Assembly: GCA_947258815.1 (NCBI GenBank)
Contig: CAMYJW010000030.1
Location: 682,001 to 746,000, forward strand
DNA length: 64,000 bases
Direction: 5' to 3'
Source of the DNA: an uncultured Sphingomonadaceae bacterium
Lineage (GTDB): Bacteria; Pseudomonadota; Alphaproteobacteria; Sphingomonadales; Sphingomonadaceae
The position numbers and the translations under genes were made by a program. The notes under the pieces were generated by a model that saw only the letters and a program-made list of their open reading frames with translations, made no database searches and was not told where the DNA came from. How positions within the stretch are numbered: the stretch's first letter is position 1; each line of letters begins with the position of its first letter. This document shows positions 1-64,000 of the stretch, piece by piece.

Positions 1-716
1 AAATAGAGAAAGATCGAATCGGAAGGCATATGCCGCCCCGGCCCGAACACGATCTCCGCTTCGCTGGCGATCAGGCGATTGCGGCCTCGGCCGATATCGT
101 CGATGTCAGTCACCATGAAATTGATATGATGCAACGCGGTGCTGGCGCGCCGGGCAATGCCAAAGCTGTGATGCAGCGGGTTGGGAAAGCTGCGCATCCA
201 GTACATCACATCATCGATCTGATCGGAAATTCTAAAGCCCAGCACATCGTTATAAAACGCCACGCTCTTTGCAACATCGGGGGTGCCGATAACGCAATGA
301 CCAAGCCGGGCGATCTTGATAAGCTGCGGTTCGTAAGGCTTTGCCGCGCGCGCCATCTCGCCATAAATCTCAACTTCGATGCCAACCGGGTCGGTAAACC
401 GAAACGCATCGTCAAGCTTCAGCATATCAAGCTCCGCCCGCGCGACGGGGCGGGTTGCAACGCCCAGCCCCTCCAGATGAGCACGCGCCGCTTCGCAATC
501 CTGGCCTTGCGCCAAAGCAAACGCGATCCGCGCCAGCCCTGGCTTATCGGCACGGGTCAGCACCAGATCGTGGTGCTTGTCGCTGCATCGCAGGAACGCG
601 CTGTCACCCACGCGCTCGGTCAGATTAAGATCGCTCACATCACGGTAAAATTCCACCGAGCGATCCACATCGCTGACCCCCAGCGCAACATAACCAAGGC
701 CCTTGAAACGTATCAT
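1..716 (-). CDS. Two-domain VOC family protein, type I extradiol dioxygenase-like (C-terminus cut by window edge)
   Basis: The reading frame starts with ATG at 716 and is open to the left edge, giving 238 codons without a stop, so it is partial. The N-terminal half starts with RFKGLGYVALGVSDVDRSVEFY and is the first beta-alpha-beta-beta-beta module. The second begins near residue 135. Likely iron ligands are His140 (ARLGHCVIG) and His197 (LHHINF); the third ligand, a Glu, lies beyond the edge. The closing motif FGPGRHMPSDSIFLYF is typical of dihydroxybiphenyl/HsaC-type extradiol dioxygenases, which cleave catechols next to the hydroxyls. The start overlaps the stop of the upstream acyl-CoA synthetase (ATGA), so the two are translationally coupled. 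The ring-cleavage role is inferred from family and neighbours. Confidence 0.85.
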   Translation of the reverse strand, partial: MIRFKGLGYVALGVSDVDRSVEFYRDVSDLNLTERVGDSAFLRCSDKHHDLVLTRADKPGLARIAFALAQGQDCEAARAHLEGLGVATRPVARAELDMLKLDDAFRFTDPVGIEVEIYGEMARAAKPYEPQLIKIARLGHCVIGTPDVAKSVAFYNDVLGFRISDQIDDVMYWMRSFPNPLHHSFGIARRASTALHHINFMVTDIDDIGRGRNRLIASEAEIVFGPGRHMPSDSIFLY

Positions 717-2215
717 CTGGATTTAACCTCCGAAAGGATTGGTGCATCGCGAGATCCGTTTTCCCGCGCGATAATGACATCCCGGATGCGACGTTTGGCA
801 AGCTTGCCTGATGCTTCGCGTGGCAGGGATTTCCAAAATTCGATCAGGCGCGGCACTTTGAAGCGCGCCAGCCGCGGTTCGAGAAAAGCTTCCACGTCCG
901 CTGCGGTGATCGCCGGATCGCTGCATTCGACAACCGCCAGCAGCCGCTCTCCATATTCAGGATCAGGCACACCGATCGCGGCGCAATCATCAATGCCGGG
1001 CATCGCCATCATCTGCCCTTCAACTTCGGCGGGATAGATGTTGACCCCGCCGGAAATGACGACATCGGTACGGCGGTCATGGACGAAGAGATAGCCATCG
1101 GCGTCAAGGTGGCCCATATCATCGCAGGCCAGCGCATCGCCCCGCTGCATGGCCGCTCTTTTTTCCGGGTCGTGGCGATAGGTGAAATCGGAATAGCCCC
1201 AAGGCGCCGCGCAAATCTCGCCGATGGTGCCGGTTTCGCATGGCTCGCCTTCCGGCGTGCGAACCGACAGCGTAACGCCATCGACCGCGCGGCCCACCGT
1301 GCCCGGCCGTTCCAGCCATTCCTCGCTGGTGCAGAAGGTGACAGGCCCAGTTTCGGTCGATCCGTAATATTCCCGCAGCACCGGCCCCCACCAGTCGATC
1401 ATCGCCGCTTTGATATCCGGCGGGCACGGCGCACCGGCATGGAGAACCCCGCGAAGCGAGGACAGATCATGGGCCGCGCGATCTGCCTGGGGCAAATTCA
1501 GCAACCGCACGAACAAGGTTGGCACAAGGAAGCTGTGCGTGATGCGGTGCTTTGCGATCATTCGCAGAAACGTTTTCGGATCGAACCGGTCCATGAGGAC
1601 CAGCGTCGATGCAGGATCTGCGATCACCGTCTGCGCATAAAGCAAGGGCGCGGCATGATAGAGCGGCGTTGGCAGCAACACTCTTACCTCATCCGAAAAG
1701 CCGTAAACATGTCGCCGCAGGCGCAGCGACCGCTCGGCCTGCTGCGTGGTTGGCAGATCGCGCACCACCGCCTTGGGCTTGCCCGTGGTCCCTGATGTAT
1801 AAAGAATGCTGGGCCGCGCGGCGGCAGGCTCGGCCGAATGGGGCGGATATCCGCTCGTCCATGCATCCCATACCGCAGCATCCGAAACGGGCAGCAGCGC
1901 CAGCCCCTGCCTTTGCGCAAGCGCTTCAAAGCAAGGCAGATCGGTATGCGCGAACAGCACCCGCGCGCCGCAATCGCCGATAATATAATCAAGCTCGGAA
2001 TACGTGAGATGCCAGTTGAGCGGCACCGGAAACGCGCCAAGATGGCGGATCGCAAGAACCGCTTCAAGAAACGCAATGTCATTGCGCAGATAAAGCGCAA
2101 CCGCATCGCCGGGGGCAACGCCAATGCCTTCCAGCGCGCTGACAATCCGCAGCGCCCGCTCATCGACTTGTGGTCCCTCGCGGCGAACATCGTTGAATAG
2201 TATGCTCCCCGCCAT
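713..2215 (-). CDS. AMP-dependent acyl-CoA synthetase (ANL superfamily)
   Basis: A 500-residue adenylate-forming enzyme that would activate a carboxylic acid to its CoA thioester. The P-loop-like motif ILYTSGTTGKPKAVVRD, the YYGSTETG motif, DMGHLDADGYLFVHDRRTDVVISGGVNIYP and the C-terminal catalytic lysine in REASGKLAKR are all present. The frame extends up to 2233, but the ATG at 2215 (MAGSILF) lies one base after the stop of the upstream hydrolase and fits homologues better. It sits between a fumarylacetoacetase-like hydrolase and an extradiol dioxygenase in one minus-strand operon, so the substrate may be an intermediate of the same ring degradation pathway. Confidence 0.93.
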   Translation of the reverse strand: MAGSILFNDVRREGPQVDERALRIVSALEGIGVAPGDAVALYLRNDIAFLEAVLAIRHLGAFPVPLNWHLTYSELDYIIGDCGARVLFAHTDLPCFEALAQRQGLALLPVSDAAVWDAWTSGYPPHSAEPAAARPSILYTSGTTGKPKAVVRDLPTTQQAERSLRLRRHVYGFSDEVRVLLPTPLYHAAPLLYAQTVIADPASTLVLMDRFDPKTFLRMIAKHRITHSFLVPTLFVRLLNLPQADRAAHDLSSLRGVLHAGAPCPPDIKAAMIDWWGPVLREYYGSTETGPVTFCTSEEWLERPGTVGRAVDGVTLSVRTPEGEPCETGTIGEICAAPWGYSDFTYRHDPEKRAAMQRGDALACDDMGHLDADGYLFVHDRRTDVVISGGVNIYPAEVEGQMMAMPGIDDCAAIGVPDPEYGERLLAVVECSDPAITAADVEAFLEPRLARFKVPRLIEFWKSLPREASGKLAKRRIRDVIIARENGSRDAPILSEVKSR

Positions 2216-2216
2216 A

Positions 2217-2999
2217 TCAGGTGCCTGCAACAACGCGATTGCGCAGCGTGCCGATGCCGGAAATCTCTATTTCAACAAGATCGCCCGGCTTCATCTGTTG
2301 CGGCAGGCCATCGGTGCCCATCCACAGCACATCGCCGGGATAGATCGTGGCATAGCGGGATATTTCGGCGATATAGGCCGGAACATCGAACACCATTGCT
2401 CCGGTGTCGAAATCCTCAACTTTCTCGCCATTAAGCCAGACGCGCGTGTGCATATCGGCCGGGTCCAGCCCGGTGACGATCCACGGCCCCATCGGCTTGA
2501 ACGTATCGGCATTCTTGCTGCGCCGCATCGTCCGGTCGCTCTTGTGCCAGGTCCGCTCGCTGATATCGTTGCCGATGGTGTATCCGAACACGCAATCCAT
2601 CGCCTCTTCGCGAGAGACATTGCGCGCCTTTTTGCCGAACACGACCACCAGTTCCGCCTCATATTCGAAGGCATCGCTTGAATCGGCAGGCTTTACGATC
2701 TCGCCCTCATGCGCAAGCAGCGCATTGTTGGAGCGATAGCCGATTTCCGGCACCGTCGGGATCACCGGCTCAAGACCGGCGCGACGATACATCTTGTCGA
2801 TATGTTCAAGATAATTGATGCCCCCGGCATAGAACGTGCCGGGTAGCACCGGAACCAGCAGCTCCACATCGGTGAGCGCGAAGTTCTTGCCCGTATGCCG
2901 CCAGTCCTCAAACGGAGAACCTTCCACCGCGGCAACCATATCGCCTTCGACAATTCCAAAAGCGATTTGACCATCCTTGTTGAAGCGGCACCAGATCAC
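2217..2999 (-). CDS. Fumarylacetoacetate hydrolase family protein
   Basis: About 260 residues, a normal length for single-domain FAH-family hydrolases/decarboxylases that act on 2-oxo or 1,3-dioxo acids from ring cleavage. The family core is visible: FYAGGINYLEHIDKM, an acidic metal site in FEYEAELVVVFGKKARNVS, GYTIGNDISERTW, and the end motif GDVLWMGTDG with GDLVEIEISGIGTLRNRV. The longest frame starts with TTG at 3005, but the GTG at 2999 has a GAGAGGA ribosome-binding site seven bases upstream and is preferred. It is the third step of an apparent hydroxylation, ring cleavage and C-C hydrolysis set. Confidence 0.92.
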   Translation of the reverse strand: MIWCRFNKDGQIAFGIVEGDMVAAVEGSPFEDWRHTGKNFALTDVELLVPVLPGTFYAGGINYLEHIDKMYRRAGLEPVIPTVPEIGYRSNNALLAHEGEIVKPADSSDAFEYEAELVVVFGKKARNVSREEAMDCVFGYTIGNDISERTWHKSDRTMRRSKNADTFKPMGPWIVTGLDPADMHTRVWLNGEKVEDFDTGAMVFDVPAYIAEISRYATIYPGDVLWMGTDGLPQQMKPGDLVEIEISGIGTLRNRVVAGT

Positions 3000-3051
3000 T
3001 GACAATCCTCTCGGTTATGGTCGCGCCGGAAATCCGGCTGCGGCCAATGAT

Positions 3052-3651
3052 TTACTTACTGGAAACGTCGATCGTCGCGGTGCCAAGCGCGGCCCGCTGG
3101 CGCACTGCCAGCGCCCAGGGATCCTTTTCGATATCCTTGTAGGCGAGCAGCTCCTCCTCGCTCGCGCCTGCGCGCATCTGCTCCAGCATTTCTTCCGGGT
3201 GGATCGTGAAACCAACCGGATTGCGGGCAAAAATCTCGCCGTTCATAAAGGCGATCGCGTCATCCATTTCCGCAAACCGGTCGACCATCATCTCCACGAT
3301 ATTGCCATCGGGATCGCGGTAGTAGAACGAGATCGTCGGGCCGTGGTTGCAGGTCACTCTGGGCATGATGTCCAGTTCCTTGAGCTCCTCATACTTCGTC
3401 AGCACGTCCCGCGCGGAGCCGAACGTGAAGGCGATGTGCTGCAGGCCGGGGCTCACCGCATCCTTCTCATGCGGCTCGCCCGGCATCTGGGCAAAGCCGA
3501 TACGGTGATGTTCGTCATCATAGCGCAGGAATGTGATCGGCGGATTGGTGTAGGCAATCTCGGCACCGATCACCGCGCAATACCACTTGGTCATCTCTTC
3601 CGAGCGATATGTGTTGAGAACGATATGTGCGAGTTTGGTCGGCTTGATCAT
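3052..3651 (-). CDS. VOC family protein (glyoxalase/extradiol dioxygenase-like)
   Basis: A 199-residue protein with a vicinal oxygen chelate fold over its first 125 residues. Probable metal ligands are His9 (KLAHIVLN), His72 (LQHIAFTF) and Glu120 (PDGNIVEMMVD). The last 75 residues form an additional charged tail. AGAGGT lies five bases before the ATG. A separate two-domain extradiol-type protein lies at the other end of this operon, so this one may be a second dioxygenase, an isomerase or another VOC enzyme. It is cotranscribed with the HsaA-like hydroxylase and the FAH hydrolase. Confidence 0.85.
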   Translation of the reverse strand: MIKPTKLAHIVLNTYRSEEMTKWYCAVIGAEIAYTNPPITFLRYDDEHHRIGFAQMPGEPHEKDAVSPGLQHIAFTFGSARDVLTKYEELKELDIMPRVTCNHGPTISFYYRDPDGNIVEMMVDRFAEMDDAIAFMNGEIFARNPVGFTIHPEEMLEQMRAGASEEELLAYKDIEKDPWALAVRQRAALGTATIDVSSK

Positions 3652-3714
3652 AATTACCTCTCGTGCCGTTTCTGTATCGTCAATTGTTGAGGCCGCCTGT
3701 GAAGTGACGAGCCG

Positions 3715-4923
3715 TCAGATCATCGTGTCCTGGCTGGCGCCGGTGAGCAGAAAAGCCCCCAGACCGCGCGCAACGGAATTGAAATTGCCGGTCGGATGGA
3801 CACTGGCCGCCTCCAGATTGCGCATGATCCGGCCAAACGGCAGGCTGTCTTCATAAATTGCCGAGCCGCCCAGTGCGCTGAACAGCGCCCGCGCATGGAT
3901 CAGGCAACGCCCGGAAACTTCTGAGGCCTGCGCCCGCATCAGCAATCGTTCGTGCACGCCGGGGCGAACGCCCGCGGCCGCGCTGTCCGACAGGGTTTGA
4001 AGATTGCGAAACAGGGTTGCCTTCATCTCGTCCAGCGCCAGAGCGGCCTTTGCACACACCAGTTGCGCATCAGGATTTTCAACAAGCGCATTCCCGCGCT
4101 TGTCCCGCTTGGTGCTGCCATAGGCGATGAATGCGTCGAGCATCGCCTGCAGGCCGCCGATGCAGCCGGTGGTGATAGACCGGAAGAACAGCTGTATATT
4201 GGGCATGAGATAGAGCGGTCCGGGATTGGTTCGCCGCCCCGGCAGATCCTCATTGAGATTGTCGATGTGGCTTAGCGTCGCATAAGCGGGCACGAACAGA
4301 TCGGTGACGCGAACATCCTGACTGCCGGTGGCTTTCAGGCCCATCACGCGCCAGGCGTCGATCACTTCGCAATCCTGCCGCCGGATGACGAAAACCTTGT
4401 GGTCCGCCGGATCTTCCTGCGTGATAGCACCCAGCATCAGCCAGTCCGAATAATCGCTGCCGCTGGAAAATTTCCAGTGGCCGGTCAGCCGGTATCCGCC
4501 TTCGACAGGAACCGCTTTGCCGCTCGGCGCATAAGAGGAGGCGATCAGGGCGTCGGAATTTTCGCCCCACACCTTTTCCTGGATGCGCTCGTCAAACAAG
4601 GCGAGATGGAAGGCATGGCCGACATAGACCGAAAACACCCAAGCGGCCGACATATCGCCTTGCGCCAACGCAATGTGCATCTTCGCGAAATCCGATGGAT
4701 CAAGCTCAAACCCGCCCCAGCGGCGCGGTTGCAACACGCGCACGAACCCGCCGCTGCGAATGTCGTCGATCGTGCGCGGATCGAGCCGGCGTCGCTGCTC
4801 ATCCTCGGGCGCGCGTGCGATCAGATCGGGAATCATCCGGTGCGCGGCGGCAACCAGCTCGTCTGCGCCTTGCTGCGCACAATCGAGCGCCGATGGCGCC
4901 AGCCCGGCTGGCTGGCTGCTCAC
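3715..4923 (-). CDS. HsaA-like flavin-dependent monooxygenase (acyl-CoA dehydrogenase fold)
   Basis: A 402-residue protein of the group D flavin monooxygenase family that uses an acyl-CoA dehydrogenase fold for hydroxylation of phenols (HsaA, HpaH-type oxygenase). Visible landmarks are GGFVRVLQPRRWGGFELDP, QGDMSAAWVFSVYVGHAF, WKFSSGSDYSDWLMLGA and VMGLKATGSQDVRV. The GTG start overlaps the stop of the upstream LLM gene (GTGA). Such oxygenases need reduced flavin from a separate reductase, and none lies directly in the operon. Its neighbours (two VOC proteins, FAH hydrolase) support ortho-hydroxylation of a phenolic ring before extradiol cleavage. An acyl-CoA dehydrogenase role is less likely. 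Confidence 0.85.
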   Translation of the reverse strand: MSSQPAGLAPSALDCAQQGADELVAAAHRMIPDLIARAPEDEQRRRLDPRTIDDIRSGGFVRVLQPRRWGGFELDPSDFAKMHIALAQGDMSAAWVFSVYVGHAFHLALFDERIQEKVWGENSDALIASSYAPSGKAVPVEGGYRLTGHWKFSSGSDYSDWLMLGAITQEDPADHKVFVIRRQDCEVIDAWRVMGLKATGSQDVRVTDLFVPAYATLSHIDNLNEDLPGRRTNPGPLYLMPNIQLFFRSITTGCIGGLQAMLDAFIAYGSTKRDKRGNALVENPDAQLVCAKAALALDEMKATLFRNLQTLSDSAAAGVRPGVHERLLMRAQASEVSGRCLIHARALFSALGGSAIYEDSLPFGRIMRNLEAASVHPTGNFNSVARGLGAFLLTGASQDTMI

Positions 4924-6005
4924 GCCGCCGTCCTTACCAACGCATCGAACTTCAGGCGCGGCATCACTTTTTCGGCGAAGATGTTCATCGAAGTCAGAAC
5001 TTCTTCGGTGGCAATCCCGCCCACGTCGAACAGCAGGTTCAGTTCATCGAACCCACCCATCAGTTCGTATGCCAGATGCAGGCGATCGACCACTTCGTCA
5101 GGCGAACCGGCGATCCAAGACTGGCCGGCCTTGCCGCTGGCGTCATCGCTGCGGCCAAAGCCCTTGGCAATCTCGATCAGGCTTTCGCTCCACCCCTGTT
5201 TCGCAAAAATCTCTTTGCCCAGCGTCTTGTAGTTGAACATGTAGTCCATCCAGTAATCGCGGGCGCTTTCGCCATCCTCGCGCACGAAGATGAACGCCGC
5301 CACGACAACGCGTGCATCCGCCGGATCGCGACCGGCCTCACGCCATGTTTCGCGATAGAGATCGGCCATCGGCCGGGCGCCATCATATCCGGTGGCGACA
5401 GTCAGCAATGAAAGCTTGTGCCCGGCGAGCGCGGCCTCGCGCGCGGTTGCTTCGGTGTTTCCGGTTGCCCGCACGATCGGGATGGACTTGTCAGAATAAG
5501 TGCGCGGCTCAAGACGGAAATCATCAAGCGGCGGCCGGAACTTGCCTTCCCATGTAACCGAAGGCTCGTTCCACAAGCGCTCAAGCAGTTCGAGATTTTC
5601 CGAATTGATTTCATGGCCATCTTCGACATTCTGACCGAAAAGCTTGAATACGTGCGGCGTAATGCCGCTGCCAAAACCGATCTGCGCGCGGCCCTTGCTC
5701 AGAAGGTCCAGCGTGGCGAAATCTTCCGCCAGACGCACCGGATCATTGTTTGGTAAAAGCGAAATTGCCGTGCCCAGCGTAATGCGCGAGGTCTGCCCCG
5801 CCACTGCCGCGAGAATCATCTGCGGGTTGGAAACGATGTATTTGTTTCCGTGGTGCTCGCCGACCCAGAATCCTTCAAACCCCAGTTTTTCGGCAAGGAT
5901 GGCCTGATCCACAATTCCCTGAAACCGCTCGGCCTGGCTCTCGTTATAAGCCTTGGTGTGCGGATCGGGGAGATGGTCTCCCAGTGACACGACGTGATAT
6001 TTCAT
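4920..6005 (-). CDS. LLM class flavin-dependent oxidoreductase (luciferase-like monooxygenase)
   Basis: About 361 residues with the bacterial luciferase TIM-barrel pattern: GFEGFWVGEHHGNKY, ITLGTAISLLPNNDPVRLAEDFATLD, GRAQIGFGSG, and a C-terminal GSPDEVVDRLHLAYELMGGFDELNL. Enzymes of this class use FMNH2 (some F420) for oxygenation or dehydrogenation. The frame opens further upstream, but the ATG at 6005 (MKYHVVSLGDH) has AGAAGAGGT five bases before it. It is the first gene of the minus-strand ring-cleavage operon and is divergent from a LysR regulator, with about 110 bases of shared promoter between them. Confidence 0.9.
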   Translation of the reverse strand: MKYHVVSLGDHLPDPHTKAYNESQAERFQGIVDQAILAEKLGFEGFWVGEHHGNKYIVSNPQMILAAVAGQTSRITLGTAISLLPNNDPVRLAEDFATLDLLSKGRAQIGFGSGITPHVFKLFGQNVEDGHEINSENLELLERLWNEPSVTWEGKFRPPLDDFRLEPRTYSDKSIPIVRATGNTEATAREAALAGHKLSLLTVATGYDGARPMADLYRETWREAGRDPADARVVVAAFIFVREDGESARDYWMDYMFNYKTLGKEIFAKQGWSESLIEIAKGFGRSDDASGKAGQSWIAGSPDEVVDRLHLAYELMGGFDELNLLFDVGGIATEEVLTSMNIFAEKVMPRLKFDALVRTAA

Positions 6006-6115
6006 GGACACCTCTTCTGATTTTGTCCGGCTAATCTGACGCATCGCTTCAATAATAAAAAATAATTGTTTTGAATAAGTCGCATATGTAAGGGTTATGG
6101 ATTGGAAAGGATGAT
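6006..6115. promoter_or_regulatory. Divergent promoter region between the LLM operon and the LysR regulator
   Basis: This 110-base gap separates the minus-strand ring-cleavage operon and the plus-strand LysR gene, the classic arrangement for LysR control. It holds an AT-rich stretch at about 6048-6080 in an otherwise GC-rich region, where promoter and LysR boxes would be expected. No clear T-N11-A box could be singled out. Confidence 0.5.
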
Positions 6116-7084
6116 GTGCCTGTGGAGTTCCGTCAGATCCGCGATTTTCTTGCCGTCTATGAAGAAGGTGGCTTCACCCGCGCGGCTGCCCGCAACAATG
6201 CAACGCAGCCGGGCATCAGCGTGAGCATCGCCGCGCTTGAGGCTGAACTGGGCTGCACATTGTTCGAACGGGTCGCGCGCGGTGCCAAGCCGACACAGGC
6301 CGGTTCCCGGTTCTATCGCAATGCGCTGCGCATTCATGAAGAGATGGAGCGCGCGAAAAGCGAGATGCAGATACTGGCGGGGCAGATATCCGGCACTGTC
6401 ACCGTTGGCCTGCCGACGATGATCTTCCGGGGCCGCCTCGCGCCAATGCTGCTTGAATATTCAGAACGGTTTCCGGCAGTGGAGCTCAAGCTTATCGATG
6501 CGGGAAGCAGCGAGCGACTGACCAACCTTATACTCGCAGGCGAGCTGGACTTTGCACTGATCCTGCAAACCTACGCCGATATGCGCGTGGAGGTTGAGCC
6601 GTTCTACCAGTCCCGGCTCGCACTGGTAAGCGGCGGCCGATCCATCGCCCGGTCGCAGCAGGACATCCGAATTGAGGATCTGGAACCGCTCAAACTGGTG
6701 ATGCCATCCAAGGGCAACGCCTTCCGGGCCTTTCTGGACGGTATCATTCAGGTCAACAAAGTGCAGTCCGCACAAAGCATCGCCGTCGACGGGCTGAACG
6801 AGATGATGGAATTTCTGCACATTTCAGGCTGGAGCACGTTTCTGCCGATGATCGCGGTATACAATGAACTGATATCCGATGATTTCACCGCCATCCCGTT
6901 CAAGGACAGCGCGTTCGATTTTCTGTATCTCGTCGCCCGATCACCCAGCACGCCGCTTTCCGCGGCAGCTTCCGCGTTCCTTGAACTCCTGCGCAAGGAA
7001 CTGAAAGTGATCGATCGATCGCTTCTGCAAAAATATGATCTGAGCAAAGGCCTCATCACGCGAGAGCCCGACATCCAGTCGTGA
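6116..7084 (+). CDS. LysR family transcriptional regulator
   Basis: A 322-residue regulator. The N-terminal winged helix-turn-helix is clear (EFRQIRDFLAVYEEGGFTRAAARNNATQPGISVSIAALEAELGCTLFERVARGAKPTQAG), followed by a periplasmic-binding-protein-like effector domain from about residue 90. It starts with GTG at 6116; a second GTG two codons later is possible. It is transcribed away from the LLM/HsaA-like operon and is the likely effector-responsive regulator of that ring-cleavage pathway. It converges on the ABC exporter operon downstream. Confidence 0.94.
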   Translation: MPVEFRQIRDFLAVYEEGGFTRAAARNNATQPGISVSIAALEAELGCTLFERVARGAKPTQAGSRFYRNALRIHEEMERAKSEMQILAGQISGTVTVGLPTMIFRGRLAPMLLEYSERFPAVELKLIDAGSSERLTNLILAGELDFALILQTYADMRVEVEPFYQSRLALVSGGRSIARSQQDIRIEDLEPLKLVMPSKGNAFRAFLDGIIQVNKVQSAQSIAVDGLNEMMEFLHISGWSTFLPMIAVYNELISDDFTAIPFKDSAFDFLYLVARSPSTPLSAAASAFLELLRKELKVIDRSLLQKYDLSKGLITREPDIQS

Positions 7085-7166
7085 GATGCGGCCGCGCGGC
7101 AGTGTCTGTTGGGCTGGTGTCAACACGATCCCGGCGAACAACGGACGGTTTTATGAGGTATGACGG

Positions 7167-8291
7167 TCAGGCCATCGTTCCGATCGTGCGACGAAAACGC
7201 GAAAGCGCGACCAGGAAGAACACTGCGCCAATCGCCGCGATCGCAAGGAACTGCGGCCACACCACCTCGATTCCGGCTCCCCGGTAAAGGACGGCCTGAG
7301 CCATCTTGACAAAATGGGTTGTCGGCGCGGCCAGCATAATGCTCTGCACCAACTCCGGCATGCTTTCACGCGGGGTCATCCCGCCCGAAAGCAGCATAAG
7401 CGGAAGCAGGACCAGCATCAGCAGCAGGCCGAACTGCGGCATCGATCGGGCAACCGTGCCCATGAAGATGCCCATCGATGTCGTCGCGAAAAGATGCAGG
7501 GCCGCTCCGGCCAGAAACAGGGGGATCGATCCGCTGATCGGAACCGCCAGAATGCCTTCGACAACACTCACCAGCGACAAGGCACAGGCGACAAGCACCA
7601 CCAGCCCCATCGAAAGAACCTTGCTCGCCATGATCTCGAAAGGCGTAACCGGCATGACCAGCAGATGTTCGATGGTACTATGCTCGCGCTCACGGATAAG
7701 CGCGGCGCCGGTCAGAATTATCGACAGCATGGTCACGTTGTTGATGACTTCCATAACCGCACCGAACCAGCTTTGAGCCAACGTCGGATTGAAACGCGCG
7801 CGCAATGTCAGATCAACAGGCGGAGCCGCGGCCCTTCGCGTGCCGCGCACAAATTCCGCAACCTCGCCCTGAACGATCTGCTGAACGTAACCGCCGCCAC
7901 TGAACGCCTGGCTCATCCGGGTTGCATCAACATTGAGCTGAACGGTCGGCTGCCTGCTTGCAAGCACGTCTCGCTGGAAATTCGGCGGGATATCAACGAC
8001 AAACGTATATTCGCCCGAATCCAGCCCGGGATCGACCTTATCGAGACCGATCATCGCCGGACGGGAAAAATGAGGCGGATAAAATGCGCTGGTAATGCGG
8101 GTTGAAAGCGGGGACTGATCCTCATCGACAATGGCAATCGCGGCCTTGTGCAGCGTTTCGGGGATGCCCGACGCTGCGACATAGATACCAAGCGAAAAGG
8201 CATAAAAGATCAGGAACAGCATCATCGGATCGCGCCACAGGCTGCGCAATTCCTTGATCGCGAGATTGAGGACGTTGGCCAGACTGCGCAT
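7167..8291 (-). CDS. ABC-2 type transporter permease (YhhJ-like)
   Basis: A 374-residue membrane protein with one N-terminal transmembrane helix, a large periplasmic region (about residues 45-170) and five or six C-terminal helices (NNVTMLSIILTGAALIRERE, LVVLVACALSLVSVVEG, LLLMLVLLPLMLLSGGMTP). The RERE segment before EHLLVMPVTPFEIMASK is characteristic of ABC-2 exporters. The ATG follows the stop of the fused ATPase-permease with one base between them. With the HlyD, RbbA-like and outer membrane genes it makes a complete export system like E. coli YhiI-RbbA-YhhJ. Confidence 0.93.
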   Translation of the reverse strand: MRSLANVLNLAIKELRSLWRDPMMLFLIFYAFSLGIYVAASGIPETLHKAAIAIVDEDQSPLSTRITSAFYPPHFSRPAMIGLDKVDPGLDSGEYTFVVDIPPNFQRDVLASRQPTVQLNVDATRMSQAFSGGGYVQQIVQGEVAEFVRGTRRAAAPPVDLTLRARFNPTLAQSWFGAVMEVINNVTMLSIILTGAALIREREHSTIEHLLVMPVTPFEIMASKVLSMGLVVLVACALSLVSVVEGILAVPISGSIPLFLAGAALHLFATTSMGIFMGTVARSMPQFGLLLMLVLLPLMLLSGGMTPRESMPELVQSIMLAAPTTHFVKMAQAVLYRGAGIEVVWPQFLAIAAIGAVFFLVALSRFRRTIGTMA

Positions 8292-8292
8292 C

Positions 8293-11097
8293 TCAGCGTT
8301 CCTGCTTCTTCAGAAAAAGGACACTCGCCCCGAGAATGACGGGAAACGCGATCGCAAGGGCGGCAAGCGGCACGGTAAGATCCATGAAGCCAAGGTTTTT
8401 CGAAAAAACGCCGCGGCTGATGGTGATAAAATGAGTCGCGGGAAAAACGCGGCCGATCGCCGCCCCGGCGCCTTCCAGCGAAGATACCGGGTTTATCAGG
8501 CCGGAAAACTGGACCGCCGGCAGGATTGACCCAATCGCCGTTGCAAACAGCGCGGCAATCTGGCTGCACATAAAAACCGAGAACAGCAGCCCGATGGCCG
8601 TGGAACACAACGTATAAAGCAGGGCCGCCAATGTCAGCGTTGCGATGCTGCCGCTGATCGACACGCCGAAAACCAGGACAGCCAGCAAAATCAGCAGCAC
8701 ATAATTCACCATGGCAAGCCCGACGTAAGGTATCTGCTTGCCAAGCAGAAACTCAACGCGACTGACGGGCGTTACATAAAAGTTGATGATCGATCCCAGT
8801 TCTTTTTCCCGCACCACGCTTAATGCCGTCAGAATGGAAGGCAGCAGCAGAAGAAGCACAGGGATCATCGCGGGCACGATCGCCACCAGACTTCTGACAT
8901 CGGGATTATAACGATAGCGCAGCTCGATGTTGACCAGTCCGCTCGCCGGGCGAACGCCCAGCTCCTGCATGCTCATATCGCTTAGCCATTGGCCGTGCAG
9001 CGCCTGTACATAGCCCTGCGCGGTTTCCGCCCGCATCGGCATCGCGCCATCGATCCACACTCCGACTTCCACCGGCGTGCCACGCCGGATATCACGCGCG
9101 AAACCGGGCGGAATTTCAATCGCGACACTCAGCTCTCCGTTACGCATCCTGCGATCGAGCTGACTGTAATCGGTAAGCTGCGGGCGCTCTATAAAGTATC
9201 GCGACCCCGCCAGATTGAGCGTATAGTTCTGGCTTGTGGTCGTCCCGTCCCGATCGAGCACCGCAAATGGCAGGTCTTCCACGTCCATGTTGATCCCGTA
9301 TCCGACGATGAACATCAGGATCACGCTGCCGACAAGCGCCAGCAGGCCGCGGATGGGATCGCGCCGCAGTTCAAGCTGTTCGCGCTGCGTATAAGCCAGC
9401 ATGCGCCGGATGCTGAACAGGCGCGAAATGCCGGTTTCCTGGCCTGGCATCGATGATGGAGCAACTGGAACGGCAGCATGAGGTTCGGAAACGGGCACGG
9501 GCTGCGAAGCGACCGGCGCGTCTTGCGCACTCGCCTTTTCCAGATAAGCGATGAATGCCTGCTCCAGCGTTTCAACACCGCACTCCTCAACAATGCGATC
9601 CGGCGTGTCGCTGTCCAGAACCTTGCCCGCGTGCATAAGCGATATACGATCGCAGCGCTCCGCCTCATTCATGAAATGAGTGGAAATGAAGATCGTCACT
9701 TTGTCATGGCGGGAAAGATCGACCATCATTTGCCAGAACTGATCGCGCGCAATCGGATCGACGCCAGATGTCGGCTCATCGAGGATCAGCATTTCCGGCT
9801 TGTGGATCATTGCAACGGCAAGGCTGAGCCTCTGGCGCTGGCCCAGCGGCAACGCCTCTGGAAGCGCATCCATGATGCCGGAAAGCCCGAATCGCTGCGC
9901 CATTTCTTCAACGCGCGCGGGCCGATCCGCCGGATCGACATGGAAAAGCCGGGCATGAAGATCGAGATTTTGCCTGACGGTGAGCTCTGAATAGAGCGAG
10001 AACGCCTGGCTCATATAGCCAACACGCCGGCGGGTTGCGATATCGCGGCTGTCGACCGGCTCGCCGAACAGCCACGCCTCGCCTTCGCTGGCGGGCAACA
10101 GGCCGGTCAGCATTTTCATTGTGGTCGATTTGCCGCAGCCATTCGATCCGATGAAACCGAAAATCTCGCCCCGATCGATCCTGAAATCGACATGATCGAC
10201 CGCAGTGAAATCGCCAAACCGCATCGTCAGGCCCTTGGCCTCGATCGCGGTATCCTTGCCCGTTGCGTTCTCCCGCGCCGGGATCGTCACCGCCTTGTGC
10301 TCGCGCCGTTGCTCTTCGGGCAGCAGCGCGATGAACGCCTGTTCCAGCGTGGCGGAACCAGTGCGCGCATAGAATTGCGCTGGCGTGCCCGTGGCAAGGA
10401 TCCGCCCGGCATCCATCGCCACCAGCCAGTCAAACCGCGCCGCCTCCTCCATATAGGCAGTAGCAACCAGCACGCTCATATCCGGCCGTTCGCCGCGAAT
10501 GCGCTCTATCAGATCCCAGAACTGCGCGCGCGACAGCGGATCGACCCCCGTCGTCGGCTCATCAAGCAGCAGAAAATCGGGATCGTGAATAAGCGCGCAG
10601 CACAGCCCCAGTTTCTGCTTCATGCCGCCGGAAAGCTTGCCTGCGGGACGATCCCTGAACGCTGAAAGCCCGGTGCTTTCAAGCAGATCTGCGATGCGGC
10701 GTTCGCGTTCGGCAGCATCCTGTCCGAACAGACGCCCGAAAAACTCAAGATTTTCCGCGATCGAAAGCGTGGGATAAAGGTTCTTGCCCAGCCCCTGCGG
10801 CATATAGGCGATGCGCGGGCAGACATCATCGCGATGGCCGCGATCCGCCATATCCCCGCCCAGCACTTCAACGTGCCCTGTCTGAATCTCCCGCGCCCCG
10901 GCGATCAGTGAAAACAGGCTGGACTTTCCAACCCCGTCAGGCCCGATAAGCGCAACCATGCGACCGGCGGGAAGCAGCAGATCAATCGTGTCAAGCGCGC
11001 ACGTATCGCCAAAACTGTGGCTCACGCCGGTCAGACGGGCGACAGGCGCGGCAGTCTCCGGGTCTGCGGATCCGGGATCGGCCGGTGCACTGGTCAC
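8293..11097 (-). CDS. Fused double ATP-binding/permease ABC transporter (RbbA-like)
   Basis: About 934 residues in the order ATPase, ATPase, permease. The first nucleotide-binding domain has [21 protein letters not shown] and [12 protein letters not shown]. The second (from about residue 290) has [10 protein letters not shown], a degenerate signature [12 protein letters not shown] and [12 protein letters not shown]. The last 370 residues are an ABC-2 permease with [25 protein letters not shown] and five C-terminal helices. A longer frame opens at 11127, but GTG at 11097 overlaps the HlyD stop (GTGA) and is preferred. E. coli RbbA has also been linked to ribosomes; here the tripartite operon points to export. 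Confidence 0.93.
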
Positions 11098-12167
11098 GGG
11101 GTTTTGACCGCAAGCTCCGCGGGCCACTCAGCATCCGCGCTGATGCGGACATAGGCCATGCCGGGCAGCCCGGTCTTGACCTGCGTTATGTGGCGCCGAA
11201 GCAACGCCGGATCGATCCGCGCCTTGACCCGGAACATCAGCTTCTGGCGCTCGCTCTGGGTTTCCACCGTCTTGGGCGTGAACTGCGCGACATCGGCAAC
11301 GAACGATACTTTCGCGGGAATGACGTAATCCGGCGCGGCGTCGAGAACGATCCGCACTTCACTGCCGATGCCGACCCGGCCCGCCGCGGTTTCCGGCATG
11401 AAGAATGTCATATACACATCGGAAAGATCGACCAGATTGAGCACGCGCCCGCCCCCGCCGACAACCTCACCGGGCTGCGCGATCCGATATTGCACGCGCC
11501 CATCGCGAGGCGCTTTCAGATCGCTATCGGCAATGTCGGCGTTGATGCGGCGAATGGTGGCGCGTGTTGCATCAACGGCCGATCGCGCGCCGATCACCTG
11601 ACTGCGCGCCGTTCCGATCGCGGCATCAACCGCAGCCATCTGCGCCCTTGCCGCCTCGACAGCGGCTCTTGCCCCTTCCACTCTCGCCTGATCGTCGTCA
11701 CGCTCCTGCGCCGATGTCGCCCCTTCGCGCGCCAGAGTTGTCGAGCGCCTGAGCCGCTTGCGCGCAGCCGACAGTTCTGCTTCTCGCTGGCGAACCCCGG
11801 CCAGCGCGGCGGCCCGCTCGCTCTGCCGCTGTATTACCTGGCTTTCGGCAATCTGGATTGCGTTTCTGGACTGCGCCAGCCCTGCCTCCGCCTCGGCGCG
11901 CTGGGCAAGCAGAACGTCGGTATCCATATGGGCGACGATATCTCCGGCTTTCACCAGATCGCCTTCATCCGCAACGATATCGCGGATCCGCCCCGGCATT
12001 TTCGCCGACACATCGATCTCAACAGCCTCGATCCGGCCATTGCCGCCGATAATGCCATCGGGCAGGCTGTCGTCCTGCGTGAACTGCCAGAGCAGCAAGG
12101 CCATCACCAGCACTGCGGCCAGAATTGCACCACGCCGGACCCAGCGATTGTCGGTTATTGTCATCAC
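11094..12167 (-). CDS. HlyD/EmrA family membrane fusion protein (periplasmic adaptor)
   Basis: A 357-residue adaptor with one N-terminal membrane anchor (about residues 12-29). The lipoyl-like motif [34 protein letters not shown] comes next, then a long alpha-helical hairpin rich in Ala, Glu, Arg and Gln (about 85-205), and a second lipoyl half ([24 protein letters not shown]). It bridges the inner membrane ABC exporter and the outer membrane factor. The first codon may be GTG at 12167 or the ATG at 12164; both overlap the stop of the outer membrane factor gene. Confidence 0.94.
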
Positions 12168-13723
12168 TTCACATCCCTGGACGCTGGATTGGCGGAGGAG
12201 AGATCGTCATGCTTTGGGAAACCGCCGCCAAGCGCGGCATATAAAGCAATACCGCTGGCAAGGTATCCACGGCGCAGGCCGACCAGCGCCTGCTCCGCGC
12301 CAAACAGATCACGCTGCGCATCGAGAACTTCAAGATAGGCGGATCGCCCATGCTCGAAACGCAGATTGGCAAGGCGCGCCCGTTCACCAAGCGCGGACAA
12401 CATCTCCTGCGTCGTCGCAACCTGCGCCGCAAGTTGCCGACGCAGCACAAGCGCATCCGCAACATCGCGAAACGCGCTCTGAACAGTGCGCTCATATTCC
12501 GAAACCGCAACATTGCGGCGCGCTTTTGCCAGATCAAGGCTGGCAGCATTGCGGCCCGCATTGAAAATCGGCTGGCTCAGCGACGGCGTGAAATTCCATG
12601 AACCGCTGCCCCCCGCAAACAGGCCGTCAAGCTCGGTACTGGCCGTCCCCAATGCTCCGGTCAGTGCAACATTGGGAAAAAAGGCTGCTCTTGCAGCGCC
12701 GATATCGGCGTTGGCGGCGCGAAGCAGGTGTTCGGCCGCGACAACATCCGGGCGGTTTTCCAGCAATTGGGAAGGCAGCCCCGCGGGCAAGGCACTGCGC
12801 TCGTCATACGCCGTCAGGCTGTGTTCGACAGAAGCAATCTGAACCGGTTTGCCAACCAGCAGCGCCAATGCGTTACGATTGATGTCACGCTCTTGCTCCA
12901 GCCCTTGCAGGGCCGTTTGCGCCTGCGCAAGCAGCACCTGCGCCTGCGTCAGTTCAAGCCGCGATCCCGAACCGACTTCATAACGGCGACGCAGGATACG
13001 CAGCGATTCCTCACGCGTGGCGATCGTGCGCGCGGCAAGCCCGATCCGTTCGGCATATTCAAGCTCAAGCAGATAGCCGCTGGCCACTTGCGCGACGAGG
13101 CTGATGGCAACAGCCCGGCGCGCCTCTTCAGTTGCCAGATACTGCTCACGCGCCGCTTCACGCAGATTGCGCAGCCGCCCCCAGAAATCAATTTCCCAAC
13201 CCGCGCTCAGCATCGCGTGAAGCTGGCTTCCCGTCTGGGACCGTCCGGTGACCGAGAGGTCCGCCGGGGTGCGCGACCGGGTGCCCGTCGCCACAGCATC
13301 AAGCTGCGGATAGAGCGCCGCACCCTGAATGCGATAGGCAGCCCGCGCCTCGGCCACGCGACCGGCAGCGATGCGGATATCGCGGTTGTTGGCCAGCGCA
13401 TCGGCAATCAATGCCTTGAGCTGCGGCTCCTGAAAGAATGCGTCCCATCCGATCCGGGCAATCGAATTTCCGTTCGCAGTCTGCCCCGGATAAACGCCTG
13501 GTACCGGCGGTATCGGCCGGGCGTGCTCAGGTGCCAGAGTGCACCCCGTCAACGCGGTCATCCACAGAACCAACAAAACGCCATATCGCGCCGGGCGCGC
13601 CGGTTTGATGAAGGTGCGATCGAAAATACCCGTTTTCTCCAGCGGATGAAGCGCTTGTTGATCGCCTTGTACGGGCCGGATGCGTCCGCTGCATTGCGTC
13701 ACATCAATGCACAGTGATGACAC
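12164..13723 (-). CDS. Outer membrane efflux lipoprotein (NodT/TolC-type factor)
   Basis: About 519 residues as drawn. A lipoprotein signal ends in the lipobox LTGC after VLLVLWMTA, and the two TolC-like repeats follow (EARAAYRIQGAALYPQLDAV and later NADIGAARAAFFPNVALTGALG, about 200 residues apart). The closing RFEHGRSAYLEVLDAQRDLFGAEQALV segment is typical of the NodT family. The 5' end is uncertain: the GTG at 13723 gives an unusually long 45-residue leader before the hydrophobic stretch, so translation may begin at a later GTG. It is the first gene of the exporter operon. Confidence 0.92.
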   Translation of the reverse strand: MSSLCIDVTQCSGRIRPVQGDQQALHPLEKTGIFDRTFIKPARPARYGVLLVLWMTALTGCTLAPEHARPIPPVPGVYPGQTANGNSIARIGWDAFFQEPQLKALIADALANNRDIRIAAGRVAEARAAYRIQGAALYPQLDAVATGTRSRTPADLSVTGRSQTGSQLHAMLSAGWEIDFWGRLRNLREAAREQYLATEEARRAVAISLVAQVASGYLLELEYAERIGLAARTIATREESLRILRRRYEVGSGSRLELTQAQVLLAQAQTALQGLEQERDINRNALALLVGKPVQIASVEHSLTAYDERSALPAGLPSQLLENRPDVVAAEHLLRAANADIGAARAAFFPNVALTGALGTASTELDGLFAGGSGSWNFTPSLSQPIFNAGRNAASLDLAKARRNVAVSEYERTVQSAFRDVADALVLRRQLAAQVATTQEMLSALGERARLANLRFEHGRSAYLEVLDAQRDLFGAEQALVGLRRGYLASGIALYAALGGGFPKHDDLSSANPASRDVK

Positions 13724-13915
13724 AGACGATTCCAGACGCGATCCGCCGGTCTAACCCTCCGAATACCACGCGAAAGTGAGAAGCAGGGCTATGCCCGGCA
13801 CATCGGGGTCTTGCTCAGAAAAACTGGGGCATTCGTCGAAATGCGCCTGTTTGACGCTCGCTGTCAATCGACCAACCATCTCTCATGGCAGCAATTATCG
13901 GCCCTGAGCCTCGGA
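13724..13915. other. Intergenic region upstream of the exporter operon
   Basis: About 190 bases between the outer membrane factor start (minus) and the stop of the next minus-strand gene. It should hold the exporter promoter. No convincing operator, terminator or small gene was recognised. Confidence 0.4.
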
Positions 13916-15070
13916 TCACAAAAACGCCCAGCCCTTTTCGCCGCGCTTACAGGCTTCATAGGCATCGGGTTCAAGCGGCTGGAGAATACCTGTCGCTTCC
14001 TCGCCATCGCAGCTGATCCGGCAGTGATGCTCATTCAGCCCGCGCAGCTTTTCGCGCACGGCTGCATCGTGCAGATCATAGCGATCACCTTCGATCTTCT
14101 CGCCAACGGCATCGCCTTGCCAGATCGACTTGTCTGGTGACCCACCATAGAGGCCGCAGGTCATGTATGCGCTCTGCTGCGCGATCCGTTCAAACCGGAC
14201 ATGCTTCACATCGCCATTGTCCAACGTAAAATCGATCTCGCCTTCCTCAAAGATGCGCGTCGCCTCATCGAAACGCAGCCGACGTTCAACCTTGCGAACC
14301 TTGCCATGGCGCGGGCGATTATCGCCCAGCGGATAGAGCACGATCGGCCCCCAGATCGCAAAATCCGAAAAGGCGATCCACACCCCGCCGATCCAGCCGG
14401 CCTTGGGCGGCTTGCCATCGCTTTGAAAACGCGGCCCGCCAACGCCGCGCCCAACGCCCCAGTGGCGATCGCGGGTGCCGCGCCCTTCGGCAAGTGACAG
14501 CTCGATCCGCTCGCCTTCGATCTCAACCCAGCCGCCTACGCGCCCGAAACTTTCAAACCCGGCCGTCACATGGCGCTGCCCGCCGGGCGGATTGCCACGC
14601 TCAAGCGATCCATAAGCCGCACGATAGGCCTGCCGGTGGGTATCCTGCCAATCGAGTTCATAGCGAATGCCGAAATCGTTTTGTGCCAGCACATGGCGCC
14701 ATTCGCGCATGCCCGAAACAATCGTCGGCTGGATCGGCCCGACATGGATATTGCCCCGGTTCGCGCCGATCTTGCGAAACGCGCGCACCGAACGCTGAAT
14801 GCCTTTGTGGGTTACGATGGCAAACGCTTCGGCAGTATCGAGATTGGGATAGAAGCTCCCGCCGGTCACCACCAGAAGCTCTCCCTTCTGATCGTGAAAC
14901 ACGTTCCAGTGCCGCTCAAAAAAGCGCGGATCGGTCGAGGCGACAACCCGCATAGGATCGGGTGTCTGATGAATCAGATGATCATCAAGCGGGGAAAGCG
15001 GAAACTGCTCGGCAAAATGGTCGTCCGCCTCGAACGCCCAGTCGCCGTTCAGGGCAGTCTCTTCGCTCAT
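13916..15070 (-). CDS. DHSWG-type (CrtC/AttH-like, lipocalin-fold) protein, function unknown
   Basis: A 384-residue protein without signal peptide or membrane helices. It is rich in beta-strand patterns and carries RDRHWGVGRGVGG near residue 205, a variant of the RDHSWG motif of the carotenoid 1,2-hydratase/AttH-like double-lipocalin superfamily. Two other proteins in this window (46689-47693 and 49658-50620) share that motif and similar length. The start overlaps the P450 stop by four bases, so both are made together and may act on the same substrate. Hydration, dehydration or pericyclic chemistry is known for distant relatives; the activity here is open. Confidence 0.6.
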   Translation of the reverse strand: MSEETALNGDWAFEADDHFAEQFPLSPLDDHLIHQTPDPMRVVASTDPRFFERHWNVFHDQKGELLVVTGGSFYPNLDTAEAFAIVTHKGIQRSVRAFRKIGANRGNIHVGPIQPTIVSGMREWRHVLAQNDFGIRYELDWQDTHRQAYRAAYGSLERGNPPGGQRHVTAGFESFGRVGGWVEIEGERIELSLAEGRGTRDRHWGVGRGVGGPRFQSDGKPPKAGWIGGVWIAFSDFAIWGPIVLYPLGDNRPRHGKVRKVERRLRFDEATRIFEEGEIDFTLDNGDVKHVRFERIAQQSAYMTCGLYGGSPDKSIWQGDAVGEKIEGDRYDLHDAAVREKLRGLNEHHCRISCDGEEATGILQPLEPDAYEACKRGEKGWAFL

Positions 15071-16296
15071 CGACCCAGCCGGATCGGCATGCGCGAAGGC
15101 CCGCGCGTCACCAGCGAGTTGATCCAGGTGATGTTTTCAACCGGTTCCGCCATCTCGATTGAAGAAAATCGACTGATAATCTCATTGAGCACGATCTGCC
15201 CTTCGATCCGCGCCAATGGCGTGCCAAGGCAGAAATGCGGCCCTTTGCCAAAGGCCATGTGCGGATTGGGATCGCGGGTGATATCCAGCTTCATGGGATC
15301 GTCAAACACCTCTTCATCGCGATTGGCCGAAAGCAGCATGAAGAACACGCGCTCACCGGCGGTAAGCTCCTTGTCGCCCAGTTCGGTGTCTTCCTTCACC
15401 ACGCGCCCGATGGACAGGATCGGGCTGTCATAGCGCAGAAATTCCTCCACCGCGGTCGGCATGGCATCGGGATTGGCTTTGAGATGCGCGAAAGCATCGG
15501 GATTGTGCGCCAGCGCCATCAGCGAATTGTTGATGAGATTGGCAGTGGTTTCATGCCCGCCGTTCAGCACCATCATCAGGCAGCCGACCAGCTCATCGTC
15601 TTCGAGGGTCTGACCGTCCACTTCCGACAGGATCAGCTGTGAAAGCATATCGCCTTGCGGATCCGCGCGGCGCCTGGCGATCAGTTCCTTGAACAAGGTC
15701 GCCATGGAAACCGCACCGTGACGGGCGCGTTCATACTTATCGGGCACACCGCGCGCGCTGCCGATGAACAGCATCATATCGTCCGACCAGCTCTTTACCT
15801 CAAGCAGCCGGTCACGATCCACGCCCATCAGTTCCATCACCACCATTCCCGGCAGCATGATCGAAAAACTGGGCAGCATATCGATAGTTTCGTCACCGGG
15901 CACCTTGTCGAGCAGCATCGTTGTCAGTTCCGATACAGTGCCGCGCAGCGCCTCAAACGTCGGAAGGTTGAGCACGTTCGCCATATGGCGACGCAACCGC
16001 GTGTGATCGGGCGGATCGCGAAACACCATCCAGCTATTGAGATAACGCAAAACCTCTTCCGCTGCGGTGTGCGCGGCGGCGGGCAGATGCTTGCGAACAT
16101 TGGTCAGCCGCTCGGCCGAATAGACTTCGCTGTCGGTCAGGCCATCGAGAATATCGTCATAGCCGGTAACGATCCAGCCGGACATCGGATCGCTCCAGTG
16201 CACCGGATCTTCCGCGCGCAGGCGGGCGAAAACCGGATGCGGATTGCGCAAAACCGCAGGGTCAGATGGATCGTATGTAAGTTCGTCGACAGTCAT
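15067..16296 (-). CDS. Cytochrome P450
   Basis: About 409 residues, a soluble bacterial P450. The I-helix oxygen-activation motif GGHETTAN, the K-helix EEFLRYDSPI (ExxR) and the heme-cysteine loop FGKGPHFCLGTPLARIE are intact. A TTG at 16311 opens the frame earlier, but the ATG at 16296 has GAAGGAG seven bases upstream and lies 12 bases after the TetR stop. It sits in the operon TetR, P450, DHSWG protein. No dedicated ferredoxin is adjacent; the ferredoxin-reductase fusion at 20468-21421 is the nearest electron donor candidate. Confidence 0.96.
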   Translation of the reverse strand: MTVDELTYDPSDPAVLRNPHPVFARLRAEDPVHWSDPMSGWIVTGYDDILDGLTDSEVYSAERLTNVRKHLPAAAHTAAEEVLRYLNSWMVFRDPPDHTRLRRHMANVLNLPTFEALRGTVSELTTMLLDKVPGDETIDMLPSFSIMLPGMVVMELMGVDRDRLLEVKSWSDDMMLFIGSARGVPDKYERARHGAVSMATLFKELIARRRADPQGDMLSQLILSEVDGQTLEDDELVGCLMMVLNGGHETTANLINNSLMALAHNPDAFAHLKANPDAMPTAVEEFLRYDSPILSIGRVVKEDTELGDKELTAGERVFFMLLSANRDEEVFDDPMKLDITRDPNPHMAFGKGPHFCLGTPLARIEGQIVLNEIISRFSSIEMAEPVENITWINSLVTRGPSRMPIRLGR

Positions 16297-16307
16297 CGCC
16301 AGCTCCT

Positions 16308-16958
16308 TCAATCGTTACCAGCAGGGCGCAGGCGCGAAAAAATCAACTCGAGAACCTCTTCGAGTATATCGTCGCGTTCGCGGCCTTCAAAAGTGTAGCC
16401 TTTAAGCGCGCGCATGTGCGCGAGCAGAATGATTTCATATGCAAGAAGCCGATCATCGACTTCGCGAAACTCTTCGGAAATGGAGCCGGCACGGATCAGA
16501 TCGGCGAAGAATTCCGCAAGGCGCTTTTCCTCATCGCGATAGCGCTTCTTCGCTTCCGCGCTGAATGAGGGATATTCGCGATAAGAGACCAGAATTGCCG
16601 ATGCGGAATCCCAATGACGCAGCCAGTAAACGCGGATCGCCGCTTCCAGCTTGGCCGTTGCCCCGCGCGCTTTCGCGGTTGCCGCGCGCATTTCCTCAAG
16701 CAAATCGAGATTGATCTCATCGCAGACCATCTCCAGCAGATCGTTTTTGGTGCCGATATGCCGATAAAGCCCGCCCACACTCAGCGACGCGCGCTCCGCC
16801 ACTTCGTTGACCGAAATGCCTGCGAAACCGCGCTCTTTGATAAGCTGCATGACCACTTCGGTGAGGTGCTGGCGACGCTTGCGCGAACGCTCCTGCTTCG
16901 CCGCGCCGGGCCGCGAAGCCGCTTTACCGCCAGTAACCACGCTTAGCCGTGTCGGCAT
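16308..16958 (-). CDS. TetR family transcriptional regulator
   Basis: About 216 residues. The N-terminal helix-turn-helix is clear (ERGFAGISVNEVAERASLSVGGLYRHIGTKNDLLEMV), preceded by a basic tail (KQERSRKRRQH). The ligand domain is helical. The ATG at 16958 is preferred over an upstream TTG. It leads the P450/DHSWG operon and is divergent from an acyl-CoA synthetase. The imperfect palindrome at 17145-17163 in the shared gap, repeated at 24570-24588, is a candidate operator. Confidence 0.93.
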   Translation of the reverse strand: MPTRLSVVTGGKAASRPGAAKQERSRKRRQHLTEVVMQLIKERGFAGISVNEVAERASLSVGGLYRHIGTKNDLLEMVCDEINLDLLEEMRAATAKARGATAKLEAAIRVYWLRHWDSASAILVSYREYPSFSAEAKKRYRDEEKRLAEFFADLIRAGSISEEFREVDDRLLAYEIILLAHMRALKGYTFEGRERDDILEEVLELIFSRLRPAGND

Positions 16959-17144
16959 TTGCCTTTGCCCTTCCTCACTCGCCAATTATTGAGCTTTCGC
17001 TCGCTTTAGGAAAGCTATGACAAACCCGGCGGGCTACGTCAACTCGCGCGCAGGGATGTTTCCAGAAACCGCGCAATATGAAGCCAAATTTCATAACGCC
17101 CAAAGCGATATTGACGATATGACTGCAAGTCTTTACCTTCATAA

Positions 17145-17163
17145 TGAGAGTATTTGCTCGCTT
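17145..17163. promoter_or_regulatory. Putative TetR operator, copy 1
   Basis: On the minus strand this reads AAGCGAGCAAATACTCTCA. It matches the palindromic site at 24570-24588 at 17 of 19 bases. It lies about 35 bases upstream of the acyl-CoA synthetase start, in the region divergent from the TetR gene. Assignment to that TetR is inference. Confidence 0.6.
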
Positions 17164-17197
17164 ATTTGGAATCGCGGGCGCATACCGGGGAGACAAC

Positions 17198-18799
17198 ATG
17201 GCTGAGCCTGAAGAGCAGTCGCACGCACACGCGCAACTGCCTGTATATCACAACGATCACCTCTGCGCCGATGCCATCGCCCACCACGCGCGCGAAAGCG
17301 GAAGCCGGATCGCCCTTGTGTGTGAGGATGTCCGGCTCACCTGGCGCGAACTCGATGGCGCGGTCAGCCGGCTTGCCAATGGCCTGATCGCGGCAGGCTG
17401 CGAAAAAGGCGACAAAGTGTGCATGTTGCTGCCCAACGGCATCGGATCGTTCACACTGTTCTGGGCAGCGGCGCGCGCGGGGTGCGTGATCGTGCCGCTC
17501 AACCCGATGCTGGATGATGCCTCGCTTGCCCGGCTTGCCGCTGCGTCGCAAGGCGTGGTGTTCTTCGCCGATGCCGACACCTGCGCGCAGGTTGACCGGA
17601 TCAGGGGCGATCTGCCCGCCATCGCCGCTGACAGATATTTCATGTTCGGCGAAGACGCCCTGCCCGGCTGGCGACAGGCCGAAGAGCTGACCGCGAACGC
17701 ACCCGAAACACCGCCGAACGTCAAAGTCTCAACGAGCGATTCGATGACGATTTTCTATTCCTCCGGCACCACCGGAACCCCCAAAGGCGTGGAACACAGC
17801 CATTTTGGCCGGCTCAATTATTGCTATGGCTTCGGCGCCGGGCTTGGCATTGGCCGCTATGGCGTCGCCATCTGCTCCACGCCGATCTATGCATCGGGAA
17901 CGATGATCACGATGCTTCCCGCGCTTTATTATGGCGGCAAGATCGTGCTGATCCCCAAATTTTCGCCAGCTGCCTTTTTCGAAGCGGTTGCGCGCGAAGG
18001 GGGAACCCACGGCTTCATGGTCCCCGCGATGTATGTTTCGCTGATCCAGCACGATGGAAACCCGGACGATCTGAAAACGCTTAGGGTTCTTGTCAGCGCC
18101 GGACAGACAATGCCAGTCGCCACGCGCGATGCTCTTGCCAAACTGATCCCCGATGCAGGCATTTATGAAGTTTACGGGATGACCGAAGGCTTCTTCACCA
18201 TCGCGTATCCCGGCGATTTTGAGCTGGGCAAACGCAACACCGTGGGCAAGGCCGGATTTCTCGAAGATCTGCGCATTATCGACGAGGATGGCAACGAACT
18301 ACCCACCGGCGAAACCGGCGAGATCGTTGCCTATGGGCCGGGCATGATGAAAGGCTATTACGGGCGGCCGGATCTGACCGCCGAAACAGTCTGGCTTTCG
18401 CCCGCTGGCCAGACATACCTGCGCAGCGGCGATCTGGGCCAGATCGATGCCGATGGCTTTCTATATGTTTCAGGCCGCAAGAAAGACATGATCAAATCCG
18501 GCGGGATAAACATCTATGCCGCCGATCTGGAAGAAGTGCTCGCCCGGCACCCGGCAGTGGCGGAAATCGCGGTTGTTGGTGTGCCGCATCCCCGATGGAG
18601 CGAAACCCCGGTGGGCGCGGTCACCTTGAAAGCGGATGCCACGGTTACGCCCGAAGAGATGCTTGACTGGGTGAACGGCCAGCTTGCCAAGTATCAGCGC
18701 CTGTCGCGCATCATATTTCGCGAAGATTTTCCGCGCGCGACATATGGCAAGATTCGCAAGGACAAACTGCGCGAAGAACTGGCCGACATCACGTTTTAG
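17198..18799 (+). CDS. AMP-dependent acyl-CoA synthetase
   Basis: About 533 residues. Adenylation motifs are intact: TIFYSSGTTGTPKGVEHS, YEVYGMTEG, SGDLGQIDADGFLYVSGRKKDMIKSGGINIYAADLEE and the C-terminal lysine motif ATYGKIRKDKLRE. The frame opens at 17144, but GGGGAG five bases before the ATG at 17198 sets the start. It is transcribed alone, divergent from TetR/P450/DHSWG and facing the beta-propeller gene. A shared operator suggests coordinated induction with the enoyl-CoA hydratase/BVMO region. Confidence 0.94.
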   Translation: MAEPEEQSHAHAQLPVYHNDHLCADAIAHHARESGSRIALVCEDVRLTWRELDGAVSRLANGLIAAGCEKGDKVCMLLPNGIGSFTLFWAAARAGCVIVPLNPMLDDASLARLAAASQGVVFFADADTCAQVDRIRGDLPAIAADRYFMFGEDALPGWRQAEELTANAPETPPNVKVSTSDSMTIFYSSGTTGTPKGVEHSHFGRLNYCYGFGAGLGIGRYGVAICSTPIYASGTMITMLPALYYGGKIVLIPKFSPAAFFEAVAREGGTHGFMVPAMYVSLIQHDGNPDDLKTLRVLVSAGQTMPVATRDALAKLIPDAGIYEVYGMTEGFFTIAYPGDFELGKRNTVGKAGFLEDLRIIDEDGNELPTGETGEIVAYGPGMMKGYYGRPDLTAETVWLSPAGQTYLRSGDLGQIDADGFLYVSGRKKDMIKSGGINIYAADLEEVLARHPAVAEIAVVGVPHPRWSETPVGAVTLKADATVTPEEMLDWVNGQLAKYQRLSRIIFREDFPRATYGKIRKDKLREELADITF

Positions 18800-18849
18800 G
18801 CGAGCAGAGCAAATCGCGCGCCCGGATCAGGCGTGCAATCGGGCGCGCG

Positions 18850-20475
18850 CTATTTCGGGCCGCGTGAAATCATCAGGATCGCGCCGGTCTGATCTGCGCC
18901 AACAGCGATTGTGCTATCGTCAACAGCAGCCAGATCGGCAAACGGCAACAGCGGTCCCGGCATCAGATCCTTGATGCCGGGCAGCACATTCTGGCGCATG
19001 CCGCTATGGCCGCCGACAGGCAGATTTTCGGCAATCGCCTTTGCTTCCCCGTCGTCACCAAGACAGACCAACGCTCCGGCTCCGCGATCGAGCACGAATA
19101 TGCCGGCGCTGTTCACGGCCACGCCATGCGGCTCGTCCAGCCCCGAAATCAGGGTGTTTTGCGCGCCATCCTGTATGTGGATCACCCGGCCCGCGCCCGC
19201 TTCGCTCACCAGCAGGCCGCCATCGGCCGCCAGAGCGATCCCGGTTGGCCGGTCAAGCGCTTGCGCCACAGTGCGCACATCGCCATCAGCGCCTATCGCA
19301 ATCACGCGCCCGCCGCCCGCTTCGCAAACATAGATCGTGCCATCGCCTGCAACGGCAAGCCCCATCGCCCGGTCCAGCCCCTCGCACAGCACGGCGGCCT
19401 CTTCGCCGGGGCGATAGCGGGCAACTTGCCCGCCGCTGTTGGTCACGATGAAAGCGCCGTCGGCCGCCATCGCCACGCCTCTGACATACCCGGGAAAGCC
19501 ATGTTGCAAAAGCATCGATGGCCGCACCACCGCGCCGGTGCCGTCCGCCAGCGCAAGGCTCATCCCGTCGGCAACGGCCAGTCCGCCGTTCCCTGCAGCT
19601 GCAAGGCCAAACGGCCCGCACATCGCGCCCGCCACGGCGATGCGCTGCGCGCCGTCTTGCGAAATTTCAACCACTTCGCCATCGGTGAAGTGCGAAACGA
19701 ACATCCTGCCATCGGGCGCAAACGCGAAATTGTCTATCCCGTAGGCAACTTGCGCAAATTCAGACTTCGCTCCCGCCGCCACATCGATCCGCGCCACCGA
19801 TCCGGTGCCCGATTCAACCACGAACAACTGGCCGCGCGCATCGAACTTGACCGCCGTTGGAATATCCAGCCCGCCGATCACCCGCTCTGCCTCGCCGCCT
19901 TGGGAGGACACGCGCCAGACTTCGCCCAAAGGAACAAGCGGAAAATAAAGATAACCATCCGGGCCAAGGCACAACGCGTTGGGCATCATCAGGTCCGAAG
20001 CGATCAGCCGCGGCTGGCTGCCATCGGCAAACAGTTCCCAGATGCGACCTTCAGGATTGAATTCGCTCATGAAAATGCGATCATCATGGACGGTAACGCC
20101 GTTAGCGACCGGCACATCGGAAGCGATCACATCGATGCGGCCATCGGGGCGTATCGCGCTGACTTGCGCGTTCATCACTTCGGTGGCGAACAGGTTGCCA
20201 TGGGTATCAAACGCTAGATCGTCTGGCGCGATGATCTGGCCATCGGCGCCTGAAACGATGCGCGCCTGCCCGGTTGCCGTATCCACCGCACTGATCTGAG
20301 AACCGAAAGCCTGCGCCACATACAGATCGCCATCCGGTCCCCAGCGCATCCCGTTTGCACCCGCCAGCGCGCCGGGGCTTATCAGCGCGCTGACAGACCA
20401 GTCGGGCGCGACGCGCGGAACACGCGCGGGCTTTCCCAGACGGTCAAGCGGGGCGTTTCCGGCAGTGTCAGACAT
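18850..20475 (-). CDS. SMP-30/gluconolactonase/NHL-type beta-propeller protein
   Basis: A 541-residue protein built of repeated strands such as GANGMRWGPDGDLYVAQA, GYLYFPLVPLG, FDARGQLFVVESGTGSVARID and GIALAADGGLLVSEAGAGRVI, about 40 residues per repeat. It is long enough for two propellers or one extended propeller of the SMP-30 family (metal-dependent lactonases). No signal peptide is seen, so it is probably cytosolic. Its start overlaps the end of the ferredoxin reductase. Baeyer-Villiger enzymes nearby would produce lactones, so a lactone hydrolase role is attractive but unproven. Confidence 0.8.
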   Translation of the reverse strand: MSDTAGNAPLDRLGKPARVPRVAPDWSVSALISPGALAGANGMRWGPDGDLYVAQAFGSQISAVDTATGQARIVSGADGQIIAPDDLAFDTHGNLFATEVMNAQVSAIRPDGRIDVIASDVPVANGVTVHDDRIFMSEFNPEGRIWELFADGSQPRLIASDLMMPNALCLGPDGYLYFPLVPLGEVWRVSSQGGEAERVIGGLDIPTAVKFDARGQLFVVESGTGSVARIDVAAGAKSEFAQVAYGIDNFAFAPDGRMFVSHFTDGEVVEISQDGAQRIAVAGAMCGPFGLAAAGNGGLAVADGMSLALADGTGAVVRPSMLLQHGFPGYVRGVAMAADGAFIVTNSGGQVARYRPGEEAAVLCEGLDRAMGLAVAGDGTIYVCEAGGGRVIAIGADGDVRTVAQALDRPTGIALAADGGLLVSEAGAGRVIHIQDGAQNTLISGLDEPHGVAVNSAGIFVLDRGAGALVCLGDDGEAKAIAENLPVGGHSGMRQNVLPGIKDLMPGPLLPFADLAAVDDSTIAVGADQTGAILMISRGPK

Positions 20476-21421
20476 CGAGCACGATCCTTGGTGTCAGCGA
20501 GCGTGAACAGCAGACCATGATCCGCTTGTTCTCCGCCCGCTTTTTGGGCCGAAGGAACGAATCGCGATGATCGGGAATGCCTTCGACAACTTTGGTGATG
20601 CAGGTTCCGCATGTCCCCTCGTTGCACGAACGCGGAATGACGACACCCACATCTTCAAGCGCCTCTGCGATCGACACATCGGGCGCGACTGTCACCACTT
20701 TGCCCGATTTGCGCAGTTCCACTTCGAAGCCGGTATCGCCGCCGGCAGCTGCCTCCTGCTCGCGCGGGTGGAACCGTTCTATCTGGAGCGAATCTTCGGG
20801 CCAGTCGCTGCAATGCGCCTCAACCGCCGTGATCAGCGCTTCGGGGCCGCAGCAATAGGCAACCGTGCGCACCTGATCCGTGCCCAGAAAACCGGCGATA
20901 TCGAGCAGGCCGCTTTCATCCTGCGGGCACACCACCACTTTATCGCCAAAGGTTCCCAGTTCCTCAAGGAAGGCCATGCTGGCGCGCGACCGACCGCCAT
21001 AAAGCAGCAGCCAGTCTTTTCCGCGCGCTTCCAGTTCGCGGACCATCGCCAGTATCGGCGTGATGCCGATGCCGCCTGCAATCATCAGGTAAAGATCGGC
21101 GTCCACCAGCGGGAAATTGTTACGCAGCGAAAGGACCGGCAATGTATCGCCAACGCCCACCGTGTCGTGCAGCATGGATGAGCCGCCCCGGCTTTGTTCT
21201 TCGCGCAGCACGGCAAAGCGCAGGCGGCGATGATCTTCGGGGTCTCCGCACAGCGAATACTGGCGATTAAGGCCTTCACCCAGCGCGATGTCGATATGCG
21301 CACCGGGCGTCCAGTGTGGGAAATCGGCGCCATCCACGCGTTCGAGCGAAAACGATTTCACGCCGCGCGCTTCTTCGTCAATCGCGCGGATCACAGTCTG
21401 AAATTCGGCCTGCATTGTCAT
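20468..21421 (-). CDS. PDR/VanB family ferredoxin reductase (FMN, NAD, 2Fe-2S)
   Basis: A 317-residue phthalate-dioxygenase-reductase-type protein. The N-terminal flavin domain has NRQYSLCGDP. The NAD domain has IAGGIGITPILAMVRELEARG and LLYGGRS. The C-terminal plant-type ferredoxin has CNEGTCGTC and a distal Cys in MVCCSRS. It passes electrons from NAD(P)H to an oxygenase. The Rieske oxygenase at 40668 and the two P450s lack neighbouring redox partners, so it may serve one or more of them. The ATG overlaps the stop of the small helical protein gene (ATGA). Confidence 0.93.
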   Translation of the reverse strand: MTMQAEFQTVIRAIDEEARGVKSFSLERVDGADFPHWTPGAHIDIALGEGLNRQYSLCGDPEDHRRLRFAVLREEQSRGGSSMLHDTVGVGDTLPVLSLRNNFPLVDADLYLMIAGGIGITPILAMVRELEARGKDWLLLYGGRSRASMAFLEELGTFGDKVVVCPQDESGLLDIAGFLGTDQVRTVAYCCGPEALITAVEAHCSDWPEDSLQIERFHPREQEAAAGGDTGFEVELRKSGKVVTVAPDVSIAEALEDVGVVIPRSCNEGTCGTCITKVVEGIPDHRDSFLRPKKRAENKRIMVCCSRSLTPRIVLDV

Positions 21422-21861
21422 TTCGGCCCCTCCTGACCGGGTGCCTTATCACCAATATAAACGGAATCGCGTTCCACCATGCGTTGGCGCAGAGCCTGCA
21501 ACTGGGCGCAGTCTGGCAGGTCGGCGACGATGGCGTGAAGCGCCAGATTGCGCGTGGCAGCAGCGCGCAATGCCACATCATTAAAACCACCGGGCGGCTC
21601 TGCCTGCACTTGCGAAAGGCGCGCTTCAAGCGATTGCTCGCCCTCTTGCGGCAGCAATTCGCCAAGCACGGCTTCGATATCGGCATTGTCCTGCGCAAGA
21701 TGCGCGCCCGCCAGATCCCAGCTGCGCTCCAGCCGCCCAAGCAGATGCAAGGCAGCTTTCAATTGCCGGGACGCCGCGCCGTCCGGCACTTCGGGCAGAA
21801 CAGTCTGCTTCAGGCTCTGGCGCAGGCCATGCAGCAGGTCGCCAGTGCTAGGCAGCAGCAT
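21418..21861 (-). CDS. Small helical protein, LvaB/DUF6285-like partner of the adjacent kinase
   Basis: About 147 residues, predicted mostly alpha-helical. The N-terminus (LPSTGDLLHGLRQSLKQTVLPEV) aligns by eye with the protein at 47690-48202 and with the first 70 residues of the fusion at 50841-52346. GGGAGA six bases before the ATG at 21861 sets the start, which overlaps the kinase end by 14 bases. In Pseudomonas levulinate catabolism a small protein (LvaB) works with the APH-type kinase LvaA. The resemblance here is positional and pattern-based, so family membership is likely but unverified. Confidence 0.65.
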   Translation of the reverse strand: MLLPSTGDLLHGLRQSLKQTVLPEVPDGAASRQLKAALHLLGRLERSWDLAGAHLAQDNADIEAVLGELLPQEGEQSLEARLSQVQAEPPGGFNDVALRAAATRNLALHAIVADLPDCAQLQALRQRMVERDSVYIGDKAPGQEGPK

Positions 21862-22900
21862 TGCTTGTCTCCCAGTCTTCCGCCGCGATCCATTCCAGCG
21901 CATTGCGCAGGCATTCGGGAACCTTGGCGGCCCGGTCTATATGGCGCAAGTTTGGCGTGCCGCCCGAAGCAAAGCTGTGCGATGCGGCAAGCGAGATAAC
22001 CGCAAACTTCACTTCGCTGAAAATGCGGTAATAGGCAAAATCCCGGCGCGGCACGGCAAACCCGGCATGCTGCGCGTGGATCGCCAGGAAATCATCGGCT
22101 GGCAGAAACTTCGCCGGGCTCCACAGCGCGCGATATATCCACGCGATATCTTCCGCCGGATCGCCGATGTGCGCCATTTCCCAATCGAGGATCGCCGATA
22201 CCTTGCCATCGAGATAGAGGAAATTGCCCGGCCGCATATCGCCATGCACGATCGACAGCCGCACCGGATCGGGCGCATGATCGCGCAGCCAGTCAAACAG
22301 CCATGCCAGAACCGGGTGTGGCTCAAGCCGGTGTTTGAAAAACTGATCATGCCAGTGTTCTATCTGCGCGCGAACCGGATCGCCATCCGGGCCGTGATCG
22401 GGTTGGGCAAACCCGCTGGATGTCCAGTCAAAACGGTGCAGTTCGCCAGCCGCTTTCGCCAGATCCTGTGAAAGCCCGCGCCCCGCATCATCGGCCATGG
22501 CCAGAAATTCGACCGCGCCTGCCTCACCGGCAACCCGCTCAAGAATGATAGCGGGCGATCCGGTGACCACACCTTCGCGATCTATCGCCAAGGCGCGCGG
22601 CGCACGCACATCCGATCCGTTGAGCGCGGCCAGCGCGCCAAATTCGGCATCGGGGTCGGCCTCGACATGGGTGACGGCAGCCTGGCTGAGAAGGATGCAG
22701 GGAAGCGTCCCCTGCTCCGCCGATATCGCATCGAAAGCCCACGCGCGCCGGGCATTGCCGCCAAAAATCTGCGACCAGCCTGACAATGTGACATCACCGC
22801 ACGAGGCAGCCAGCAGACCGACAACGGCGGACTGCATGCGCGCCGCCTCGTCCACAGACGCCCCAGACGCAGTTGACGCCCCAGACGCAGTTGACGCCAT
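21848..22900 (-). CDS. APH-fold phosphotransferase (LvaA/ACAD10-11 kinase-domain-like)
   Basis: A 350-residue kinase of the aminoglycoside phosphotransferase fold. The catalytic loop VHGDMRPGNF and the metal-binding ILDWEMAHIGDPAEDIAW are intact; a nucleotide loop is hard to see (SGWSQIFGGNARRAWAF). It sits among acyl-CoA enzymes, not resistance genes, and is followed by a small LvaB-like protein, so phosphorylation of a hydroxyacyl-CoA is the favoured role. The first 15 residues (ASTASGASTASGAS) come from two perfect 18-base tandem repeats at 22860-22895 and may not be functional. Confidence 0.85.
   Translation of the reverse strand: MASTASGASTASGASVDEAARMQSAVVGLLAASCGDVTLSGWSQIFGGNARRAWAFDAISAEQGTLPCILLSQAAVTHVEADPDAEFGALAALNGSDVRAPRALAIDREGVVTGSPAIILERVAGEAGAVEFLAMADDAGRGLSQDLAKAAGELHRFDWTSSGFAQPDHGPDGDPVRAQIEHWHDQFFKHRLEPHPVLAWLFDWLRDHAPDPVRLSIVHGDMRPGNFLYLDGKVSAILDWEMAHIGDPAEDIAWIYRALWSPAKFLPADDFLAIHAQHAGFAVPRRDFAYYRIFSEVKFAVISLAASHSFASGGTPNLRHIDRAAKVPECLRNALEWIAAEDWETSNAAA
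22860..22895. repeat. Perfect 2 x 18-base tandem repeat at the kinase 5' end
   Basis: The unit GCCCCAGACGCAGTTGAC occurs twice without a mismatch and encodes (TASGAS)2 at the very N-terminus of the kinase. Slippage could add or remove six residues without changing frame. Confidence 0.9.
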
Positions 22901-22902
22901 CG

Positions 22903-23670
22903 TCAGCGCGTTCCCGCCGATACGCGCAGCACCTCTCCGGTGATCGCATCGGACTGTGGCTCAAGCAGAAAACCGATCGCTTCGGCTTCGTCTTCCACCG
23001 TCGCGAACTTGCCCAGCGCGGTATAGCCAAGGTGCCGCTCAACATAGGCACCGCCGAATGTTTCGGCCACTTTCGGGCTGAACACCAGACCCGGCGCAAT
23101 CGCGTTTACGCGGATACCGCTGCGGCCAAGCAGGATACTGAGAGTCTGCGTCAGCGCCACAACCGCCGCCTTTGCGGGGTTGTAGGCCGTGTCGCCCAGA
23201 TCGGGGCGATTGGCGAACGCGGCGAGCGAGGCGACATTGCAGATCTTGCCATAGCCCTGTTCGGTGAAATGCGGTTCGGCATGTTTGCACATCAGGAACG
23301 CGCTATCGACGTTCACTTCAAAGGTGCGGCGGAAATAATCGAGATCGATCTGGGCAAGCGGCCGATCCATCGAATCGGCTTCAATCGCAACCATGCCGCC
23401 GGCAACATTGGCGATGCCATGCATGGAGCCAAACGTATCGAGACACGCCGCGATCACGCCTTTGACTTCATCTTCCTTGGAAAGATCGGCACGGTGGGTT
23501 GCCACGCGGCCGGGCAGGCCTGCGCAATCTTCAACAAACGCATCAAGCCGGCGCTGGCTGATATCCACGCCCAGCACATTGGCGCCGGTGCGCAGCAAGC
23601 GCTTGGCTGCAGCCCCGCCAATGCCGCCCGCAGCGCCGGTGATGATATAGGTTCTGGTTTCTTCCGACAT
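22903..23670 (-). CDS. Short-chain dehydrogenase/reductase
   Basis: About 255 residues with a classical SDR pattern: cofactor loop TGAAGGIGGAA, catalytic Tyr-Lys as YNPAKAA preceded by CNVASLAAF, and C-terminal VIRVSAG-like closing (VLRVSAGTR). Acidic Asp after the second strand (VLGVDISQ) suggests NAD(H). The ATG at 23670 has GAGGAAG just upstream; one five codons earlier is possible. It probably oxidises a hydroxyacyl-CoA or alcohol between the enoyl-CoA hydratase upstream and the kinase module downstream. Confidence 0.93.
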   Translation of the reverse strand: MSEETRTYIITGAAGGIGGAAAKRLLRTGANVLGVDISQRRLDAFVEDCAGLPGRVATHRADLSKEDEVKGVIAACLDTFGSMHGIANVAGGMVAIEADSMDRPLAQIDLDYFRRTFEVNVDSAFLMCKHAEPHFTEQGYGKICNVASLAAFANRPDLGDTAYNPAKAAVVALTQTLSILLGRSGIRVNAIAPGLVFSPKVAETFGGAYVERHLGYTALGKFATVEDEAEAIGFLLEPQSDAITGEVLRVSAGTR

Positions 23671-23677
23671 AGCTTCC

Positions 23678-24511
23678 TCAGACATAAGATACGGGATTAA
23701 ACTTGGGATCGCGCTTTTCCTTGAGCGCATCGAGCCCTTCGCGCGCTTCGGGCCCGGTGAAACCCAGGATGCCAAATGCGAGCGATGCCTCAAACGCGGG
23801 CCAGGCCTGCTTCATCCAGTTGTTGAGCGAAAGTTTGGTCCACCGCGTTGCCGCAGGCGCCGCACTGGCCAGGCGATTGGCGATTTCCAGCGCGCGCGGC
23901 ACGCATTCCTCATCGGGAACGCAAAAACTGACAAGGCCGATCCGCTCTGCCTCGCGGCCAGAGATCGGCTCGCTCGTCATCAGGTAATACTTCGCCTTGG
24001 CCATGCTGGTAAGGAGCGGCCAGATGGCAACGGCGTGATCGTCTGCCGCAACGCCCAGCACTGCATGCCCGTCAACCAGCTTGGCCGATTCCGCCGCCAC
24101 GGTGACATCCGCCAGCAGCGCAACCGCCAGTCCGCCACCTGCCGCCGGACCGTTGATCGCCGAAACAACCGGCTTGCTGCACGAAAGCATGGAATCGACC
24201 ATCGTGCGTGCGTCTTTCCACATCTTGCAGCGGAAATCGTGATCATCGAGGATATTCTCGATCATGTCGAAATCACCACCGGCGGAAAATGCCCTGCCCT
24301 CGCCCGTGACGACCACGCAGTTCACTTGCGGATCCTTGTCGATCAGCGACCAGATGTGGCCAAGATCGTGATGAAGCTGAAAATCCATCGCATTCATCTT
24401 GCCGCGAGACAGCGTCACGCGCAGCACACGCTCTTCCGGCCAATCAAGTTTCAGGCTCTCATAATCAGGATAGGTTATACCGGCTGACGCACCGGCCGTG
24501 GGTTCAGACAT
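23678..24511 (-). CDS. Enoyl-CoA hydratase/isomerase family protein
   Basis: About 277 residues of crotonase fold. The oxyanion-hole segments GRAFSAGGDFDMI and INGPAAGGGLAVALLADVTVA are present. GGGAGA seven bases before the ATG at 24511 sets the start; a much longer frame upstream lacks support. It is the first gene of a minus-strand operon continuing into SDR, kinase, LvaB-like protein, reductase and propeller. It is divergent from the Baeyer-Villiger-type enzyme across a 286-base regulatory region. Confidence 0.94.
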   Translation of the reverse strand: MSEPTAGASAGITYPDYESLKLDWPEERVLRVTLSRGKMNAMDFQLHHDLGHIWSLIDKDPQVNCVVVTGEGRAFSAGGDFDMIENILDDHDFRCKMWKDARTMVDSMLSCSKPVVSAINGPAAGGGLAVALLADVTVAAESAKLVDGHAVLGVAADDHAVAIWPLLTSMAKAKYYLMTSEPISGREAERIGLVSFCVPDEECVPRALEIANRLASAAPAATRWTKLSLNNWMKQAWPAFEASLAFGILGFTGPEAREGLDALKEKRDPKFNPVSYV

Positions 24512-24797
24512 CGCAATTCTCCCGTTACCCGCTGAGCACAAACACATTTGCCGAGCACAAACACGTTGAAAGCGAGTAATTACTCTCAATATGGTGCCTG
24601 CATATGGCCCGCCAGATTTTTCGTCAAGCCCCGAACCGGCCTGCACAGCCCGTGACAGGCGCAGCGAACTCGCATAAGCGCGCAAAACTGCATGCCATCT
24701 TGACACCGGGCATCGCCTGCGGATAAAAAGCGAGGGATTGCTCGCCAAAGTGCAGAACGGGCAGCGTTAAGATTGGCCCACGGGTTGAGAGGACTTC
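24512..24797. promoter_or_regulatory. Divergent regulatory region with direct repeats and a palindromic operator
   Basis: This gap separates the enoyl-CoA hydratase operon (minus) and the flavin monooxygenase (plus). It contains two exact copies of GAGCACAAACAC at 24534-24545 and 24553-24564, 19 bases apart, and the perfect palindrome GAGTAATTACTC at 24574-24585. The remaining bases toward the plus-strand gene show no further clear element. Confidence 0.65.
24570..24588. promoter_or_regulatory. Putative TetR operator, copy 2
   Basis: AAGCGAGTAATTACTCTCA contains a perfect 12-base palindrome and matches the site at 17145-17163 (opposite strand) at 17 of 19 positions. It lies about 60 bases upstream of the enoyl-CoA hydratase start, consistent with repression of the operon by the TetR at 16308-16958. 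Confidence 0.65.
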
Positions 24798-26444
24798 ATG
24801 ACGATCAAACAGAACGCGGGCCAGCCCGCAGTCGATTATGACGTAATCATTGTCGGAGCCGGTTTCGCCGGCGTTCGCGCGCTGTACGAGATGAAGCAGC
24901 TCGGCAAATCCGTGCGACTGTTCGACGCGGGCAGCGAAGCGGGCGGCACGTGGTACTGGAACCGCTATCCCGGCGCCCGGACCGACAGCGAGGCCTGGGG
25001 CTACTGTTTCTCGTTCTCCAAGGAACTGATGAACGAGTGGGACTGGCCGGAGCGCATGCCAACATGGGATCAGGTTCAGGCATACCTTGCCCATGTTGTC
25101 GATCGCTTCGATCTGGGCGGCGACATGCAGTTCAATACCACCGTCCAGTCGTGCATTTACGATGAAAGCGCCAACCAGTGGGTCATCACCACGCACGATG
25201 GCCAGAGCTATCGCTGCAACCACTTTATCTCCGCGGTCGGCTGGTTCGCGGTCGCCGTCCAGCCACCGTTCGACATGTCCGGGTTCAAGGGCGAATGGTA
25301 TATGTCGTCCAAGTGGCCCAAGGATCCCGTCGATTTCCGGGGTAAGCGTGTCGGCATTGTCGGAAGCGGATCAAGCGCGGTGCAGATCGTGCCCATTGTC
25401 GCCAAGGAAGCGGCCAGCGTGACGATGTTCCAGCGCACCCCGAACTATGTTCTGCCCGGCCGCAATCACCCGCTCGACGATACCGACCGCGCAGCCATCA
25501 AGGCAAATTACGACGATATCTGGAAACAGGTTCGCCAGCAGGTCTTCGCTTTCCCGATGGAAAGTTCGACGTTAACCTATGACGATGTTGACGATGAAGA
25601 GCGCGAACGTATCTTTGAATATGGCTGGGAACAGGGCGGCTTCCGCTTTCTGTTTGAAACCTTCGCCGACATCCTGACGGACGAGCGCACCAACGCCGCC
25701 GCCGCCGAATTTGCGCGCAAGAAAATCCGGTCGATCGTGAAAGATCCCGAAACGGCCGAGCTGATGTGCCCGAAATATCCGATTGCGCTGAAGCGCCCGC
25801 CGCTTGGCAATTTCTTTTATGAAACGTTCAACCGGGATAACGTCCACCTCGTCGATGTCAGCAAGCACCCGCTTGTCGCTGCCACCGAAACCGGGCTGAA
25901 AACAGATGTCGCCGAATATGAATTTGATATCATCATCTTCGCCATCGGTTTCGACGCTGTCACCGGGCCGCTGACCAAGCTGGAAGTGCGCGGTCGCGGG
26001 GGCGAACTGGTGCGCGATAAATGGGCGGCAGGCCCGCGCACGCATCTGGGGATCGTTATGGACGGGTTTCCCAACATGTACATTCTCACCGGCCCGCAAT
26101 CGCCGTTTTCCAACGTGCCGCCGGTTATCGATGCCGCGGTGGACTGGATATCGCGCGCGATGCAAAAGGCCGATGCGCAAGGCGCGGACACTGTCGAAGT
26201 CAAACCCGAGCCGGTTGAAGACTGGGTCAATCTGATGACCGAATTGCTTGACGAGACGCTGCTTGGTCAGGCGACCGAACTGGGATCGTGGTTCATGGGC
26301 GCCAACATTCCGGGCAAGGCCCATGCGCCGCTTCACTATTTCGGCGGCGCGGCAGGCTATTTCGACGAAGTCCAGAAATCGCTGGACGAAGATTTCAGCG
26401 AACTGACATTCTCAAGCTCACAGGAAGCGGTGCCGGCCGAGTAG
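24798..26444 (+). CDS. Flavin-containing monooxygenase, Baeyer-Villiger type with altered fingerprint
   Basis: A 548-residue two-dinucleotide-domain flavoprotein. The FAD motif VIIVGAGFAGVRAL with GGTWYWNRYPGARTDSEAWGY and the NADP motif GIVGSGSSAVQIVP are typical of type I Baeyer-Villiger enzymes. The fingerprint FxGxxxHxxxW(P/D) reads FKGEWYMSSKWP, so the usual His is Met (checked in the DNA, atg). Length and layout match cyclohexanone/steroid-type enzymes. It could make an ester or lactone from a ketone, or act as an S/N-oxygenase. It stands alone and is divergent from the enoyl-CoA hydratase operon. Confidence 0.9.
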   Translation: MTIKQNAGQPAVDYDVIIVGAGFAGVRALYEMKQLGKSVRLFDAGSEAGGTWYWNRYPGARTDSEAWGYCFSFSKELMNEWDWPERMPTWDQVQAYLAHVVDRFDLGGDMQFNTTVQSCIYDESANQWVITTHDGQSYRCNHFISAVGWFAVAVQPPFDMSGFKGEWYMSSKWPKDPVDFRGKRVGIVGSGSSAVQIVPIVAKEAASVTMFQRTPNYVLPGRNHPLDDTDRAAIKANYDDIWKQVRQQVFAFPMESSTLTYDDVDDEERERIFEYGWEQGGFRFLFETFADILTDERTNAAAAEFARKKIRSIVKDPETAELMCPKYPIALKRPPLGNFFYETFNRDNVHLVDVSKHPLVAATETGLKTDVAEYEFDIIIFAIGFDAVTGPLTKLEVRGRGGELVRDKWAAGPRTHLGIVMDGFPNMYILTGPQSPFSNVPPVIDAAVDWISRAMQKADAQGADTVEVKPEPVEDWVNLMTELLDETLLGQATELGSWFMGANIPGKAHAPLHYFGGAAGYFDEVQKSLDEDFSELTFSSSQEAVPAE

Positions 26445-26545
26445 CCGTCAGACGCACAACCAGAAACATGGCAAACGGCAAGAACCGCACGCGGGCGATT
26501 TTGTCACGCCCGGTGCGGGGCTGCCGTGGAATCCGGCCCCGGCAC

Positions 26546-26818
26546 TCAGCCTGAGATAACGTGCGCGCCGATCAGCAACAGCCCGATTCCGACGATCCAG
26601 ACGCGGTAAAGCGTTTTCCAGACCGGCGCGGCTTCGCCCACTTCCATGAAATGCACCGCAACAAGCTGTCCTTTGACGATCGCCACACCAAATACGACGA
26701 TTACCAGCAGCAGGTGCGAGGATGCAAACTCTGCGATGATAACCGACGCGATCGTCAGCAGCATGAGTATCGCCCAGATGATAACCGGCCGGGGATGATT
26801 GTGATTGCCCCCTGACAT
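26546..26818 (-). CDS. Cytochrome c oxidase subunit IV-like (NorF-like) small membrane protein
   Basis: A 90-residue protein with three predicted helices (IIWAILMLLTIASVIIAEF, LLLVIVVFGVAIVKGQLVAVHFM, WIVGIGLLLIGAHVIS) of the prokaryotic COX4 type. The VHFMEV motif after helix 2 is typical. It follows the CoxIII-like gene with a one-base overlap. No catalytic subunit I or II is present in the window, so it is an orphan accessory subunit pair. A second pair lies at 42853-43700. Confidence 0.85.
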   Translation of the reverse strand: MSGGNHNHPRPVIIWAILMLLTIASVIIAEFASSHLLLVIVVFGVAIVKGQLVAVHFMEVGEAAPVWKTLYRVWIVGIGLLLIGAHVISG

Positions 26819-27408
26819 CAGTTGATCCCCGCCAGATAAATAAGCGGAAAGATGAACAGCCAGAGCAAGTCAACAAAGTGCCAGAACAGCCCGGTGTTTT
26901 CCAGCTTGCGCCGGTAACTTTCGCCGCCGATTTCCAGTGCCGCACGCTGGCGGCAATGGACGATAAAAACCATTCCGCCCAGCACATGCAGAAAATGCGC
27001 GCCGGTGATGAAATAATAGAACGAATAGAACGGATCGGTTGCCGGGGTCAGCCCTTCGGCAATTTTCGCGTTGTATTCGATCACCTTGTTCACCGCGAAC
27101 ACCGCACCGCAGGCCAGACACGCGGTCAACATCATGCGCACGCGCGCAAGATCCTGTTTGCGCGCCGCGTGAACCGCCTCAACCATGAACAGCGAACTGG
27201 TCAGCAGAACCAGCGCGTTGCCCAGCCCGAAGGCAAACGTCATCCGCTCCTGCGCGGCGGCAAACACTTCTGGCAGGCGCACACGCTCGCTCAGAAACAC
27301 GATGAAGATCATGCTGAAAACGATCATGTCGATAAACACGAACGTCCAGATGCCGTTCGTGCCCGGCTGACTTTCCGGCACGCTCTGGCCGGATTCGCTT
27401 ACGCTCAT
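26818..27408 (-). CDS. Heme-copper oxidase subunit III family protein (NorE/CoxIII-like)
   Basis: A 196-residue protein with five predicted transmembrane helices. Family landmarks are WTFVFIDMIVFSMIFIVFLSER at the start, FYYFITGAHFLHVLGGM and WHFVDLLWLFIFPLIYL at the end. Such proteins accompany cytochrome oxidases or nitric oxide reductase (NorE) but carry no catalytic metal. Here it is found with a CoxIV-like protein and a membrane protein of unknown function, amid catabolic genes. A hairpin at 27436-27459 separates it from the upstream membrane protein gene. Confidence 0.88.
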   Translation of the reverse strand: MSVSESGQSVPESQPGTNGIWTFVFIDMIVFSMIFIVFLSERVRLPEVFAAAQERMTFAFGLGNALVLLTSSLFMVEAVHAARKQDLARVRMMLTACLACGAVFAVNKVIEYNAKIAEGLTPATDPFYSFYYFITGAHFLHVLGGMVFIVHCRQRAALEIGGESYRRKLENTGLFWHFVDLLWLFIFPLIYLAGIN

Positions 27409-27429
27409 TTCAGTTCCACATCAGCAGGA

Positions 27430-27459
27430 AAGAAAGCGCCCGGCTGTTAGGCCGGGCGC
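27430..27459 (-). terminator. Hairpin with T-rich tail inside the CoxIII cassette (possible attenuating terminator)
   Basis: A perfect 9-base stem (GCGCCCGGC / GCCGGGCGC) with a 6-base loop spans 27436-27459. On the minus strand it is followed by TTTCTTTCC. It lies between the membrane protein gene and the CoxIII-like gene, both minus, so it may end most transcripts after the first gene and lower expression of the last two. Confidence 0.65.
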
Positions 27460-27483
27460 GTCAGAGTTGTCAATTCAGACCGT

Positions 27484-28224
27484 TCAGGCCGGGCTGAGCC
27501 GTCCTGCGGCACGTTCCTGCTCTTCGGGCGAACGATATACGTGCTTGAGCACGAAATAGTTGTACGCCGCAAAGAACGCGAAGAACCATGTTCCGAAAAT
27601 GATCCAGTAATTGAACAGGCCATCGACTGCGAACGGGCCTTCATCGACGAACGGCATGATTACCAGCGCAACAAAGCTGATGCCAATCGCAATGCTGGTC
27701 CAGCCAGCCCAATCGGGGAACATCGTCTGGCGTTTGTTCAGCACTGTCCACAAACCAAGACCAACCATCTGCATGGTGGTGATCATGTATGTGCAATCAA
27801 AAATGATCCATGAGAACGTGTGCACCATCTTGATCATGCCGGGATCAACCTGATCGACAAGAATCGCGCAAGCAGCCCACATCGCCGGGCAGAAAGCCAG
27901 CAGCCAGCCGGTCAGAATGCCGCCGGCAAGCTCAAGAAAGCTCAGCGCTGTCATATTGCCGTTCGCATCGCGCATAAGCGATGCCAGAAGGCAGGACCAG
28001 ACCGTGTAGAACAGGCCAAACGTGGCCGAGCCGATCATGGCAATACCCAGATTGGGGTACTTGCCGTAGTATTCAGACACGAGCTGTTCCGGCGTCATGC
28101 CGATCATGTTTGGCGGTGGCATGTTCTGGCCCAGAATGCCCCAGAACAAGAAGTATCCGACGACAAACACAGGGCCGCACCATGCAAGCCCCCGCTCTAT
28201 CGCCCTGTTCGCACTTTCTTCCAT
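27484..28224 (-). CDS. Polytopic membrane protein of unknown function linked to CoxIII/CoxIV-like genes
   Basis: About 246 residues with six or seven predicted transmembrane helices. It starts ESANRAIERGLAWCGPVFVVGYFLFWGILGQNMPPP and has a late motif IAIGISFVALVIMPFVDEGPFAVDG. The protein at 43724-44455 shares this layout (LAW-GP-F, LG-N-PP, W-IGISF, PF-EGP-A-DG), so they are paralogues. Both stand first in a cassette with CoxIII- and CoxIV-like genes. GGAGGAGG upstream of the ATG at 28224 supports the start. I do not recognise the family and assign no function. Confidence 0.75.
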   Translation of the reverse strand: MEESANRAIERGLAWCGPVFVVGYFLFWGILGQNMPPPNMIGMTPEQLVSEYYGKYPNLGIAMIGSATFGLFYTVWSCLLASLMRDANGNMTALSFLELAGGILTGWLLAFCPAMWAACAILVDQVDPGMIKMVHTFSWIIFDCTYMITTMQMVGLGLWTVLNKRQTMFPDWAGWTSIAIGISFVALVIMPFVDEGPFAVDGLFNYWIIFGTWFFAFFAAYNYFVLKHVYRSPEEQERAAGRLSPA

Positions 28225-28412
28225 GACTCCAATCCTCCTCCAGTATTCGGGCCCTCGCCCCGCTTGGATCCGCGACATCAACGCAATCCGCACACCTCGC
28301 ATCCGCGCCCGATGTCGGCGCGCAATTTAAAACACCTGTTTTATTTCCGAAGTATGCGATTCGCATTTGCACATGTCAACGGTGAACACTGTCACACTTT
28401 CGCGCGATCGAT
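28225..28412 (-). promoter_or_regulatory. Promoter region of the first CoxIII cassette with two inverted repeats
   Basis: The gap holds two perfect inverted repeats: TAAAACA-CC-TGTTTTA at 28328-28343 and ATGCGA-T-TCGCAT at 28354-28366. They lie 100-140 bases upstream of the membrane protein start and just beyond the stop of the CoA transferase. They could be regulator binding sites or part of a transcription terminator for the CoA transferase operon. Confidence 0.5.
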
Positions 28413-29567
28413 TTACCGGGACGACCGGCCAATCTCTGCAAGAATTTCGGACGTGTGCTCTCCCAGCGCGGGCGGGCGCAGCCGCACCCCTTCCGCGCCC
28501 GGATCAATCGGCAGCCGAAGCTGGCTGATGCCCGGATTTCCGCCAGCGGAGGCCATTTCGACCAGCAAGTTCCGCTCTGCGATTTCAGGTTGCGTGATCG
28601 CCTCTCCCACGCTGTTCACCCGGCCGCACGAGATGCCCGCATCGCCCAGGATCGCCAGCCAGTCGGCCACGCTTGCACCTGCAATCCGCCGGGCAATCAG
28701 GCTATCCAGTTCACCCCGGTTGCGCAGGCGCGCGGCCATTGTTGCGAATCGTTCGTCCGCTGGCAGATCGTCCAGACCCAGCGCCGCGCAGAGCCGGGGA
28801 AACTGCGGCTCGCTGGCGGTAGCGATCATCAGTTCGCCATCATTAGCGCGAAAAACGCCGTATGGCGCCGCACTGGGCGCGCCCGCACCGAATTTGCGCG
28901 GTTCCTCGCCCGTTGCCAACAAGCCAAGAAGCTGGTGGTTCATCAGATTGAACGCGGTATCTGTCAGCGCGGATCGCACGTATTCCCCGCCCCCACCCTG
29001 CGCCCGCCGCGCCAGCGCCGCCATGATCCCCATGGCCGACCACTGCCCCGTGCCAAGATCGAGCACCGATGGCGCGATCCGCACGGTTGGTTCGCCTTCG
29101 TTGCCGGTAAAGCTCATCAGACCTGAAACGGCCTGCACCAGCGCGTCATATCCGGGCATGGACTTGCCCAGCGGCCCATCTCCGAATGCGCTGATCGAAC
29201 ACATGATGATATCGGCCTTGCGCGCGCGAAATGCGTCATAAGTCAGCCCCAGTTTTTCACCCAGACCGGGCGGAAAACTTTCGATCACGACATCGGCCGT
29301 CTCAACCAGCCGAAACAGCGTTGCGCGATCTTCTGCCTTGCGCAGATCAAGCACAATGCTGCGCTTGTTGCGGTTTACTGCAAGAAAGACGGTCGCTTCG
29401 CCATCATGGCGGGGGGGCAAGTTGCGCGTGTCATCGCCGGTGGGCGGACGCTCAACCTTGATAACATCCGCGCCCATATCGCCCAGAATCATCGCCGCAT
29501 ACGGCCCGGCTATATTGGTGGCGAGATCGAGCACGCGAAGCCCGTCGTATGTCTGCGCAAACCCCAT
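28413..29567 (-). CDS. CaiB/BaiF (family III) CoA transferase
   Basis: A 384-residue family III CoA transferase that moves CoA between organic acids. Hallmarks include LRVLDLATNIAGPYAAMILGDMGADVIKVERP, NRNKRSIVLDLR, PGYDALVQAVSGLMSFTG and the region with the expected catalytic Asp (PSVLDLGTGQWSAMGIMAAL). The start codon shares one base with the stop of the MIP18-like gene. As last gene of a long catabolic operon it could activate an acid produced by the pathway without ATP cost, or recycle CoA. Confidence 0.95.
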   Translation of the reverse strand: MGFAQTYDGLRVLDLATNIAGPYAAMILGDMGADVIKVERPPTGDDTRNLPPRHDGEATVFLAVNRNKRSIVLDLRKAEDRATLFRLVETADVVIESFPPGLGEKLGLTYDAFRARKADIIMCSISAFGDGPLGKSMPGYDALVQAVSGLMSFTGNEGEPTVRIAPSVLDLGTGQWSAMGIMAALARRAQGGGGEYVRSALTDTAFNLMNHQLLGLLATGEEPRKFGAGAPSAAPYGVFRANDGELMIATASEPQFPRLCAALGLDDLPADERFATMAARLRNRGELDSLIARRIAGASVADWLAILGDAGISCGRVNSVGEAITQPEIAERNLLVEMASAGGNPGISQLRLPIDPGAEGVRLRPPALGEHTSEILAEIGRSSR

Positions 29568-29875
29568 CAGGCCCGCCGCCGGACGCGATCATCGCTCCAC
29601 AATTTGTCGAGCGTCTGGCGCACTTTGACACTGGAAACACCATCGAGCGGCATCAGCGCGTCGGCGATATATTCAGCCATACGCATATAGTGCACACAGC
29701 CCGGATCGGTAAGGCACAACGTCACCGTTACCGCGCCGTCATCGCAAATCGCGATATCGTCAATCAGGCCCATTTCGACCATGCTCATCGGATCGTTCAT
29801 GGCGATGCTGCACGGTTCGGGGATGCCATCGAGCCGGGCAGCAATCTGATCGCGAAGGCCAGCCTGTTCGCTCAT
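29567..29875 (-). CDS. MIP18/PaaD-like (DUF59) metal-sulfur cluster assembly family protein
   Basis: About 102 residues. The fold pattern is IPEPCSIAMNDPMSMVEMGLIDDIAICDDGAVTVTLCLTDPGCVHYMRMAEYIADAL, with the cysteine motif TDPGC where PaaD/SufT-type proteins have TxPxCP. These proteins help Fe-S cluster delivery, and PaaD serves the phenylacetyl-CoA epoxidase. The ATG at 29875 overlaps the amidohydrolase stop (ATGA). Possible clients in the window are the Rieske oxygenase and the ferredoxin reductase, although neither is adjacent. Confidence 0.8.
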   Translation of the reverse strand: MSEQAGLRDQIAARLDGIPEPCSIAMNDPMSMVEMGLIDDIAICDDGAVTVTLCLTDPGCVHYMRMAEYIADALMPLDGVSSVKVRQTLDKLWSDDRVRRRA

Positions 29876-30933
29876 CCGCGCAGCACGCTCCATGCCTGCG
29901 GCACGCCGTTTTCACGCGCGCGCGCAAATTCATCCTGCGCTATTCTGGGCAACAGCGCGTCCGCATCGAAACCATAAAGCTTGAGCGCATTGCCCCCCAG
30001 AATATTGGCGCGATCCGCATCGGTCAGCGCGCGCAGGCCAAACTCCTCGATATGCGCATCGGCAAACTGATAGTTGCGAAACGCCTCGATCAGCGGGCGC
30101 GGATGTGCCAGATTATTGCCGCTGGCAAACAGCAGCCGATCAGATCCGACTTCGCTGATCAGCCGGCCCAGAACCTTGTCAAACACGCGCGGCTTGACGA
30201 GCACGTAGGAGAATGTCGTCTCCATCGTCATGTAGAGATTGGGATAGCGCTGCATCAGCGCGAGCGTCTGATCGAGGAACGCCGCCCCGCCGTGCACCAT
30301 TTCAAACGTCATGTCCGGGAAGCGCCCAAGCGGCGATTCCATATCGTCAATGTCAAACGCATCGCGCGGAGCAGGCTCCAGCCACAGCGCCTTGTGAATG
30401 GCAACACGGGTGATGCCGATTTTCTGGCAGTATTCCAGAAACGGCGTGGCCCAGTCTTCCCCGTCCATGCGCCAGCCCTGGCCGATGCCATCATAGAAGA
30501 ACGCCGGATACAGCTTCACGCCGTCGATACCCAGTTCATCAACCTGGCGCTTGATTTCGTCAATTGCGGTAGAAACGATCGGCGTGCCGACAGTGCCATA
30601 CATTTTCACCCGGTCGGGGTGGCTGTCGCGAAAGGCGGCGCACTTTTCCGGCAGCGTGATCGGCCCCAGCCCGAAGCCAAGGTTGGGCAGCGCATGCAGC
30701 ACCGCGAAATCGACCGGGCTTTCGACAAATTCCGCCCTCGCGATCACATCGAAGCCGGGATCGCGGTAAAATTCCGCATCTTTCAGCCTGTAATGCGCAT
30801 TGGCTTCATCGAATGACAGCTTGTGCGAGGCATAGACAGCCTCAATCTGTGCGCGGGCTTCGGGGTTCTGGTTTTCCGGCGACATGTTCCACGGGTGGAC
30901 CACGGCATCGACAATCACATTGCCATCAAGCAT
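29872..30933 (-). CDS. Amidohydrolase-2 family metal-dependent hydrolase (ACMSD-like)
   Basis: A 353-residue TIM-barrel protein. Conserved pieces are VDAVVHPWN at the N-terminus, GIDGVKLYPAFFYDGIG, VAIHKALW, FEMVHGGAAFLDQTLALMQRYPNLYMTMETTFSYV and LLFASGNNLAHPRP. The usual N-terminal HxH is reduced to VVHPW, so metal binding may be unusual. Family members hydrolyse or decarboxylate ring-derived acids, including opening cyclic diketones. It follows an enoyl-CoA hydratase and precedes the MIP18-like gene within four bases. Confidence 0.85.
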   Translation of the reverse strand: MLDGNVIVDAVVHPWNMSPENQNPEARAQIEAVYASHKLSFDEANAHYRLKDAEFYRDPGFDVIARAEFVESPVDFAVLHALPNLGFGLGPITLPEKCAAFRDSHPDRVKMYGTVGTPIVSTAIDEIKRQVDELGIDGVKLYPAFFYDGIGQGWRMDGEDWATPFLEYCQKIGITRVAIHKALWLEPAPRDAFDIDDMESPLGRFPDMTFEMVHGGAAFLDQTLALMQRYPNLYMTMETTFSYVLVKPRVFDKVLGRLISEVGSDRLLFASGNNLAHPRPLIEAFRNYQFADAHIEEFGLRALTDADRANILGGNALKLYGFDADALLPRIAQDEFARARENGVPQAWSVLRG

Positions 30934-30936
30934 CGC

Positions 30937-31740
30937 TCAATCCTCACCGCGGTTATAGCGTGGCGCGCGTTTTTCCAGCGCGGCGTTCACGCCTTCGCGC
31001 AAGTCATCACTATAAGTCAGCGCAGCAACGCCCCAGAAGCTGGCGTTCATCGATCCCTGCAAGTCCATGTGCCAGCTCTGACGAAGCTGCTGTTTGGTCG
31101 CCTCGATGGCAAGGCGCGGGCGCTCTGCAATCCGGGCGGCCAGCGCCACAGCCTCATTAATCAGGGCATCAGGCTCCACCACGCGATTGACCAGCCCAAC
31201 GGCAAGCGCGCGCTCTGCATCGAAAATATCGCCGGTCAGCGCCATTTCGGCTGCCATCCCGCTGCCCACCAGCCGGGGCAGGAAATACGCACCGCCATTG
31301 CCGGGATTGAGGCCAAGTTTGATATATGTTTCGCCCAGCTTGGCGCGGGTTGAGGCAATGCGCATATCGCAGGCCAGCGCAAAATCGAGGCCGCCCGCTG
31401 TCGCCCCGCCGTTGATCGCCGCGATCACCGGCAGGCGGCTGGAAACGAGCCGCTGCGTAACGGGCCACAAAACCCGCGCATTATAAGGTTCCTGCTTGCG
31501 CGCGTGATCTTCGGCCAGATATGTCTGAAATTCGACCAGATCCGCGCCCGCGCAAAACTGTTTTCCAGCCCCGGTGATAACCAGAACGCGAACCGAAAAA
31601 TCGGTTTCGAGCGCGTTAAGCGCGTCAATCAGATCTGCTGCAAGTTCCGGCACAACGCCATTGCCGCGATCGGGACGGTTCAACGTTAACATTGCCACGC
31701 CGTCGGCAGGCCGTTCAACGATGATCGTATCGTATGTCAT
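30937..31740 (-). CDS. Enoyl-CoA hydratase/isomerase family protein
   Basis: About 267 residues, crotonase fold, with oxyanion-hole segments GKQFCAGADLVEF and INGGATAGGLDFALACDMRIAS and the C-terminal NAALEKRAPRYNRGED typical of the family. Catalytic acids are not certain, so hydratase, isomerase or hydrolase chemistry is possible. The ATG at 31740 (MTYDTIIVERP) is chosen over an in-frame GTG three codons earlier. It lies just after the thiolase stop in the beta-oxidation-like operon. Confidence 0.93.
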   Translation of the reverse strand: MTYDTIIVERPADGVAMLTLNRPDRGNGVVPELAADLIDALNALETDFSVRVLVITGAGKQFCAGADLVEFQTYLAEDHARKQEPYNARVLWPVTQRLVSSRLPVIAAINGGATAGGLDFALACDMRIASTRAKLGETYIKLGLNPGNGGAYFLPRLVGSGMAAEMALTGDIFDAERALAVGLVNRVVEPDALINEAVALAARIAERPRLAIEATKQQLRQSWHMDLQGSMNASFWGVAALTYSDDLREGVNAALEKRAPRYNRGED

Positions 31741-31749
31741 GCGCCCCAC

Positions 31750-32919
31750 CTAACCCAATCGTTCAAGGATGGTCACGATCGAAAGCGCATAGGAGCCATC
31801 AAGCCAGCCCCCGCCGTTCACCGCAAGCCCAAGCCGCGCGCCTCCTATCTGGCGGCCCTGCGCCTCGCCCCGTAGCTGGGTGACCAGTTCATGCAGCTGC
31901 GCACAGCCGGTCGCGCCCAGTGCATGTCCGCGGCTGAGCAAACCGCCGCTGGCGTTAACCGGATGCGCTCCGCCCAAAGCGGTGGCGCCATCGCGCAGCA
32001 GGCGGAAGCCCTCTCCCGCATCGCACAGGCCGATTTCCTGATACTGAAACAGTTCGGCAGGCGCGGCGGCATCGTGCAGTTCAATCACATTGCAATCGCG
32101 TGCGCCCAGCCCTGCAACGTCAAACGCTTTTGCCGCCGCATCCTCAACCGGTTTGCCATCCGCGCCCGACGCATTCTGGCAGGCGCGCACGACGATCATC
32201 GGCAAACCCAGCGCTTTCGCCCGCTCTTCAGAGCACACCACGATCGCCGCCGCGCCATCTGTTGTCGGAGAGCACATCGGCAATGTAAGCGGGGGAACGA
32301 TCATGCGCCCGTTCACCACATCATCAATCGTCTGCGGCTTGCGCAACTGGGCGAGCGGATTGTGCGCGGCGTTGTTGCGGTTTTTTACAGCAATGCGGGC
32401 AAAATCCTCAACCTCAGCGCCATAATCATCCAGGTATCGCTGGGCGACACCTGCATAATAATCCATCAGGATCGAATTGCTGCTTTCCTCACGCGGATCG
32501 CTTTCGCCGATCTCCTCAATATCGGTGGAGCCGCGCAGCGCATGGAACGGGCGATTGCGCTCTTCATGGTGCATCTGCTCCGCGCCGAGGGCCAGCACAA
32601 CATCCGCGCACCCGCTTGCCACTGCCTCAACCGCCAGCAGAAAAGCCGATCCGCCAGACGCGCAGGCATTTTCGACGTTGATTGTCGGTAACTGGCCAAG
32701 CGGATGGCCGCGAAACGCCACCTGCCCGCGGATCATCACCTGCTGCGTAACCGTCCCGGCGATGGCATTGCCGAAATAGACGCGCTGGGCATCGGCAAAG
32801 TCCATACCGGCCATTGCGAACGCCTGTTCGGACGCTTCCACAGACATACTGCGCAAGCCGCGCCCGACCTGCTTGCCGAACCGGGTCATCCCGACCCCGG
32901 CGATCACAACCCGCCTCAT
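31750..32919 (-). CDS. Thiolase family protein (SCP-x/acetyl-CoA acetyltransferase-like)
   Basis: About 389 residues. The nucleophile Cys motif ENACASGGSAF and the His motif SRGHALGATGCAQ are present, so true thiolytic activity on a 3-oxoacyl-CoA is plausible. This contrasts with the two other thiolase-like proteins of the window. A longer frame exists upstream but is antisense-like junk overlapping the Gly/Ser-rich tail of the acyl-CoA synthetase. The ATG at 32919 overlaps the synthetase stop (ATGA). Confidence 0.93.
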   Translation of the reverse strand: MRRVVIAGVGMTRFGKQVGRGLRSMSVEASEQAFAMAGMDFADAQRVYFGNAIAGTVTQQVMIRGQVAFRGHPLGQLPTINVENACASGGSAFLLAVEAVASGCADVVLALGAEQMHHEERNRPFHALRGSTDIEEIGESDPREESSNSILMDYYAGVAQRYLDDYGAEVEDFARIAVKNRNNAAHNPLAQLRKPQTIDDVVNGRMIVPPLTLPMCSPTTDGAAAIVVCSEERAKALGLPMIVVRACQNASGADGKPVEDAAAKAFDVAGLGARDCNVIELHDAAAPAELFQYQEIGLCDAGEGFRLLRDGATALGGAHPVNASGGLLSRGHALGATGCAQLHELVTQLRGEAQGRQIGGARLGLAVNGGGWLDGSYALSIVTILERLG

Positions 32920-34532
32920 GCCGGTTGCGCCTTGCCGGAGCCTGCCGCGTCGCCACCGCTGCCACTGCTGCCACCGCCGCCGATCTTGGAAGAATGACCT
33001 TCCCAGTATTTCTCGCGCACTTCGCGGCGAAGGATTTTGCCATAGCCGCTCACCGGCAGGGCATCGACGAAATCCACGGCCTTGGGCTTTTTGTATCCGG
33101 CCATATGTTCCCCGCAAAAATCTATGATGTCCTGCGCGCCGAGTGCCTCACCATCGGCCGGGACAACAACCGCGTGAACCGCCTCGCCCCAATACGCATC
33201 GGGTATGCCAAACACCACACAGTTGGAAACCTTGGGATGCAGGATGATCACTTCTTCCACTTCGCGCGGATAGACATTGTTGCCGCCCGATATGACCATG
33301 TCTTTCGCGCGGTCGAGCAGGAACAGATAGCCCCGATCATCGAAATAGCCGATATCGCCGGTATGCAGCCAGCCGCCGCGAAGCGCATCTTCGCTTGCTT
33401 CGGGATTGTTCCAGTAACCGGGCATCACAACATCGCCGCGCGCCACAACTTCGCCTGCTTCGCCCGGCGGCAGCGGGTTATCGTCCTGATCTACGCAATG
33501 CGCTTCAACATCGGTGCGCACCTGCCCGGCAGAGCCAATGCGCGGATCGTTCGTTTCCAGCAGATGTTGGTGCGCCGCCGCGCTCATCCCGGTGATCGTG
33601 ATCGGCGCTTCGCCCTGTCCGTATAGCTGAACGAACACCGGCCCGAAGGTTTTCATCGCCTGTTTAAGCTGTTCGACATAGATCGGCGCGCCGCCATAGC
33701 AGATTGCCTGCAGGCTTGAGATATCATGGCGCCCCGGCACATGGTCTTCCAGCAGTTTGACGATCTGGGTCGGCGCCATAAACGCAATGTGCGAAACCTT
33801 GAGCCGTTCTACCGTTTCCAGCAGGCTGTCGATTTCAAAACTCGCGGTGTCAGTAATCGCGTTGACCGCGCCGCGCGCCACCGCCGGAAGCGCAACGATC
33901 CCGCTGCCGTGCGACATCGGCGCGCAATGCAAGACCACTTCTCCGGGCTGGATGTTATGCAGGTCCGCCAGATAGTTCATGATCACGCAGCGCACCATGC
34001 GGTGATTCCAGATCGCGCCTTTGGGTTTGCCGGTGGTACCCGATGTATAAAACAGCCAACACAGATCCTCAGGCGCGGCTTCAACGGCGGCATCCAGCGC
34101 ATTTTCGGGATCAAGCAACGTGTCATAAGGCTGCGCGCCGCTCACCTCATCGAGGCAAAACCGCTCAACCCCAGAAAACAACGCCGTGTTTGCCTCGATA
34201 CCTTCCTGAAATTCAGCCCCGTGAATCAGCACTTTCGCGCCGCTGTTCTCAACAATGTAGGCCATTTCCCGCGCATGGAGCCGCGCGTTGACCGGCACCA
34301 CGATAAGCCCGGCGGCGAAACAGCCGAAAATCACTTCCATGATGCGCGGTGAATTGGCGAGGCAGAAAGCCACACGGTCACCCGGCTGGCACCCCATCGC
34401 AATCAGATTGCCGCCCACCGCCAGCGCGCGATCGCGAAACTGGCGATAGGTCAGCCGCTCGCTTCCCTGCACCAGCGCCAGCTCTTCCGGGCGATGCCGG
34501 GCGGACTTTTCAAGGAATGCAAAGCTGTTCAT
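32916..34532 (-). CDS. AMP-dependent acyl-CoA synthetase with Gly/Ser-rich tail
   Basis: A 538-residue adenylate-forming enzyme with CWLFYTSGTTGKPKGAIWNH, LYGQGEAP, HTGDIGYFDDRGYLFLLDRAKDMVISGGNNVYPREVEE and the catalytic lysine motif SGYGKILRREVREKYW. After that the chain ends in an unusual low-complexity tail (GGGGSSGSGGDAAGSG) of about 22 residues that family members do not need. It is coupled to the thiolase downstream. Substrate is likely a medium or branched acid of the pathway. Confidence 0.94.
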   Translation of the reverse strand: MNSFAFLEKSARHRPEELALVQGSERLTYRQFRDRALAVGGNLIAMGCQPGDRVAFCLANSPRIMEVIFGCFAAGLIVVPVNARLHAREMAYIVENSGAKVLIHGAEFQEGIEANTALFSGVERFCLDEVSGAQPYDTLLDPENALDAAVEAAPEDLCWLFYTSGTTGKPKGAIWNHRMVRCVIMNYLADLHNIQPGEVVLHCAPMSHGSGIVALPAVARGAVNAITDTASFEIDSLLETVERLKVSHIAFMAPTQIVKLLEDHVPGRHDISSLQAICYGGAPIYVEQLKQAMKTFGPVFVQLYGQGEAPITITGMSAAAHQHLLETNDPRIGSAGQVRTDVEAHCVDQDDNPLPPGEAGEVVARGDVVMPGYWNNPEASEDALRGGWLHTGDIGYFDDRGYLFLLDRAKDMVISGGNNVYPREVEEVIILHPKVSNCVVFGIPDAYWGEAVHAVVVPADGEALGAQDIIDFCGEHMAGYKKPKAVDFVDALPVSGYGKILRREVREKYWEGHSSKIGGGGSSGSGGDAAGSGKAQPA

Positions 34533-34541
34533 CGCAGCAAA

Positions 34542-34934
34542 TCAGCCGCCCGTGCGGCGGAAAAGCGCACACTCGCGCCCCTCTTCCTTGCTGACAAATT
34601 CAACCCGGTCATCGCATTCATAGCCAGACCAGTCATCCGGCCCGGTCTGCTCCAGCCGGACCAGCAGCTGCACACCTTCATCCAGCTTCACAACGCCGAG
34701 CGCATAAGGCAGATCGCCGTCAAACCCTTCAGGCGCGCCCTGGCGCAGCACGCAGAAACTGTGCAGATCGCCTTTTCCGCCAGACTCGGTCCAGCCAAGG
34801 TTGTCAGACTGACAATGCGGGCAGGCATAGCGCGGCCACATGTTCGGTTTGCCGCAGTCGTCGCACTGCTGGATCAGCAATTTGCCATCGGCAAGGCCAG
34901 CGCGAAAATCGCGAACTATGGGGGAAGTGTTCAT
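34542..34934 (-). CDS. DUF35 zinc-ribbon/OB-fold protein (acyl-CoA associated)
   Basis: A 130-residue protein with a rubredoxin-like zinc ribbon (CDDC near residue 24 and CPHC near 39) followed by an OB-fold that may bind acyl-CoA. DUF35 proteins partner thiolase-like enzymes; in steroid side-chain degradation the DUF35 domain of ChsH2 binds the aldolase Ltp2. The thiolase-like gene directly upstream (34938-36164) ends three bases before this start and is the obvious partner. Confidence 0.9.
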   Translation of the reverse strand: MNTSPIVRDFRAGLADGKLLIQQCDDCGKPNMWPRYACPHCQSDNLGWTESGGKGDLHSFCVLRQGAPEGFDGDLPYALGVVKLDEGVQLLVRLEQTGPDDWSGYECDDRVEFVSKEEGRECALFRRTGG

Positions 34935-34937
34935 CGT

Positions 34938-36164
34938 TCAGGCTCCCAGTCTGGTCCGTTCAAGCAAAACAATCTGCGCATCCATATAGCTGCCGCCCGT
35001 CCCGCCGATGATCGCCCTCTGGCAATCTTCAACCTGACGCTTGGCCGGCGCGCGATGGAGCAGCTGGCGAATACCTTCCACCAGCAGCGCGGTTCCGCCG
35101 CCAACGCCGGTGTGGCCTGCAGAAAGCAGCCCGCCGTTGGTGTTCATCGGCAGTTTGCCGCCCGGATCGCCATGGCCTGCTGCAAACCAGCGGGCACCCT
35201 CGCCCTTTTCGGCAATGCCGATGCCTTCCAGCGCGCTGGTCGTCACCGCGGCATAGCTATCATAGATTTCGGCAAGATCGGCATCTTCAGGCCCCCAGCC
35301 GGATTGGCTCCATGCCCGTTCTGCCGCAAGCGGCCAGCCCAGCACCGCCTGATCGCGTTCCTGACTGAGGCAATAGTGGCTCACACAGCCGCCCGACCCG
35401 GCAACGCGCACCGCATGGCCAATGCCCTTTTTCTTGGCATTTTCGGTGCTGGTGACAACAAACGCACAGGCGCCATCGGCCATGGGCGGACATTCATAAG
35501 CATGCAGCGGATCGGCTACCATGCGCGAGGCAAGGATCTGCTCGACCGTCAAAGTCTTGTCCCTGAACATCGCATTGTCGTTAAGGTTTGCCCAGTTGCG
35601 CAAGGTGACGCAGACCGAAGCCATTTCTTCCGGCGTGCTTTGCGTTGCATGCATATAGCGCCGGGTGATCATCGCGCCGATGGCGTTGAACTGAATGCCG
35701 GTCGGCAGTTCCCATTCGCCCGGAATGCCGTTTTTGGATAGCATCGTGATCATTTCGTTGAGATCGGCAGACCCCCAACGCTCTGCCTGCAACACCAGCA
35801 CATTTTTCGCATGGCCCGCCGTGATCAGGCCATGCGCGGTGCGCAGCGCGTTATCGCTGGTCGAGCCGCCCGAATGAACCATAAAGCTGGATTTGCAGGA
35901 GCCGTGAATGCCCAGCTCCTCAACCATGCGCGAAAACACCAGATCGGCCTGATCGGCGGCCGAATGCAGGTTCGGGATCAGCAGGATCGTATCGATCTCG
36001 CGCGGCACCATCCCGGCATCTTTAAGCGCAAGAATGGCCACTTTGGTCAGCGCCTCGATAAATCCGCGCTCAGGAAATTTGCCGGTGGGAATTTCCCCCA
36101 CGCCCACAAACACCGGATCGTTCGCCGCCCCGGCATTGACATTGAGAGTCCAGTTTTCAGCCAT
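34938..36164 (-). CDS. Thiolase-fold protein lacking the nucleophile Cys (Ltp2-like aldolase candidate)
   Basis: A 408-residue thiolase-superfamily protein. The usual CASGG nucleophile motif is replaced by FMVHSGGST, so no catalytic Cys is at that place, while NGGLLSAGHTGVGGG keeps the second His-type motif. Lipid-transfer-protein homologues such as Ltp2 lost thiolase chemistry and act as retro-aldolases in complex with a DUF35 protein. The following gene encodes a DUF35 protein and the preceding one a MaoC hydratase, which is exactly a hydratase-aldolase set. Substrate is unknown. Confidence 0.85.
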   Translation of the reverse strand: MAENWTLNVNAGAANDPVFVGVGEIPTGKFPERGFIEALTKVAILALKDAGMVPREIDTILLIPNLHSAADQADLVFSRMVEELGIHGSCKSSFMVHSGGSTSDNALRTAHGLITAGHAKNVLVLQAERWGSADLNEMITMLSKNGIPGEWELPTGIQFNAIGAMITRRYMHATQSTPEEMASVCVTLRNWANLNDNAMFRDKTLTVEQILASRMVADPLHAYECPPMADGACAFVVTSTENAKKKGIGHAVRVAGSGGCVSHYCLSQERDQAVLGWPLAAERAWSQSGWGPEDADLAEIYDSYAAVTTSALEGIGIAEKGEGARWFAAGHGDPGGKLPMNTNGGLLSAGHTGVGGGTALLVEGIRQLLHRAPAKRQVEDCQRAIIGGTGGSYMDAQIVLLERTRLGA

Positions 36165-36167
36165 GGT

Positions 36168-36641
36168 TCAGCCCTCCTCCGGCCGGCGCTTGGCCAGCAT
36201 TGTCTGCAAGAATGTCATCACTTCCTCATCGTCCTGATTGCGCACTGAATAATTGACTCCAAGCGTGCCGTATTTCGGGCCGCTGGCATCAAGCGTTGAA
36301 ACCGAGGCGACGACGTGCAGCGTATCGCCTGCAAACACCGGCCTGGTTGCCTTGAGGCCAGTTATCTCCACCAGCGCGACAATCGCATCGCCATAAAACC
36401 CGCTCAGCCCGACAAGCCCGACCGCCAGCGAAAACGTGAGCGGGCCATGCGCGATCCGCTGGCCAAAGCGCCCGTCTTTCATAAAGGCAGCGTCTGTGTG
36501 CAGCTGATAGTGATCCCCCGTCAGCCCGGCAAAATTGGTGATATCGCCGATATCCACCGTGCGCCCGCGGGTGGTCATCGTGTCACCCAGTTCAAAATCT
36601 TCAAACCAGCGGGTTTCCGGATCGTGTAATGTGCGGGGCAT
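36168..36641 (-). CDS. MaoC family dehydratase (hotdog fold)
   Basis: A 157-residue hotdog protein with the hydratase-2 motif NFAGLTGDHYQLHTDAAFMKDGRFGQRIAHGPLTFSLAVGL, in which Asp and His (GDHYQLH) are the likely catalytic pair. It would add water to an enoyl-CoA. It is the first gene of the operon containing the thiolase-like protein, DUF35 protein, synthetase and thiolase. A palindromic operator lies 11-24 bases upstream of its start. Confidence 0.94.
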   Translation of the reverse strand: MPRTLHDPETRWFEDFELGDTMTTRGRTVDIGDITNFAGLTGDHYQLHTDAAFMKDGRFGQRIAHGPLTFSLAVGLVGLSGFYGDAIVALVEITGLKATRPVFAGDTLHVVASVSTLDASGPKYGTLGVNYSVRNQDDEEVMTFLQTMLAKRRPEEG

Positions 36642-36651
36642 CTCTCACTTC

Positions 36652-36665
36652 CAAACAATCATTTG
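36652..36665. promoter_or_regulatory. Putative TetR operator AACAATCATTTGTT
   Basis: Imperfect palindrome just upstream of the MaoC-led operon. It matches the perfect palindrome AACAAACGTTTGTT at 38568-38581 at 12 of 14 bases, and a third copy lies at 44480-44493. The TetR gene at 36723-37319 is next door and is the best candidate binder. Confidence 0.65.
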
Positions 36666-36722
36666 TTTTTGTTAAGTCAGGCGAGGTCTTGAGTCAATCG
36701 CGCGGACCATCATCGCGCGCTG

Positions 36723-37319
36723 TCAGGCAAGGATACCGCCCAGCAGTGAGTCGGCCATAAGATCGCCCAGCTGCGCCGGACTGAGCCGCCCGTCGGGAGA
36801 GAGCCATTCAGCCGACCAGTTCAGGCCGCCCAGCAAAGTGAGCACTGCGATCCGCTGATTGAGATCGGCCTTCAGCTCTGCGTTCTTAACGCCATCTTTC
36901 ACCACGCGGCTGAACGCATCCTCATAGGCCTGACGCCGCTCAACCGCTTGCGGCTGGCTTTGTTCTCCCAGAAATCGCCACTGGTGGAACACCACTTGCG
37001 AGCGCTGAGGATTGTCGGCCACAACTTCGATATGCGCGATGATCATTTTGCGCAGCCGGGTGGCGGCAGGGGCGCTTGAATCCGCAATCGGCTCAACCGC
37101 GGCAAGGAACCGGTTAATCCCGTCCGCAACGATAGAGATGAGCAGCGCTTCCTTGCCTTGAATGTGCGCATACAAGCTGCCGGGAAGCACCCCGACGGCA
37201 TTGGCGATATCGCGCATCGAGGTGCCGGTATATCCCTGTTTGCCAAACAGATGCATGGCCGCGTTCAGGATCGCGGTGCGCTGCGCGCTTTCACGCTCTG
37301 TATCGACTGCCTCGGTCAT
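36723..37319 (-). CDS. TetR family transcriptional regulator
   Basis: A 198-residue regulator with helix-turn-helix KQGYTGTSMRDIANAVGVLPGSLYAHIQGKEALLISIV near the N-terminus and a helical ligand domain. Its C-terminal GGLNWSAEWLSPDGRLSPAQLGDL resembles KstR2-like or fatty-acid-type TetR proteins. It sits between the acyl-CoA dehydrogenase and the MaoC operon, both minus. The shared palindrome AACAAACGTTTGTT before three operons suggests it controls them in response to an acyl-CoA. Confidence 0.93.
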   Translation of the reverse strand: MTEAVDTERESAQRTAILNAAMHLFGKQGYTGTSMRDIANAVGVLPGSLYAHIQGKEALLISIVADGINRFLAAVEPIADSSAPAATRLRKMIIAHIEVVADNPQRSQVVFHQWRFLGEQSQPQAVERRQAYEDAFSRVVKDGVKNAELKADLNQRIAVLTLLGGLNWSAEWLSPDGRLSPAQLGDLMADSLLGGILA

Positions 37320-37361
37320 GGCGATAGCTGTGCTCCTGCGGTTACAACGATCCGGGGCGCG

Positions 37362-38501
37362 CTACAGCCCCATCGACTTGGCGACAATGCTGCGCAAGAT
37401 CTCGTTTGTGCCGCCGCCGACCATGCCGTGTTTCGCCTCACGGAAATAGCGCTCCATGTCATATTCAGGCAACTGCGCATAACCGCCCAGCGCCTGCATA
37501 CCGTTCGTTGCGATATCGAACAGCGTTTGCGACGATATCAGCTTGGCCTGCGCAACAAGCGCGCCCGCATCCTCGCCGCGCGCCAGCGCCGAAGCAGCGG
37601 CATAGACAAGGTAATAGGCCGCCGAAAGCCGTGCGCGATCTTCTGCCATACGGTGTTTGAGCACCTGGAATTCAGCCAGCTTCTTGCCAAATGCAGACCG
37701 CTCGCTGAGATAGTGCACGGTATCGTCCAGTGCGGTCTGCGCATTGCCGATCTGCGACGCCGCAATCGAAAGCCGCTCAAAATTGAGATGCTCACCGATA
37801 TATTTCCAGCCCTGATTGACCTCGCCCAGCAGCGCATCCTTGGGCAGGCGCATTTCATCCATGAACAGCGATGTCGTGCCCAGCGAACGGCGCACCAGCG
37901 TATCCATTTTCTGAATTTCCAGCCCCGGCGTATCGTTGGGAACAAGCAGCACGCTGAAATCATAGCGGCCTTCGCCCGTGCGCAGCATCATCGCGATGCA
38001 GGTGTTGGGCAGGTGCGCGCCCGAGCACCACACCTTGTTGCCGCTTACCACCCATTCATCGCCATCGAGCCGGGCCGTGGATCGCGCGCCCGCCGCATCC
38101 GATCCCGATTGCGGCTCGCTGATCGAGATCGAAAATTTCGCCTCACCACGCAGAAACGGATCGAGATACCGTTCACGTTGTGCCGGTGTGCCATGGCGCG
38201 AAACATTGGTGGCAGTGAACATCGAGGTCATGATGCTGGCCGCCGTATCCAGACTGTCCTTGCCGATCGCCTCGCAGAAAATCGCGAACATCACCGGGTC
38301 CTTGTCCATCCCCAGTCCGCCCTGCTCTTCCGGGATCAGCAGCCCCAGCCAGCCTTCTGCCGCCATCTTGCGATACAGCTCTTCGGGAAACTCGCGGCCC
38401 TGATCGTGTTTGCGCAGAACATCGCGCGGAAATTCGCGGTTCATGAAGTTGAACACAACATCGCGCCACATCCGCTGTTCGTCGGTGAAGCTGTAATCCA
38501 T
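37362..38501 (-). CDS. Acyl-CoA dehydrogenase
   Basis: About 379 residues, the normal length for this FAD enzyme. Signatures are SISEPQSGSDAAG, TCIAMMLRTGEGRYDFSVLLVP, GMQALGGYAQLPEYDMERYFREAKHGMVGGGTNEILRSIVAKSMGL. The ATG at 38501 has AGAGAGGT five bases upstream and replaces a longer frame. It oxidises an acyl-CoA to the enoyl-CoA that the MaoC protein downstream could hydrate. Its promoter region contains the perfect palindrome at 38568-38581 and is divergent from an acyl-CoA synthetase. Confidence 0.95.
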   Translation of the reverse strand: MDYSFTDEQRMWRDVVFNFMNREFPRDVLRKHDQGREFPEELYRKMAAEGWLGLLIPEEQGGLGMDKDPVMFAIFCEAIGKDSLDTAASIMTSMFTATNVSRHGTPAQRERYLDPFLRGEAKFSISISEPQSGSDAAGARSTARLDGDEWVVSGNKVWCSGAHLPNTCIAMMLRTGEGRYDFSVLLVPNDTPGLEIQKMDTLVRRSLGTTSLFMDEMRLPKDALLGEVNQGWKYIGEHLNFERLSIAASQIGNAQTALDDTVHYLSERSAFGKKLAEFQVLKHRMAEDRARLSAAYYLVYAAASALARGEDAGALVAQAKLISSQTLFDIATNGMQALGGYAQLPEYDMERYFREAKHGMVGGGTNEILRSIVAKSMGL

Positions 38502-38567
38502 CAGATACCTCTCTTGCGCCACGCAGGCAGGAAACGCGTTGCAAAAGGGCTTACCCCATTGCCAAAG

Positions 38568-38581
38568 AACAAACGTTTGTT
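38568..38581. promoter_or_regulatory. Putative TetR operator AACAAACGTTTGTT
   Basis: Perfect 14-base palindrome in the 108-base gap between the divergent acyl-CoA dehydrogenase and acyl-CoA synthetase genes. Related copies lie at 36652-36665 and 44480-44493. Binding here could repress both divergent genes at once. Confidence 0.75.
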
Positions 38582-38609
38582 AAAAGCAAACAAGACCCGC
38601 GTCAATCAA

Positions 38610-40325
38610 GTGCAGGGGAGAGGATCGCTGAAACAGCCCGCGCAACGCCGCACCGAACTCGAACAGCGCCACCCGGTCTGGCGTCCGATGACGATTGCCC
38701 AGCTGCAGGACAATGCGACTGCCGAACACCCCGATCGCCCGCTGATCATAACTGACACTCGCACGCTGACCTATGCCGATGTTCAGGCGCAAAGCCGCGC
38801 GCTTGCATCGGGCATGATCGCGGCGGGGCTTAAACAGGGCGAACATGTGGCGCTGATCATGGCCAATTTTCCAGAGTTTGCGCTGGTCAAGCTGGCCATT
38901 GCGCGGGCCGGGGCCACCTGCATCCCGGTGAACTTTCTGCTGAAAGCGCAGGAACTGGCCTATGTTCTGGACCAGTCAGACACCTGCATGCTGATCACGA
39001 TGGACCACTTTTCCGGGCTGGACTATCTGGCCGAGATTGACAGTATCACCGATGACGTTCCCGATCTGCGCGATGTGTTCGTCTTGTCCACCGGTCAGGG
39101 AAACGGAAATAACAAGGGGCGCGCATCTCTGGCAGACCTTGCCGCGCTGGCAACGCCGGAAAGTGACAGCGAACTGGCACGCCGCGAAGCAGCGGCAGAT
39201 GGCTCGTCACTCTCCGATATCCTTTACACATCGGGGACCACGGGCCGCTCCAAGGGGGTCATGCTTACGCACGACATGATCCTGCGCGCAGCTTATTCCT
39301 CGGTTCTGACCAGAGCATTTGAAGATGGCAGGCGCATCCAGTTCGCGCTGCCGATGTATCACGTCTTTGGCTATGTCGAATGCTTCATCGGCTCCATGTT
39401 CGTGGGCGGCTCAATCGTGCCGCACCCCGCATTTGACCCTGAAGAGATGTTTGACTGGGCGGAACGGTTTGAAACCAACGATATCGTCTGCGTTCCGGTG
39501 ATGACCCAGCGCCTGATCGATCTGGCGCGCGAAAGAGGCTTGAACGCCCCTGCCCTGCACACCGTTTTCAACAGCGGCGGCGTGAACCACCCCGGCATAT
39601 GGGCAGAGATCCGCGAAGTCCTCAAACCGATCGAAATTCACACCGGCTATGGCATGTCGGAAACCACCGCGTCGACGGTCTGCACCAGAGTCGAGGATGG
39701 CGACGATTGCCTCGCCAACAGCAATGGCCGCCTCAAACTCGCTGGCATTGCAGGCGATCCGCAAGTGGGCGGGCTGGTCGCCGATTACCGCGTGTGCGAT
39801 CCGCATTCGGGCGAAGTGCTGGCGCCCGGCGCGGAAGGCGAATTGCAGGCGCGCGGGCCGATCGTTACCCGCGGATATTACAAGAAACCCGATGAAACCG
39901 CCGAAGCCTTCACCGATGATGGCTGGTTCCGCTCAGGCGATGTCGGCCGAGTCACGGCAGAGGGTTTCCTGACGCTGACCGGACGGATCAAGGAAACATA
40001 CCGCTGCGGCGGCGAAATGGTGATGCCGCGCGAAATCGAAGACCTGTTCAACAATGTGCCGGGAATAGCGCAGGCGCTGGTGGTGGGCATTCCGGATCGC
40101 AAGATGGGCGAAGTCGGCTGCCTGTGCCTTGTTGCATCGGGCGACACGCCGCCTGCCGGGGAAGAGCTGATCGCGATGTGCGCACAGCGGCTTGCCCGGT
40201 TCAAGGTCCCCAAGCATGTGCTATGGCTGGATGAAGCGGATATTCCGCTGACAGTCACCGGCAGACCGCAGAAATTCAAGCTGGCCAGACTGGCCGAAAC
40301 ACGCATCACGGAGATGACACAATGA
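38610..40325 (+). CDS. AMP-dependent acyl-CoA synthetase (start uncertain)
   Basis: About 571 residues from GTG at 38610. ILYTSGTTGRSKGVMLTHD, HTGYGMSETTAS, RSGDVGRVTAEGFLTLTGRIKETYRCGGEMVMPREIE and a C-terminal TVTGRPQKFKLA are present; the usual catalytic Lys motif is altered (GRPQKFK). The sequence QRRTELEQRHPVWRPMT is typical of this family's N-terminus, so the ATG at 38688 is probably too late. A strong GGGGAGAGGA lies just before an in-frame CTG at 38628, which may be the real, unusual start. It heads an operon with the ABM and Rieske genes. Confidence 0.9.
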   Translation: MQGRGSLKQPAQRRTELEQRHPVWRPMTIAQLQDNATAEHPDRPLIITDTRTLTYADVQAQSRALASGMIAAGLKQGEHVALIMANFPEFALVKLAIARAGATCIPVNFLLKAQELAYVLDQSDTCMLITMDHFSGLDYLAEIDSITDDVPDLRDVFVLSTGQGNGNNKGRASLADLAALATPESDSELARREAAADGSSLSDILYTSGTTGRSKGVMLTHDMILRAAYSSVLTRAFEDGRRIQFALPMYHVFGYVECFIGSMFVGGSIVPHPAFDPEEMFDWAERFETNDIVCVPVMTQRLIDLARERGLNAPALHTVFNSGGVNHPGIWAEIREVLKPIEIHTGYGMSETTASTVCTRVEDGDDCLANSNGRLKLAGIAGDPQVGGLVADYRVCDPHSGEVLAPGAEGELQARGPIVTRGYYKKPDETAEAFTDDGWFRSGDVGRVTAEGFLTLTGRIKETYRCGGEMVMPREIEDLFNNVPGIAQALVVGIPDRKMGEVGCLCLVASGDTPPAGEELIAMCAQRLARFKVPKHVLWLDEADIPLTVTGRPQKFKLARLAETRITEMTQ

Positions 40326-40609
40326 AACTGGAATGCGCCAAACTTCCCATTCAGGAAGGCAAGGAAGAAGAATTCGCCAAAGCCATGGCCGAAGGCGGGC
40401 TGGATATCCTGAGAGGTGCGGCAGGCTGCACATCGGCAACGCTGGGCCGCGGCGTGGAATCCCCGTCAACATTCCTGCTTCTGGTCGAATGGGACACTGT
40501 CGAAGCGCACGTGGCGTTTACCCAGACAGAGCCGTTCGAACAGTTCGTCGGCCTTGCCCGCGCGTACTTTGGCGGCGCGCCGGATATGGAACATTTCGAC
40601 TTTGCCTGA
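40322..40609 (+). CDS. Antibiotic biosynthesis monooxygenase (ABM) domain protein
   Basis: A 95-residue ferredoxin-like alpha/beta protein with the ABM pattern LPIQEGKEEEFAKAMAEGG, GCTSATLGRGVESPSTFLLLVEWDTVEAHVAFTQTEPFEQF. Such proteins range from cofactor-free monooxygenases to heme-degrading or structural partners. The ATG overlaps the synthetase stop (ATGA), and the Rieske oxygenase follows 58 bases later. Function here is not defined. Confidence 0.85.
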   Translation: MKLECAKLPIQEGKEEEFAKAMAEGGLDILRGAAGCTSATLGRGVESPSTFLLLVEWDTVEAHVAFTQTEPFEQFVGLARAYFGGAPDMEHFDFA

Positions 40610-40667
40610 GCGCAAAGACACCGCCTGAGGCCACGTATATCTGGTGACAGGCAGGAGAACACAAACG

Positions 40668-41762
40668 ATGGCGACAGACGACAAATCCCGGCAGTATCCG
40701 CTGCCTCCAAGCTCGCTTGATTCCTGCCTGTACACAGATGAACAGCAATTCACGCGCGAAATTGAAGACTTATTCCACAAAACCTGGCTGCGCACGTTTC
40801 CTTCCAGCGATATCGCACGAACAAACGATTTCGTAATCTGGGAAGAGCTTGACCAGTCAGTTGTGATCGTGCGCCTCGAAGATGGCAGCGCCGCCGCCTG
40901 GCATAATGTCTGCCAGCATCGCGGCGCGCGGCTTGTTGAAGAATCGGGCCATTGCTCCAGCGGGCGTTTCATCTGCCCATGGCACGGCTTTATCTATGAC
41001 GTATCAGGCAAACTGCGGCTGGCCCCGCTCAAAAATGAATTCGATACCAGCCGCATCGATACGTTGCGCACACCGCCAGTGCGGGTGGAGGAATATGGCG
41101 GGTTCGTGTGGATCTGCTTTGCAGACGACACCCCGGATCTCAAAACATACCTTGGCGAAATCGGCACCGAGCTTGACTGGTTCGGGCTTGAGAATTTCGA
41201 AACGCGCTACCGCATAGACCTGTCGCTTGATGCCAACTGGAAAGTCGTCGTCGATGCCTTCAACGAAACATGGCATGTCCCCTTCACGCACAATGAGACA
41301 CTATCCGAGGTGGTCCGCTGGGGGCAGGCAGAGCTGCACATCTGCGATCCGCACAGCTGGATGACAATCCCGGTGAGAGGCCTGACCGACCGTGCGCCAG
41401 AAGGCGCCGATCACCGCGCCTCGCACATCACGCATTACCTTTCTTTTCCCAACACGATCTGGAGCAATTTCCCCACCCACCTGCAAACATGGTCAATCTG
41501 GCCGGACGGGCCGGGCAAGGCAAAGCTGGTGGCATACGGGCTTGTCGGCCCCTGCCCCGACGGGTTGAGCGAGGAAGACTGGGCACGCCAGAACGAGCGG
41601 GACTGGAACAATTTTCGCGCGGTCACATCAGAAGATGCCCGTGTCATCAACGGCTGGGGCAAAGTCTCAAGATCGCTGGGCCAGCGCGATTATCTGTTCA
41701 ACCGCGCCGAAGGCAGGCTCACCGCTTTCCACGCCGAAATTGCGCGCCGCACATCAGACTGA
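40668..41762 (+). CDS. Rieske-type ring-hydroxylating oxygenase, catalytic alpha subunit
   Basis: About 364 residues. The Rieske 2Fe-2S motif is complete (CQHRG and CPWHGF, 20 residues apart) and the mononuclear iron site shows FNETWHVPFTHNE with the His pair. Related alpha-only oxygenases include carnitine, phthalate-type and steroid 9alpha-hydroxylase (KshA) enzymes. The ATG at 40668 with AGGAGA upstream is chosen over a GTG eight codons earlier. It lacks a nearby beta subunit or reductase; the ferredoxin reductase at 20468-21421 may supply electrons. Confidence 0.95.
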   Translation: MATDDKSRQYPLPPSSLDSCLYTDEQQFTREIEDLFHKTWLRTFPSSDIARTNDFVIWEELDQSVVIVRLEDGSAAAWHNVCQHRGARLVEESGHCSSGRFICPWHGFIYDVSGKLRLAPLKNEFDTSRIDTLRTPPVRVEEYGGFVWICFADDTPDLKTYLGEIGTELDWFGLENFETRYRIDLSLDANWKVVVDAFNETWHVPFTHNETLSEVVRWGQAELHICDPHSWMTIPVRGLTDRAPEGADHRASHITHYLSFPNTIWSNFPTHLQTWSIWPDGPGKAKLVAYGLVGPCPDGLSEEDWARQNERDWNNFRAVTSEDARVINGWGKVSRSLGQRDYLFNRAEGRLTAFHAEIARRTSD

Positions 41763-41874
41763 TCGGCGCTGGCCCAAAAGCCAGGCTGCCAAGCGCGCTG
41801 GCCGGGGCTAGAGCGTTTTCCGTTCAAGCTGAAGCGAACGAAAAAGCAACGCTCATGCGCCGCGCGGGCTTATC

Positions 41875-41906
41875 GCATTTTCCGATCCGAATTGATCGGA
41901 AAATGC
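41875..41906. terminator. Perfect inverted repeat between convergent genes
   Basis: A 13-base perfect stem (GCATTTTCCGATC / GATCGGAAAATGC) with a 6-base AT-rich loop lies between the Rieske gene (plus) and the SDR (minus). Just before it, 41811-41854 contains a looser pair GAGCGTTTT / AACGCTC. The pair resembles repeated intergenic palindromes of alphaproteobacteria and could act as a bidirectional terminator; there is no clean T-run. Confidence 0.55.
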
Positions 41907-41913
41907 TCTGGTA

Positions 41914-42660
41914 TCAGCCCGCTGTCATCGCCCCGTCGATCACATGTTCCATGCCCGAAATGTAGGACGATTCGTCCGATGCAAGGAAGATCGCAAGGTT
42001 TGAAACCTCGCGCGGATCGGCAAGCCGCCCCAGCGGGATCATGCTCAGCGCCTCCCCGCCTTCGGCATCGGTCGCCGCCGCCATCATCGGCGTGTTGATA
42101 TAGCCGGGGTGGATGGAATTACAGCGAATGTTCTGCGGCCCAAATTCAACCGCAACCTGCTTGGTCATGCCGCGCACCGCAAATTTACTGCCGACATAGG
42201 CAATGTTGGGCGATCCATAGTTCGCCAGCATGCCCGCGATCGAAGATACATTGACGATTGAGCCGCCGCCCGCCTTCTGCATCGAGGGGATCACCACCTG
42301 CATCCCGTAAAAAACGCCGGTCTGATTGATGTTGCAGACGAAATGGTAATCGTCCGGCTCAAGCTCGATGGTGTTTGCCAGCTTGCCGATCACACCGGCA
42401 TTGTTGACCAGCACGTTGACAGTGCCAAACCGCGCTTCGCCTTCGCGCAGAACATTCTGCCAGCCTTCGTAGGACGTGACATCATGATGAATGAACATCG
42501 CGTTCTCGCCAAGGCTGTCCGCCAGGGCCTGACCCGCAGTATCGTTGATGTCGGTAAGAATAACCTTCGCGCCTTCTTCAACGAAGGTTTTTGCGTGGGA
42601 TTCGCCCATGCCCTGTGCCGCACCCGTGATGATCGCAACTTTGCCTGAAAGCCTGCCCAT
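41914..42660 (-). CDS. Short-chain dehydrogenase/reductase (3alpha/20beta-HSD-like)
   Basis: A 248-residue classical SDR: TGAAQGMGESHA cofactor loop, NNAGVIG, NVSSIAGMLANYGSPNIAYVGSKFAVRGMTKQVA with catalytic Ser, Tyr and Lys, and IHPGYINTPMM. The Asp in LTDIND points to NAD(H). It starts MGRLSGKVAIITG, much like hydroxysteroid dehydrogenases, which fits an alicyclic alcohol substrate, but the actual substrate cannot be read. Confidence 0.94.
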   Translation of the reverse strand: MGRLSGKVAIITGAAQGMGESHAKTFVEEGAKVILTDINDTAGQALADSLGENAMFIHHDVTSYEGWQNVLREGEARFGTVNVLVNNAGVIGKLANTIELEPDDYHFVCNINQTGVFYGMQVVIPSMQKAGGGSIVNVSSIAGMLANYGSPNIAYVGSKFAVRGMTKQVAVEFGPQNIRCNSIHPGYINTPMMAAATDAEGGEALSMIPLGRLADPREVSNLAIFLASDESSYISGMEHVIDGAMTAG

Positions 42661-42852
42661 TCAAACCTCTCCTCAATCTATGACACCTGACTTATTGCGC
42701 CGAACCTGACGCCAAACGCCAGACGAAACAAGGCCTGTTTTGCAAACAGCACGCGCCCAAGTGCCGATGCGGCAAAACCACGCCGTCAAACGCCCGGTGG
42801 CGGCTTGGCGATGCCGGGCCATACAGTCGGAGCAACACAGGGCCAGCGCCTG

Positions 42853-43119
42853 TCAGGTTGTGAAATAATAAAGGCCTGCGATCAGCACGGTGCAGAAACT
42901 CAGCCACACGCCGAACGCCAGTTTCCAGGCAATCGTGCCTTCGTGCAGTTCCATGAAGACATGCAGAACCACCCCTGCTTTCAACGCGGCAATCAGCATC
43001 GCGGCCCAGATCGCCCAGCGCCCGACATCCGTGCCCATCTCGCACAGCACGAACGCCGCAACCGTGGCGACGATCAGCGCGATCCAGGTGATCGTGAGGG
43101 TTCTTGCGGTGGTAATCAT
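42853..43119 (-). CDS. Cytochrome c oxidase subunit IV-like small membrane protein, second copy
   Basis: About 88 residues, three predicted helices (LTITWIALIVATVAAFVLCEM, WAIWAAMLIAALKAGVVLHVFMEL, LAFGVWLSFCTVLIAGLYYF). The HVFMELHEG stretch matches VHFMEVGE of the first copy at 26546-26818. The ATG at 43119 overlaps the CoxIII-like stop (ATGA). It belongs to a second orphan CoxIII/CoxIV cassette without subunits I or II. Confidence 0.85.
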   Translation of the reverse strand: MITTARTLTITWIALIVATVAAFVLCEMGTDVGRWAIWAAMLIAALKAGVVLHVFMELHEGTIAWKLAFGVWLSFCTVLIAGLYYFTT

Positions 43120-43700
43120 ATCAGCGGCAACAGATAGAGCATGGGGTAAATGAACAGCCACAGCAGATCGACCATGTGCCAGAATATCCCGACCGAGACG
43201 ATCCAGCGCAGCACCGATGTTTCGGAAACCTTGCTGAAATCAAGGTTGAACACCAGCGCGATCAGCGCGGCCATGCCGCCGATATAATGCAGGAAATGCA
43301 GCCCGGTGAGCATGTAGTAATAGGTGAAGAAATCGTTCGTGATCGGGGTGAAGCCCGCGCCGATCTTGGCGCTGTATTCATAAAGCTTGATCGCACCGAA
43401 CGCGGATGAAACGGCAATCGCCGCCAGCAACCACTTGCGCGCGCCCGCGCCATCGCCGCGCCGCGCCGCCACAACAGCGAGCGCGACCAGCCAGCTCCCG
43501 GTGATAAGGATCAGCGTATTCACAAGGCCAAGCTGCGCATCGAGATGACGCGCGGCCTTGTCAAACAGATCGGACTGCCCGATCCGCTCGGTCATCACGA
43601 TCGTAAACAGAATGGCGAAACTGAAGCAATCGGCAAGAATGAACGCCCAGATACTGGGAAAGTTCACACTCGCACGATCAGCCGCTGTGCCCGATTGCAC
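43116..43700 (-). CDS. Heme-copper oxidase subunit III family protein, second copy
   Basis: A 194-residue protein with five predicted helices, parallel to the copy at 26818-27408: PSIWAFILADCFSFAILFTIVMTER, TYYYMLTGLHFLHYIGGM and WHMVDLLWLFIYPMLYLLPL. It starts with GTG at 43700 after a GGGGGG stretch. Order of the cassette (membrane protein, CoxIII-like, CoxIV-like) is identical to the first, so the whole cassette has been duplicated and has diverged. Confidence 0.88.
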   Translation of the reverse strand: MQSGTAADRASVNFPSIWAFILADCFSFAILFTIVMTERIGQSDLFDKAARHLDAQLGLVNTLILITGSWLVALAVVAARRGDGAGARKWLLAAIAVSSAFGAIKLYEYSAKIGAGFTPITNDFFTYYYMLTGLHFLHYIGGMAALIALVFNLDFSKVSETSVLRWIVSVGIFWHMVDLLWLFIYPMLYLLPLI

Positions 43701-43723
43701 GCGCTATTCCCCCCGATGCAACG

Positions 43724-44455
43724 TTATGCCGCCACCGCGCCCGATGCCGCATGCTCTGCCTTCAGCTTGCCGATGGCCTTGAACACATAGACACAAGCGA
43801 TCACGAGGAACCAGAAGAACAGGCTGAATTCGATCCAGAACATCAGCATGCCATCGCGCGCAAGCGGGCCTTCCTTGAAGAACGGCATCAGCATGAACAC
43901 GAAGAACGATATGCCAACCCAGATTCCCAGCCATGAAACCCAGCGCGGCATCAGCGGCACCTCTCTCGGGTCGCTCAGGAAGCAAACGCCAAACGCACAA
44001 AATTGCATGGTGACAGGCGAGAATCCGGTATCGAAGAACATCCACGCGGTATCGAACATGAACCGCAACGAAGCCGCATCCATCGAATCCGCCCGGAACG
44101 TCACACCGATCCACAGCCCGCACGGCACGAAGAACACCAGCATCGTGAAACCCGCGCCCCACAGCTGCAAAGTGGCCATGATATCATTGTAGGCATCGGC
44201 CTTTTGCATGATCCGGGTGACGGCATAGCCCCACATCAGATAAAGCGGCGCAACCGTCATCATGATGATCATGCCAAGCTGGATCTGATACTGGTTGGTC
44301 TGGATGAATTCGAGGAATTCCTCGGGCGATCGCGCGGGAGAATAAGGCGGCAGGTTGTGCCCCAGAACCGCCCAGCCCAGAATCGCTCCAAGCAGGAATA
44401 TCGGCCCCGACCAGGCCAGAACTCCCATATACCGGTATGGATCGCGCTCGGTCAT
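43724..44455 (-). CDS. Polytopic membrane protein of unknown function, paralogue of 27484-28224
   Basis: About 243 residues with six or seven predicted helices. LAWSGPIFLLGAILGWAVLGHNLPPYSP at the start and WLGIWVGISFFVFMLMPFFKEGPLARDG near the end match the paralogue. GGGGAG five bases before the ATG at 44455 sets the start. It leads the second CoxIII/CoxIV cassette, and an operator copy lies at 44480-44493 just upstream. No family function is assigned. Confidence 0.75.
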   Translation of the reverse strand: MTERDPYRYMGVLAWSGPIFLLGAILGWAVLGHNLPPYSPARSPEEFLEFIQTNQYQIQLGMIIMMTVAPLYLMWGYAVTRIMQKADAYNDIMATLQLWGAGFTMLVFFVPCGLWIGVTFRADSMDAASLRFMFDTAWMFFDTGFSPVTMQFCAFGVCFLSDPREVPLMPRWVSWLGIWVGISFFVFMLMPFFKEGPLARDGMLMFWIEFSLFFWFLVIACVYVFKAIGKLKAEHAASGAVAA

Positions 44456-44479
44456 CTTGTCTCCCCCGCCACTTGTCGA

Positions 44480-44493
44480 AGCAAATGTTTGTT
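44480..44493. promoter_or_regulatory. Putative TetR operator AGCAAATGTTTGTT
   Basis: Matches the palindrome at 38568-38581 at 12 of 14 positions. It lies 25 bases upstream of the membrane protein start, in the gap divergent from the SDR at 44694, linking this respiratory-like cassette to the acyl-CoA genes around 36-38 kb. Confidence 0.55.
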
Positions 44494-44653
44494 TATTGGT
44501 ATCGCGGCCATCCAGACTTTGCAACACAGGCATATCTGCCTTTCAGATAAGCAATAGCGCGCGCTGCAATCGCATAGTAGATGAATAACCGAATCGATAT
44601 CGCGTCTGCGTTTTGTGGGCGAACGGCCAGCCTGTTTCAAGTCACGTCTTGAG

Positions 44654-44675
44654 ATTGGCTCAAAATTGGCTCAAA
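44654..44675. repeat. Tandem 11-base direct repeat before the SDR/alcohol dehydrogenase operon
   Basis: ATTGGCTCAAA is repeated exactly twice, head to tail, ending about 18 bases before the SDR start codon. The spacing of one helical turn suits binding of a regulator to one DNA face, or a simple slippage repeat. Confidence 0.6.
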
Positions 44676-44693
44676 TATGGGAGACAGGTGTTT

Positions 44694-45425
44694 ATGCAGG
44701 ACAAGCTCGTAGTTCTAACAGGCGGATCGCTCGGACTGGGCAGAGCCATCGCGCAAGCTTTCGCCGATGCAGGCGCACGCGTTCTGATTATCGGACGCAA
44801 CAAGGAAAAGCTTGACGCCGCCGTCAAGGAACTGGGAGCCGACCGGCATTTGGGCTTGGCAGGAGATGTCGGCGATTCCGCGGTTGCACAGGCTGCATTC
44901 GAACTGGCGCAGGAACATGGCGGCGCCGATTATCTGGTCAACAACGCGGGGATTTTCCCGCAGGCGATGCTGGCGGACATCACCGACGAGGAAGCAGCCG
45001 CTGTCATGCAGGTCAACTTCTTCGGAACATTCTATTTCTGCCGCGCCTTTATCCCGGCAATGATCGAGAAAGGCGAAGGCAGCGTCGTCAACGTCGGCTC
45101 CATTGCCGGGCGCGAACCAACGCAGGGCGTTGCGATCTATTCGGCCAGCAAGGCCGGAGTGGAAGGCTTCACACGATCCATCGCGCTGGAATCCGGCCCC
45201 AGGGTGCGGGTCAATTGCGTTGCCCCCGGCCCGGTGATGACCGAGGGCATCTCCGAGATGTTCGCCGACGATGATACCGGCGCGCTGGCGCAGGTTTCCA
45301 ATGGCGTTCCGCTGGGCCGCATCGGCGAGGCGGAAGAAATTGCAGAGGCGGTGCTTTACATGGCCAACGCCAAGTGGGTCACCGGCCAGACACTGCATGT
45401 CAACGGCGGACGCCTGATGGCCTAG
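44694..45425 (+). CDS. Short-chain dehydrogenase/reductase (FabG-like)
   Basis: About 243 residues. TGGSLGLGRAIAQAFADAGARVLIIGRNKEKL, NNAGIFPQAML, NVGSIAGREPTQGVAIYSASKAGVEGFTRSIALE with the Ser-Tyr-Lys triad and APGPVMTEGISEMF are visible. The Arg after the second strand (IIGRN) suggests NADP(H) is used or tolerated. The ATG at 44694 after GGGAGACAGG is preferred to an earlier frame. It precedes the zinc alcohol dehydrogenase in a short plus-strand operon. Confidence 0.94.
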   Translation: MQDKLVVLTGGSLGLGRAIAQAFADAGARVLIIGRNKEKLDAAVKELGADRHLGLAGDVGDSAVAQAAFELAQEHGGADYLVNNAGIFPQAMLADITDEEAAAVMQVNFFGTFYFCRAFIPAMIEKGEGSVVNVGSIAGREPTQGVAIYSASKAGVEGFTRSIALESGPRVRVNCVAPGPVMTEGISEMFADDDTGALAQVSNGVPLGRIGEAEEIAEAVLYMANAKWVTGQTLHVNGGRLMA

Positions 45426-45498
45426 GCCAGATGGCCCGAACGAAACGGCCTGAACGACCTGCCTGGCCGATCTGCATTATTCATTAAGGAGAGACACT

Positions 45499-46614
45499 TT
45501 GAAGACCCGTGGCGCGATCGTTCGCAAGTTGAATTCCGAATATGAAATCGTCGAGATGGACCTTGATGAGCCGCGCACCGGGGAAATCACCGTCCAGATG
45601 GTCGCCAGCGGGCTTTGCCTTTCCGATGAACATGTGGCCTCCGGCGATTTTCCGGCCAGGCTGCCGATCTGCGGCGGCCATGAAGGCGCTGGCATCGTTG
45701 TCGCCGTGGGGCCGAATACCAGCGGCTGGGAAGTGGGCGATCACGCCGTTCTGTCATGTCTGCCCGGATGCGGGCGCTGCCGTTATTGCGCAACCGGACA
45801 CCAGAATCTTTGTGAGATGACCGACAATATACTGGTCGGATCGCGTCCCGAAGAGCCGGACAGTTTCCGCCTTTCCTATCAGGGCGAGAAAGTCGGCCAG
45901 TTCTGCCATATCGGGACATTTTGCGAATATTCCACGGTATCCGTCCTGTCCGCGGTCAAACTCCCCAAGGAGATGCCGCTCGACAAGGCGTGCCTGATCG
46001 GATGCGGCGTAAGCACAGGATGGGGTGCCACTGTGTATTCGGCAGAAACCAAGCCAGGCGATACCGTGATCGTGATGGGTTGCGGCGGCGTTGGCAATTT
46101 CGCGATTCAGGGTGCGGCGCACGCCGGCGCGCTCAATATCATCGCGGTCGATCCGCTGGAGAGCAAGCGCGATTTCGCCATGCGCGTCGGGGCGACCCAC
46201 GGCTGCGCGAGCATTGAAGAAGCCAGCGAACTTGCCAAGGAACTGACCGATGGCCACGGCGCAGATGCGAATGCGATCACCCTGGGCACTCTCAAGCCGG
46301 AGCACATGCTTCAAGCTCTTGAATCAGTCGGGAAAAATGGGGTCGTAGTGGTTACCGCACTTGGCAATGCCACCGATATCGATTTCAAACTGTCTTTGTT
46401 CGACCTCACACTGAAGCAAAAGCGCATTCAGGGTTCGATGTACGGTGCCGTATCACCCAGTTGGGACATGCTGAAACTGGTCAACATGTATAACGGCGGC
46501 AGGCTCAAGCTCGATGGTGTGATCTCGCAGACCTATAAACTGGACGAGATCAATCAGGGCTACGCCGATCTCAGATCGGGCAGCAACGTGCGCGGTGTGA
46601 TCCTGTTCGACTGA
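45499..46614 (+). CDS. Zinc-dependent alcohol dehydrogenase (NDMA-dependent/class III-like MDR family)
   Basis: A 371-residue medium-chain dehydrogenase. The catalytic zinc site is ASGLCLSDEH with GGHEGAG. The structural zinc loop has four cysteines (CGRCRYC followed by NLC), and the cofactor site is VIVMGCGGVGNFAIQGAAHAGA. Sequence style is close to NDMA-dependent alcohol dehydrogenases, whose actinobacterial members use mycofactocin; no mycofactocin genes are seen here. It uses a TTG start at 45499 with AAGGAGA eight bases upstream. It probably oxidises an alcohol made by the oxygenases. Confidence 0.93.
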   Translation: MKTRGAIVRKLNSEYEIVEMDLDEPRTGEITVQMVASGLCLSDEHVASGDFPARLPICGGHEGAGIVVAVGPNTSGWEVGDHAVLSCLPGCGRCRYCATGHQNLCEMTDNILVGSRPEEPDSFRLSYQGEKVGQFCHIGTFCEYSTVSVLSAVKLPKEMPLDKACLIGCGVSTGWGATVYSAETKPGDTVIVMGCGGVGNFAIQGAAHAGALNIIAVDPLESKRDFAMRVGATHGCASIEEASELAKELTDGHGADANAITLGTLKPEHMLQALESVGKNGVVVVTALGNATDIDFKLSLFDLTLKQKRIQGSMYGAVSPSWDMLKLVNMYNGGRLKLDGVISQTYKLDEINQGYADLRSGSNVRGVILFD

Positions 46615-46688
46615 GCCTGATCGCCGCCCCTTCCCGATCATCCGTTCCTGATCGGCCGATCGTCTCGCAGGGCCAGCGCCCGGACCGT

Positions 46689-47693
46689 TCAGGTATAGAT
46701 AATCCCGGTGCGCTCATCCCAGCGCCGACCGCGCAACCGCGCCATCATGTCCAGCGGGTTGTTTTCCATGTTGAGGCCATAGCCGATCCGGCCCTTGTCA
46801 GTGATCCACCGGCTCATCGCCACATAGAGCATCGTGCCGGTATAGCATGACCACGGCGCCCCCACGATCGGCGAGCCATACAAAACATGCCGGGTGCCGC
46901 GCACGTCAGTCGCCTCAACATCGATGGCAACCGCCACAGATCCCAGCCGATTGGTTTTCATCTGAAGATCGGTCAGCCCGAACAGCTCGCCATTTTCAAA
47001 CGCATAACCATGGGCAAGCGCTTCCTGCTGCCCTGCAGGCTTTGTGAAATCAAGGCTGTTGATCCAGTGCAGGCCATAATCCTCGCCGAAATTGGCGTTC
47101 ATCCAGCCCATGGATTTGAGCCCCACTTCGCAACGCTCACCCCAGCTGTGATCCATCGTCGAGACGCAATCGACCTTGTAGGTCCTGCCGCGCACCTTGA
47201 GCGTTCCGGTGACCTTGCACGTCAGATCGAAGTGGTTGCTATAAGCCTTGCCAAGGCCCGAACCTTCGGCGCGCGCCTGCTCATCCGCCTGCGCATGCGG
47301 GCTGTGGCGCGGATCGTGAATATCGAAAGGCTCGGTCAGGCCGACAACTTCCAGATGCGCTTCGGTATCGTCAAAGCCGATATAATCGAGATCATATCGT
47401 TCGGGGCTGTGGGCGTGGACTTTCAGGCCATTGGGCGTTTCAAAACGCGAAAGCCGATCCGGCGCGGGAAGCTGTTGCTGCGAATCATAGTAAAGCATTT
47501 CCCCGCGATTGTCCGACAGGCAACCGAAGATCGCGACATCGACAAGGCAGACCCCCACTGCCTTGCGCGTCACCGTATAAAACGTCGCAAGAATGCGTTC
47601 TTCGGGGATCATCACGATGAAATAGTTGGTCTCCGCAAAGGTGTAATCGATGCCTTCGGGGATGTGATATTCGATATCGTCCTGCGTGATCAT
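46689..47693 (-). CDS. DHSWG-type (CrtC/AttH-like, lipocalin-fold) protein, second copy
   Basis: A 334-residue soluble protein, beta-rich, with STMDHSWGERCEVG near residue 180 matching the DHSWG motif of the 320-residue protein at 49658-50620 and, more distantly, RDRHWG at 13916-15070. The start overlaps the small helical protein stop (ATGA), which in turn overlaps the kinase, so the three are one translational unit. The family includes CrtC hydratase-like and AttH-like proteins, but the reaction here is unknown. Confidence 0.65.
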   Translation of the reverse strand: MITQDDIEYHIPEGIDYTFAETNYFIVMIPEERILATFYTVTRKAVGVCLVDVAIFGCLSDNRGEMLYYDSQQQLPAPDRLSRFETPNGLKVHAHSPERYDLDYIGFDDTEAHLEVVGLTEPFDIHDPRHSPHAQADEQARAEGSGLGKAYSNHFDLTCKVTGTLKVRGRTYKVDCVSTMDHSWGERCEVGLKSMGWMNANFGEDYGLHWINSLDFTKPAGQQEALAHGYAFENGELFGLTDLQMKTNRLGSVAVAIDVEATDVRGTRHVLYGSPIVGAPWSCYTGTMLYVAMSRWITDKGRIGYGLNMENNPLDMMARLRGRRWDERTGIIYT

Positions 47694-48202
47694 GTGTTGT
47701 CGGCCTTGTTGAGAAGCTGTTTCAGATCGGTCACTTGCGATGGATCGGGTTCAAAGCCCATCGGGATGGCCCAGGCGCGCTGACGCTCTGTCATCGCGGG
47801 CTGCGCGGCCATGATTGCCGAAGCGATTTTGGCTTGCTGCGGAGTGCCGCGCGCGCCTTCAAGCAGGCCGGCAATGCGCGCCTTCACCGCGCGGACCTGC
47901 TGCTCAATATCTTGCGGACTGTTGCGCGAGGCTGCCAGCATATCTTCACTTGCACCGATCAGATCGCTGTCTGCCTGATCGCCCGTTGAGATGCTTTTGA
48001 GCAAATCCAGCGTATCGCCCAGATCGCAGCGCAGCGCCGCATGCAGATCGGGCAATCGCTGGCGCACGATGCCCAGCGTGGTAAGACACAGCTGAAGCTG
48101 CTCTATCGCCATGGCATCGCCGCTGGCCATCACCACCGGCAGAACATTATCGGCCAGCGATTTGCCAACCGCGCCAAGCTGAACGTCTGTTTCGGGTATC
48201 AT
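47690..48202 (-). CDS. Small helical protein, LvaB/DUF6285-like partner of the adjacent kinase, second copy
   Basis: About 170 residues. The N-terminus IPETDVQLGAVGKSLADNVLPVV lines up with LPSTGDLLHGLRQSLKQTVLPEV at 21418-21861 and with ITETGDYLKVALHTLETKIAPEM of the fusion at 50841-52346. The middle is helical and rich in Gln, Ala and Leu. The ATG at 48202 overlaps the kinase stop, ruling out a longer frame. It is likely an activator or structural partner of the kinase. Confidence 0.65.
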   Translation of the reverse strand: MIPETDVQLGAVGKSLADNVLPVVMASGDAMAIEQLQLCLTTLGIVRQRLPDLHAALRCDLGDTLDLLKSISTGDQADSDLIGASEDMLAASRNSPQDIEQQVRAVKARIAGLLEGARGTPQQAKIASAIMAAQPAMTERQRAWAIPMGFEPDPSQVTDLKQLLNKADNT

Positions 48203-49413
48203 GCCATCGCCTCCGTCAGTGCGTGATGCAGTTGCGCCGTCAACATGCCGCCGATGCCGTTCAGCCAGGTGAGCACGACATCCTGATGCGTCTTGCCGCC
48301 TTTCGCCGCGCGATACCCCGTCGCGATGCAAACAATCGCCGCGACCCATGCGTTATAGACCCGGTAATAGCGGATACGCGCCGGATCGATGCCAAGCCCG
48401 GTGGCGCGTTCATAAGCGGCATAGAATTCATTCAGCGGCAGCATCCCGTTGACCAGCAGCGTTTCGCCATCTTCGGCCATGTGCGCATATGCCAGCGAGG
48501 TTGCCCAGGTCAGATCCTGATGGCGATCACCGATCAGGCACAGTTCCCAGTCCAGCCATGCCGTAATCGCGCCGGAAGCTTCGTCGATCAGAAAGTTGCC
48601 GCTGCGACAATCGCCATGGATCACCGACAAATGATCAAGCGCGGGCGCATTGTCTTCAAGCCAGACCGCGGCAAGCTGCATCAGCGGCTCTTCCTCGCCG
48701 CGATCTTCCTCCCAGATCCGCCGCCACATCGCGACCTGCCTGCAAATCCCCGCGTTGCTGCCAACGGGCGGAACTTCAAACGATGGCAGCTCCATCGCCG
48801 CGATATCGGCATTATGCATCGCGGCCAGGCCATCCATAAACGACGCCGTGACAGCAGGGCGAAGGTCTGGCCCGTAATTGATACCCAGCCCGGTGACTTG
48901 CGCGGAAGCATCGCTGGCGGGCTTCACCACCCCTTGCGCGCGGCTGAAAATCAGGGCCGGATAAGGGAACACCTGCGCATCTTCATCTTCCCAGTAACAA
49001 ACCGGAACAGGCAACGTGGGCGCAAGCGCGCGGATCATTTCAAACTCACGCCGACGCGATGTCTCGACAATCGATTCCGCAGGGCTCATGCGCAGGATCA
49101 TCGGGCTTTCATGCAGCGGCGCGGAGCCATCGATCCCATGCCATTCCAGATCGAAACTGAGCTGGAGCTTCGATGAGCCGCCCGTCATCCAGTGCAGCGA
49201 TTTGATCGTGAACGGCTTGTCCAGCCGGTCAGACAGAAAGCGCGAAAGATGGTCCGCCATTTCATCGAGCGGAACACGCCGATAGGGATCGCCCGCGCGC
49301 TGCTCCATCTTGCGAGTCAGCACACGATCAATTTCCGGCTCCACTGCAAAACGCGAGCGAAGATCGGCAATAAATTCGCGCGAAGGCAACTGGCGAGAAT
49401 CACCCAGGGTCAT
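48199..49413 (-). CDS. APH-fold phosphotransferase, second copy
   Basis: About 404 residues. The kinase core shows LHWMTGGSSKLQLSFDLEW (nucleotide loop), VIHGDCRSGNFLID (catalytic loop) and AWLDWELCLIGDRHQDLTW (metal site). An N-terminal extension of about 55 residues (LPSREFIADLRSRFAVEPEIDRVLTRKMEQR) precedes it. AGGAGAG five bases before the ATG at 49413 sets the start. It is followed by a LvaB-like and a DHSWG protein with four-base overlaps. By analogy to LvaA or ACAD11 it may phosphorylate a hydroxyacyl-CoA. Confidence 0.85.
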   Translation of the reverse strand: MTLGDSRQLPSREFIADLRSRFAVEPEIDRVLTRKMEQRAGDPYRRVPLDEMADHLSRFLSDRLDKPFTIKSLHWMTGGSSKLQLSFDLEWHGIDGSAPLHESPMILRMSPAESIVETSRRREFEMIRALAPTLPVPVCYWEDEDAQVFPYPALIFSRAQGVVKPASDASAQVTGLGINYGPDLRPAVTASFMDGLAAMHNADIAAMELPSFEVPPVGSNAGICRQVAMWRRIWEEDRGEEEPLMQLAAVWLEDNAPALDHLSVIHGDCRSGNFLIDEASGAITAWLDWELCLIGDRHQDLTWATSLAYAHMAEDGETLLVNGMLPLNEFYAAYERATGLGIDPARIRYYRVYNAWVAAIVCIATGYRAAKGGKTHQDVVLTWLNGIGGMLTAQLHHALTEAMA

Positions 49414-49657
49414 CAAACTCTCCTGTTTTATAGGCCGCCAGCGTTCTGATCGGGCCGGTAACACACGCTAATTCAATTGGGATTCAAAGCAATAGAACCT
49501 TCGGTTTTTGTGGCAAAGCATGATATCGTTGCGCCGTCCTCCGGTAGCCCGATATCGCGAAACCGAAGATCGTTCAAAATGCGGTTGCCATATACGCACT
49601 GGATGGATAACTACTTTACCAATTAAAAAATGCACAACAAAAAAGTGAGAGAGCGGG
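49414..49657. promoter_or_regulatory. Divergent regulatory region with nested inverted repeat
   Basis: This gap separates the kinase operon (minus) from the DHSWG gene (plus). It has a long-range nested palindrome: outer 9-base arms CTTCGGTTT / AAACCGAAG at 49499-49507 and 49560-49568, inner 7-base arms GATATCG / CGATATC at 49522-49528 and 49550-49556. The plus-strand side (about 49600-49650) is AT-rich and may hold the DHSWG promoter. Confidence 0.5.
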
Positions 49658-50620
49658 ATGTTTGACAACAGTGTTTGGGCCGAAGCAGGTATGGAAATAG
49701 ACGCCGTCAACGATGGCCGTCACCAGCTTCCGGATTCACCGATGGCGCGCGAATCGATTCCCTATATCGTCGTCTTGCCCGAACATCAGATCGCCTTCTT
49801 CACTTATACCTGGGTCAACAAGGAAAGCGTCGCCGGCGCGGCCTTCGCCGTGTTCGGCCCCGGCGTGGGCGATACCCCGATCCAGCAGCGCCTGGCCGAT
49901 CGTCCGGTGCCCGCGGACATGAATTTTGACGCTTGGGAAATCGATGGTTTCCGCATGGAACAGGATCTTGCCTTCAACAAGGCGCGGGTGCGCTGGGAAA
50001 CGCCCGAAGCCGCCGTCGATTTCGAATTTGAAGCCTATCACCCACCATATTCCTACGGTTCCGACCCACGCGGCTGTCCGTCTTATTGCGCAACCGATCG
50101 CATCGAACAGGCAGGACGCGCCAAAGGCTCGCTTAAACTTGGCGAAAAGGTTATCGAATTTGATACCACCAGCCACCGCGATCACAGCTGGGGCACGCGC
50201 GACTGGGTGCCTTTCCAGCAATACGAATGGTTTGTCGGTCAGGTGGGGGACGAAATCGCCGTGCATTTCTGGCGCTTCAATGCGCTGGGCAAGGAAAACA
50301 TCCGCGGCTATGTTTACAAAGACGGCACAATGTCGCGCATCGTCACCATTGATAACGATGTGACGTATGGCGATCAGTTCTGGCAGGAAGCCTACAAGGC
50401 CCGGCTGACCGATGAAGCCGGGCGCGAAACGCTGATCGAAGGCGATGTGTTCGGTTGTTATACGCTGCTTCCCGATCCCAACTGCAGCCTCAACGAAAGC
50501 GGCGCGAAGGCCACTTTCGACGACAAGACCGGGATTGGCTGGATGGAATGCTGCTGGCCGACCGACTATCTCGATCACATTCGTTCGGTTCCCCGCTATG
50601 TGGCGGAATCACAGGGCTGA
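49658..50620 (+). CDS. DHSWG-type (CrtC/AttH-like, lipocalin-fold) protein, third copy
   Basis: A 320-residue soluble protein with TTSHRDHSWGTRDW near residue 180 and IPYIVVLPEHQIAFFTYTWVNKESVAGAAFAVFGP, which echoes YFIVMIPEERILATFYTVTRKAVGVCLVDVAIFG in the copy at 46689-47693. The two are clear paralogues. It is divergent from the kinase/helical/DHSWG operon and lies upstream of the kinase fusion gene on its own strand. It may have a substrate pocket between two lipocalin-like barrels; its role is not known. Confidence 0.65.
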   Translation: MFDNSVWAEAGMEIDAVNDGRHQLPDSPMARESIPYIVVLPEHQIAFFTYTWVNKESVAGAAFAVFGPGVGDTPIQQRLADRPVPADMNFDAWEIDGFRMEQDLAFNKARVRWETPEAAVDFEFEAYHPPYSYGSDPRGCPSYCATDRIEQAGRAKGSLKLGEKVIEFDTTSHRDHSWGTRDWVPFQQYEWFVGQVGDEIAVHFWRFNALGKENIRGYVYKDGTMSRIVTIDNDVTYGDQFWQEAYKARLTDEAGRETLIEGDVFGCYTLLPDPNCSLNESGAKATFDDKTGIGWMECCWPTDYLDHIRSVPRYVAESQG

Positions 50621-50840
50621 TCCACTCAGATCGGCTTGCGCCGGATAACGGCACGGTCGGTTCGTGGCGCAATCGAACAGTAACCGGGCAATAGCGGGAC
50701 AGACGCTCGAACGCGCAGTCCGCAAGCGTTTGCGCACCGCGCAGCCGGCCGCTGAACAGCGTCTGGATCGCGCCGCGATTTGCACCGTGTGACAGCCCAA
50801 TGGCGGCTGGTATAAGACGGCTTGGGAGACAGGATCGAAC

Positions 50841-52346
50841 ATGAAAATCACCGAAACCGGCGACTATCTGAAAGTCGCGCTGCACACTCTGGAAACCAAG
50901 ATTGCGCCGGAAATGTCGTCAAGCGACGGACAGGCCGCTGCCGGCATCCTGATGCGCGTGCTGGCTGAACTTTCGCGCCGCGAACAGGTATCTGCGCCCG
51001 CGCTGCTGGCAAGCAATGCGGTTGGGCAAAAATTGCTGGAACGCCTTGGCCGGTTTGCCAGCGACAACGCCATCGCAATGCCTGATGACGCCGCAGCCAA
51101 CACGGATACGGGCGAAGACTTTTCGGCGCAGGCGCAAGTCCACGAGGCACTGTCCGCGCAACTGGCGCGCGTCTGCACCACGCTGAGCGACCAGCGCAAA
51201 ACACTTGCCGGGCCGGCGCAAAACGATGAACTGAGCGGGCTGTTGCTGGAAGTGGGCCAATGGGACGAAGCGTTCGTTGCCGCGCAGCGCACGATCGCCC
51301 TGCCCGAAACGCCGCCCCCGCCCGCGCCAAAAGGAGAACCGCTCAATCAGGCGTTGCTGCAAGCGTTCCTGCGCTCGGTCCATCCCGACGGGGACACGCT
51401 TACTGTTACCCAGTTCAAGGCAATTCCGGGCGGTTTTGGCAAACAAACGTCGCGCGCGACATACACCGATGCCGCCGGAACGGAGCATGAGGTGATCGTG
51501 CGCAAGTCCGATCCGGTGCCGATGGCGCTGAAAGGCGCGTTCGTGATCGACAACGAGTTTTACCTGCTGCGCGATGTTTACAAATCCAGCGATCTGCCGC
51601 TTCCCGAACCTCTGTGGCTGGCGAAGGACTTTCCTGGCGTCGATGCAGATTTCTATGTGATGTCGCCCCTGCCCGGCGCGGTGCCCAGCTCATTCCTTGG
51701 CGCGGCGGACGCGACGATTCCCGAACCGATCATCCTTGAAATGGCCGAACTGATGGCGCGGCTGCACAAGCTGGAACTGCCCGCGATCGGCGACTATCTG
51801 GCCGCGCATGACAATCCGGCGGTTCTGAACGAAACCGTCGAAGGCTGCTATCGCCGTCTGATTGCCGAGTGGAAGGCCTATTACGCGCAGAACGATCATC
51901 TGCCTTCGCCCTTCGTGGTCTATCTGCTTGACTGGCTGGATCAGAACGTGCCCGCCAATGCGCAAAACCCGGTGCTGGTCCATGGCGATTTCAATGTGCA
52001 CAACGTGCTGGTCGACGATGGCAGGATCACCGGCGTTCTCGATTGGGAATGCGCCACGATAGGCGCGCCCGAACAGGATCTGGCCTATGTTCGCCCGATC
52101 ATGTCGCAACATATAGACTGGGATCGCTTCATCGATCACTATGAAGCTTCGGGTGGCAGAACAATCGACCGTGAAGGCCTCAATTTCTATATGGCTTTTG
52201 CCGCGATGCGCCTGTGCGTGATCTTCAACAAGGGTGTGCGCAACCTGCAGCAAGGCATCAACAACGATATCCGCTATGGCATCATCGATCTTGATCTGAC
52301 GCCCGAATTCATGACTCAGGCGCTGGCCTGTACCACCGCGAAGTAG
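50841..52346 (+). CDS. Fusion of LvaB-like helical domain and APH-fold kinase
   Basis: A 501-residue protein. Residues 1-150 are helical and resemble the separate small proteins at 21418 and 47690 (ITETGDYLKVALHTLETKIAPEM). Then come a Pro-rich linker (ETPPPPAPKGEP) and a kinase domain with FKAIPGGFGKQTSRATY (nucleotide loop), VHGDFNVHNVLVDDG (catalytic loop) and VLDWECATIGAPEQDLAY (metal site). The fusion shows that the two separately encoded proteins elsewhere in the window are functional partners. GGGAGACAGGA precedes the ATG. The TetR gene follows 29 bases later. Confidence 0.8.
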   Translation: MKITETGDYLKVALHTLETKIAPEMSSSDGQAAAGILMRVLAELSRREQVSAPALLASNAVGQKLLERLGRFASDNAIAMPDDAAANTDTGEDFSAQAQVHEALSAQLARVCTTLSDQRKTLAGPAQNDELSGLLLEVGQWDEAFVAAQRTIALPETPPPPAPKGEPLNQALLQAFLRSVHPDGDTLTVTQFKAIPGGFGKQTSRATYTDAAGTEHEVIVRKSDPVPMALKGAFVIDNEFYLLRDVYKSSDLPLPEPLWLAKDFPGVDADFYVMSPLPGAVPSSFLGAADATIPEPIILEMAELMARLHKLELPAIGDYLAAHDNPAVLNETVEGCYRRLIAEWKAYYAQNDHLPSPFVVYLLDWLDQNVPANAQNPVLVHGDFNVHNVLVDDGRITGVLDWECATIGAPEQDLAYVRPIMSQHIDWDRFIDHYEASGGRTIDREGLNFYMAFAAMRLCVIFNKGVRNLQQGINNDIRYGIIDLDLTPEFMTQALACTTAK

Positions 52347-52375
52347 AGCCGCCACACCAGAAACGAACGCACGCC

Positions 52376-53044
52376 ATGGCCACGCCACCCCCGGCAAAAC
52401 TCCGCCCTTCCACTGAAGAAACCCGCATCAGGATAATGCTGGCGGCGGAGCGGCTTTTTGGCGAACAGGGCATTGAATCGGTCGCCTTGCGCGCGATCTG
52501 CACTGCTGCAAAGCAGCGCAACACGTTCAGCGTGCAATATCATTTTGGTGACCGGATCGGCCTGTTGCAGGCTATTTTCGAGTATCGCGAGGCCCAGCTT
52601 GACGCGATGCGCGAAGCGCTGCTTCTGCAAGGGCGAGAGCATGATCATCTGGGCGATATCCGCTGGCTGCTGCGCGCCTGTTTCTATCCCAACTTCCGCC
52701 ATTTCATTGAAAACGACGGACTGCCCTACATCCGCCTGCACTTTCAGTATCTCGCCAACCTGCGCCCGCGCGGGATTCTGCATCCGGTCGATTATCCCTC
52801 GCCTTGCTCGGTGCACCTGCGCGAAGTTGTGCGGCGCATGAAGCGCAAGCTCAGTTTCCTGACCGGCGAACAATTCGACATGCGGCTTGAAGCGGTCGGC
52901 TCCATGTTTCTGGGCGCGATCATGCAGCATGCCGCGCGGCCGCCGGAAGCGGCGGTTCACTACCCGACACTGTTTGAAAACCTGCTGGAAATGATGGCCG
53001 CAGCGATGACCGTGCCACCCTGGGATTTTTCGCAAGAGGACTGA
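52376..53044 (+). CDS. TetR family transcriptional regulator
   Basis: A 222-residue regulator. Its N-terminus is rich in charged residues and carries the helix-turn-helix ERLFGEQGIESVALRAICTAAKQRNTFSVQYHFGDRIGLLQAIFEYR; the recognition part QRNTFSVQYHF is typical of TetR proteins with a C-terminal AefR-like domain. It follows the kinase fusion and precedes the P450, so it may control one or both. No operator candidate was identified for it. Confidence 0.92.
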   Translation: MATPPPAKLRPSTEETRIRIMLAAERLFGEQGIESVALRAICTAAKQRNTFSVQYHFGDRIGLLQAIFEYREAQLDAMREALLLQGREHDHLGDIRWLLRACFYPNFRHFIENDGLPYIRLHFQYLANLRPRGILHPVDYPSPCSVHLREVVRRMKRKLSFLTGEQFDMRLEAVGSMFLGAIMQHAARPPEAAVHYPTLFENLLEMMAAAMTVPPWDFSQED

Positions 53045-53187
53045 TAATCAAACGCGCGTTTTATAATTATGCGCCCAGCCCCCGTTTTTCCGGTTGAACC
53101 ATGCTATAATTCGAATACCCTGTATCGCATGATTTAAAATCTGATTGCAGCGTAATGTGCGATCAGGGCATTGCCGGGGAGAGATAA
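53045..53187 (+). promoter_or_regulatory. Promoter region of the CYP101-like P450 operon
   Basis: The 143-base gap between TetR and P450 is markedly AT-richer than the flanking genes. Two exact TATAAT hexamers occur at 53062-53067 and 53105-53110; neither has a strong -35 box at ideal spacing. A GGGGAGAG ribosome-binding site sits just before the ATG at 53188. Confidence 0.5.
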
Positions 53188-54435
53188 ATGGAAAGTGCGG
53201 CCGATCCGCAAGACGGCGTGACGATCGCCACGCTGGCGCCACGACCAGACCATGTGCCTGCGGACCGTGTGATCGATTTCAATCTTCATCAGCCGGTGCC
53301 CGACGGCAAATCGGTGCATGAATTCTGGCGGGAGCTCATCGCCGACGCGACGCACGATATCATGTGGACACCGCATAACGGCGGCCACTGGATCTGCGTC
53401 GATCCCGATCTGTGCGAAACGGTGCTGGAGGATTCCGTGCGCTTTTCATCGCGCGTTGTCATCGTGCCGCGCGATCCGATTGGCGAAACTTACGCAAATT
53501 TTATCCCGCTCTCGCTCGATCCGCCGGTCCACGGCCCCTATCGCAAAGTGCTGAACGATAACCTTGGCCCCAAGCAGATCGCGCGGATCAAGGATGCGGT
53601 GCGCGATCTCACGGTCGAGCTGATCGAAGGGTTCCACAGCGCAGGCCGCTGCAATTTCGTCCACGATTTTGCCGAACAGTTGCCGGTGCGCATTTTCATG
53701 CGGCTGGTCGCCCTTCCTGAAGAGGATCTGCCCAAGCTTAAATACCTTGCCGATCAGTTCACCCGGCCGGACGGGACGATTGAATTTCCCGAAGTCGAAG
53801 CCAATTTCCGCAACTATATCGGCCCGATCATCGATGCCCGGCGCGGCGGCTCTGGCGACGATCTGATCACCCGCATGGTCAGCGCCGAAGTCAACGGACA
53901 ACCGCTGAGCGATGCCGATGCGCAAAACCTGTGCATTCAAACGCTGGTTGGCGGCCTCGATACGGTGGTGAACCTGCTGGCGTTCGTATTTTCGTTCCTT
54001 GCGATCAACCCAGATCAACGGCGGATTCTGGCATCCGATCCCGCGAAAATAGATGAAGCGATGAACGAGTTTTTGCGCCGTTTCCCGGTGGTTTCGGACT
54101 CGCGCGAAGTGCGCCACGATCTGGATTTCGGCGGCGTTACCATGAAGCACCGCGATATGGTGATGGCTTCAACCGTGCCGATCGCGATGAGCGAGAAAAG
54201 CAACGTCGATGCTCTGGACTTTCAGATAGATCGCAAGGCGCGGCGGCATTCGATCTTCGGGCGCGGCGCGCACACCTGCCCCGGCGCGCACCTTGGCCGG
54301 CTTGAGCTGAAAGCGGTGCTCAGCGAATGGCTGGCGCGCATCCCCGATTTTCGTCTGCCCGAAGGCGAAAGCCTGACCTACACCAGCGGGATCGTTGCCA
54401 CGGTCGACCCGTTCAATCTGGAATGGGATGTCTGA
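53188..54435 (+). CDS. Cytochrome P450, CYP101 (P450cam)-like
   Basis: A 415-residue P450. LVGGLDTVVNLLAF in the I-helix, EFLRRFPVVSDSREV at the ExxR site, FGRGAHTCPGAHLGRLEL at the heme Cys, and the ending EWLARIPDFRLPEG with YTSGIVATVDPFNLEWDV all follow the pattern of camphor hydroxylase (CYP101A1) and its sphingomonad relatives, which hydroxylate monoterpenoids and ionones. No ferredoxin gene is adjacent. It starts a plus-strand run with SnoaL-like and LLM genes. Confidence 0.94.
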   Translation: MESAADPQDGVTIATLAPRPDHVPADRVIDFNLHQPVPDGKSVHEFWRELIADATHDIMWTPHNGGHWICVDPDLCETVLEDSVRFSSRVVIVPRDPIGETYANFIPLSLDPPVHGPYRKVLNDNLGPKQIARIKDAVRDLTVELIEGFHSAGRCNFVHDFAEQLPVRIFMRLVALPEEDLPKLKYLADQFTRPDGTIEFPEVEANFRNYIGPIIDARRGGSGDDLITRMVSAEVNGQPLSDADAQNLCIQTLVGGLDTVVNLLAFVFSFLAINPDQRRILASDPAKIDEAMNEFLRRFPVVSDSREVRHDLDFGGVTMKHRDMVMASTVPIAMSEKSNVDALDFQIDRKARRHSIFGRGAHTCPGAHLGRLELKAVLSEWLARIPDFRLPEGESLTYTSGIVATVDPFNLEWDV

Positions 54436-54501
54436 CCGCGGTCAACTGAAAAACACGATTTCCGGCGCATCGAACGCCCGGAACAACAAGAGGAAATGCC
54501 A

Positions 54502-54879
54502 ATGGCAAACCCGGCAGAATTGTCCGATCAACTGATTGCCGCATACAACAATCAGGATTTCGACGCGATGGCGGCGATGATGGCGCCAGACATCGATTTC
54601 AACCATTTCAACCGCGATTTTGCGATGAACGATCGCGACCAGCTGATCGACACATTGCGCACTTTTGCCGCGCAGTATTTCGTCGAGCGATGCTTTGAGC
54701 CCCCGGAAAAAGTGATCACCGATGGCAACACGGTCGTGCGCGTGGCCTGGTATACAGGCGTGCCCAAAGTCGATCTGCCGGGCTTTGGAGATGCCGGCGA
54801 AACCTTCCGCCTCAACCTGTGCAGCGTGATGCGCTTCAACGATGCGGGCATTCTGGTCGAATGGAAAGACTTCGGCTGA
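54502..54879 (+). CDS. SnoaL/NTF2-like fold protein
   Basis: About 125 residues with the pattern LSDQLIAAYNNQDFDAMAAMMAPDIDFNHFNRDF at the start and closing strand LCSVMRFNDAGILVEWKDFG, typical of the SnoaL-like cystatin-fold group that includes ketosteroid isomerase and epoxide hydrolases. AAGAGGAA six bases before the ATG at 54502 supports that start over the one two codons earlier. Lying between P450 and LLM genes it may isomerise or hydrolyse an oxidised intermediate. Confidence 0.85.
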   Translation: MANPAELSDQLIAAYNNQDFDAMAAMMAPDIDFNHFNRDFAMNDRDQLIDTLRTFAAQYFVERCFEPPEKVITDGNTVVRVAWYTGVPKVDLPGFGDAGETFRLNLCSVMRFNDAGILVEWKDFG

Positions 54880-54920
54880 TCAGGCCAGCATTACGGCAAC
54901 AATTTCAAAAGGATCACGAC

Positions 54921-55988
54921 ATGAAAGTCGGCATGTTTCAAACGCCGTTCAACCGGCCAGAGCGCGATGCAACGACGGTGTTTGACTGGGCGATCCGGCA
55001 GGCGGTGGTGGCCGATGAGGTCGGGTTCACCGAAATGTGGGTTGGGGAGCACCTGACGCTGGACTGGGAAGGCATCCCCTGCCCCGAACTGGTGATCGCA
55101 GGCGCGGCGCGGCTGACCAAAAACATAAAGTTCGGCCCGCTTGCCCATCTGTTACCCTATCACCATCCCGGCACGCTTGCGATCCAGACAGCGTGGCTCA
55201 GCCAGATCCTGAAGGGCCGCTATATGCTGGGCGTGGCCGCTGGCGCCTATCCCACCGACGCGGCGCTTGCCGGGCTTGAAGACACGTCAACCAATCATGC
55301 CCGGATGTTCGAATCGATCGAGATGATGCAGAAAGTCTGGGATGCGCAGCCGTTTCGGCAGGAAGGCGAATTCTGGGACGCGGGCTATCCCGATCCAACC
55401 GCACCTGGCGCACATATGCGCGACACCCGGCCCTATGGCGGAGAAATGCCAATGGCGATGACCGGGCTTAGTGCGCCATCGCCTTCGATCAACTTTGCTG
55501 CAGAGCGCGGCTGGATTCCCGCCTCGGTCTATGCCGGCAACCGTTTCCTGCGCACCCAGTTTGACGATTATGCGCGTATTTCCGCCGAAAACGGATTCAC
55601 GCGCGACCGATCAATCCACCGTGTTGTGCGCGATGTCGTGGTGGCCGAAACCGATGCCGCCGCGCGCGAACTGGCCATCGAGGGCGGGCTTGGCCGGGCA
55701 TGGAAAGAATATCTCCAGCCGACCTATGAACGGTTTGGCATCATGGAAGAACTGATGCCCGACAAGTCCGTCGATCCCGGCTCGATCGATGGCGAATATC
55801 TGGCGGACAATGTCTGGATCGTGGGATCGCCTTCAACCGTGATCGAAAAGTTCGAACAATGGTTTGGCGAACTGGGCGGCGCTTTCGGCACGTTGCTGAT
55901 CTATAGCCATGATTTCATCGACAATCCCAAACCATGGGAAGAATCGATGCGGCTTCTGGCGCAGGAAGTTGCGCCCAAGCTTCCATAA
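54921..55988 (+). CDS. LLM class flavin-dependent oxidoreductase
   Basis: About 355 residues with luciferase-type barrel motifs: ADEVGFTEMWVGEHLTLDW, IKFGPLAHLLPYHHPGTLAIQTAWL, GRYMLGVAAGAYPTDAAL and GSPSTVIEKFEQWFGELGGAFGTLL. Similar to the limonene/terpenoid-type and other FMNH2-dependent monooxygenases annotated as alkanal monooxygenase-like. AAGGA precedes the ATG at 54921. A second LLM protein in the window lies at 4920-6005. It follows the SnoaL-like gene by 41 bases. Confidence 0.92.
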   Translation: MKVGMFQTPFNRPERDATTVFDWAIRQAVVADEVGFTEMWVGEHLTLDWEGIPCPELVIAGAARLTKNIKFGPLAHLLPYHHPGTLAIQTAWLSQILKGRYMLGVAAGAYPTDAALAGLEDTSTNHARMFESIEMMQKVWDAQPFRQEGEFWDAGYPDPTAPGAHMRDTRPYGGEMPMAMTGLSAPSPSINFAAERGWIPASVYAGNRFLRTQFDDYARISAENGFTRDRSIHRVVRDVVVAETDAAARELAIEGGLGRAWKEYLQPTYERFGIMEELMPDKSVDPGSIDGEYLADNVWIVGSPSTVIEKFEQWFGELGGAFGTLLIYSHDFIDNPKPWEESMRLLAQEVAPKLP

Positions 55989-56026
55989 GTGCCTCCGCAC
56001 CAGGCCGCAGCGCATCATTGAGAGAC

Positions 56027-56047
56027 TTTTTCCACGATACCGTTGAC
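56027..56047 (+). promoter_or_regulatory. Shared promoter motif TTTCCAC-N6-GTTGAC, copy 1
   Basis: The element before the MaoC-like operon is identical at 20 of 21 bases to 60611-60631 and shares TTTCCAC-N6-GTTGAC with 60429-60447 on the minus strand. The TTGAC end looks like a -35 box. It starts about 100 bases upstream of the first start codon. Confidence 0.6.
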
Positions 56048-56127
56048 GCCATTTCCCTTCCCGTGCCACAAGCTGTCAAAATGGCGCAGCGCTGATAGGT
56101 TGTGCGCACGATTGGGAGAGAGGGCGA

Positions 56128-56574
56128 ATGACAGACAACGGCGATCTGGACCTTGGAAGTCTGCGGATCACACCGGAAACGCCGGTGGGGTATGAATTGC
56201 ATCCGATCAAGAAAAAGGCAGCGATCCAGCTTATGGGAAGCAGGGTCTGGGGCCGCTTCAATCCCAATCACTGGGATCCCGATTATGCCCAGTCAACCGG
56301 GCTGACCGATCCGATCCAGACGGGCGAAATGTCATCGGCGTATATCTCGGAAATGTGCGTCAATCATTTCGGCGCCGCGATGTTCAGGAATGCGCGGATC
56401 GTGTGCAAATACATCGCTTCGACCATCGCTGGCGAAGTGATCGTCACCGGCGGAGTGATCACCGAAAAGACCCCGAAGGGCAACGGTTTTCGTTTCAAGG
56501 CCGATATCTGGTCCGCCAACGAAGCGGGCGATAAGAAAACGGTCGGCTGGGTCGAAGCGGATGTGGGAGTTTAA
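56128..56574 (+). CDS. MaoC-like hotdog-fold protein (ChsH1-like candidate)
   Basis: A 148-residue hotdog protein with FNPNHWDPDYAQSTGLTDPIQTGEMSSAYISEMCVNHFG, a variant of the MaoC hydratase segment in which the catalytic His region is N-H-W-D. It starts directly after GGGAGAGAGGG. Together with the second hotdog protein, DUF35 protein and thiolase-like gene that follow in two-to-eleven-base steps, it resembles the steroid ChsH1-ChsH2-Ltp2 hydratase-aldolase complex. Either of the two hotdog proteins may be the catalytic one. Confidence 0.82.
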   Translation: MTDNGDLDLGSLRITPETPVGYELHPIKKKAAIQLMGSRVWGRFNPNHWDPDYAQSTGLTDPIQTGEMSSAYISEMCVNHFGAAMFRNARIVCKYIASTIAGEVIVTGGVITEKTPKGNGFRFKADIWSANEAGDKKTVGWVEADVGV

Positions 56575-56577
56575 TCG

Positions 56578-57096
56578 ATGAGCAATGATCTCAAGCCGCA
56601 AACACCGGTTCAGGCGGCGCAGACTCGCGCCTTTGTCAAAAGCCTTGAACAGGAATCGCAGACGTACTGGGATATGGTGGAAATCGGCGACGAACTGTCG
56701 CGCGATCTGCACATTACGCCTGAACTGGTGATCCTCTATCTGGACCCGGTTGAAGATTATAACCCGTGGTATGAAGGCTGGCGCATGAACAGCTGGCATA
56801 TCGACGGGGAATCGCCGTTCGGCGGGGCTATCGTGCCCCCGCTGCTGGTTTCTCACTTCGTGCTTTCAGTCCAGTTTGACCATACAAAGCCGTTCGCCAT
56901 CGGATCGATCCACACTTTCCACGATTCCGAAATCCTTGAGCCGATCCCGATCGGGGCGACCGTGCGCATCACCACCCGCGCGATCGACAAGTATGAAAAG
57001 CGCGGGCGGCGCTATGTGCGTCATGAAGTGCATGTGACCGATGTCGCCAATGACACGCTCTATTTCCGCGAAGTACGCGATATTCTCTCGCTTTAA
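56578..57096 (+). CDS. MaoC-like hotdog-fold protein (ChsH2 N-domain-like candidate)
   Basis: A 172-residue protein with a hotdog pattern: YWDMVEIGDELSRDLHITPELVILYLDPVEDYNPWYEG, GGAIVPPLLVSHFVLSVQFD and the double psi of GATVRITTRAIDKYEKRGRRYVRHEVHVTD. The family histidine is not obvious. Starting three bases after the first hotdog gene, it probably forms a heteromer with it, as ChsH1 and ChsH2 do. In actinobacteria ChsH2 carries a DUF35 domain in the same chain; here that domain is the next gene. Confidence 0.78.
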   Translation: MSNDLKPQTPVQAAQTRAFVKSLEQESQTYWDMVEIGDELSRDLHITPELVILYLDPVEDYNPWYEGWRMNSWHIDGESPFGGAIVPPLLVSHFVLSVQFDHTKPFAIGSIHTFHDSEILEPIPIGATVRITTRAIDKYEKRGRRYVRHEVHVTDVANDTLYFREVRDILSL

Positions 57097-57107
57097 GGAG
57101 CCGGTTC

Positions 57108-57560
57108 ATGGGCCACGAAGTGCCGGAATTTGTCGTCGATGGACTTGTCGAGCAGACGCCCGAGGGGCCGCGCCTGATCGGAACGCGCTGCGCGGGCTGC
57201 AACACGCTTTATTTTCCGCAAAAATCCAGTTGTGCGAATCCGGGTTGCGATGAAAAATCCCCGCAACCCGCGCATCTTCCGGCGGCCGGCACGCTCTACA
57301 GCTATACGATCCAGCGCTATCAGCCGCCTTCGCTGTTTCGGATCGATGACTGGCAGCCCTATATCATCGGCCTTGTCGAGCTGGGCGAAGGCGTGCGCGT
57401 GATGGCCATGCTGACGGGAATCGAAGAGGATCAGCTGCGCATCGGCATGGACCTGCAACTCGTTACCCAACCGCTCTATACCGATAGCGAAAAGGGCGAG
57501 GTTCGCACGTTCAAGTTCGCACCAACAGGCAAGTTCGCACCAGCAGGAGAAAGCGCATGA
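57108..57560 (+). CDS. DUF35 zinc-ribbon/OB-fold protein
   Basis: A 150-residue protein. The zinc ribbon has CAGC near residue 29-32 and CANPGC near residue 42-47 and is followed by an OB-fold (LYSYTIQRYQPPSLFRIDDWQPYIIGLVELGEGVRVMAMLTG). The C-terminus ends in a duplicated KFAPTG/KFAPAG from an 18-base tandem repeat at 57513-57548. The stop overlaps the thiolase-like start (ATGA), making a tight pair, as the DUF35 domain and aldolase partner in Ltp2/ChsH2. Confidence 0.9.
   Translation: MGHEVPEFVVDGLVEQTPEGPRLIGTRCAGCNTLYFPQKSSCANPGCDEKSPQPAHLPAAGTLYSYTIQRYQPPSLFRIDDWQPYIIGLVELGEGVRVMAMLTGIEEDQLRIGMDLQLVTQPLYTDSEKGEVRTFKFAPTGKFAPAGESA
57513..57548. repeat. Imperfect 2 x 18-base tandem repeat at the end of the DUF35 gene
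   Basis: Two adjacent units beginning AAGTTCGCACCA match at 16 of 18 bases and encode KFAPTG and KFAPAG at the C-terminus. It looks like a recent local duplication. Confidence 0.85.
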
Positions 57561-58747
57561 GGCCGGTCTATGCGCTGGGCGCAGGCGCGCACCCGTGGGG
57601 CAAATGGCCAGACAAACCGCAAGTGCAGCTTGCCAGCGAGGCAATGGATGAAGCGCTTGCCGATGCCGGGTTGCGCTGGTCCGATGTGCAGGGACTGGCT
57701 GCCGCGTCGTCGCGCTTTGAAGGCGGCATGGGCTGGGGCCTGCACGCCAATGAACTGGTGCAGACCGTGGCCGAACAGGGCATTCCATGCATCAATGTCG
57801 GCGGTGCCTGCGCGGCTGGCGCGATCGCCCTGCAAACCGCCTATGCGCTTGTTTCAAGCGGGCAATATGATGTTGTCGCTGCGGTTGGCGCGGAACGCAT
57901 GCCCAAGGGGTTCATCCCCCGCCCGCCCGGCAGCGCGGATGACCGGACCGACGACGATTATCTTCGCTGGGTTACGATGGGCGCAACCAATCCTGCATAC
58001 TGGGCGATAGAGGCCCGCCGCCGCCAGCACGATCATGGCACCAGCGATCAGACACTGGCCAGGGCCTCCACGCTGATGCGCCGCAATGCCAGCGGCAATC
58101 GCCGCGCGCGCTATCGCGATCCGATCAGCGAAGACGATGTCCTCGCCTCGCCGATGGTCGCAGACCCGCTGCATCTGCTTCAGATTTGCCCGGTCAGCGA
58201 TGGTGCCTCGGCTGTCATTCTGGGAAGCGAGGATTTTGTCGCGCGGTCGGGAAAACCGGGCGTGCGCGTGGCCGGGTGTGCAATCGGTTCAGGCCAGTTC
58301 GGCGATCCGGCCCGCCGCATCCCCACCATCGCCAGCACCGTGCGCGACGACGTTTCGCACACCAGCGAGGTGACGGGCGCAGTGAGCAGGGCTTTTGAGA
58401 TGGCGGGTGTCGGCCCGGAAGACATCGACCTGCTGGAAATGGCCGATAACACCGCATGGCATCTGCTGGCATGGCCCGAACTGTTCGGCTTTTATGAGCC
58501 GGGCAAGGGAGACTGGATGCTGGAGCAAGGCAAGCTGTCTATCGACGGCGATCTGGCGCTGAATCCCAGCGGTGGCTTTCTCTCATTCGGCGAAGCAACC
58601 ACCGCGCAGGCACTGTTACAGGTCAGCGAAGTGCTGTGGCAATTGCGCGGGCAGGCAGAAGGTCATCAGGTGCCCGATGCAAAAGTGGGGATGACCGCCG
58701 TTCTTGGTCTTGGCGCAAACGGTGGATCCGTGATCCTCACTCGATAA
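57557..58747 (+). CDS. Thiolase-fold protein with altered active site (Ltp2-like aldolase candidate)
   Basis: A 396-residue thiolase-superfamily protein. A Cys is present in INVGGACAAGAIAL, but the usual GHxxGATG motif reads LSFGEATTAQ, so the catalytic His is replaced by Glu. Such changes fit loss of thiolytic activity and use as a retro-aldolase. Tight coupling to the DUF35 gene and two hotdog proteins supports a hydratase-aldolase complex acting on a branched side-chain or ring intermediate. A non-catalytic lipid-carrier role cannot be excluded. Confidence 0.85.
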   Translation: MRPVYALGAGAHPWGKWPDKPQVQLASEAMDEALADAGLRWSDVQGLAAASSRFEGGMGWGLHANELVQTVAEQGIPCINVGGACAAGAIALQTAYALVSSGQYDVVAAVGAERMPKGFIPRPPGSADDRTDDDYLRWVTMGATNPAYWAIEARRRQHDHGTSDQTLARASTLMRRNASGNRRARYRDPISEDDVLASPMVADPLHLLQICPVSDGASAVILGSEDFVARSGKPGVRVAGCAIGSGQFGDPARRIPTIASTVRDDVSHTSEVTGAVSRAFEMAGVGPEDIDLLEMADNTAWHLLAWPELFGFYEPGKGDWMLEQGKLSIDGDLALNPSGGFLSFGEATTAQALLQVSEVLWQLRGQAEGHQVPDAKVGMTAVLGLGANGGSVILTR

Positions 58748-58764
58748 CGCGGGCTTATCCGCGC

Positions 58765-60384
58765 TCAGTCAGCCTTGGCGTCGGCTCTTGCCTTGCGCAG
58801 ATCGAAGCCGGTGTATCCATCCGCCGCGCACTTTTCCAGCAAGCGGCGATAATGCCGCACGCCGCCCGAGTAGGGCATGAAAACGCGCGGCTTTCCGGGA
58901 ATTTCGGCACCGTTGTAAAACGATGGAGTCTGCATGTAGAGCGTTTCCTTGGCGCGCTCGTTCACATAGGCATTCCATGCCTTCTCGGCCTCTGGCCGGG
59001 CTTCGATTTCGCGAATGCCTTCATCGCGCGCCTTGACCAACAGATCGACATACCAGTCGACCTGATCTTCGGATGACAGCAAAACGTTGGCCAGCAGCGA
59101 GGGGCTGCCCGGCCCGACAATGATGAACATGTTGGGAAAGCCAGCCGTGCCCAGCCCCATCTGGGTGATCGGTCCGTCTGCCCATTTCTCTTTAAGGGTC
59201 TGGCCGTCACCGCCCATTATTTCAGGCCCGAACAGCGAGCCGGTGAAGGCGTCAAAGCCGGTCGCGTAGATGACGATATCGAAATCAAATTCTTCGGCGC
59301 TGGTGCGCAGCCCCGTTGGCGTGAACCCTTCCAGAGGAGTTTCGGAAATATCGACCAGCCGCACATTTTCGCGATTGAACGTCTTGAAATAGCCGCCATC
59401 GACGGCAGGCCGCCGGGTGCCGAACGGAAAGCCCTTGGGCGTAAGCTTTTCGCGCGTCCACGGATCATCGACCTGCTCTGCGATCTTGCGGCGGATAAAA
59501 TCAGACGCCAGCGCATTCGATTCTTCGTTGAGCAGGATGTCCTTGAACGCGAGTGCAAATCCAAAGCCAAGCCGGTTCCAAGCCTTTTCAAGCGCGACCT
59601 CGCGCTCATCCTCGGGCACTTCTGTCGCCGAGCGCGGATCGGGTTTGAAACCCAGGCCGCTGGGCGAATTGCGCGCCTGATCGCGGCGCTCGGCATAATG
59701 CGCCTTGACCTGCGCATCTTCCTCATCGCTTACTGGCGCATTGGCCGCAGGGATCGAATAGTTCGCCGTGCGCTGAAACACGGTAAGCTGCTTTGCCTTG
59801 GCTGCGACAACCGGGGTCATCTGCACGCCGGACGATCCGGTGCCGATGATCGCAACGCGCTTGCCTTCAAAATCAACGCCTTCACGCGGCCAGCGCGCGC
59901 TGTAACAGACCTGCCCGGCGAAATCGTCCTGCCCCGGATAGGTGGTGTTCTTCGGGGTTGAAAGCTGGCCCATGGCAAGCAGCAGATACTTTGCTTCCCA
60001 GCTTCGGCCGTCATCGGATTGCACCGTCCAGCAGGCAGCATCCCGATCATAACGCGCGCCTGTAACCGTGGTGTTCAGCTCGACATCGCGGCGCAGATCG
60101 AAGCGATCCGCAACATGGCGTATATATTCAAGAATTTCGGGCTGCTGCGCATAGCGTTCGCTCCAGCGCCATTCCTGTTCCAGCTCTTTGGAAAAGCGAT
60201 AGGAATAATCGAAACTTTCAACATCGCAGCGCGCGCCGGGATAGCGATTGAAATTCCAGACACCGCCGATTTCCTCGTCCCGTTCAAGCACGGCAACCGA
60301 AAAGCCCTGTTCGCGCAGACTATAAAGCGCGCGCAATCCCGCAAAGCCGGCCCCGATGACCACGACATCAACTGATTGAGGCAT
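58765..60384 (-). CDS. Flavin-containing monooxygenase, Baeyer-Villiger type with altered fingerprint, second copy
   Basis: About 539 residues with VVVIGAGFAGLRAL and GGVWNFNRYPGARCDVESFDYSY for FAD, VAIIGTGSSGVQMTPVVA for NADP. The fingerprint FxGxxxHxxxW reads FAGQVCYSARWP, so His is Tyr (checked in the DNA, tac). The C-terminal RHYRRLLEKCAADGYTGFD is typical of the family. GGGAGA four bases before the ATG at 60384 sets the start. It is related to the copy at 24798-26444 but clearly distinct. It would oxygenate a ketone or similar carbonyl. Confidence 0.9.
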   Translation of the reverse strand: MPQSVDVVVIGAGFAGLRALYSLREQGFSVAVLERDEEIGGVWNFNRYPGARCDVESFDYSYRFSKELEQEWRWSERYAQQPEILEYIRHVADRFDLRRDVELNTTVTGARYDRDAACWTVQSDDGRSWEAKYLLLAMGQLSTPKNTTYPGQDDFAGQVCYSARWPREGVDFEGKRVAIIGTGSSGVQMTPVVAAKAKQLTVFQRTANYSIPAANAPVSDEEDAQVKAHYAERRDQARNSPSGLGFKPDPRSATEVPEDEREVALEKAWNRLGFGFALAFKDILLNEESNALASDFIRRKIAEQVDDPWTREKLTPKGFPFGTRRPAVDGGYFKTFNRENVRLVDISETPLEGFTPTGLRTSAEEFDFDIVIYATGFDAFTGSLFGPEIMGGDGQTLKEKWADGPITQMGLGTAGFPNMFIIVGPGSPSLLANVLLSSEDQVDWYVDLLVKARDEGIREIEARPEAEKAWNAYVNERAKETLYMQTPSFYNGAEIPGKPRVFMPYSGGVRHYRRLLEKCAADGYTGFDLRKARADAKAD

Positions 60385-60428
60385 ATCTTCTCCCATTTGG
60401 TATCGAATTGTCACAGCGGTTCGCGAAC

Positions 60429-60447
60429 GTCAACAGTGGTGTGGAAA
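60429..60447 (-). promoter_or_regulatory. Shared promoter motif TTTCCAC-N6-GTTGAC, copy 3
   Basis: Read on the minus strand, the element lies about 45-63 bases upstream of the BVMO start codon. Both conserved blocks and their 6-base spacing match the copies at 56027 and 60611; the central six bases differ. A possible -10 ACAATT follows at suitable distance. Confidence 0.6.
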
Positions 60448-60610
60448 CGTGCGTTACCGCGATTGCCACCCACCCTGATCTGCCTTTCTCCCTGCCTCAG
60501 GTAAAAAGCGTGCAATTTCCAGTACAGACGTTGGATACGGCGACTGTCGCCACCATCAATCAGCAATCCCGGCTTTGCGATGACTGGCAGGCTGGCACAT
60601 CAGCAGATGG

Positions 60611-60631
60611 TTTTTCCACGATACCATTGAC
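60611..60631 (+). promoter_or_regulatory. Shared promoter motif TTTCCAC-N6-ATTGAC, copy 2
   Basis: Identical to the copy at 56027-56047 at 20 of 21 bases. It lies about 50-70 bases before the SDR start codon at 60683, so the SDR, BVMO and MaoC-like operon may be controlled by one factor. Confidence 0.6.
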
Positions 60632-60682
60632 GGTGACCGGTGCCGGTCCGTAATGCGTCGTCAACAACCACAAGGCAAGCGC

Positions 60683-61456
60683 ATGAACCAGTCATTCCAG
60701 CCCCCCGAAAAGCCCGTCGCCATTGTCACAGGCGCGGCGCGCGGCATAGGTGCCGCAATAGCGCAAAGGCTTGCCGAAGATGGCTTTGATCTGGCGCTTG
60801 TGGATCTTGATGCAGACACCTGCACAGATACCGCCGCATTAGTGAAAGCCGCCGGCCAGCGCGCGCATTGCGTATCTTGCAATGTTTCCGATGAAGCCCA
60901 GGTCGCTGATGCGGTGAGCGAAATTGAAAATGTGCTGGGCGCGCCAACCGCGCTGGTCAACAATGCAGGCGTGTTGCGCGACGCCACCTTGACCAACATG
61001 AGCAGCGAAGACTGGGATCTTGTCATCGATGTCAATCTCAAGGCGTGTTTTCTGATGTGCCGACAAGTCGCGCCTTATATGCGCGCGGCAAAATGGGGAC
61101 GTATCGTCAACCTCTCAAGCATCGCGGCATTAGGCGTATTTGGCGAAAGCAATTATTCGGCCGCCAAGGCAGGCATTCAGGGAATTTCGAAAACTCTGGC
61201 GATTGAGCTGGGACCATCAGGCGTAACGGCCAATGTCGTCGCGCCCGGTTTCGTTGTGACCGAAATGACAAAAGCCGTGGCCGAGCGCATCAAGGTTTCA
61301 ATCGAAGAACTGTCTGAAATGATGAAGCGGGATATCGTGGTGGATCGCACCGGAACACCGCAGGACATCGCCAATGCGGTGTCCTTCTTCTGCGATGCGC
61401 GATCCTCGTTCGTGACCGGACAAGTTCTTTATGTCGCCGGAGCGCCGCGCGGGTAA
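60683..61456 (+). CDS. Short-chain dehydrogenase/reductase (FabG-like)
   Basis: About 257 residues. TGAARGIGAAIAQRLAEDGFDLALVDLDADTC, NNAGVLRDATLTNMSSEDWD, NLSSIAALGVFGESNYSAAKAGIQGISKTLAIELGPSGV with Ser-Tyr-Lys and NVVAPGFVVTEMT are seen. The Asp-rich VDLDAD segment suggests NAD(H). The ATG at 60683 is preferred to one ten codons earlier. It stands under a promoter motif shared with the BVMO and the MaoC-like operon. Confidence 0.94.
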   Translation: MNQSFQPPEKPVAIVTGAARGIGAAIAQRLAEDGFDLALVDLDADTCTDTAALVKAAGQRAHCVSCNVSDEAQVADAVSEIENVLGAPTALVNNAGVLRDATLTNMSSEDWDLVIDVNLKACFLMCRQVAPYMRAAKWGRIVNLSSIAALGVFGESNYSAAKAGIQGISKTLAIELGPSGVTANVVAPGFVVTEMTKAVAERIKVSIEELSEMMKRDIVVDRTGTPQDIANAVSFFCDARSSFVTGQVLYVAGAPRG

Positions 61457-61582
61457 ACCGGGTTTGTATCTGCGCGCGCAATATCGCATACGTCATTTTA
61501 TCCAGCCACGATCGGCTGGCGTTGAAACGGGCGCGCAACTGGCGGAACGGCAGAGCGCACCAAAAATCTGGGAATCGCGTTC

Positions 61583-62233
61583 TTGGCTCCAACCACGGTC
61601 ATCGGCAAACGGCGTCTTTCCGCGCGGAAGGAAGCGCGATCATCCTATGAAGCCCGCAAGGCGGAGATAGGCGCCGCGGCTGTCCGCGTGTTTCATCGGC
61701 TGGGCTATCAGGGCGCAAGCCTGAGCGCGGTGGCCGCCGAAGTGGGCGTCGATCGCGCGACGATCTATTATTACTTCTCTTCCAAGGAAGAGATGTTCGA
61801 CGAGATCGTACGCGCTGTCCTTGAAGCCAACGAAGCCCTTGCACGCCGCATCGCGGGCAGCGACATGAAACCGGCCCGCAAGATGCGCGAGCTTGTTATG
61901 GCCTTCATGACATCTTTTGCGGAAAATTACCCGCTTTTGCATATCTACGTTCGCGAAGATCTGACACAGGCCACCGGCAAGCGCGAGGACTGGTCCAGCC
62001 ATATGCGCAAGCTCAACCGCAGCATCGAGGACTGCTTCGTCGAGATTGTCAAACAGGGCTATGCCGATGGCAGCTTCCGCAACATGGGATCGGCACGCAC
62101 GGTGACATATGGTATTCTGGGAATGCTCAACTGGAGCCACCGCTGGTTCAAACCTGAACGATCTGGCGCGGATGAGGACATCGGCAAGATCTTCGCCGAA
62201 ATGGTCATGGGCGGGCTGGAGACGACTTACTAG
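61583..62233 (+). CDS. TetR family transcriptional regulator
   Basis: A 216-residue regulator with helix-turn-helix HRLGYQGASLSAVAAEVGVDRATIYYYFSSKEEMFDEIV and a TetR_C-type helical domain (VMAFMTSFAENYPLLHIYVRED). The likely start is a TTG at 61583 since no ATG or GTG precedes the conserved part. It is located upstream of the TonB-dependent receptor and downstream of the SDR, so it may control uptake or the SDR/BVMO pair. Confidence 0.9.
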   Translation: MAPTTVIGKRRLSARKEARSSYEARKAEIGAAAVRVFHRLGYQGASLSAVAAEVGVDRATIYYYFSSKEEMFDEIVRAVLEANEALARRIAGSDMKPARKMRELVMAFMTSFAENYPLLHIYVREDLTQATGKREDWSSHMRKLNRSIEDCFVEIVKQGYADGSFRNMGSARTVTYGILGMLNWSHRWFKPERSGADEDIGKIFAEMVMGGLETTY

Positions 62234-62546
62234 GCCCTAGGCGGCGTGCGCCGGAGCGGCCTGCTGGCGACCCAGATTAAGCCAACTGGCGGCATTTGAC
62301 GTTGCCATTTTGCAACACTGCTGTTGAAAAAGAAAACGGCGAACAAGAGGCAAACTCCTTCAATATCTACTATTTATTTGTTTTTAATGACTTTTCAGGT
62401 TTATCGCACATGTGTGCGGCACAGAGGCCCTATCTATCGGCGCGCGATTAACGCTAGCGTTGACAGCACTTCTGTGGCTGATTATTGCAAACAATAACAA
62501 ATTTGAACGCGGTCGGTGGCGACTGCATTTTGGGAGGGAAAAGAGC
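62234..62546 (+). promoter_or_regulatory. Promoter region of the TonB-dependent receptor
   Basis: This 313-base gap has no coding potential that looks real. It contains an AT-rich stretch at about 62355-62400, an inverted repeat CGCACA-TG-TGTGCG at 62405-62418, and a sigma-70-like TTGACA at 62460-62465 with a TATTGC box 17 bases later at 62483-62488. GGGAGGGAAAAGAG precedes the receptor ATG. Confidence 0.6.
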
Positions 62547-64000
62547 ATGACATCCAGGACATTAATCCGTGGTGGGCTGACAGGCGCACTGCTCGGTTCA
62601 ACGGCGCTTATGGCCGTGCCGGCGATGGCACAGGCTGATGAAGCGACAACAACGGGTCTGGGCGAAATCGTCGTCACCGCAACCAAGCGCGGTGAAAACC
62701 TGCAGGACGTTCCGATCAGTATTTCGGCCATCGGCGCCGAACAGCTGACATCGCGCGGCGTCACCGGCTCCAACGACCTGGGGACCGTTGTTCCCAACCT
62801 TCAGGTCAGTTCGCAATATGGTGAAACCTCGCCGAACTTCTCGATGCGCGGCGTTGGCGTGGCCAACGAATTCACCGCCAACACGGCATCGCCGATCGGT
62901 GTTTATATCGACGAAGTGAACCAGAGCTATCGTTATACGCACGGTCTGCAGCTTTTCGATCTGGACCGCGTTGAAGTTCTGCGTGGTCCGCAGGGCACGC
63001 TGTTTGGCCGCAACACCACGGGCGGCGCGATTGGCATATACACCCGTCAGCCCTCGCTTGACGGTGCCAACGGCTATATCACCGGCGGTTACGGCAACTA
63101 CGATCGCTGGAAACTGCAGGGTGCGGCCGAAGCCACTCTGGTTGAAGACCAGGTAGGTCTGCGCGTTGCCTTCAATCGCATGAAGGGCGATGGCTACTTC
63201 AAGGAACCCGATAGCGTTGCCGGTGCAAACAAAACATACGGCAGTTCCGATTCGCTCGCAGTGCGCGGCAACCTGCGCATCAAGCCGAACGACGATCTGG
63301 ATATCAAGATCGGCGCTTATTATGCCAAGGACGATCCGATCGGATATCCGCTGCATTATATCGGCCTGGTTGGCGCCGATGCCAACGGCAACGGCGGCAC
63401 GGACTTCTTCGGCAGCACCCGCCAGGGCGGCATCACGCCGGGCGGCGCTGTCTGCTGTGATTACAACGAAGTCTCGCTCGACAAGGGCGGCAAGTTCGAG
63501 ACGGAAGCCTGGGGTATCAACCTCAACATGAGCTACCAGCTCAGCGATAACTGGTCGATCACGTCGGTAACCGGCTACACCGATTCCACATACGGCCTCG
63601 ACATCGACAACGATGCGACACCGCAGGATGTGTACTTCATCTTCTATCGCTCGGAGGGCAAGGATTTCAGTCAGGATTTCCGCGTCAATTATGAAAGCGA
63701 TAGCGTAAACGCCCTGCTTGGCGTTTATTATGGCGACGACACGCTGGATACCAACAACACCGTGCTCGCCTACAATGTCCTGCCGGACTACCCCGCCAAC
63801 GGCGACCCGGCAGGCTGGGCACCGGGCGTGGCAAACTCGTTCAACGTCCTTTATGGCTTCAAGCAAAAGCGCAAAACGTTTGCGGTTTATGGTGAAGGCA
63901 CTCTGAAGGTCACTGAGAAACTCGAACTGACCGCAGGCCTTCGCTACACGAAGGACAAGATGAAGTACGCCGACGGTTACTCCACCCCGATCACGGATTT
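62547..64000 (+). CDS. TonB-dependent outer membrane receptor (C-terminus cut by window edge)
   Basis: The frame starts with ATG at 62547 and is open to the right edge (484 codons), so the barrel end is missing. A signal peptide (LLGSTALMAVPAMAQA) is followed by the TonB box GEIVVTATKR near residue 40 and the plug domain with VPISISAIGAEQL, DLDRVEVLRGPQGTLFGRNTTGGAIGIYTRQP. Barrel strands start around residue 175. The family takes up large or hydrophobic ligands and siderophores; in sphingomonads, receptors of this style lie beside catabolic genes. A long antisense frame (62598-63866) is a shadow. Confidence 0.95.
   Translation, partial: MTSRTLIRGGLTGALLGSTALMAVPAMAQADEATTTGLGEIVVTATKRGENLQDVPISISAIGAEQLTSRGVTGSNDLGTVVPNLQVSSQYGETSPNFSMRGVGVANEFTANTASPIGVYIDEVNQSYRYTHGLQLFDLDRVEVLRGPQGTLFGRNTTGGAIGIYTRQPSLDGANGYITGGYGNYDRWKLQGAAEATLVEDQVGLRVAFNRMKGDGYFKEPDSVAGANKTYGSSDSLAVRGNLRIKPNDDLDIKIGAYYAKDDPIGYPLHYIGLVGADANGNGGTDFFGSTRQGGITPGGAVCCDYNEVSLDKGGKFETEAWGINLNMSYQLSDNWSITSVTGYTDSTYGLDIDNDATPQDVYFIFYRSEGKDFSQDFRVNYESDSVNALLGVYYGDDTLDTNNTVLAYNVLPDYPANGDPAGWAPGVANSFNVLYGFKQKRKTFAVYGEGTLKVTEKLELTAGLRYTKDKMKYADGYSTPITD

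Follow-up and report, generated by a model that had tools for sequence, protein, structure and literature searches.

Genes at the locus

We analysed a window of 64,000 nucleotides from an uncultured Sphingomonadaceae bacterium. On its forward strand, an ORF at 50841-52346 starts with ATG and encodes 501 amino acids, divided between an N-terminal helical domain, a Pro-rich linker and a full APH-type kinase domain (Table 1). This architecture was put forward in an earlier note on this DNA and is confirmed by the translation, the Pfam APH match and the kinase motifs. The ORF is the second of ten forward-strand genes spanning 49658-58747, in which it follows a lyase-like gene and precedes eight others. 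Among the latter, the TetR-like and MaoC-like proteins match Pfam below the cut-off (21.7 bits for a cut-off of 24 and 25.4 bits for a cut-off of 27, respectively), and the product of 56578-57096 has no match in the PDB. The ChsH2-type and thiolase-like proteins have the Ltp2 and ChsH2-DUF35 chains of 6ok1 among their PDB matches (3.2e-26, 2.4e-12), and these chains are outscored by the thiolase/DUF35 complex 6esq. Judged from its predicted products, the gene run fits the breakdown of a hydrophobic compound.

The window also encodes two modules in which kinase and helical partner are separate proteins. In the second of these, the bases ATGA at 48199-48202 combine the stop codon of the kinase with the start codon of the partner, and another ATGA at 47690-47693 joins the partner in the same way to the DUF7065/DUF7064 gene. 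Together with the fusion, these overlapping codons suggest a fixed stoichiometry, and they argue for the functional pairing of kinase and small protein that had been claimed from the fusion.

The window as a whole looks like a catabolic island, with P450, thiolases, SDRs, an acyl-CoA dehydrogenase family (ACAD) protein at 37362-38522 and, by eye, acyl-CoA ligases. Flavin-binding monooxygenase-like proteins are encoded at 58765-60414 (Pfam) and 24798-26444 (by eye). Two regions, 26818-28302 and 43116-44533 (reverse strand), apparently hold two copies of one gene pair: a COX3-like gene (Pfam COX3 for 43116-43700, by eye in the other copy) and a gene whose product resembles a membrane protein, has about 270 residues and matches no Pfam family (43724-44533).

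Table 1. Features of the fusion ORF, its neighbours and the split modules of the window
Feature	Position	Strand	Basis
N-terminal helical partner domain of the fusion (residues 1-146)	50841..51278	+	hhalign against the 21.4-kb partner family, P 7.5e-7; modelled helices
Pro-rich linker LPETPPPPAPKG (residues 154-165)	51300..51335	+	translation; pLDDT <50 at 151-158
APH-type kinase domain of the fusion (residues 166-501)	51336..52343	+	Pfam APH; HGDFNVHN and LDWE; PDB sequence and fold matches
DUF7064-type protein encoded just before the fusion; putative lyase for phosphate elimination	49658..50620	+	Pfam DUF7064 2.5e-24; DHSWGTR motif
Genes after the fusion: TetR-like, P450, SnoaL-like, luciferase-like monooxygenase, MaoC-like, 56578-57096, ChsH2-type OB/zinc ribbon, thiolase-like	52376..58747	+	Pfam
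Split kinase, first module	21848..22900	-	Pfam APH 7e-28; HGDMRPGN, LDWE
Stand-alone helical partner, first module (21.4-kb protein)	21418..21861	-	family alignment; start M of MLLPSTGDLL overlaps kinase end
Split kinase, second module	48199..49464	-	Pfam APH 4.1e-22; H clade of the kinase tree
Stand-alone helical partner, second module (47.7-kb protein)	47690..48202	-	sequence; family alignment; hhalign against the 21.4-kb family
DUF7065/DUF7064 protein, second module	46689..47693	-	Pfam DUF7065 1.7e-10, DUF7064 2.5e-8

The kinase domain

The Pfam family APH (PF01636) covers residues 192-446 of the fusion with an E-value of 1.6e-30 and 107 bits, for a cut-off of 23.2. APH kinases carry a catalytic HxDxxxxN signature and a metal-binding DWE, and both are intact here, as HGDFNVHN and LDWE. 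Among sequences in the PDB, the nearest to the kinase is ACAD11 (2.1e-18), then come 9o56 and 3dxp (7.3e-17), and further matches are the 25-hydroxysteroid kinase (25-HSK) entry 9fsg (2.7e-11) and then 3ats. When the model of the whole fusion was searched against the PDB by fold, the list was filled by kinases. It is led by Rv3168 (3ats; Z 21.1, rmsd 3.8, 312 residues aligned), and continues with 3dxp (Z 19.6), two entries of 25-HSK (9ft5, Z 19.2, rmsd 4.1, 321 residues aligned; 9fsg, Z 18.8), homoserine kinase (Z 18.4) and choline kinases (18.1 and below), where Z values less than 1 apart count as ties. Foldseek placed 3dxp first and 25-HSK (9fsg) second (1.2e-9). Since 25-HSK is tied by fold with homoserine kinase and lies near the choline kinases, the kinase domain does not single out a steroid. 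From its sequence and predicted fold it belongs to the kinases of small-molecule alcohols, and no single substrate is indicated.

Homology of the N-terminal domain with the stand-alone partners

Residues 1-158 of the fusion have no match to any Pfam or NCBIfam family. Pairwise BLASTP proved too insensitive as a test of likeness to the small proteins: in single comparisons, the N-terminal domain gave E 0.010 with the 21.4-kb protein and no alignment with the 47.7-kb protein, and the two small proteins matched each other at E 0.003. Hence, we grew the three partner families from related genomes and compared the resulting alignments (9 sequences for the N-terminal domain, 17 for the 21.4-kb family and 26 for the 47.7-kb family) with hhalign. 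The N-terminal domain matches the 21.4-kb family with a probability of 91.8% (P 7.5e-7) over 134 collinear columns, positions 1-135 on 1-135, and the 21.4-kb family matches the 47.7-kb family with 96.1% (P 3.2e-9). The direct match between N-terminal domain and 47.7-kb family is weak (4.0%, P 0.01); against a merged alignment of both small families the domain reaches 67.6% (P 5e-5). The likeness to the 21.4-kb family became convincing only once the families were enlarged; an earlier round with small alignments had given just 12.6%.

Two sets of controls put these values in perspective. Column-reversed alignments never exceeded 0.7% in the main round, 0.9% with the small alignments and 0.8% with the merged alignment. 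Alignments of 24 unrelated proteins from the same loci, compared with four profiles each (96 comparisons), gave at most 1.1% and P values of at least 0.05; in this set some kinds recur (ligases, SDRs, P450s and thiolases among others) and few are helical, and helical composition is better controlled by the column reversal.

The AlphaFold2 models are compatible with this likeness, at low confidence for the partner. The N-terminal domain is predicted to form helices at 7-24, 28-75, 96-117 and 125-146, and the 47.7-kb protein at 5-27, 30-49, 51-57, 61-73, 96-117 and 121-145, in a weak model built from three sequences. The main helices of the domain correspond in their order and length to those of the partner model, which has pLDDT 59.5 and in which the extra helices at 81-91 and 160-167 lie in stretches mostly below pLDDT 50. 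Searching the PDB with the partner profiles returned no sequence match below E 0.08, and the best PDB fold match of the 47.7-kb model (6q09, hemerythrin-like, Z 8.9) was set aside as being at chance level for helical bundles. Taken together, the profile comparisons support homology between the N-terminal domain of the fusion and the small helical partners. The earlier note had seen this resemblance to both small proteins in residues 1-150, and profile comparison now makes it clear for the 21.4-kb family (P 7.5e-7) and indirect for the 47.7-kb one.

Partner types, kinase clades and the origin of the fusions

The earlier note counted three versions of the system, two split and one fused, but the genome holds at least nine modules, eight split and one fused. 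We mapped 15 kinase ORFs in it (another count of kinase matches gave 16): eight with a separate partner, one fused and six lone. Outside the window lie six more kinase-partner pairs (loci L142, L143, L144 and L146, with two pairs in L145), four of them next to a DUF7064-type gene, although one match, in L145, is weak (E 5e-6). Close orthologues of the fusion occur in a Caenibius MAG (L085, the same ORF as in genome G130), an Altererythrobacter MAG (L086), Novosphingobium colocasiae (L087) and genome G148, which has two. In L086, two successive kinase-partner pairs are followed by the fusion, and a DUF7064-type gene bounds the row on each side. The profile of the N-terminal domain finds matches better than 1e-15 in four of the 298 genomes of the family (this genome, G148, G130 and G153), and the N-terminal fusion is thus rare.

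We built a tree from 58 kinase ORFs of the window, L086, L087 and L142-L181, which also served for the neighbour counts; L085 was omitted from both as the same ORF as L158. The eight N-fused kinases form a clade of their own (support 100/97). Sixteen kinases fused at their C-terminus to DUF6285, a small domain discussed below, form another (98/97), within a DUF6285 clade of 20 (100/99). The 18 kinases with a separate partner of the 47.7-kb type, hereafter H-type, fall in a third clade (100/99) that includes one lone kinase. The 21.4-kb kinase has a long branch, and the deep branching among the groups is without resolution. Partner type hence tracks kinase clade. These clades indicate two separate fusions, one N-terminal and one C-terminal, so that the partner probably became attached to the kinase twice, once at each end. 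As the fusion kinase falls in the separate N-fused clade, the fusion does not seem to have arisen from either split pair in the window.

Some kinases depart from these types. Four of the eight lone kinases lack HxDxxxxN, all of them among the six lone ones of this genome; these four are doubtful and may not be APH enzymes. One of the 18 H-type kinases (L156, 8511-10013, reverse strand) also lacks the motif, in spite of its partner and DUF7064 neighbour, and is possibly inactive. Two kinases of L160 (4170-5747 and 12386-13933) carry a different N-terminal extension and are together sister to the N-fused kinases (99/95). Other N-extended APH kinases are the second ORF of L002 and those of L003, L004, L005, L006 and L008. 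Against the N-terminal domain alone, such extensions reach 1.4% in hhalign (P 0.036), and 12.2% (P 0.0024) in the comparison of the merged round, which is no more than suggestive of a relationship. In L009, an APH kinase (940-2322) is extended at the C-terminus by about 110 residues, in which DUF6285 and the remaining partner profiles find no match.

A distantly related domain in DUF6285 kinases

DUF6285 (PF19802) was considered as the direct family of the N-terminal domain and rejected: up to an E-value of 10 it matches neither residues 1-158 nor the 47.7-kb or 21.4-kb protein, no protein of this genome scores over its cut-off, and hhalign gives nothing between it and the N-terminal domain. 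The 21.4-kb family does match it, with 63.8% (P 6.7e-5) in an alignment that begins near the start of the DUF6285 domain, and the 21.4-kb profile finds DUF6285 proteins in two of 20 fetched loci (E 3e-7 and 2e-5 in a search of 4253 ORFs, in which such loci are over-represented). By these profile matches, the partner superfamily is distantly related to DUF6285, via the 21.4-kb family only. LvaB, the small protein of levulinate degraders to which we return below, may itself be a DUF6285 protein.

DUF6285 exceeds its cut-off in 30 of the 147 genomes of the order. Among 30 fetched loci, it is C-terminal in a kinase-matching ORF in 26, and in the other four it has a small ORF to itself, next to that of an APH kinase. 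One ACAD subfamily lies within 1 kb of 16 of the 20 DUF6285-type kinases (L162-L181) and of none of the 28 kinases that are N-fused or have a partner of the H or 21.4-kb type (Fisher test 2e-9, a value that is too small since the rows are related). These ACADs were rejected as orthologues of LvaC or ACAD11: one member scores 77 bits with ACAD11 and 130 with the best ordinary ACAD. DUF6285 kinase, partner and ACAD neighbour look like a second, parallel module of kinase, partner and acyl-CoA enzyme. We found no paper mentioning DUF6285 in the open-access literature searched.

A phosphosteroid lyase relative beside the kinases

The gene directly upstream of the fusion escaped the earlier note, and it points to the chemistry of the module. 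Its product (49658-50620) matches DUF7064 (Table 1), and DUF7065 with 24.3 bits, below the cut-off of 27. The single sequence found no relative in the PDB, but a profile of 16 DUF7064 proteins, all matched by PF23212 and PF23213 (E up to 1), found 25-phosphosteroid lyase (9fzn/9g2i, E 4.9e-7; 9g4c, 1.8e-5; values for the whole protein). The best single stretch of the match to 9fzn covers profile positions 17-204 (25.0 bits, 8.2e-5), and the next PDB match, AttH, lies at 0.091. The aspartate of a D-x-SWG-x-R motif is invariant in all 16 proteins and, from a comparison of two printed alignments, corresponds to an asparagine in entry 9g4c; it would be catalytic. By profile similarity, then, the neighbour of the fusion is a relative of 25-phosphosteroid lyase (25-PSL). 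In the open-access literature searched, we found no paper with DUF7064 or DUF7065, and two with phosphosteroid lyase, 25-PSL or 25-HSK.

A DUF7064-type protein is encoded within 500 bp of 15 of the 28 kinases with an H-type, 21.4-kb-type or N-fused partner, against none of the 20 DUF6285-type and none of the eight lone kinases (Fisher tests 6e-5 and 0.011, both too small since rows are related). The other 13 of the 28, including three of the eight N-fused kinases, lack such a neighbour. These counts come from loci picked by kinase or partner and not by DUF7064, with the 20 DUF6285 loci taken at 12 kb each. The protein 49658-50620 was counted both for the fusion and for the kinase 48199-49464, which has a second DUF7064 neighbour; two N-extended kinases (neither with a DUF7064 neighbour) were placed in neither compared class, and L154, a partner without detected kinase, was left out. 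Elsewhere in the window, a DUF7065-like protein (13916-15070, reverse strand; 17.0 bits for a cut-off of 27) has no adjoining kinase, and its gene overlaps by 4 bases the end of 15067-16311 (reverse strand), which is P450-like by eye.

A probable ATP-dependent dehydration module

The fused kinase adjoins a relative of an enzyme that removes phosphate, so that the set probably uses ATP to dehydrate alcohols. We consider it likely that kinase, helical partner and phosphate-eliminating lyase form an ATP-dependent alcohol-dehydration module, of which this ORF carries the one-chain form of a two-protein kinase. The basis is domain homology, gene adjacency, a partner type that tracks both kinase clade and neighbour type, an intact kinase motif and a conserved lyase motif; from these we infer the catalysis, the substrate, the docking interface and the exact role of the partner. 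The N-terminal domain would be the covalent version of a small, translationally coupled kinase subunit, in the way that LvaB serves LvaA. The kinase would probably phosphorylate the hydroxyl of a hydrophobic intermediate, steroid- or terpenoid-like and possibly CoA-linked, perhaps produced by the P450 of the same gene run. The DUF7064-type protein would then eliminate the phosphate and leave an alkene, the net reaction being an ATP-dependent dehydration, and the alkene might be passed on for hydration and cleavage to the MaoC-like, ChsH2-OB and thiolase-like proteins encoded further along the run.

Most likely, the partner sits on the kinase and aids substrate binding or hand-over to the lyase, and not phosphoryl transfer itself. 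This is suggested by 25-HSK, the N-terminal part of ACAD10 and a Burkholderia LvaA orthologue, all active according to reports that mention no such partner in the passages drawn on here. 25-HSK of Sterolibacterium denitrificans, heterologously expressed, phosphorylates 25-hydroxysteroids (PMC8449060). ACAD10, ACAD11 and LvaA phosphorylate 4-hydroxyacyl-CoA, after which the phosphate is eliminated (PMC12440821, PMC11342911). The N-terminal part of ACAD10 (residues 1-608) is active (PMC11342911), and a Burkholderia LvaA orthologue replaces the kinase part of ACAD10 in vitro, LvaB being absent from the main text (PMC12440821, PMC11342911). In the passages of PMC6692424 drawn on, P. citronellolis encodes a homologue of LvaA in a cluster that lacks lvaB, and a partner is perhaps not always needed.

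The helical domain might instead be a regulator or a scaffold, serving in ligand sensing or oligomerisation and not as a substrate-side subunit. The activity of 25-HSK and of ACAD10 1-608 speaks for this, as does the existence of lone kinases, some of them doubtful. Yet, deletion of lvaB abolishes growth on levulinate, according to the part of PMC6692424 drawn on, which is more than one expects of a mere regulator, and the fixed stoichiometry suggested by the fusion and the overlapping codons also tells against it. We find such a regulatory or scaffolding role unlikely, and it would be compatible with the dehydration module. A different alternative bears on the chemistry. The kinase might act on 4-hydroxyacyl-CoA, like LvaA and ACAD10/11, with an ACAD-type enzyme from elsewhere taking the next step and the DUF7064 neighbours doing another job. 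LvaA/LvaB is the sole partnered APH system with biochemistry that we found in the open-access literature searched, as far as the passages used show, ACAD11 is the best PDB sequence match of the kinase, an ACAD subfamily accompanies most DUF6285-type kinases, and the window itself holds an ACAD and, by eye, acyl-CoA ligases. But that subfamily is found beside none of the 28 kinases of the other partnered types, 15 of which have the lyase-like protein, and the DUF7064 profile finds 25-phosphosteroid lyase well ahead of AttH. We judge this alternative unlikely.

It is most improbable that residues 1-146 are an unrelated helical extension whose likeness to the partners arises from composition and coil propensity. 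The BLASTP blank with the 47.7-kb protein and the weak direct match to its family could be read in this way, but the collinear match to the 21.4-kb family, the near-zero scores of the reversed and unrelated controls and the predicted helices running in step all oppose it. It is hardly credible that the ORF encodes a resistance kinase for aminoglycosides or macrolides, extended at its N-terminus: APH(3') and Mph models are among the weak NCBIfam matches, but the best scores 40.1 of 205 bits, far below the cut-off, and the setting is catabolic with nine paralogous modules.

If the dehydration module is real, small proteins that went unrecognised beside APH-type kinases become parts of one testable biochemical module, which is a place to study the role of LvaB-like partners, and its fused form offers a single-chain construct for seeing how partner meets kinase. 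It also provides neighbouring kinase and lyase genes for a type of dehydration already described in levulinate degradation and in the anaerobic degradation of cholesterol. One might speculate further that the helical-partner superfamily (N-terminal domain, 47.7-kb and 21.4-kb families, DUF6285, and LvaB if it belongs) defines a general, modular ATP-dependent dehydration: one type of partnered kinase, two interchangeable lyases (of the ACAD family for the DUF6285 type, 25-PSL-like for the rest), separate fusions at opposite ends, and at least nine modules for different alcohols in one genome, their kinase and lyase genes often adjacent, unlike those of the cholesterol degrader from which the steroid kinase is known. 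We advance this generalisation tentatively, as a possibility that falls somewhat short of probable.

Comparison with known systems

The kinase and the lyase parts have known members, and in the open-access literature searched we found neither a 25-PSL-like lyase combined with a kinase and its partner nor a description of two opposite fusions of a partner to a kinase. The APH-DUF6285 kinases are alike in joining a kinase and a small partner, often in one chain. They differ in that the domain is C-terminal and shorter, and in their neighbours (DUF7064 0/20, ACAD subfamily 16/20). In the passages of PMC6692424 drawn on, the 4-hydroxyvaleryl-CoA kinase of Pseudomonas putida likewise consists of an APH-type kinase, LvaA, and a small protein, LvaB, that binds it in a pulldown, both being needed for growth. 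But LvaB is a separate protein of 12 kDa, whereas the partner here has about 146-170 residues and is fused N-terminally in this ORF, and the next step is taken there by LvaC, of the ACAD family, whereas here the neighbour is 25-PSL-like. Mammalian ACAD10 and ACAD11 also combine a kinase domain with subsequent phosphate elimination in one chain (PMC12440821 and PMC11342911, from the passages used); their kinase is fused to the phosphate-eliminating ACAD domain and not to a helical partner. 25-HSK and 25-phosphosteroid lyase resemble the present system in the kinase fold and in a lyase related to the DUF7064-type neighbour. In the passages of PMC8449060 drawn on, no partner of 25-HSK is mentioned, the C-O lyase that follows it was unidentified in 2021, and no candidate lay near the 25-HSK gene. 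Here, unlike there, the genes for kinase, partner and lyase-like protein adjoin, in several copies per genome.
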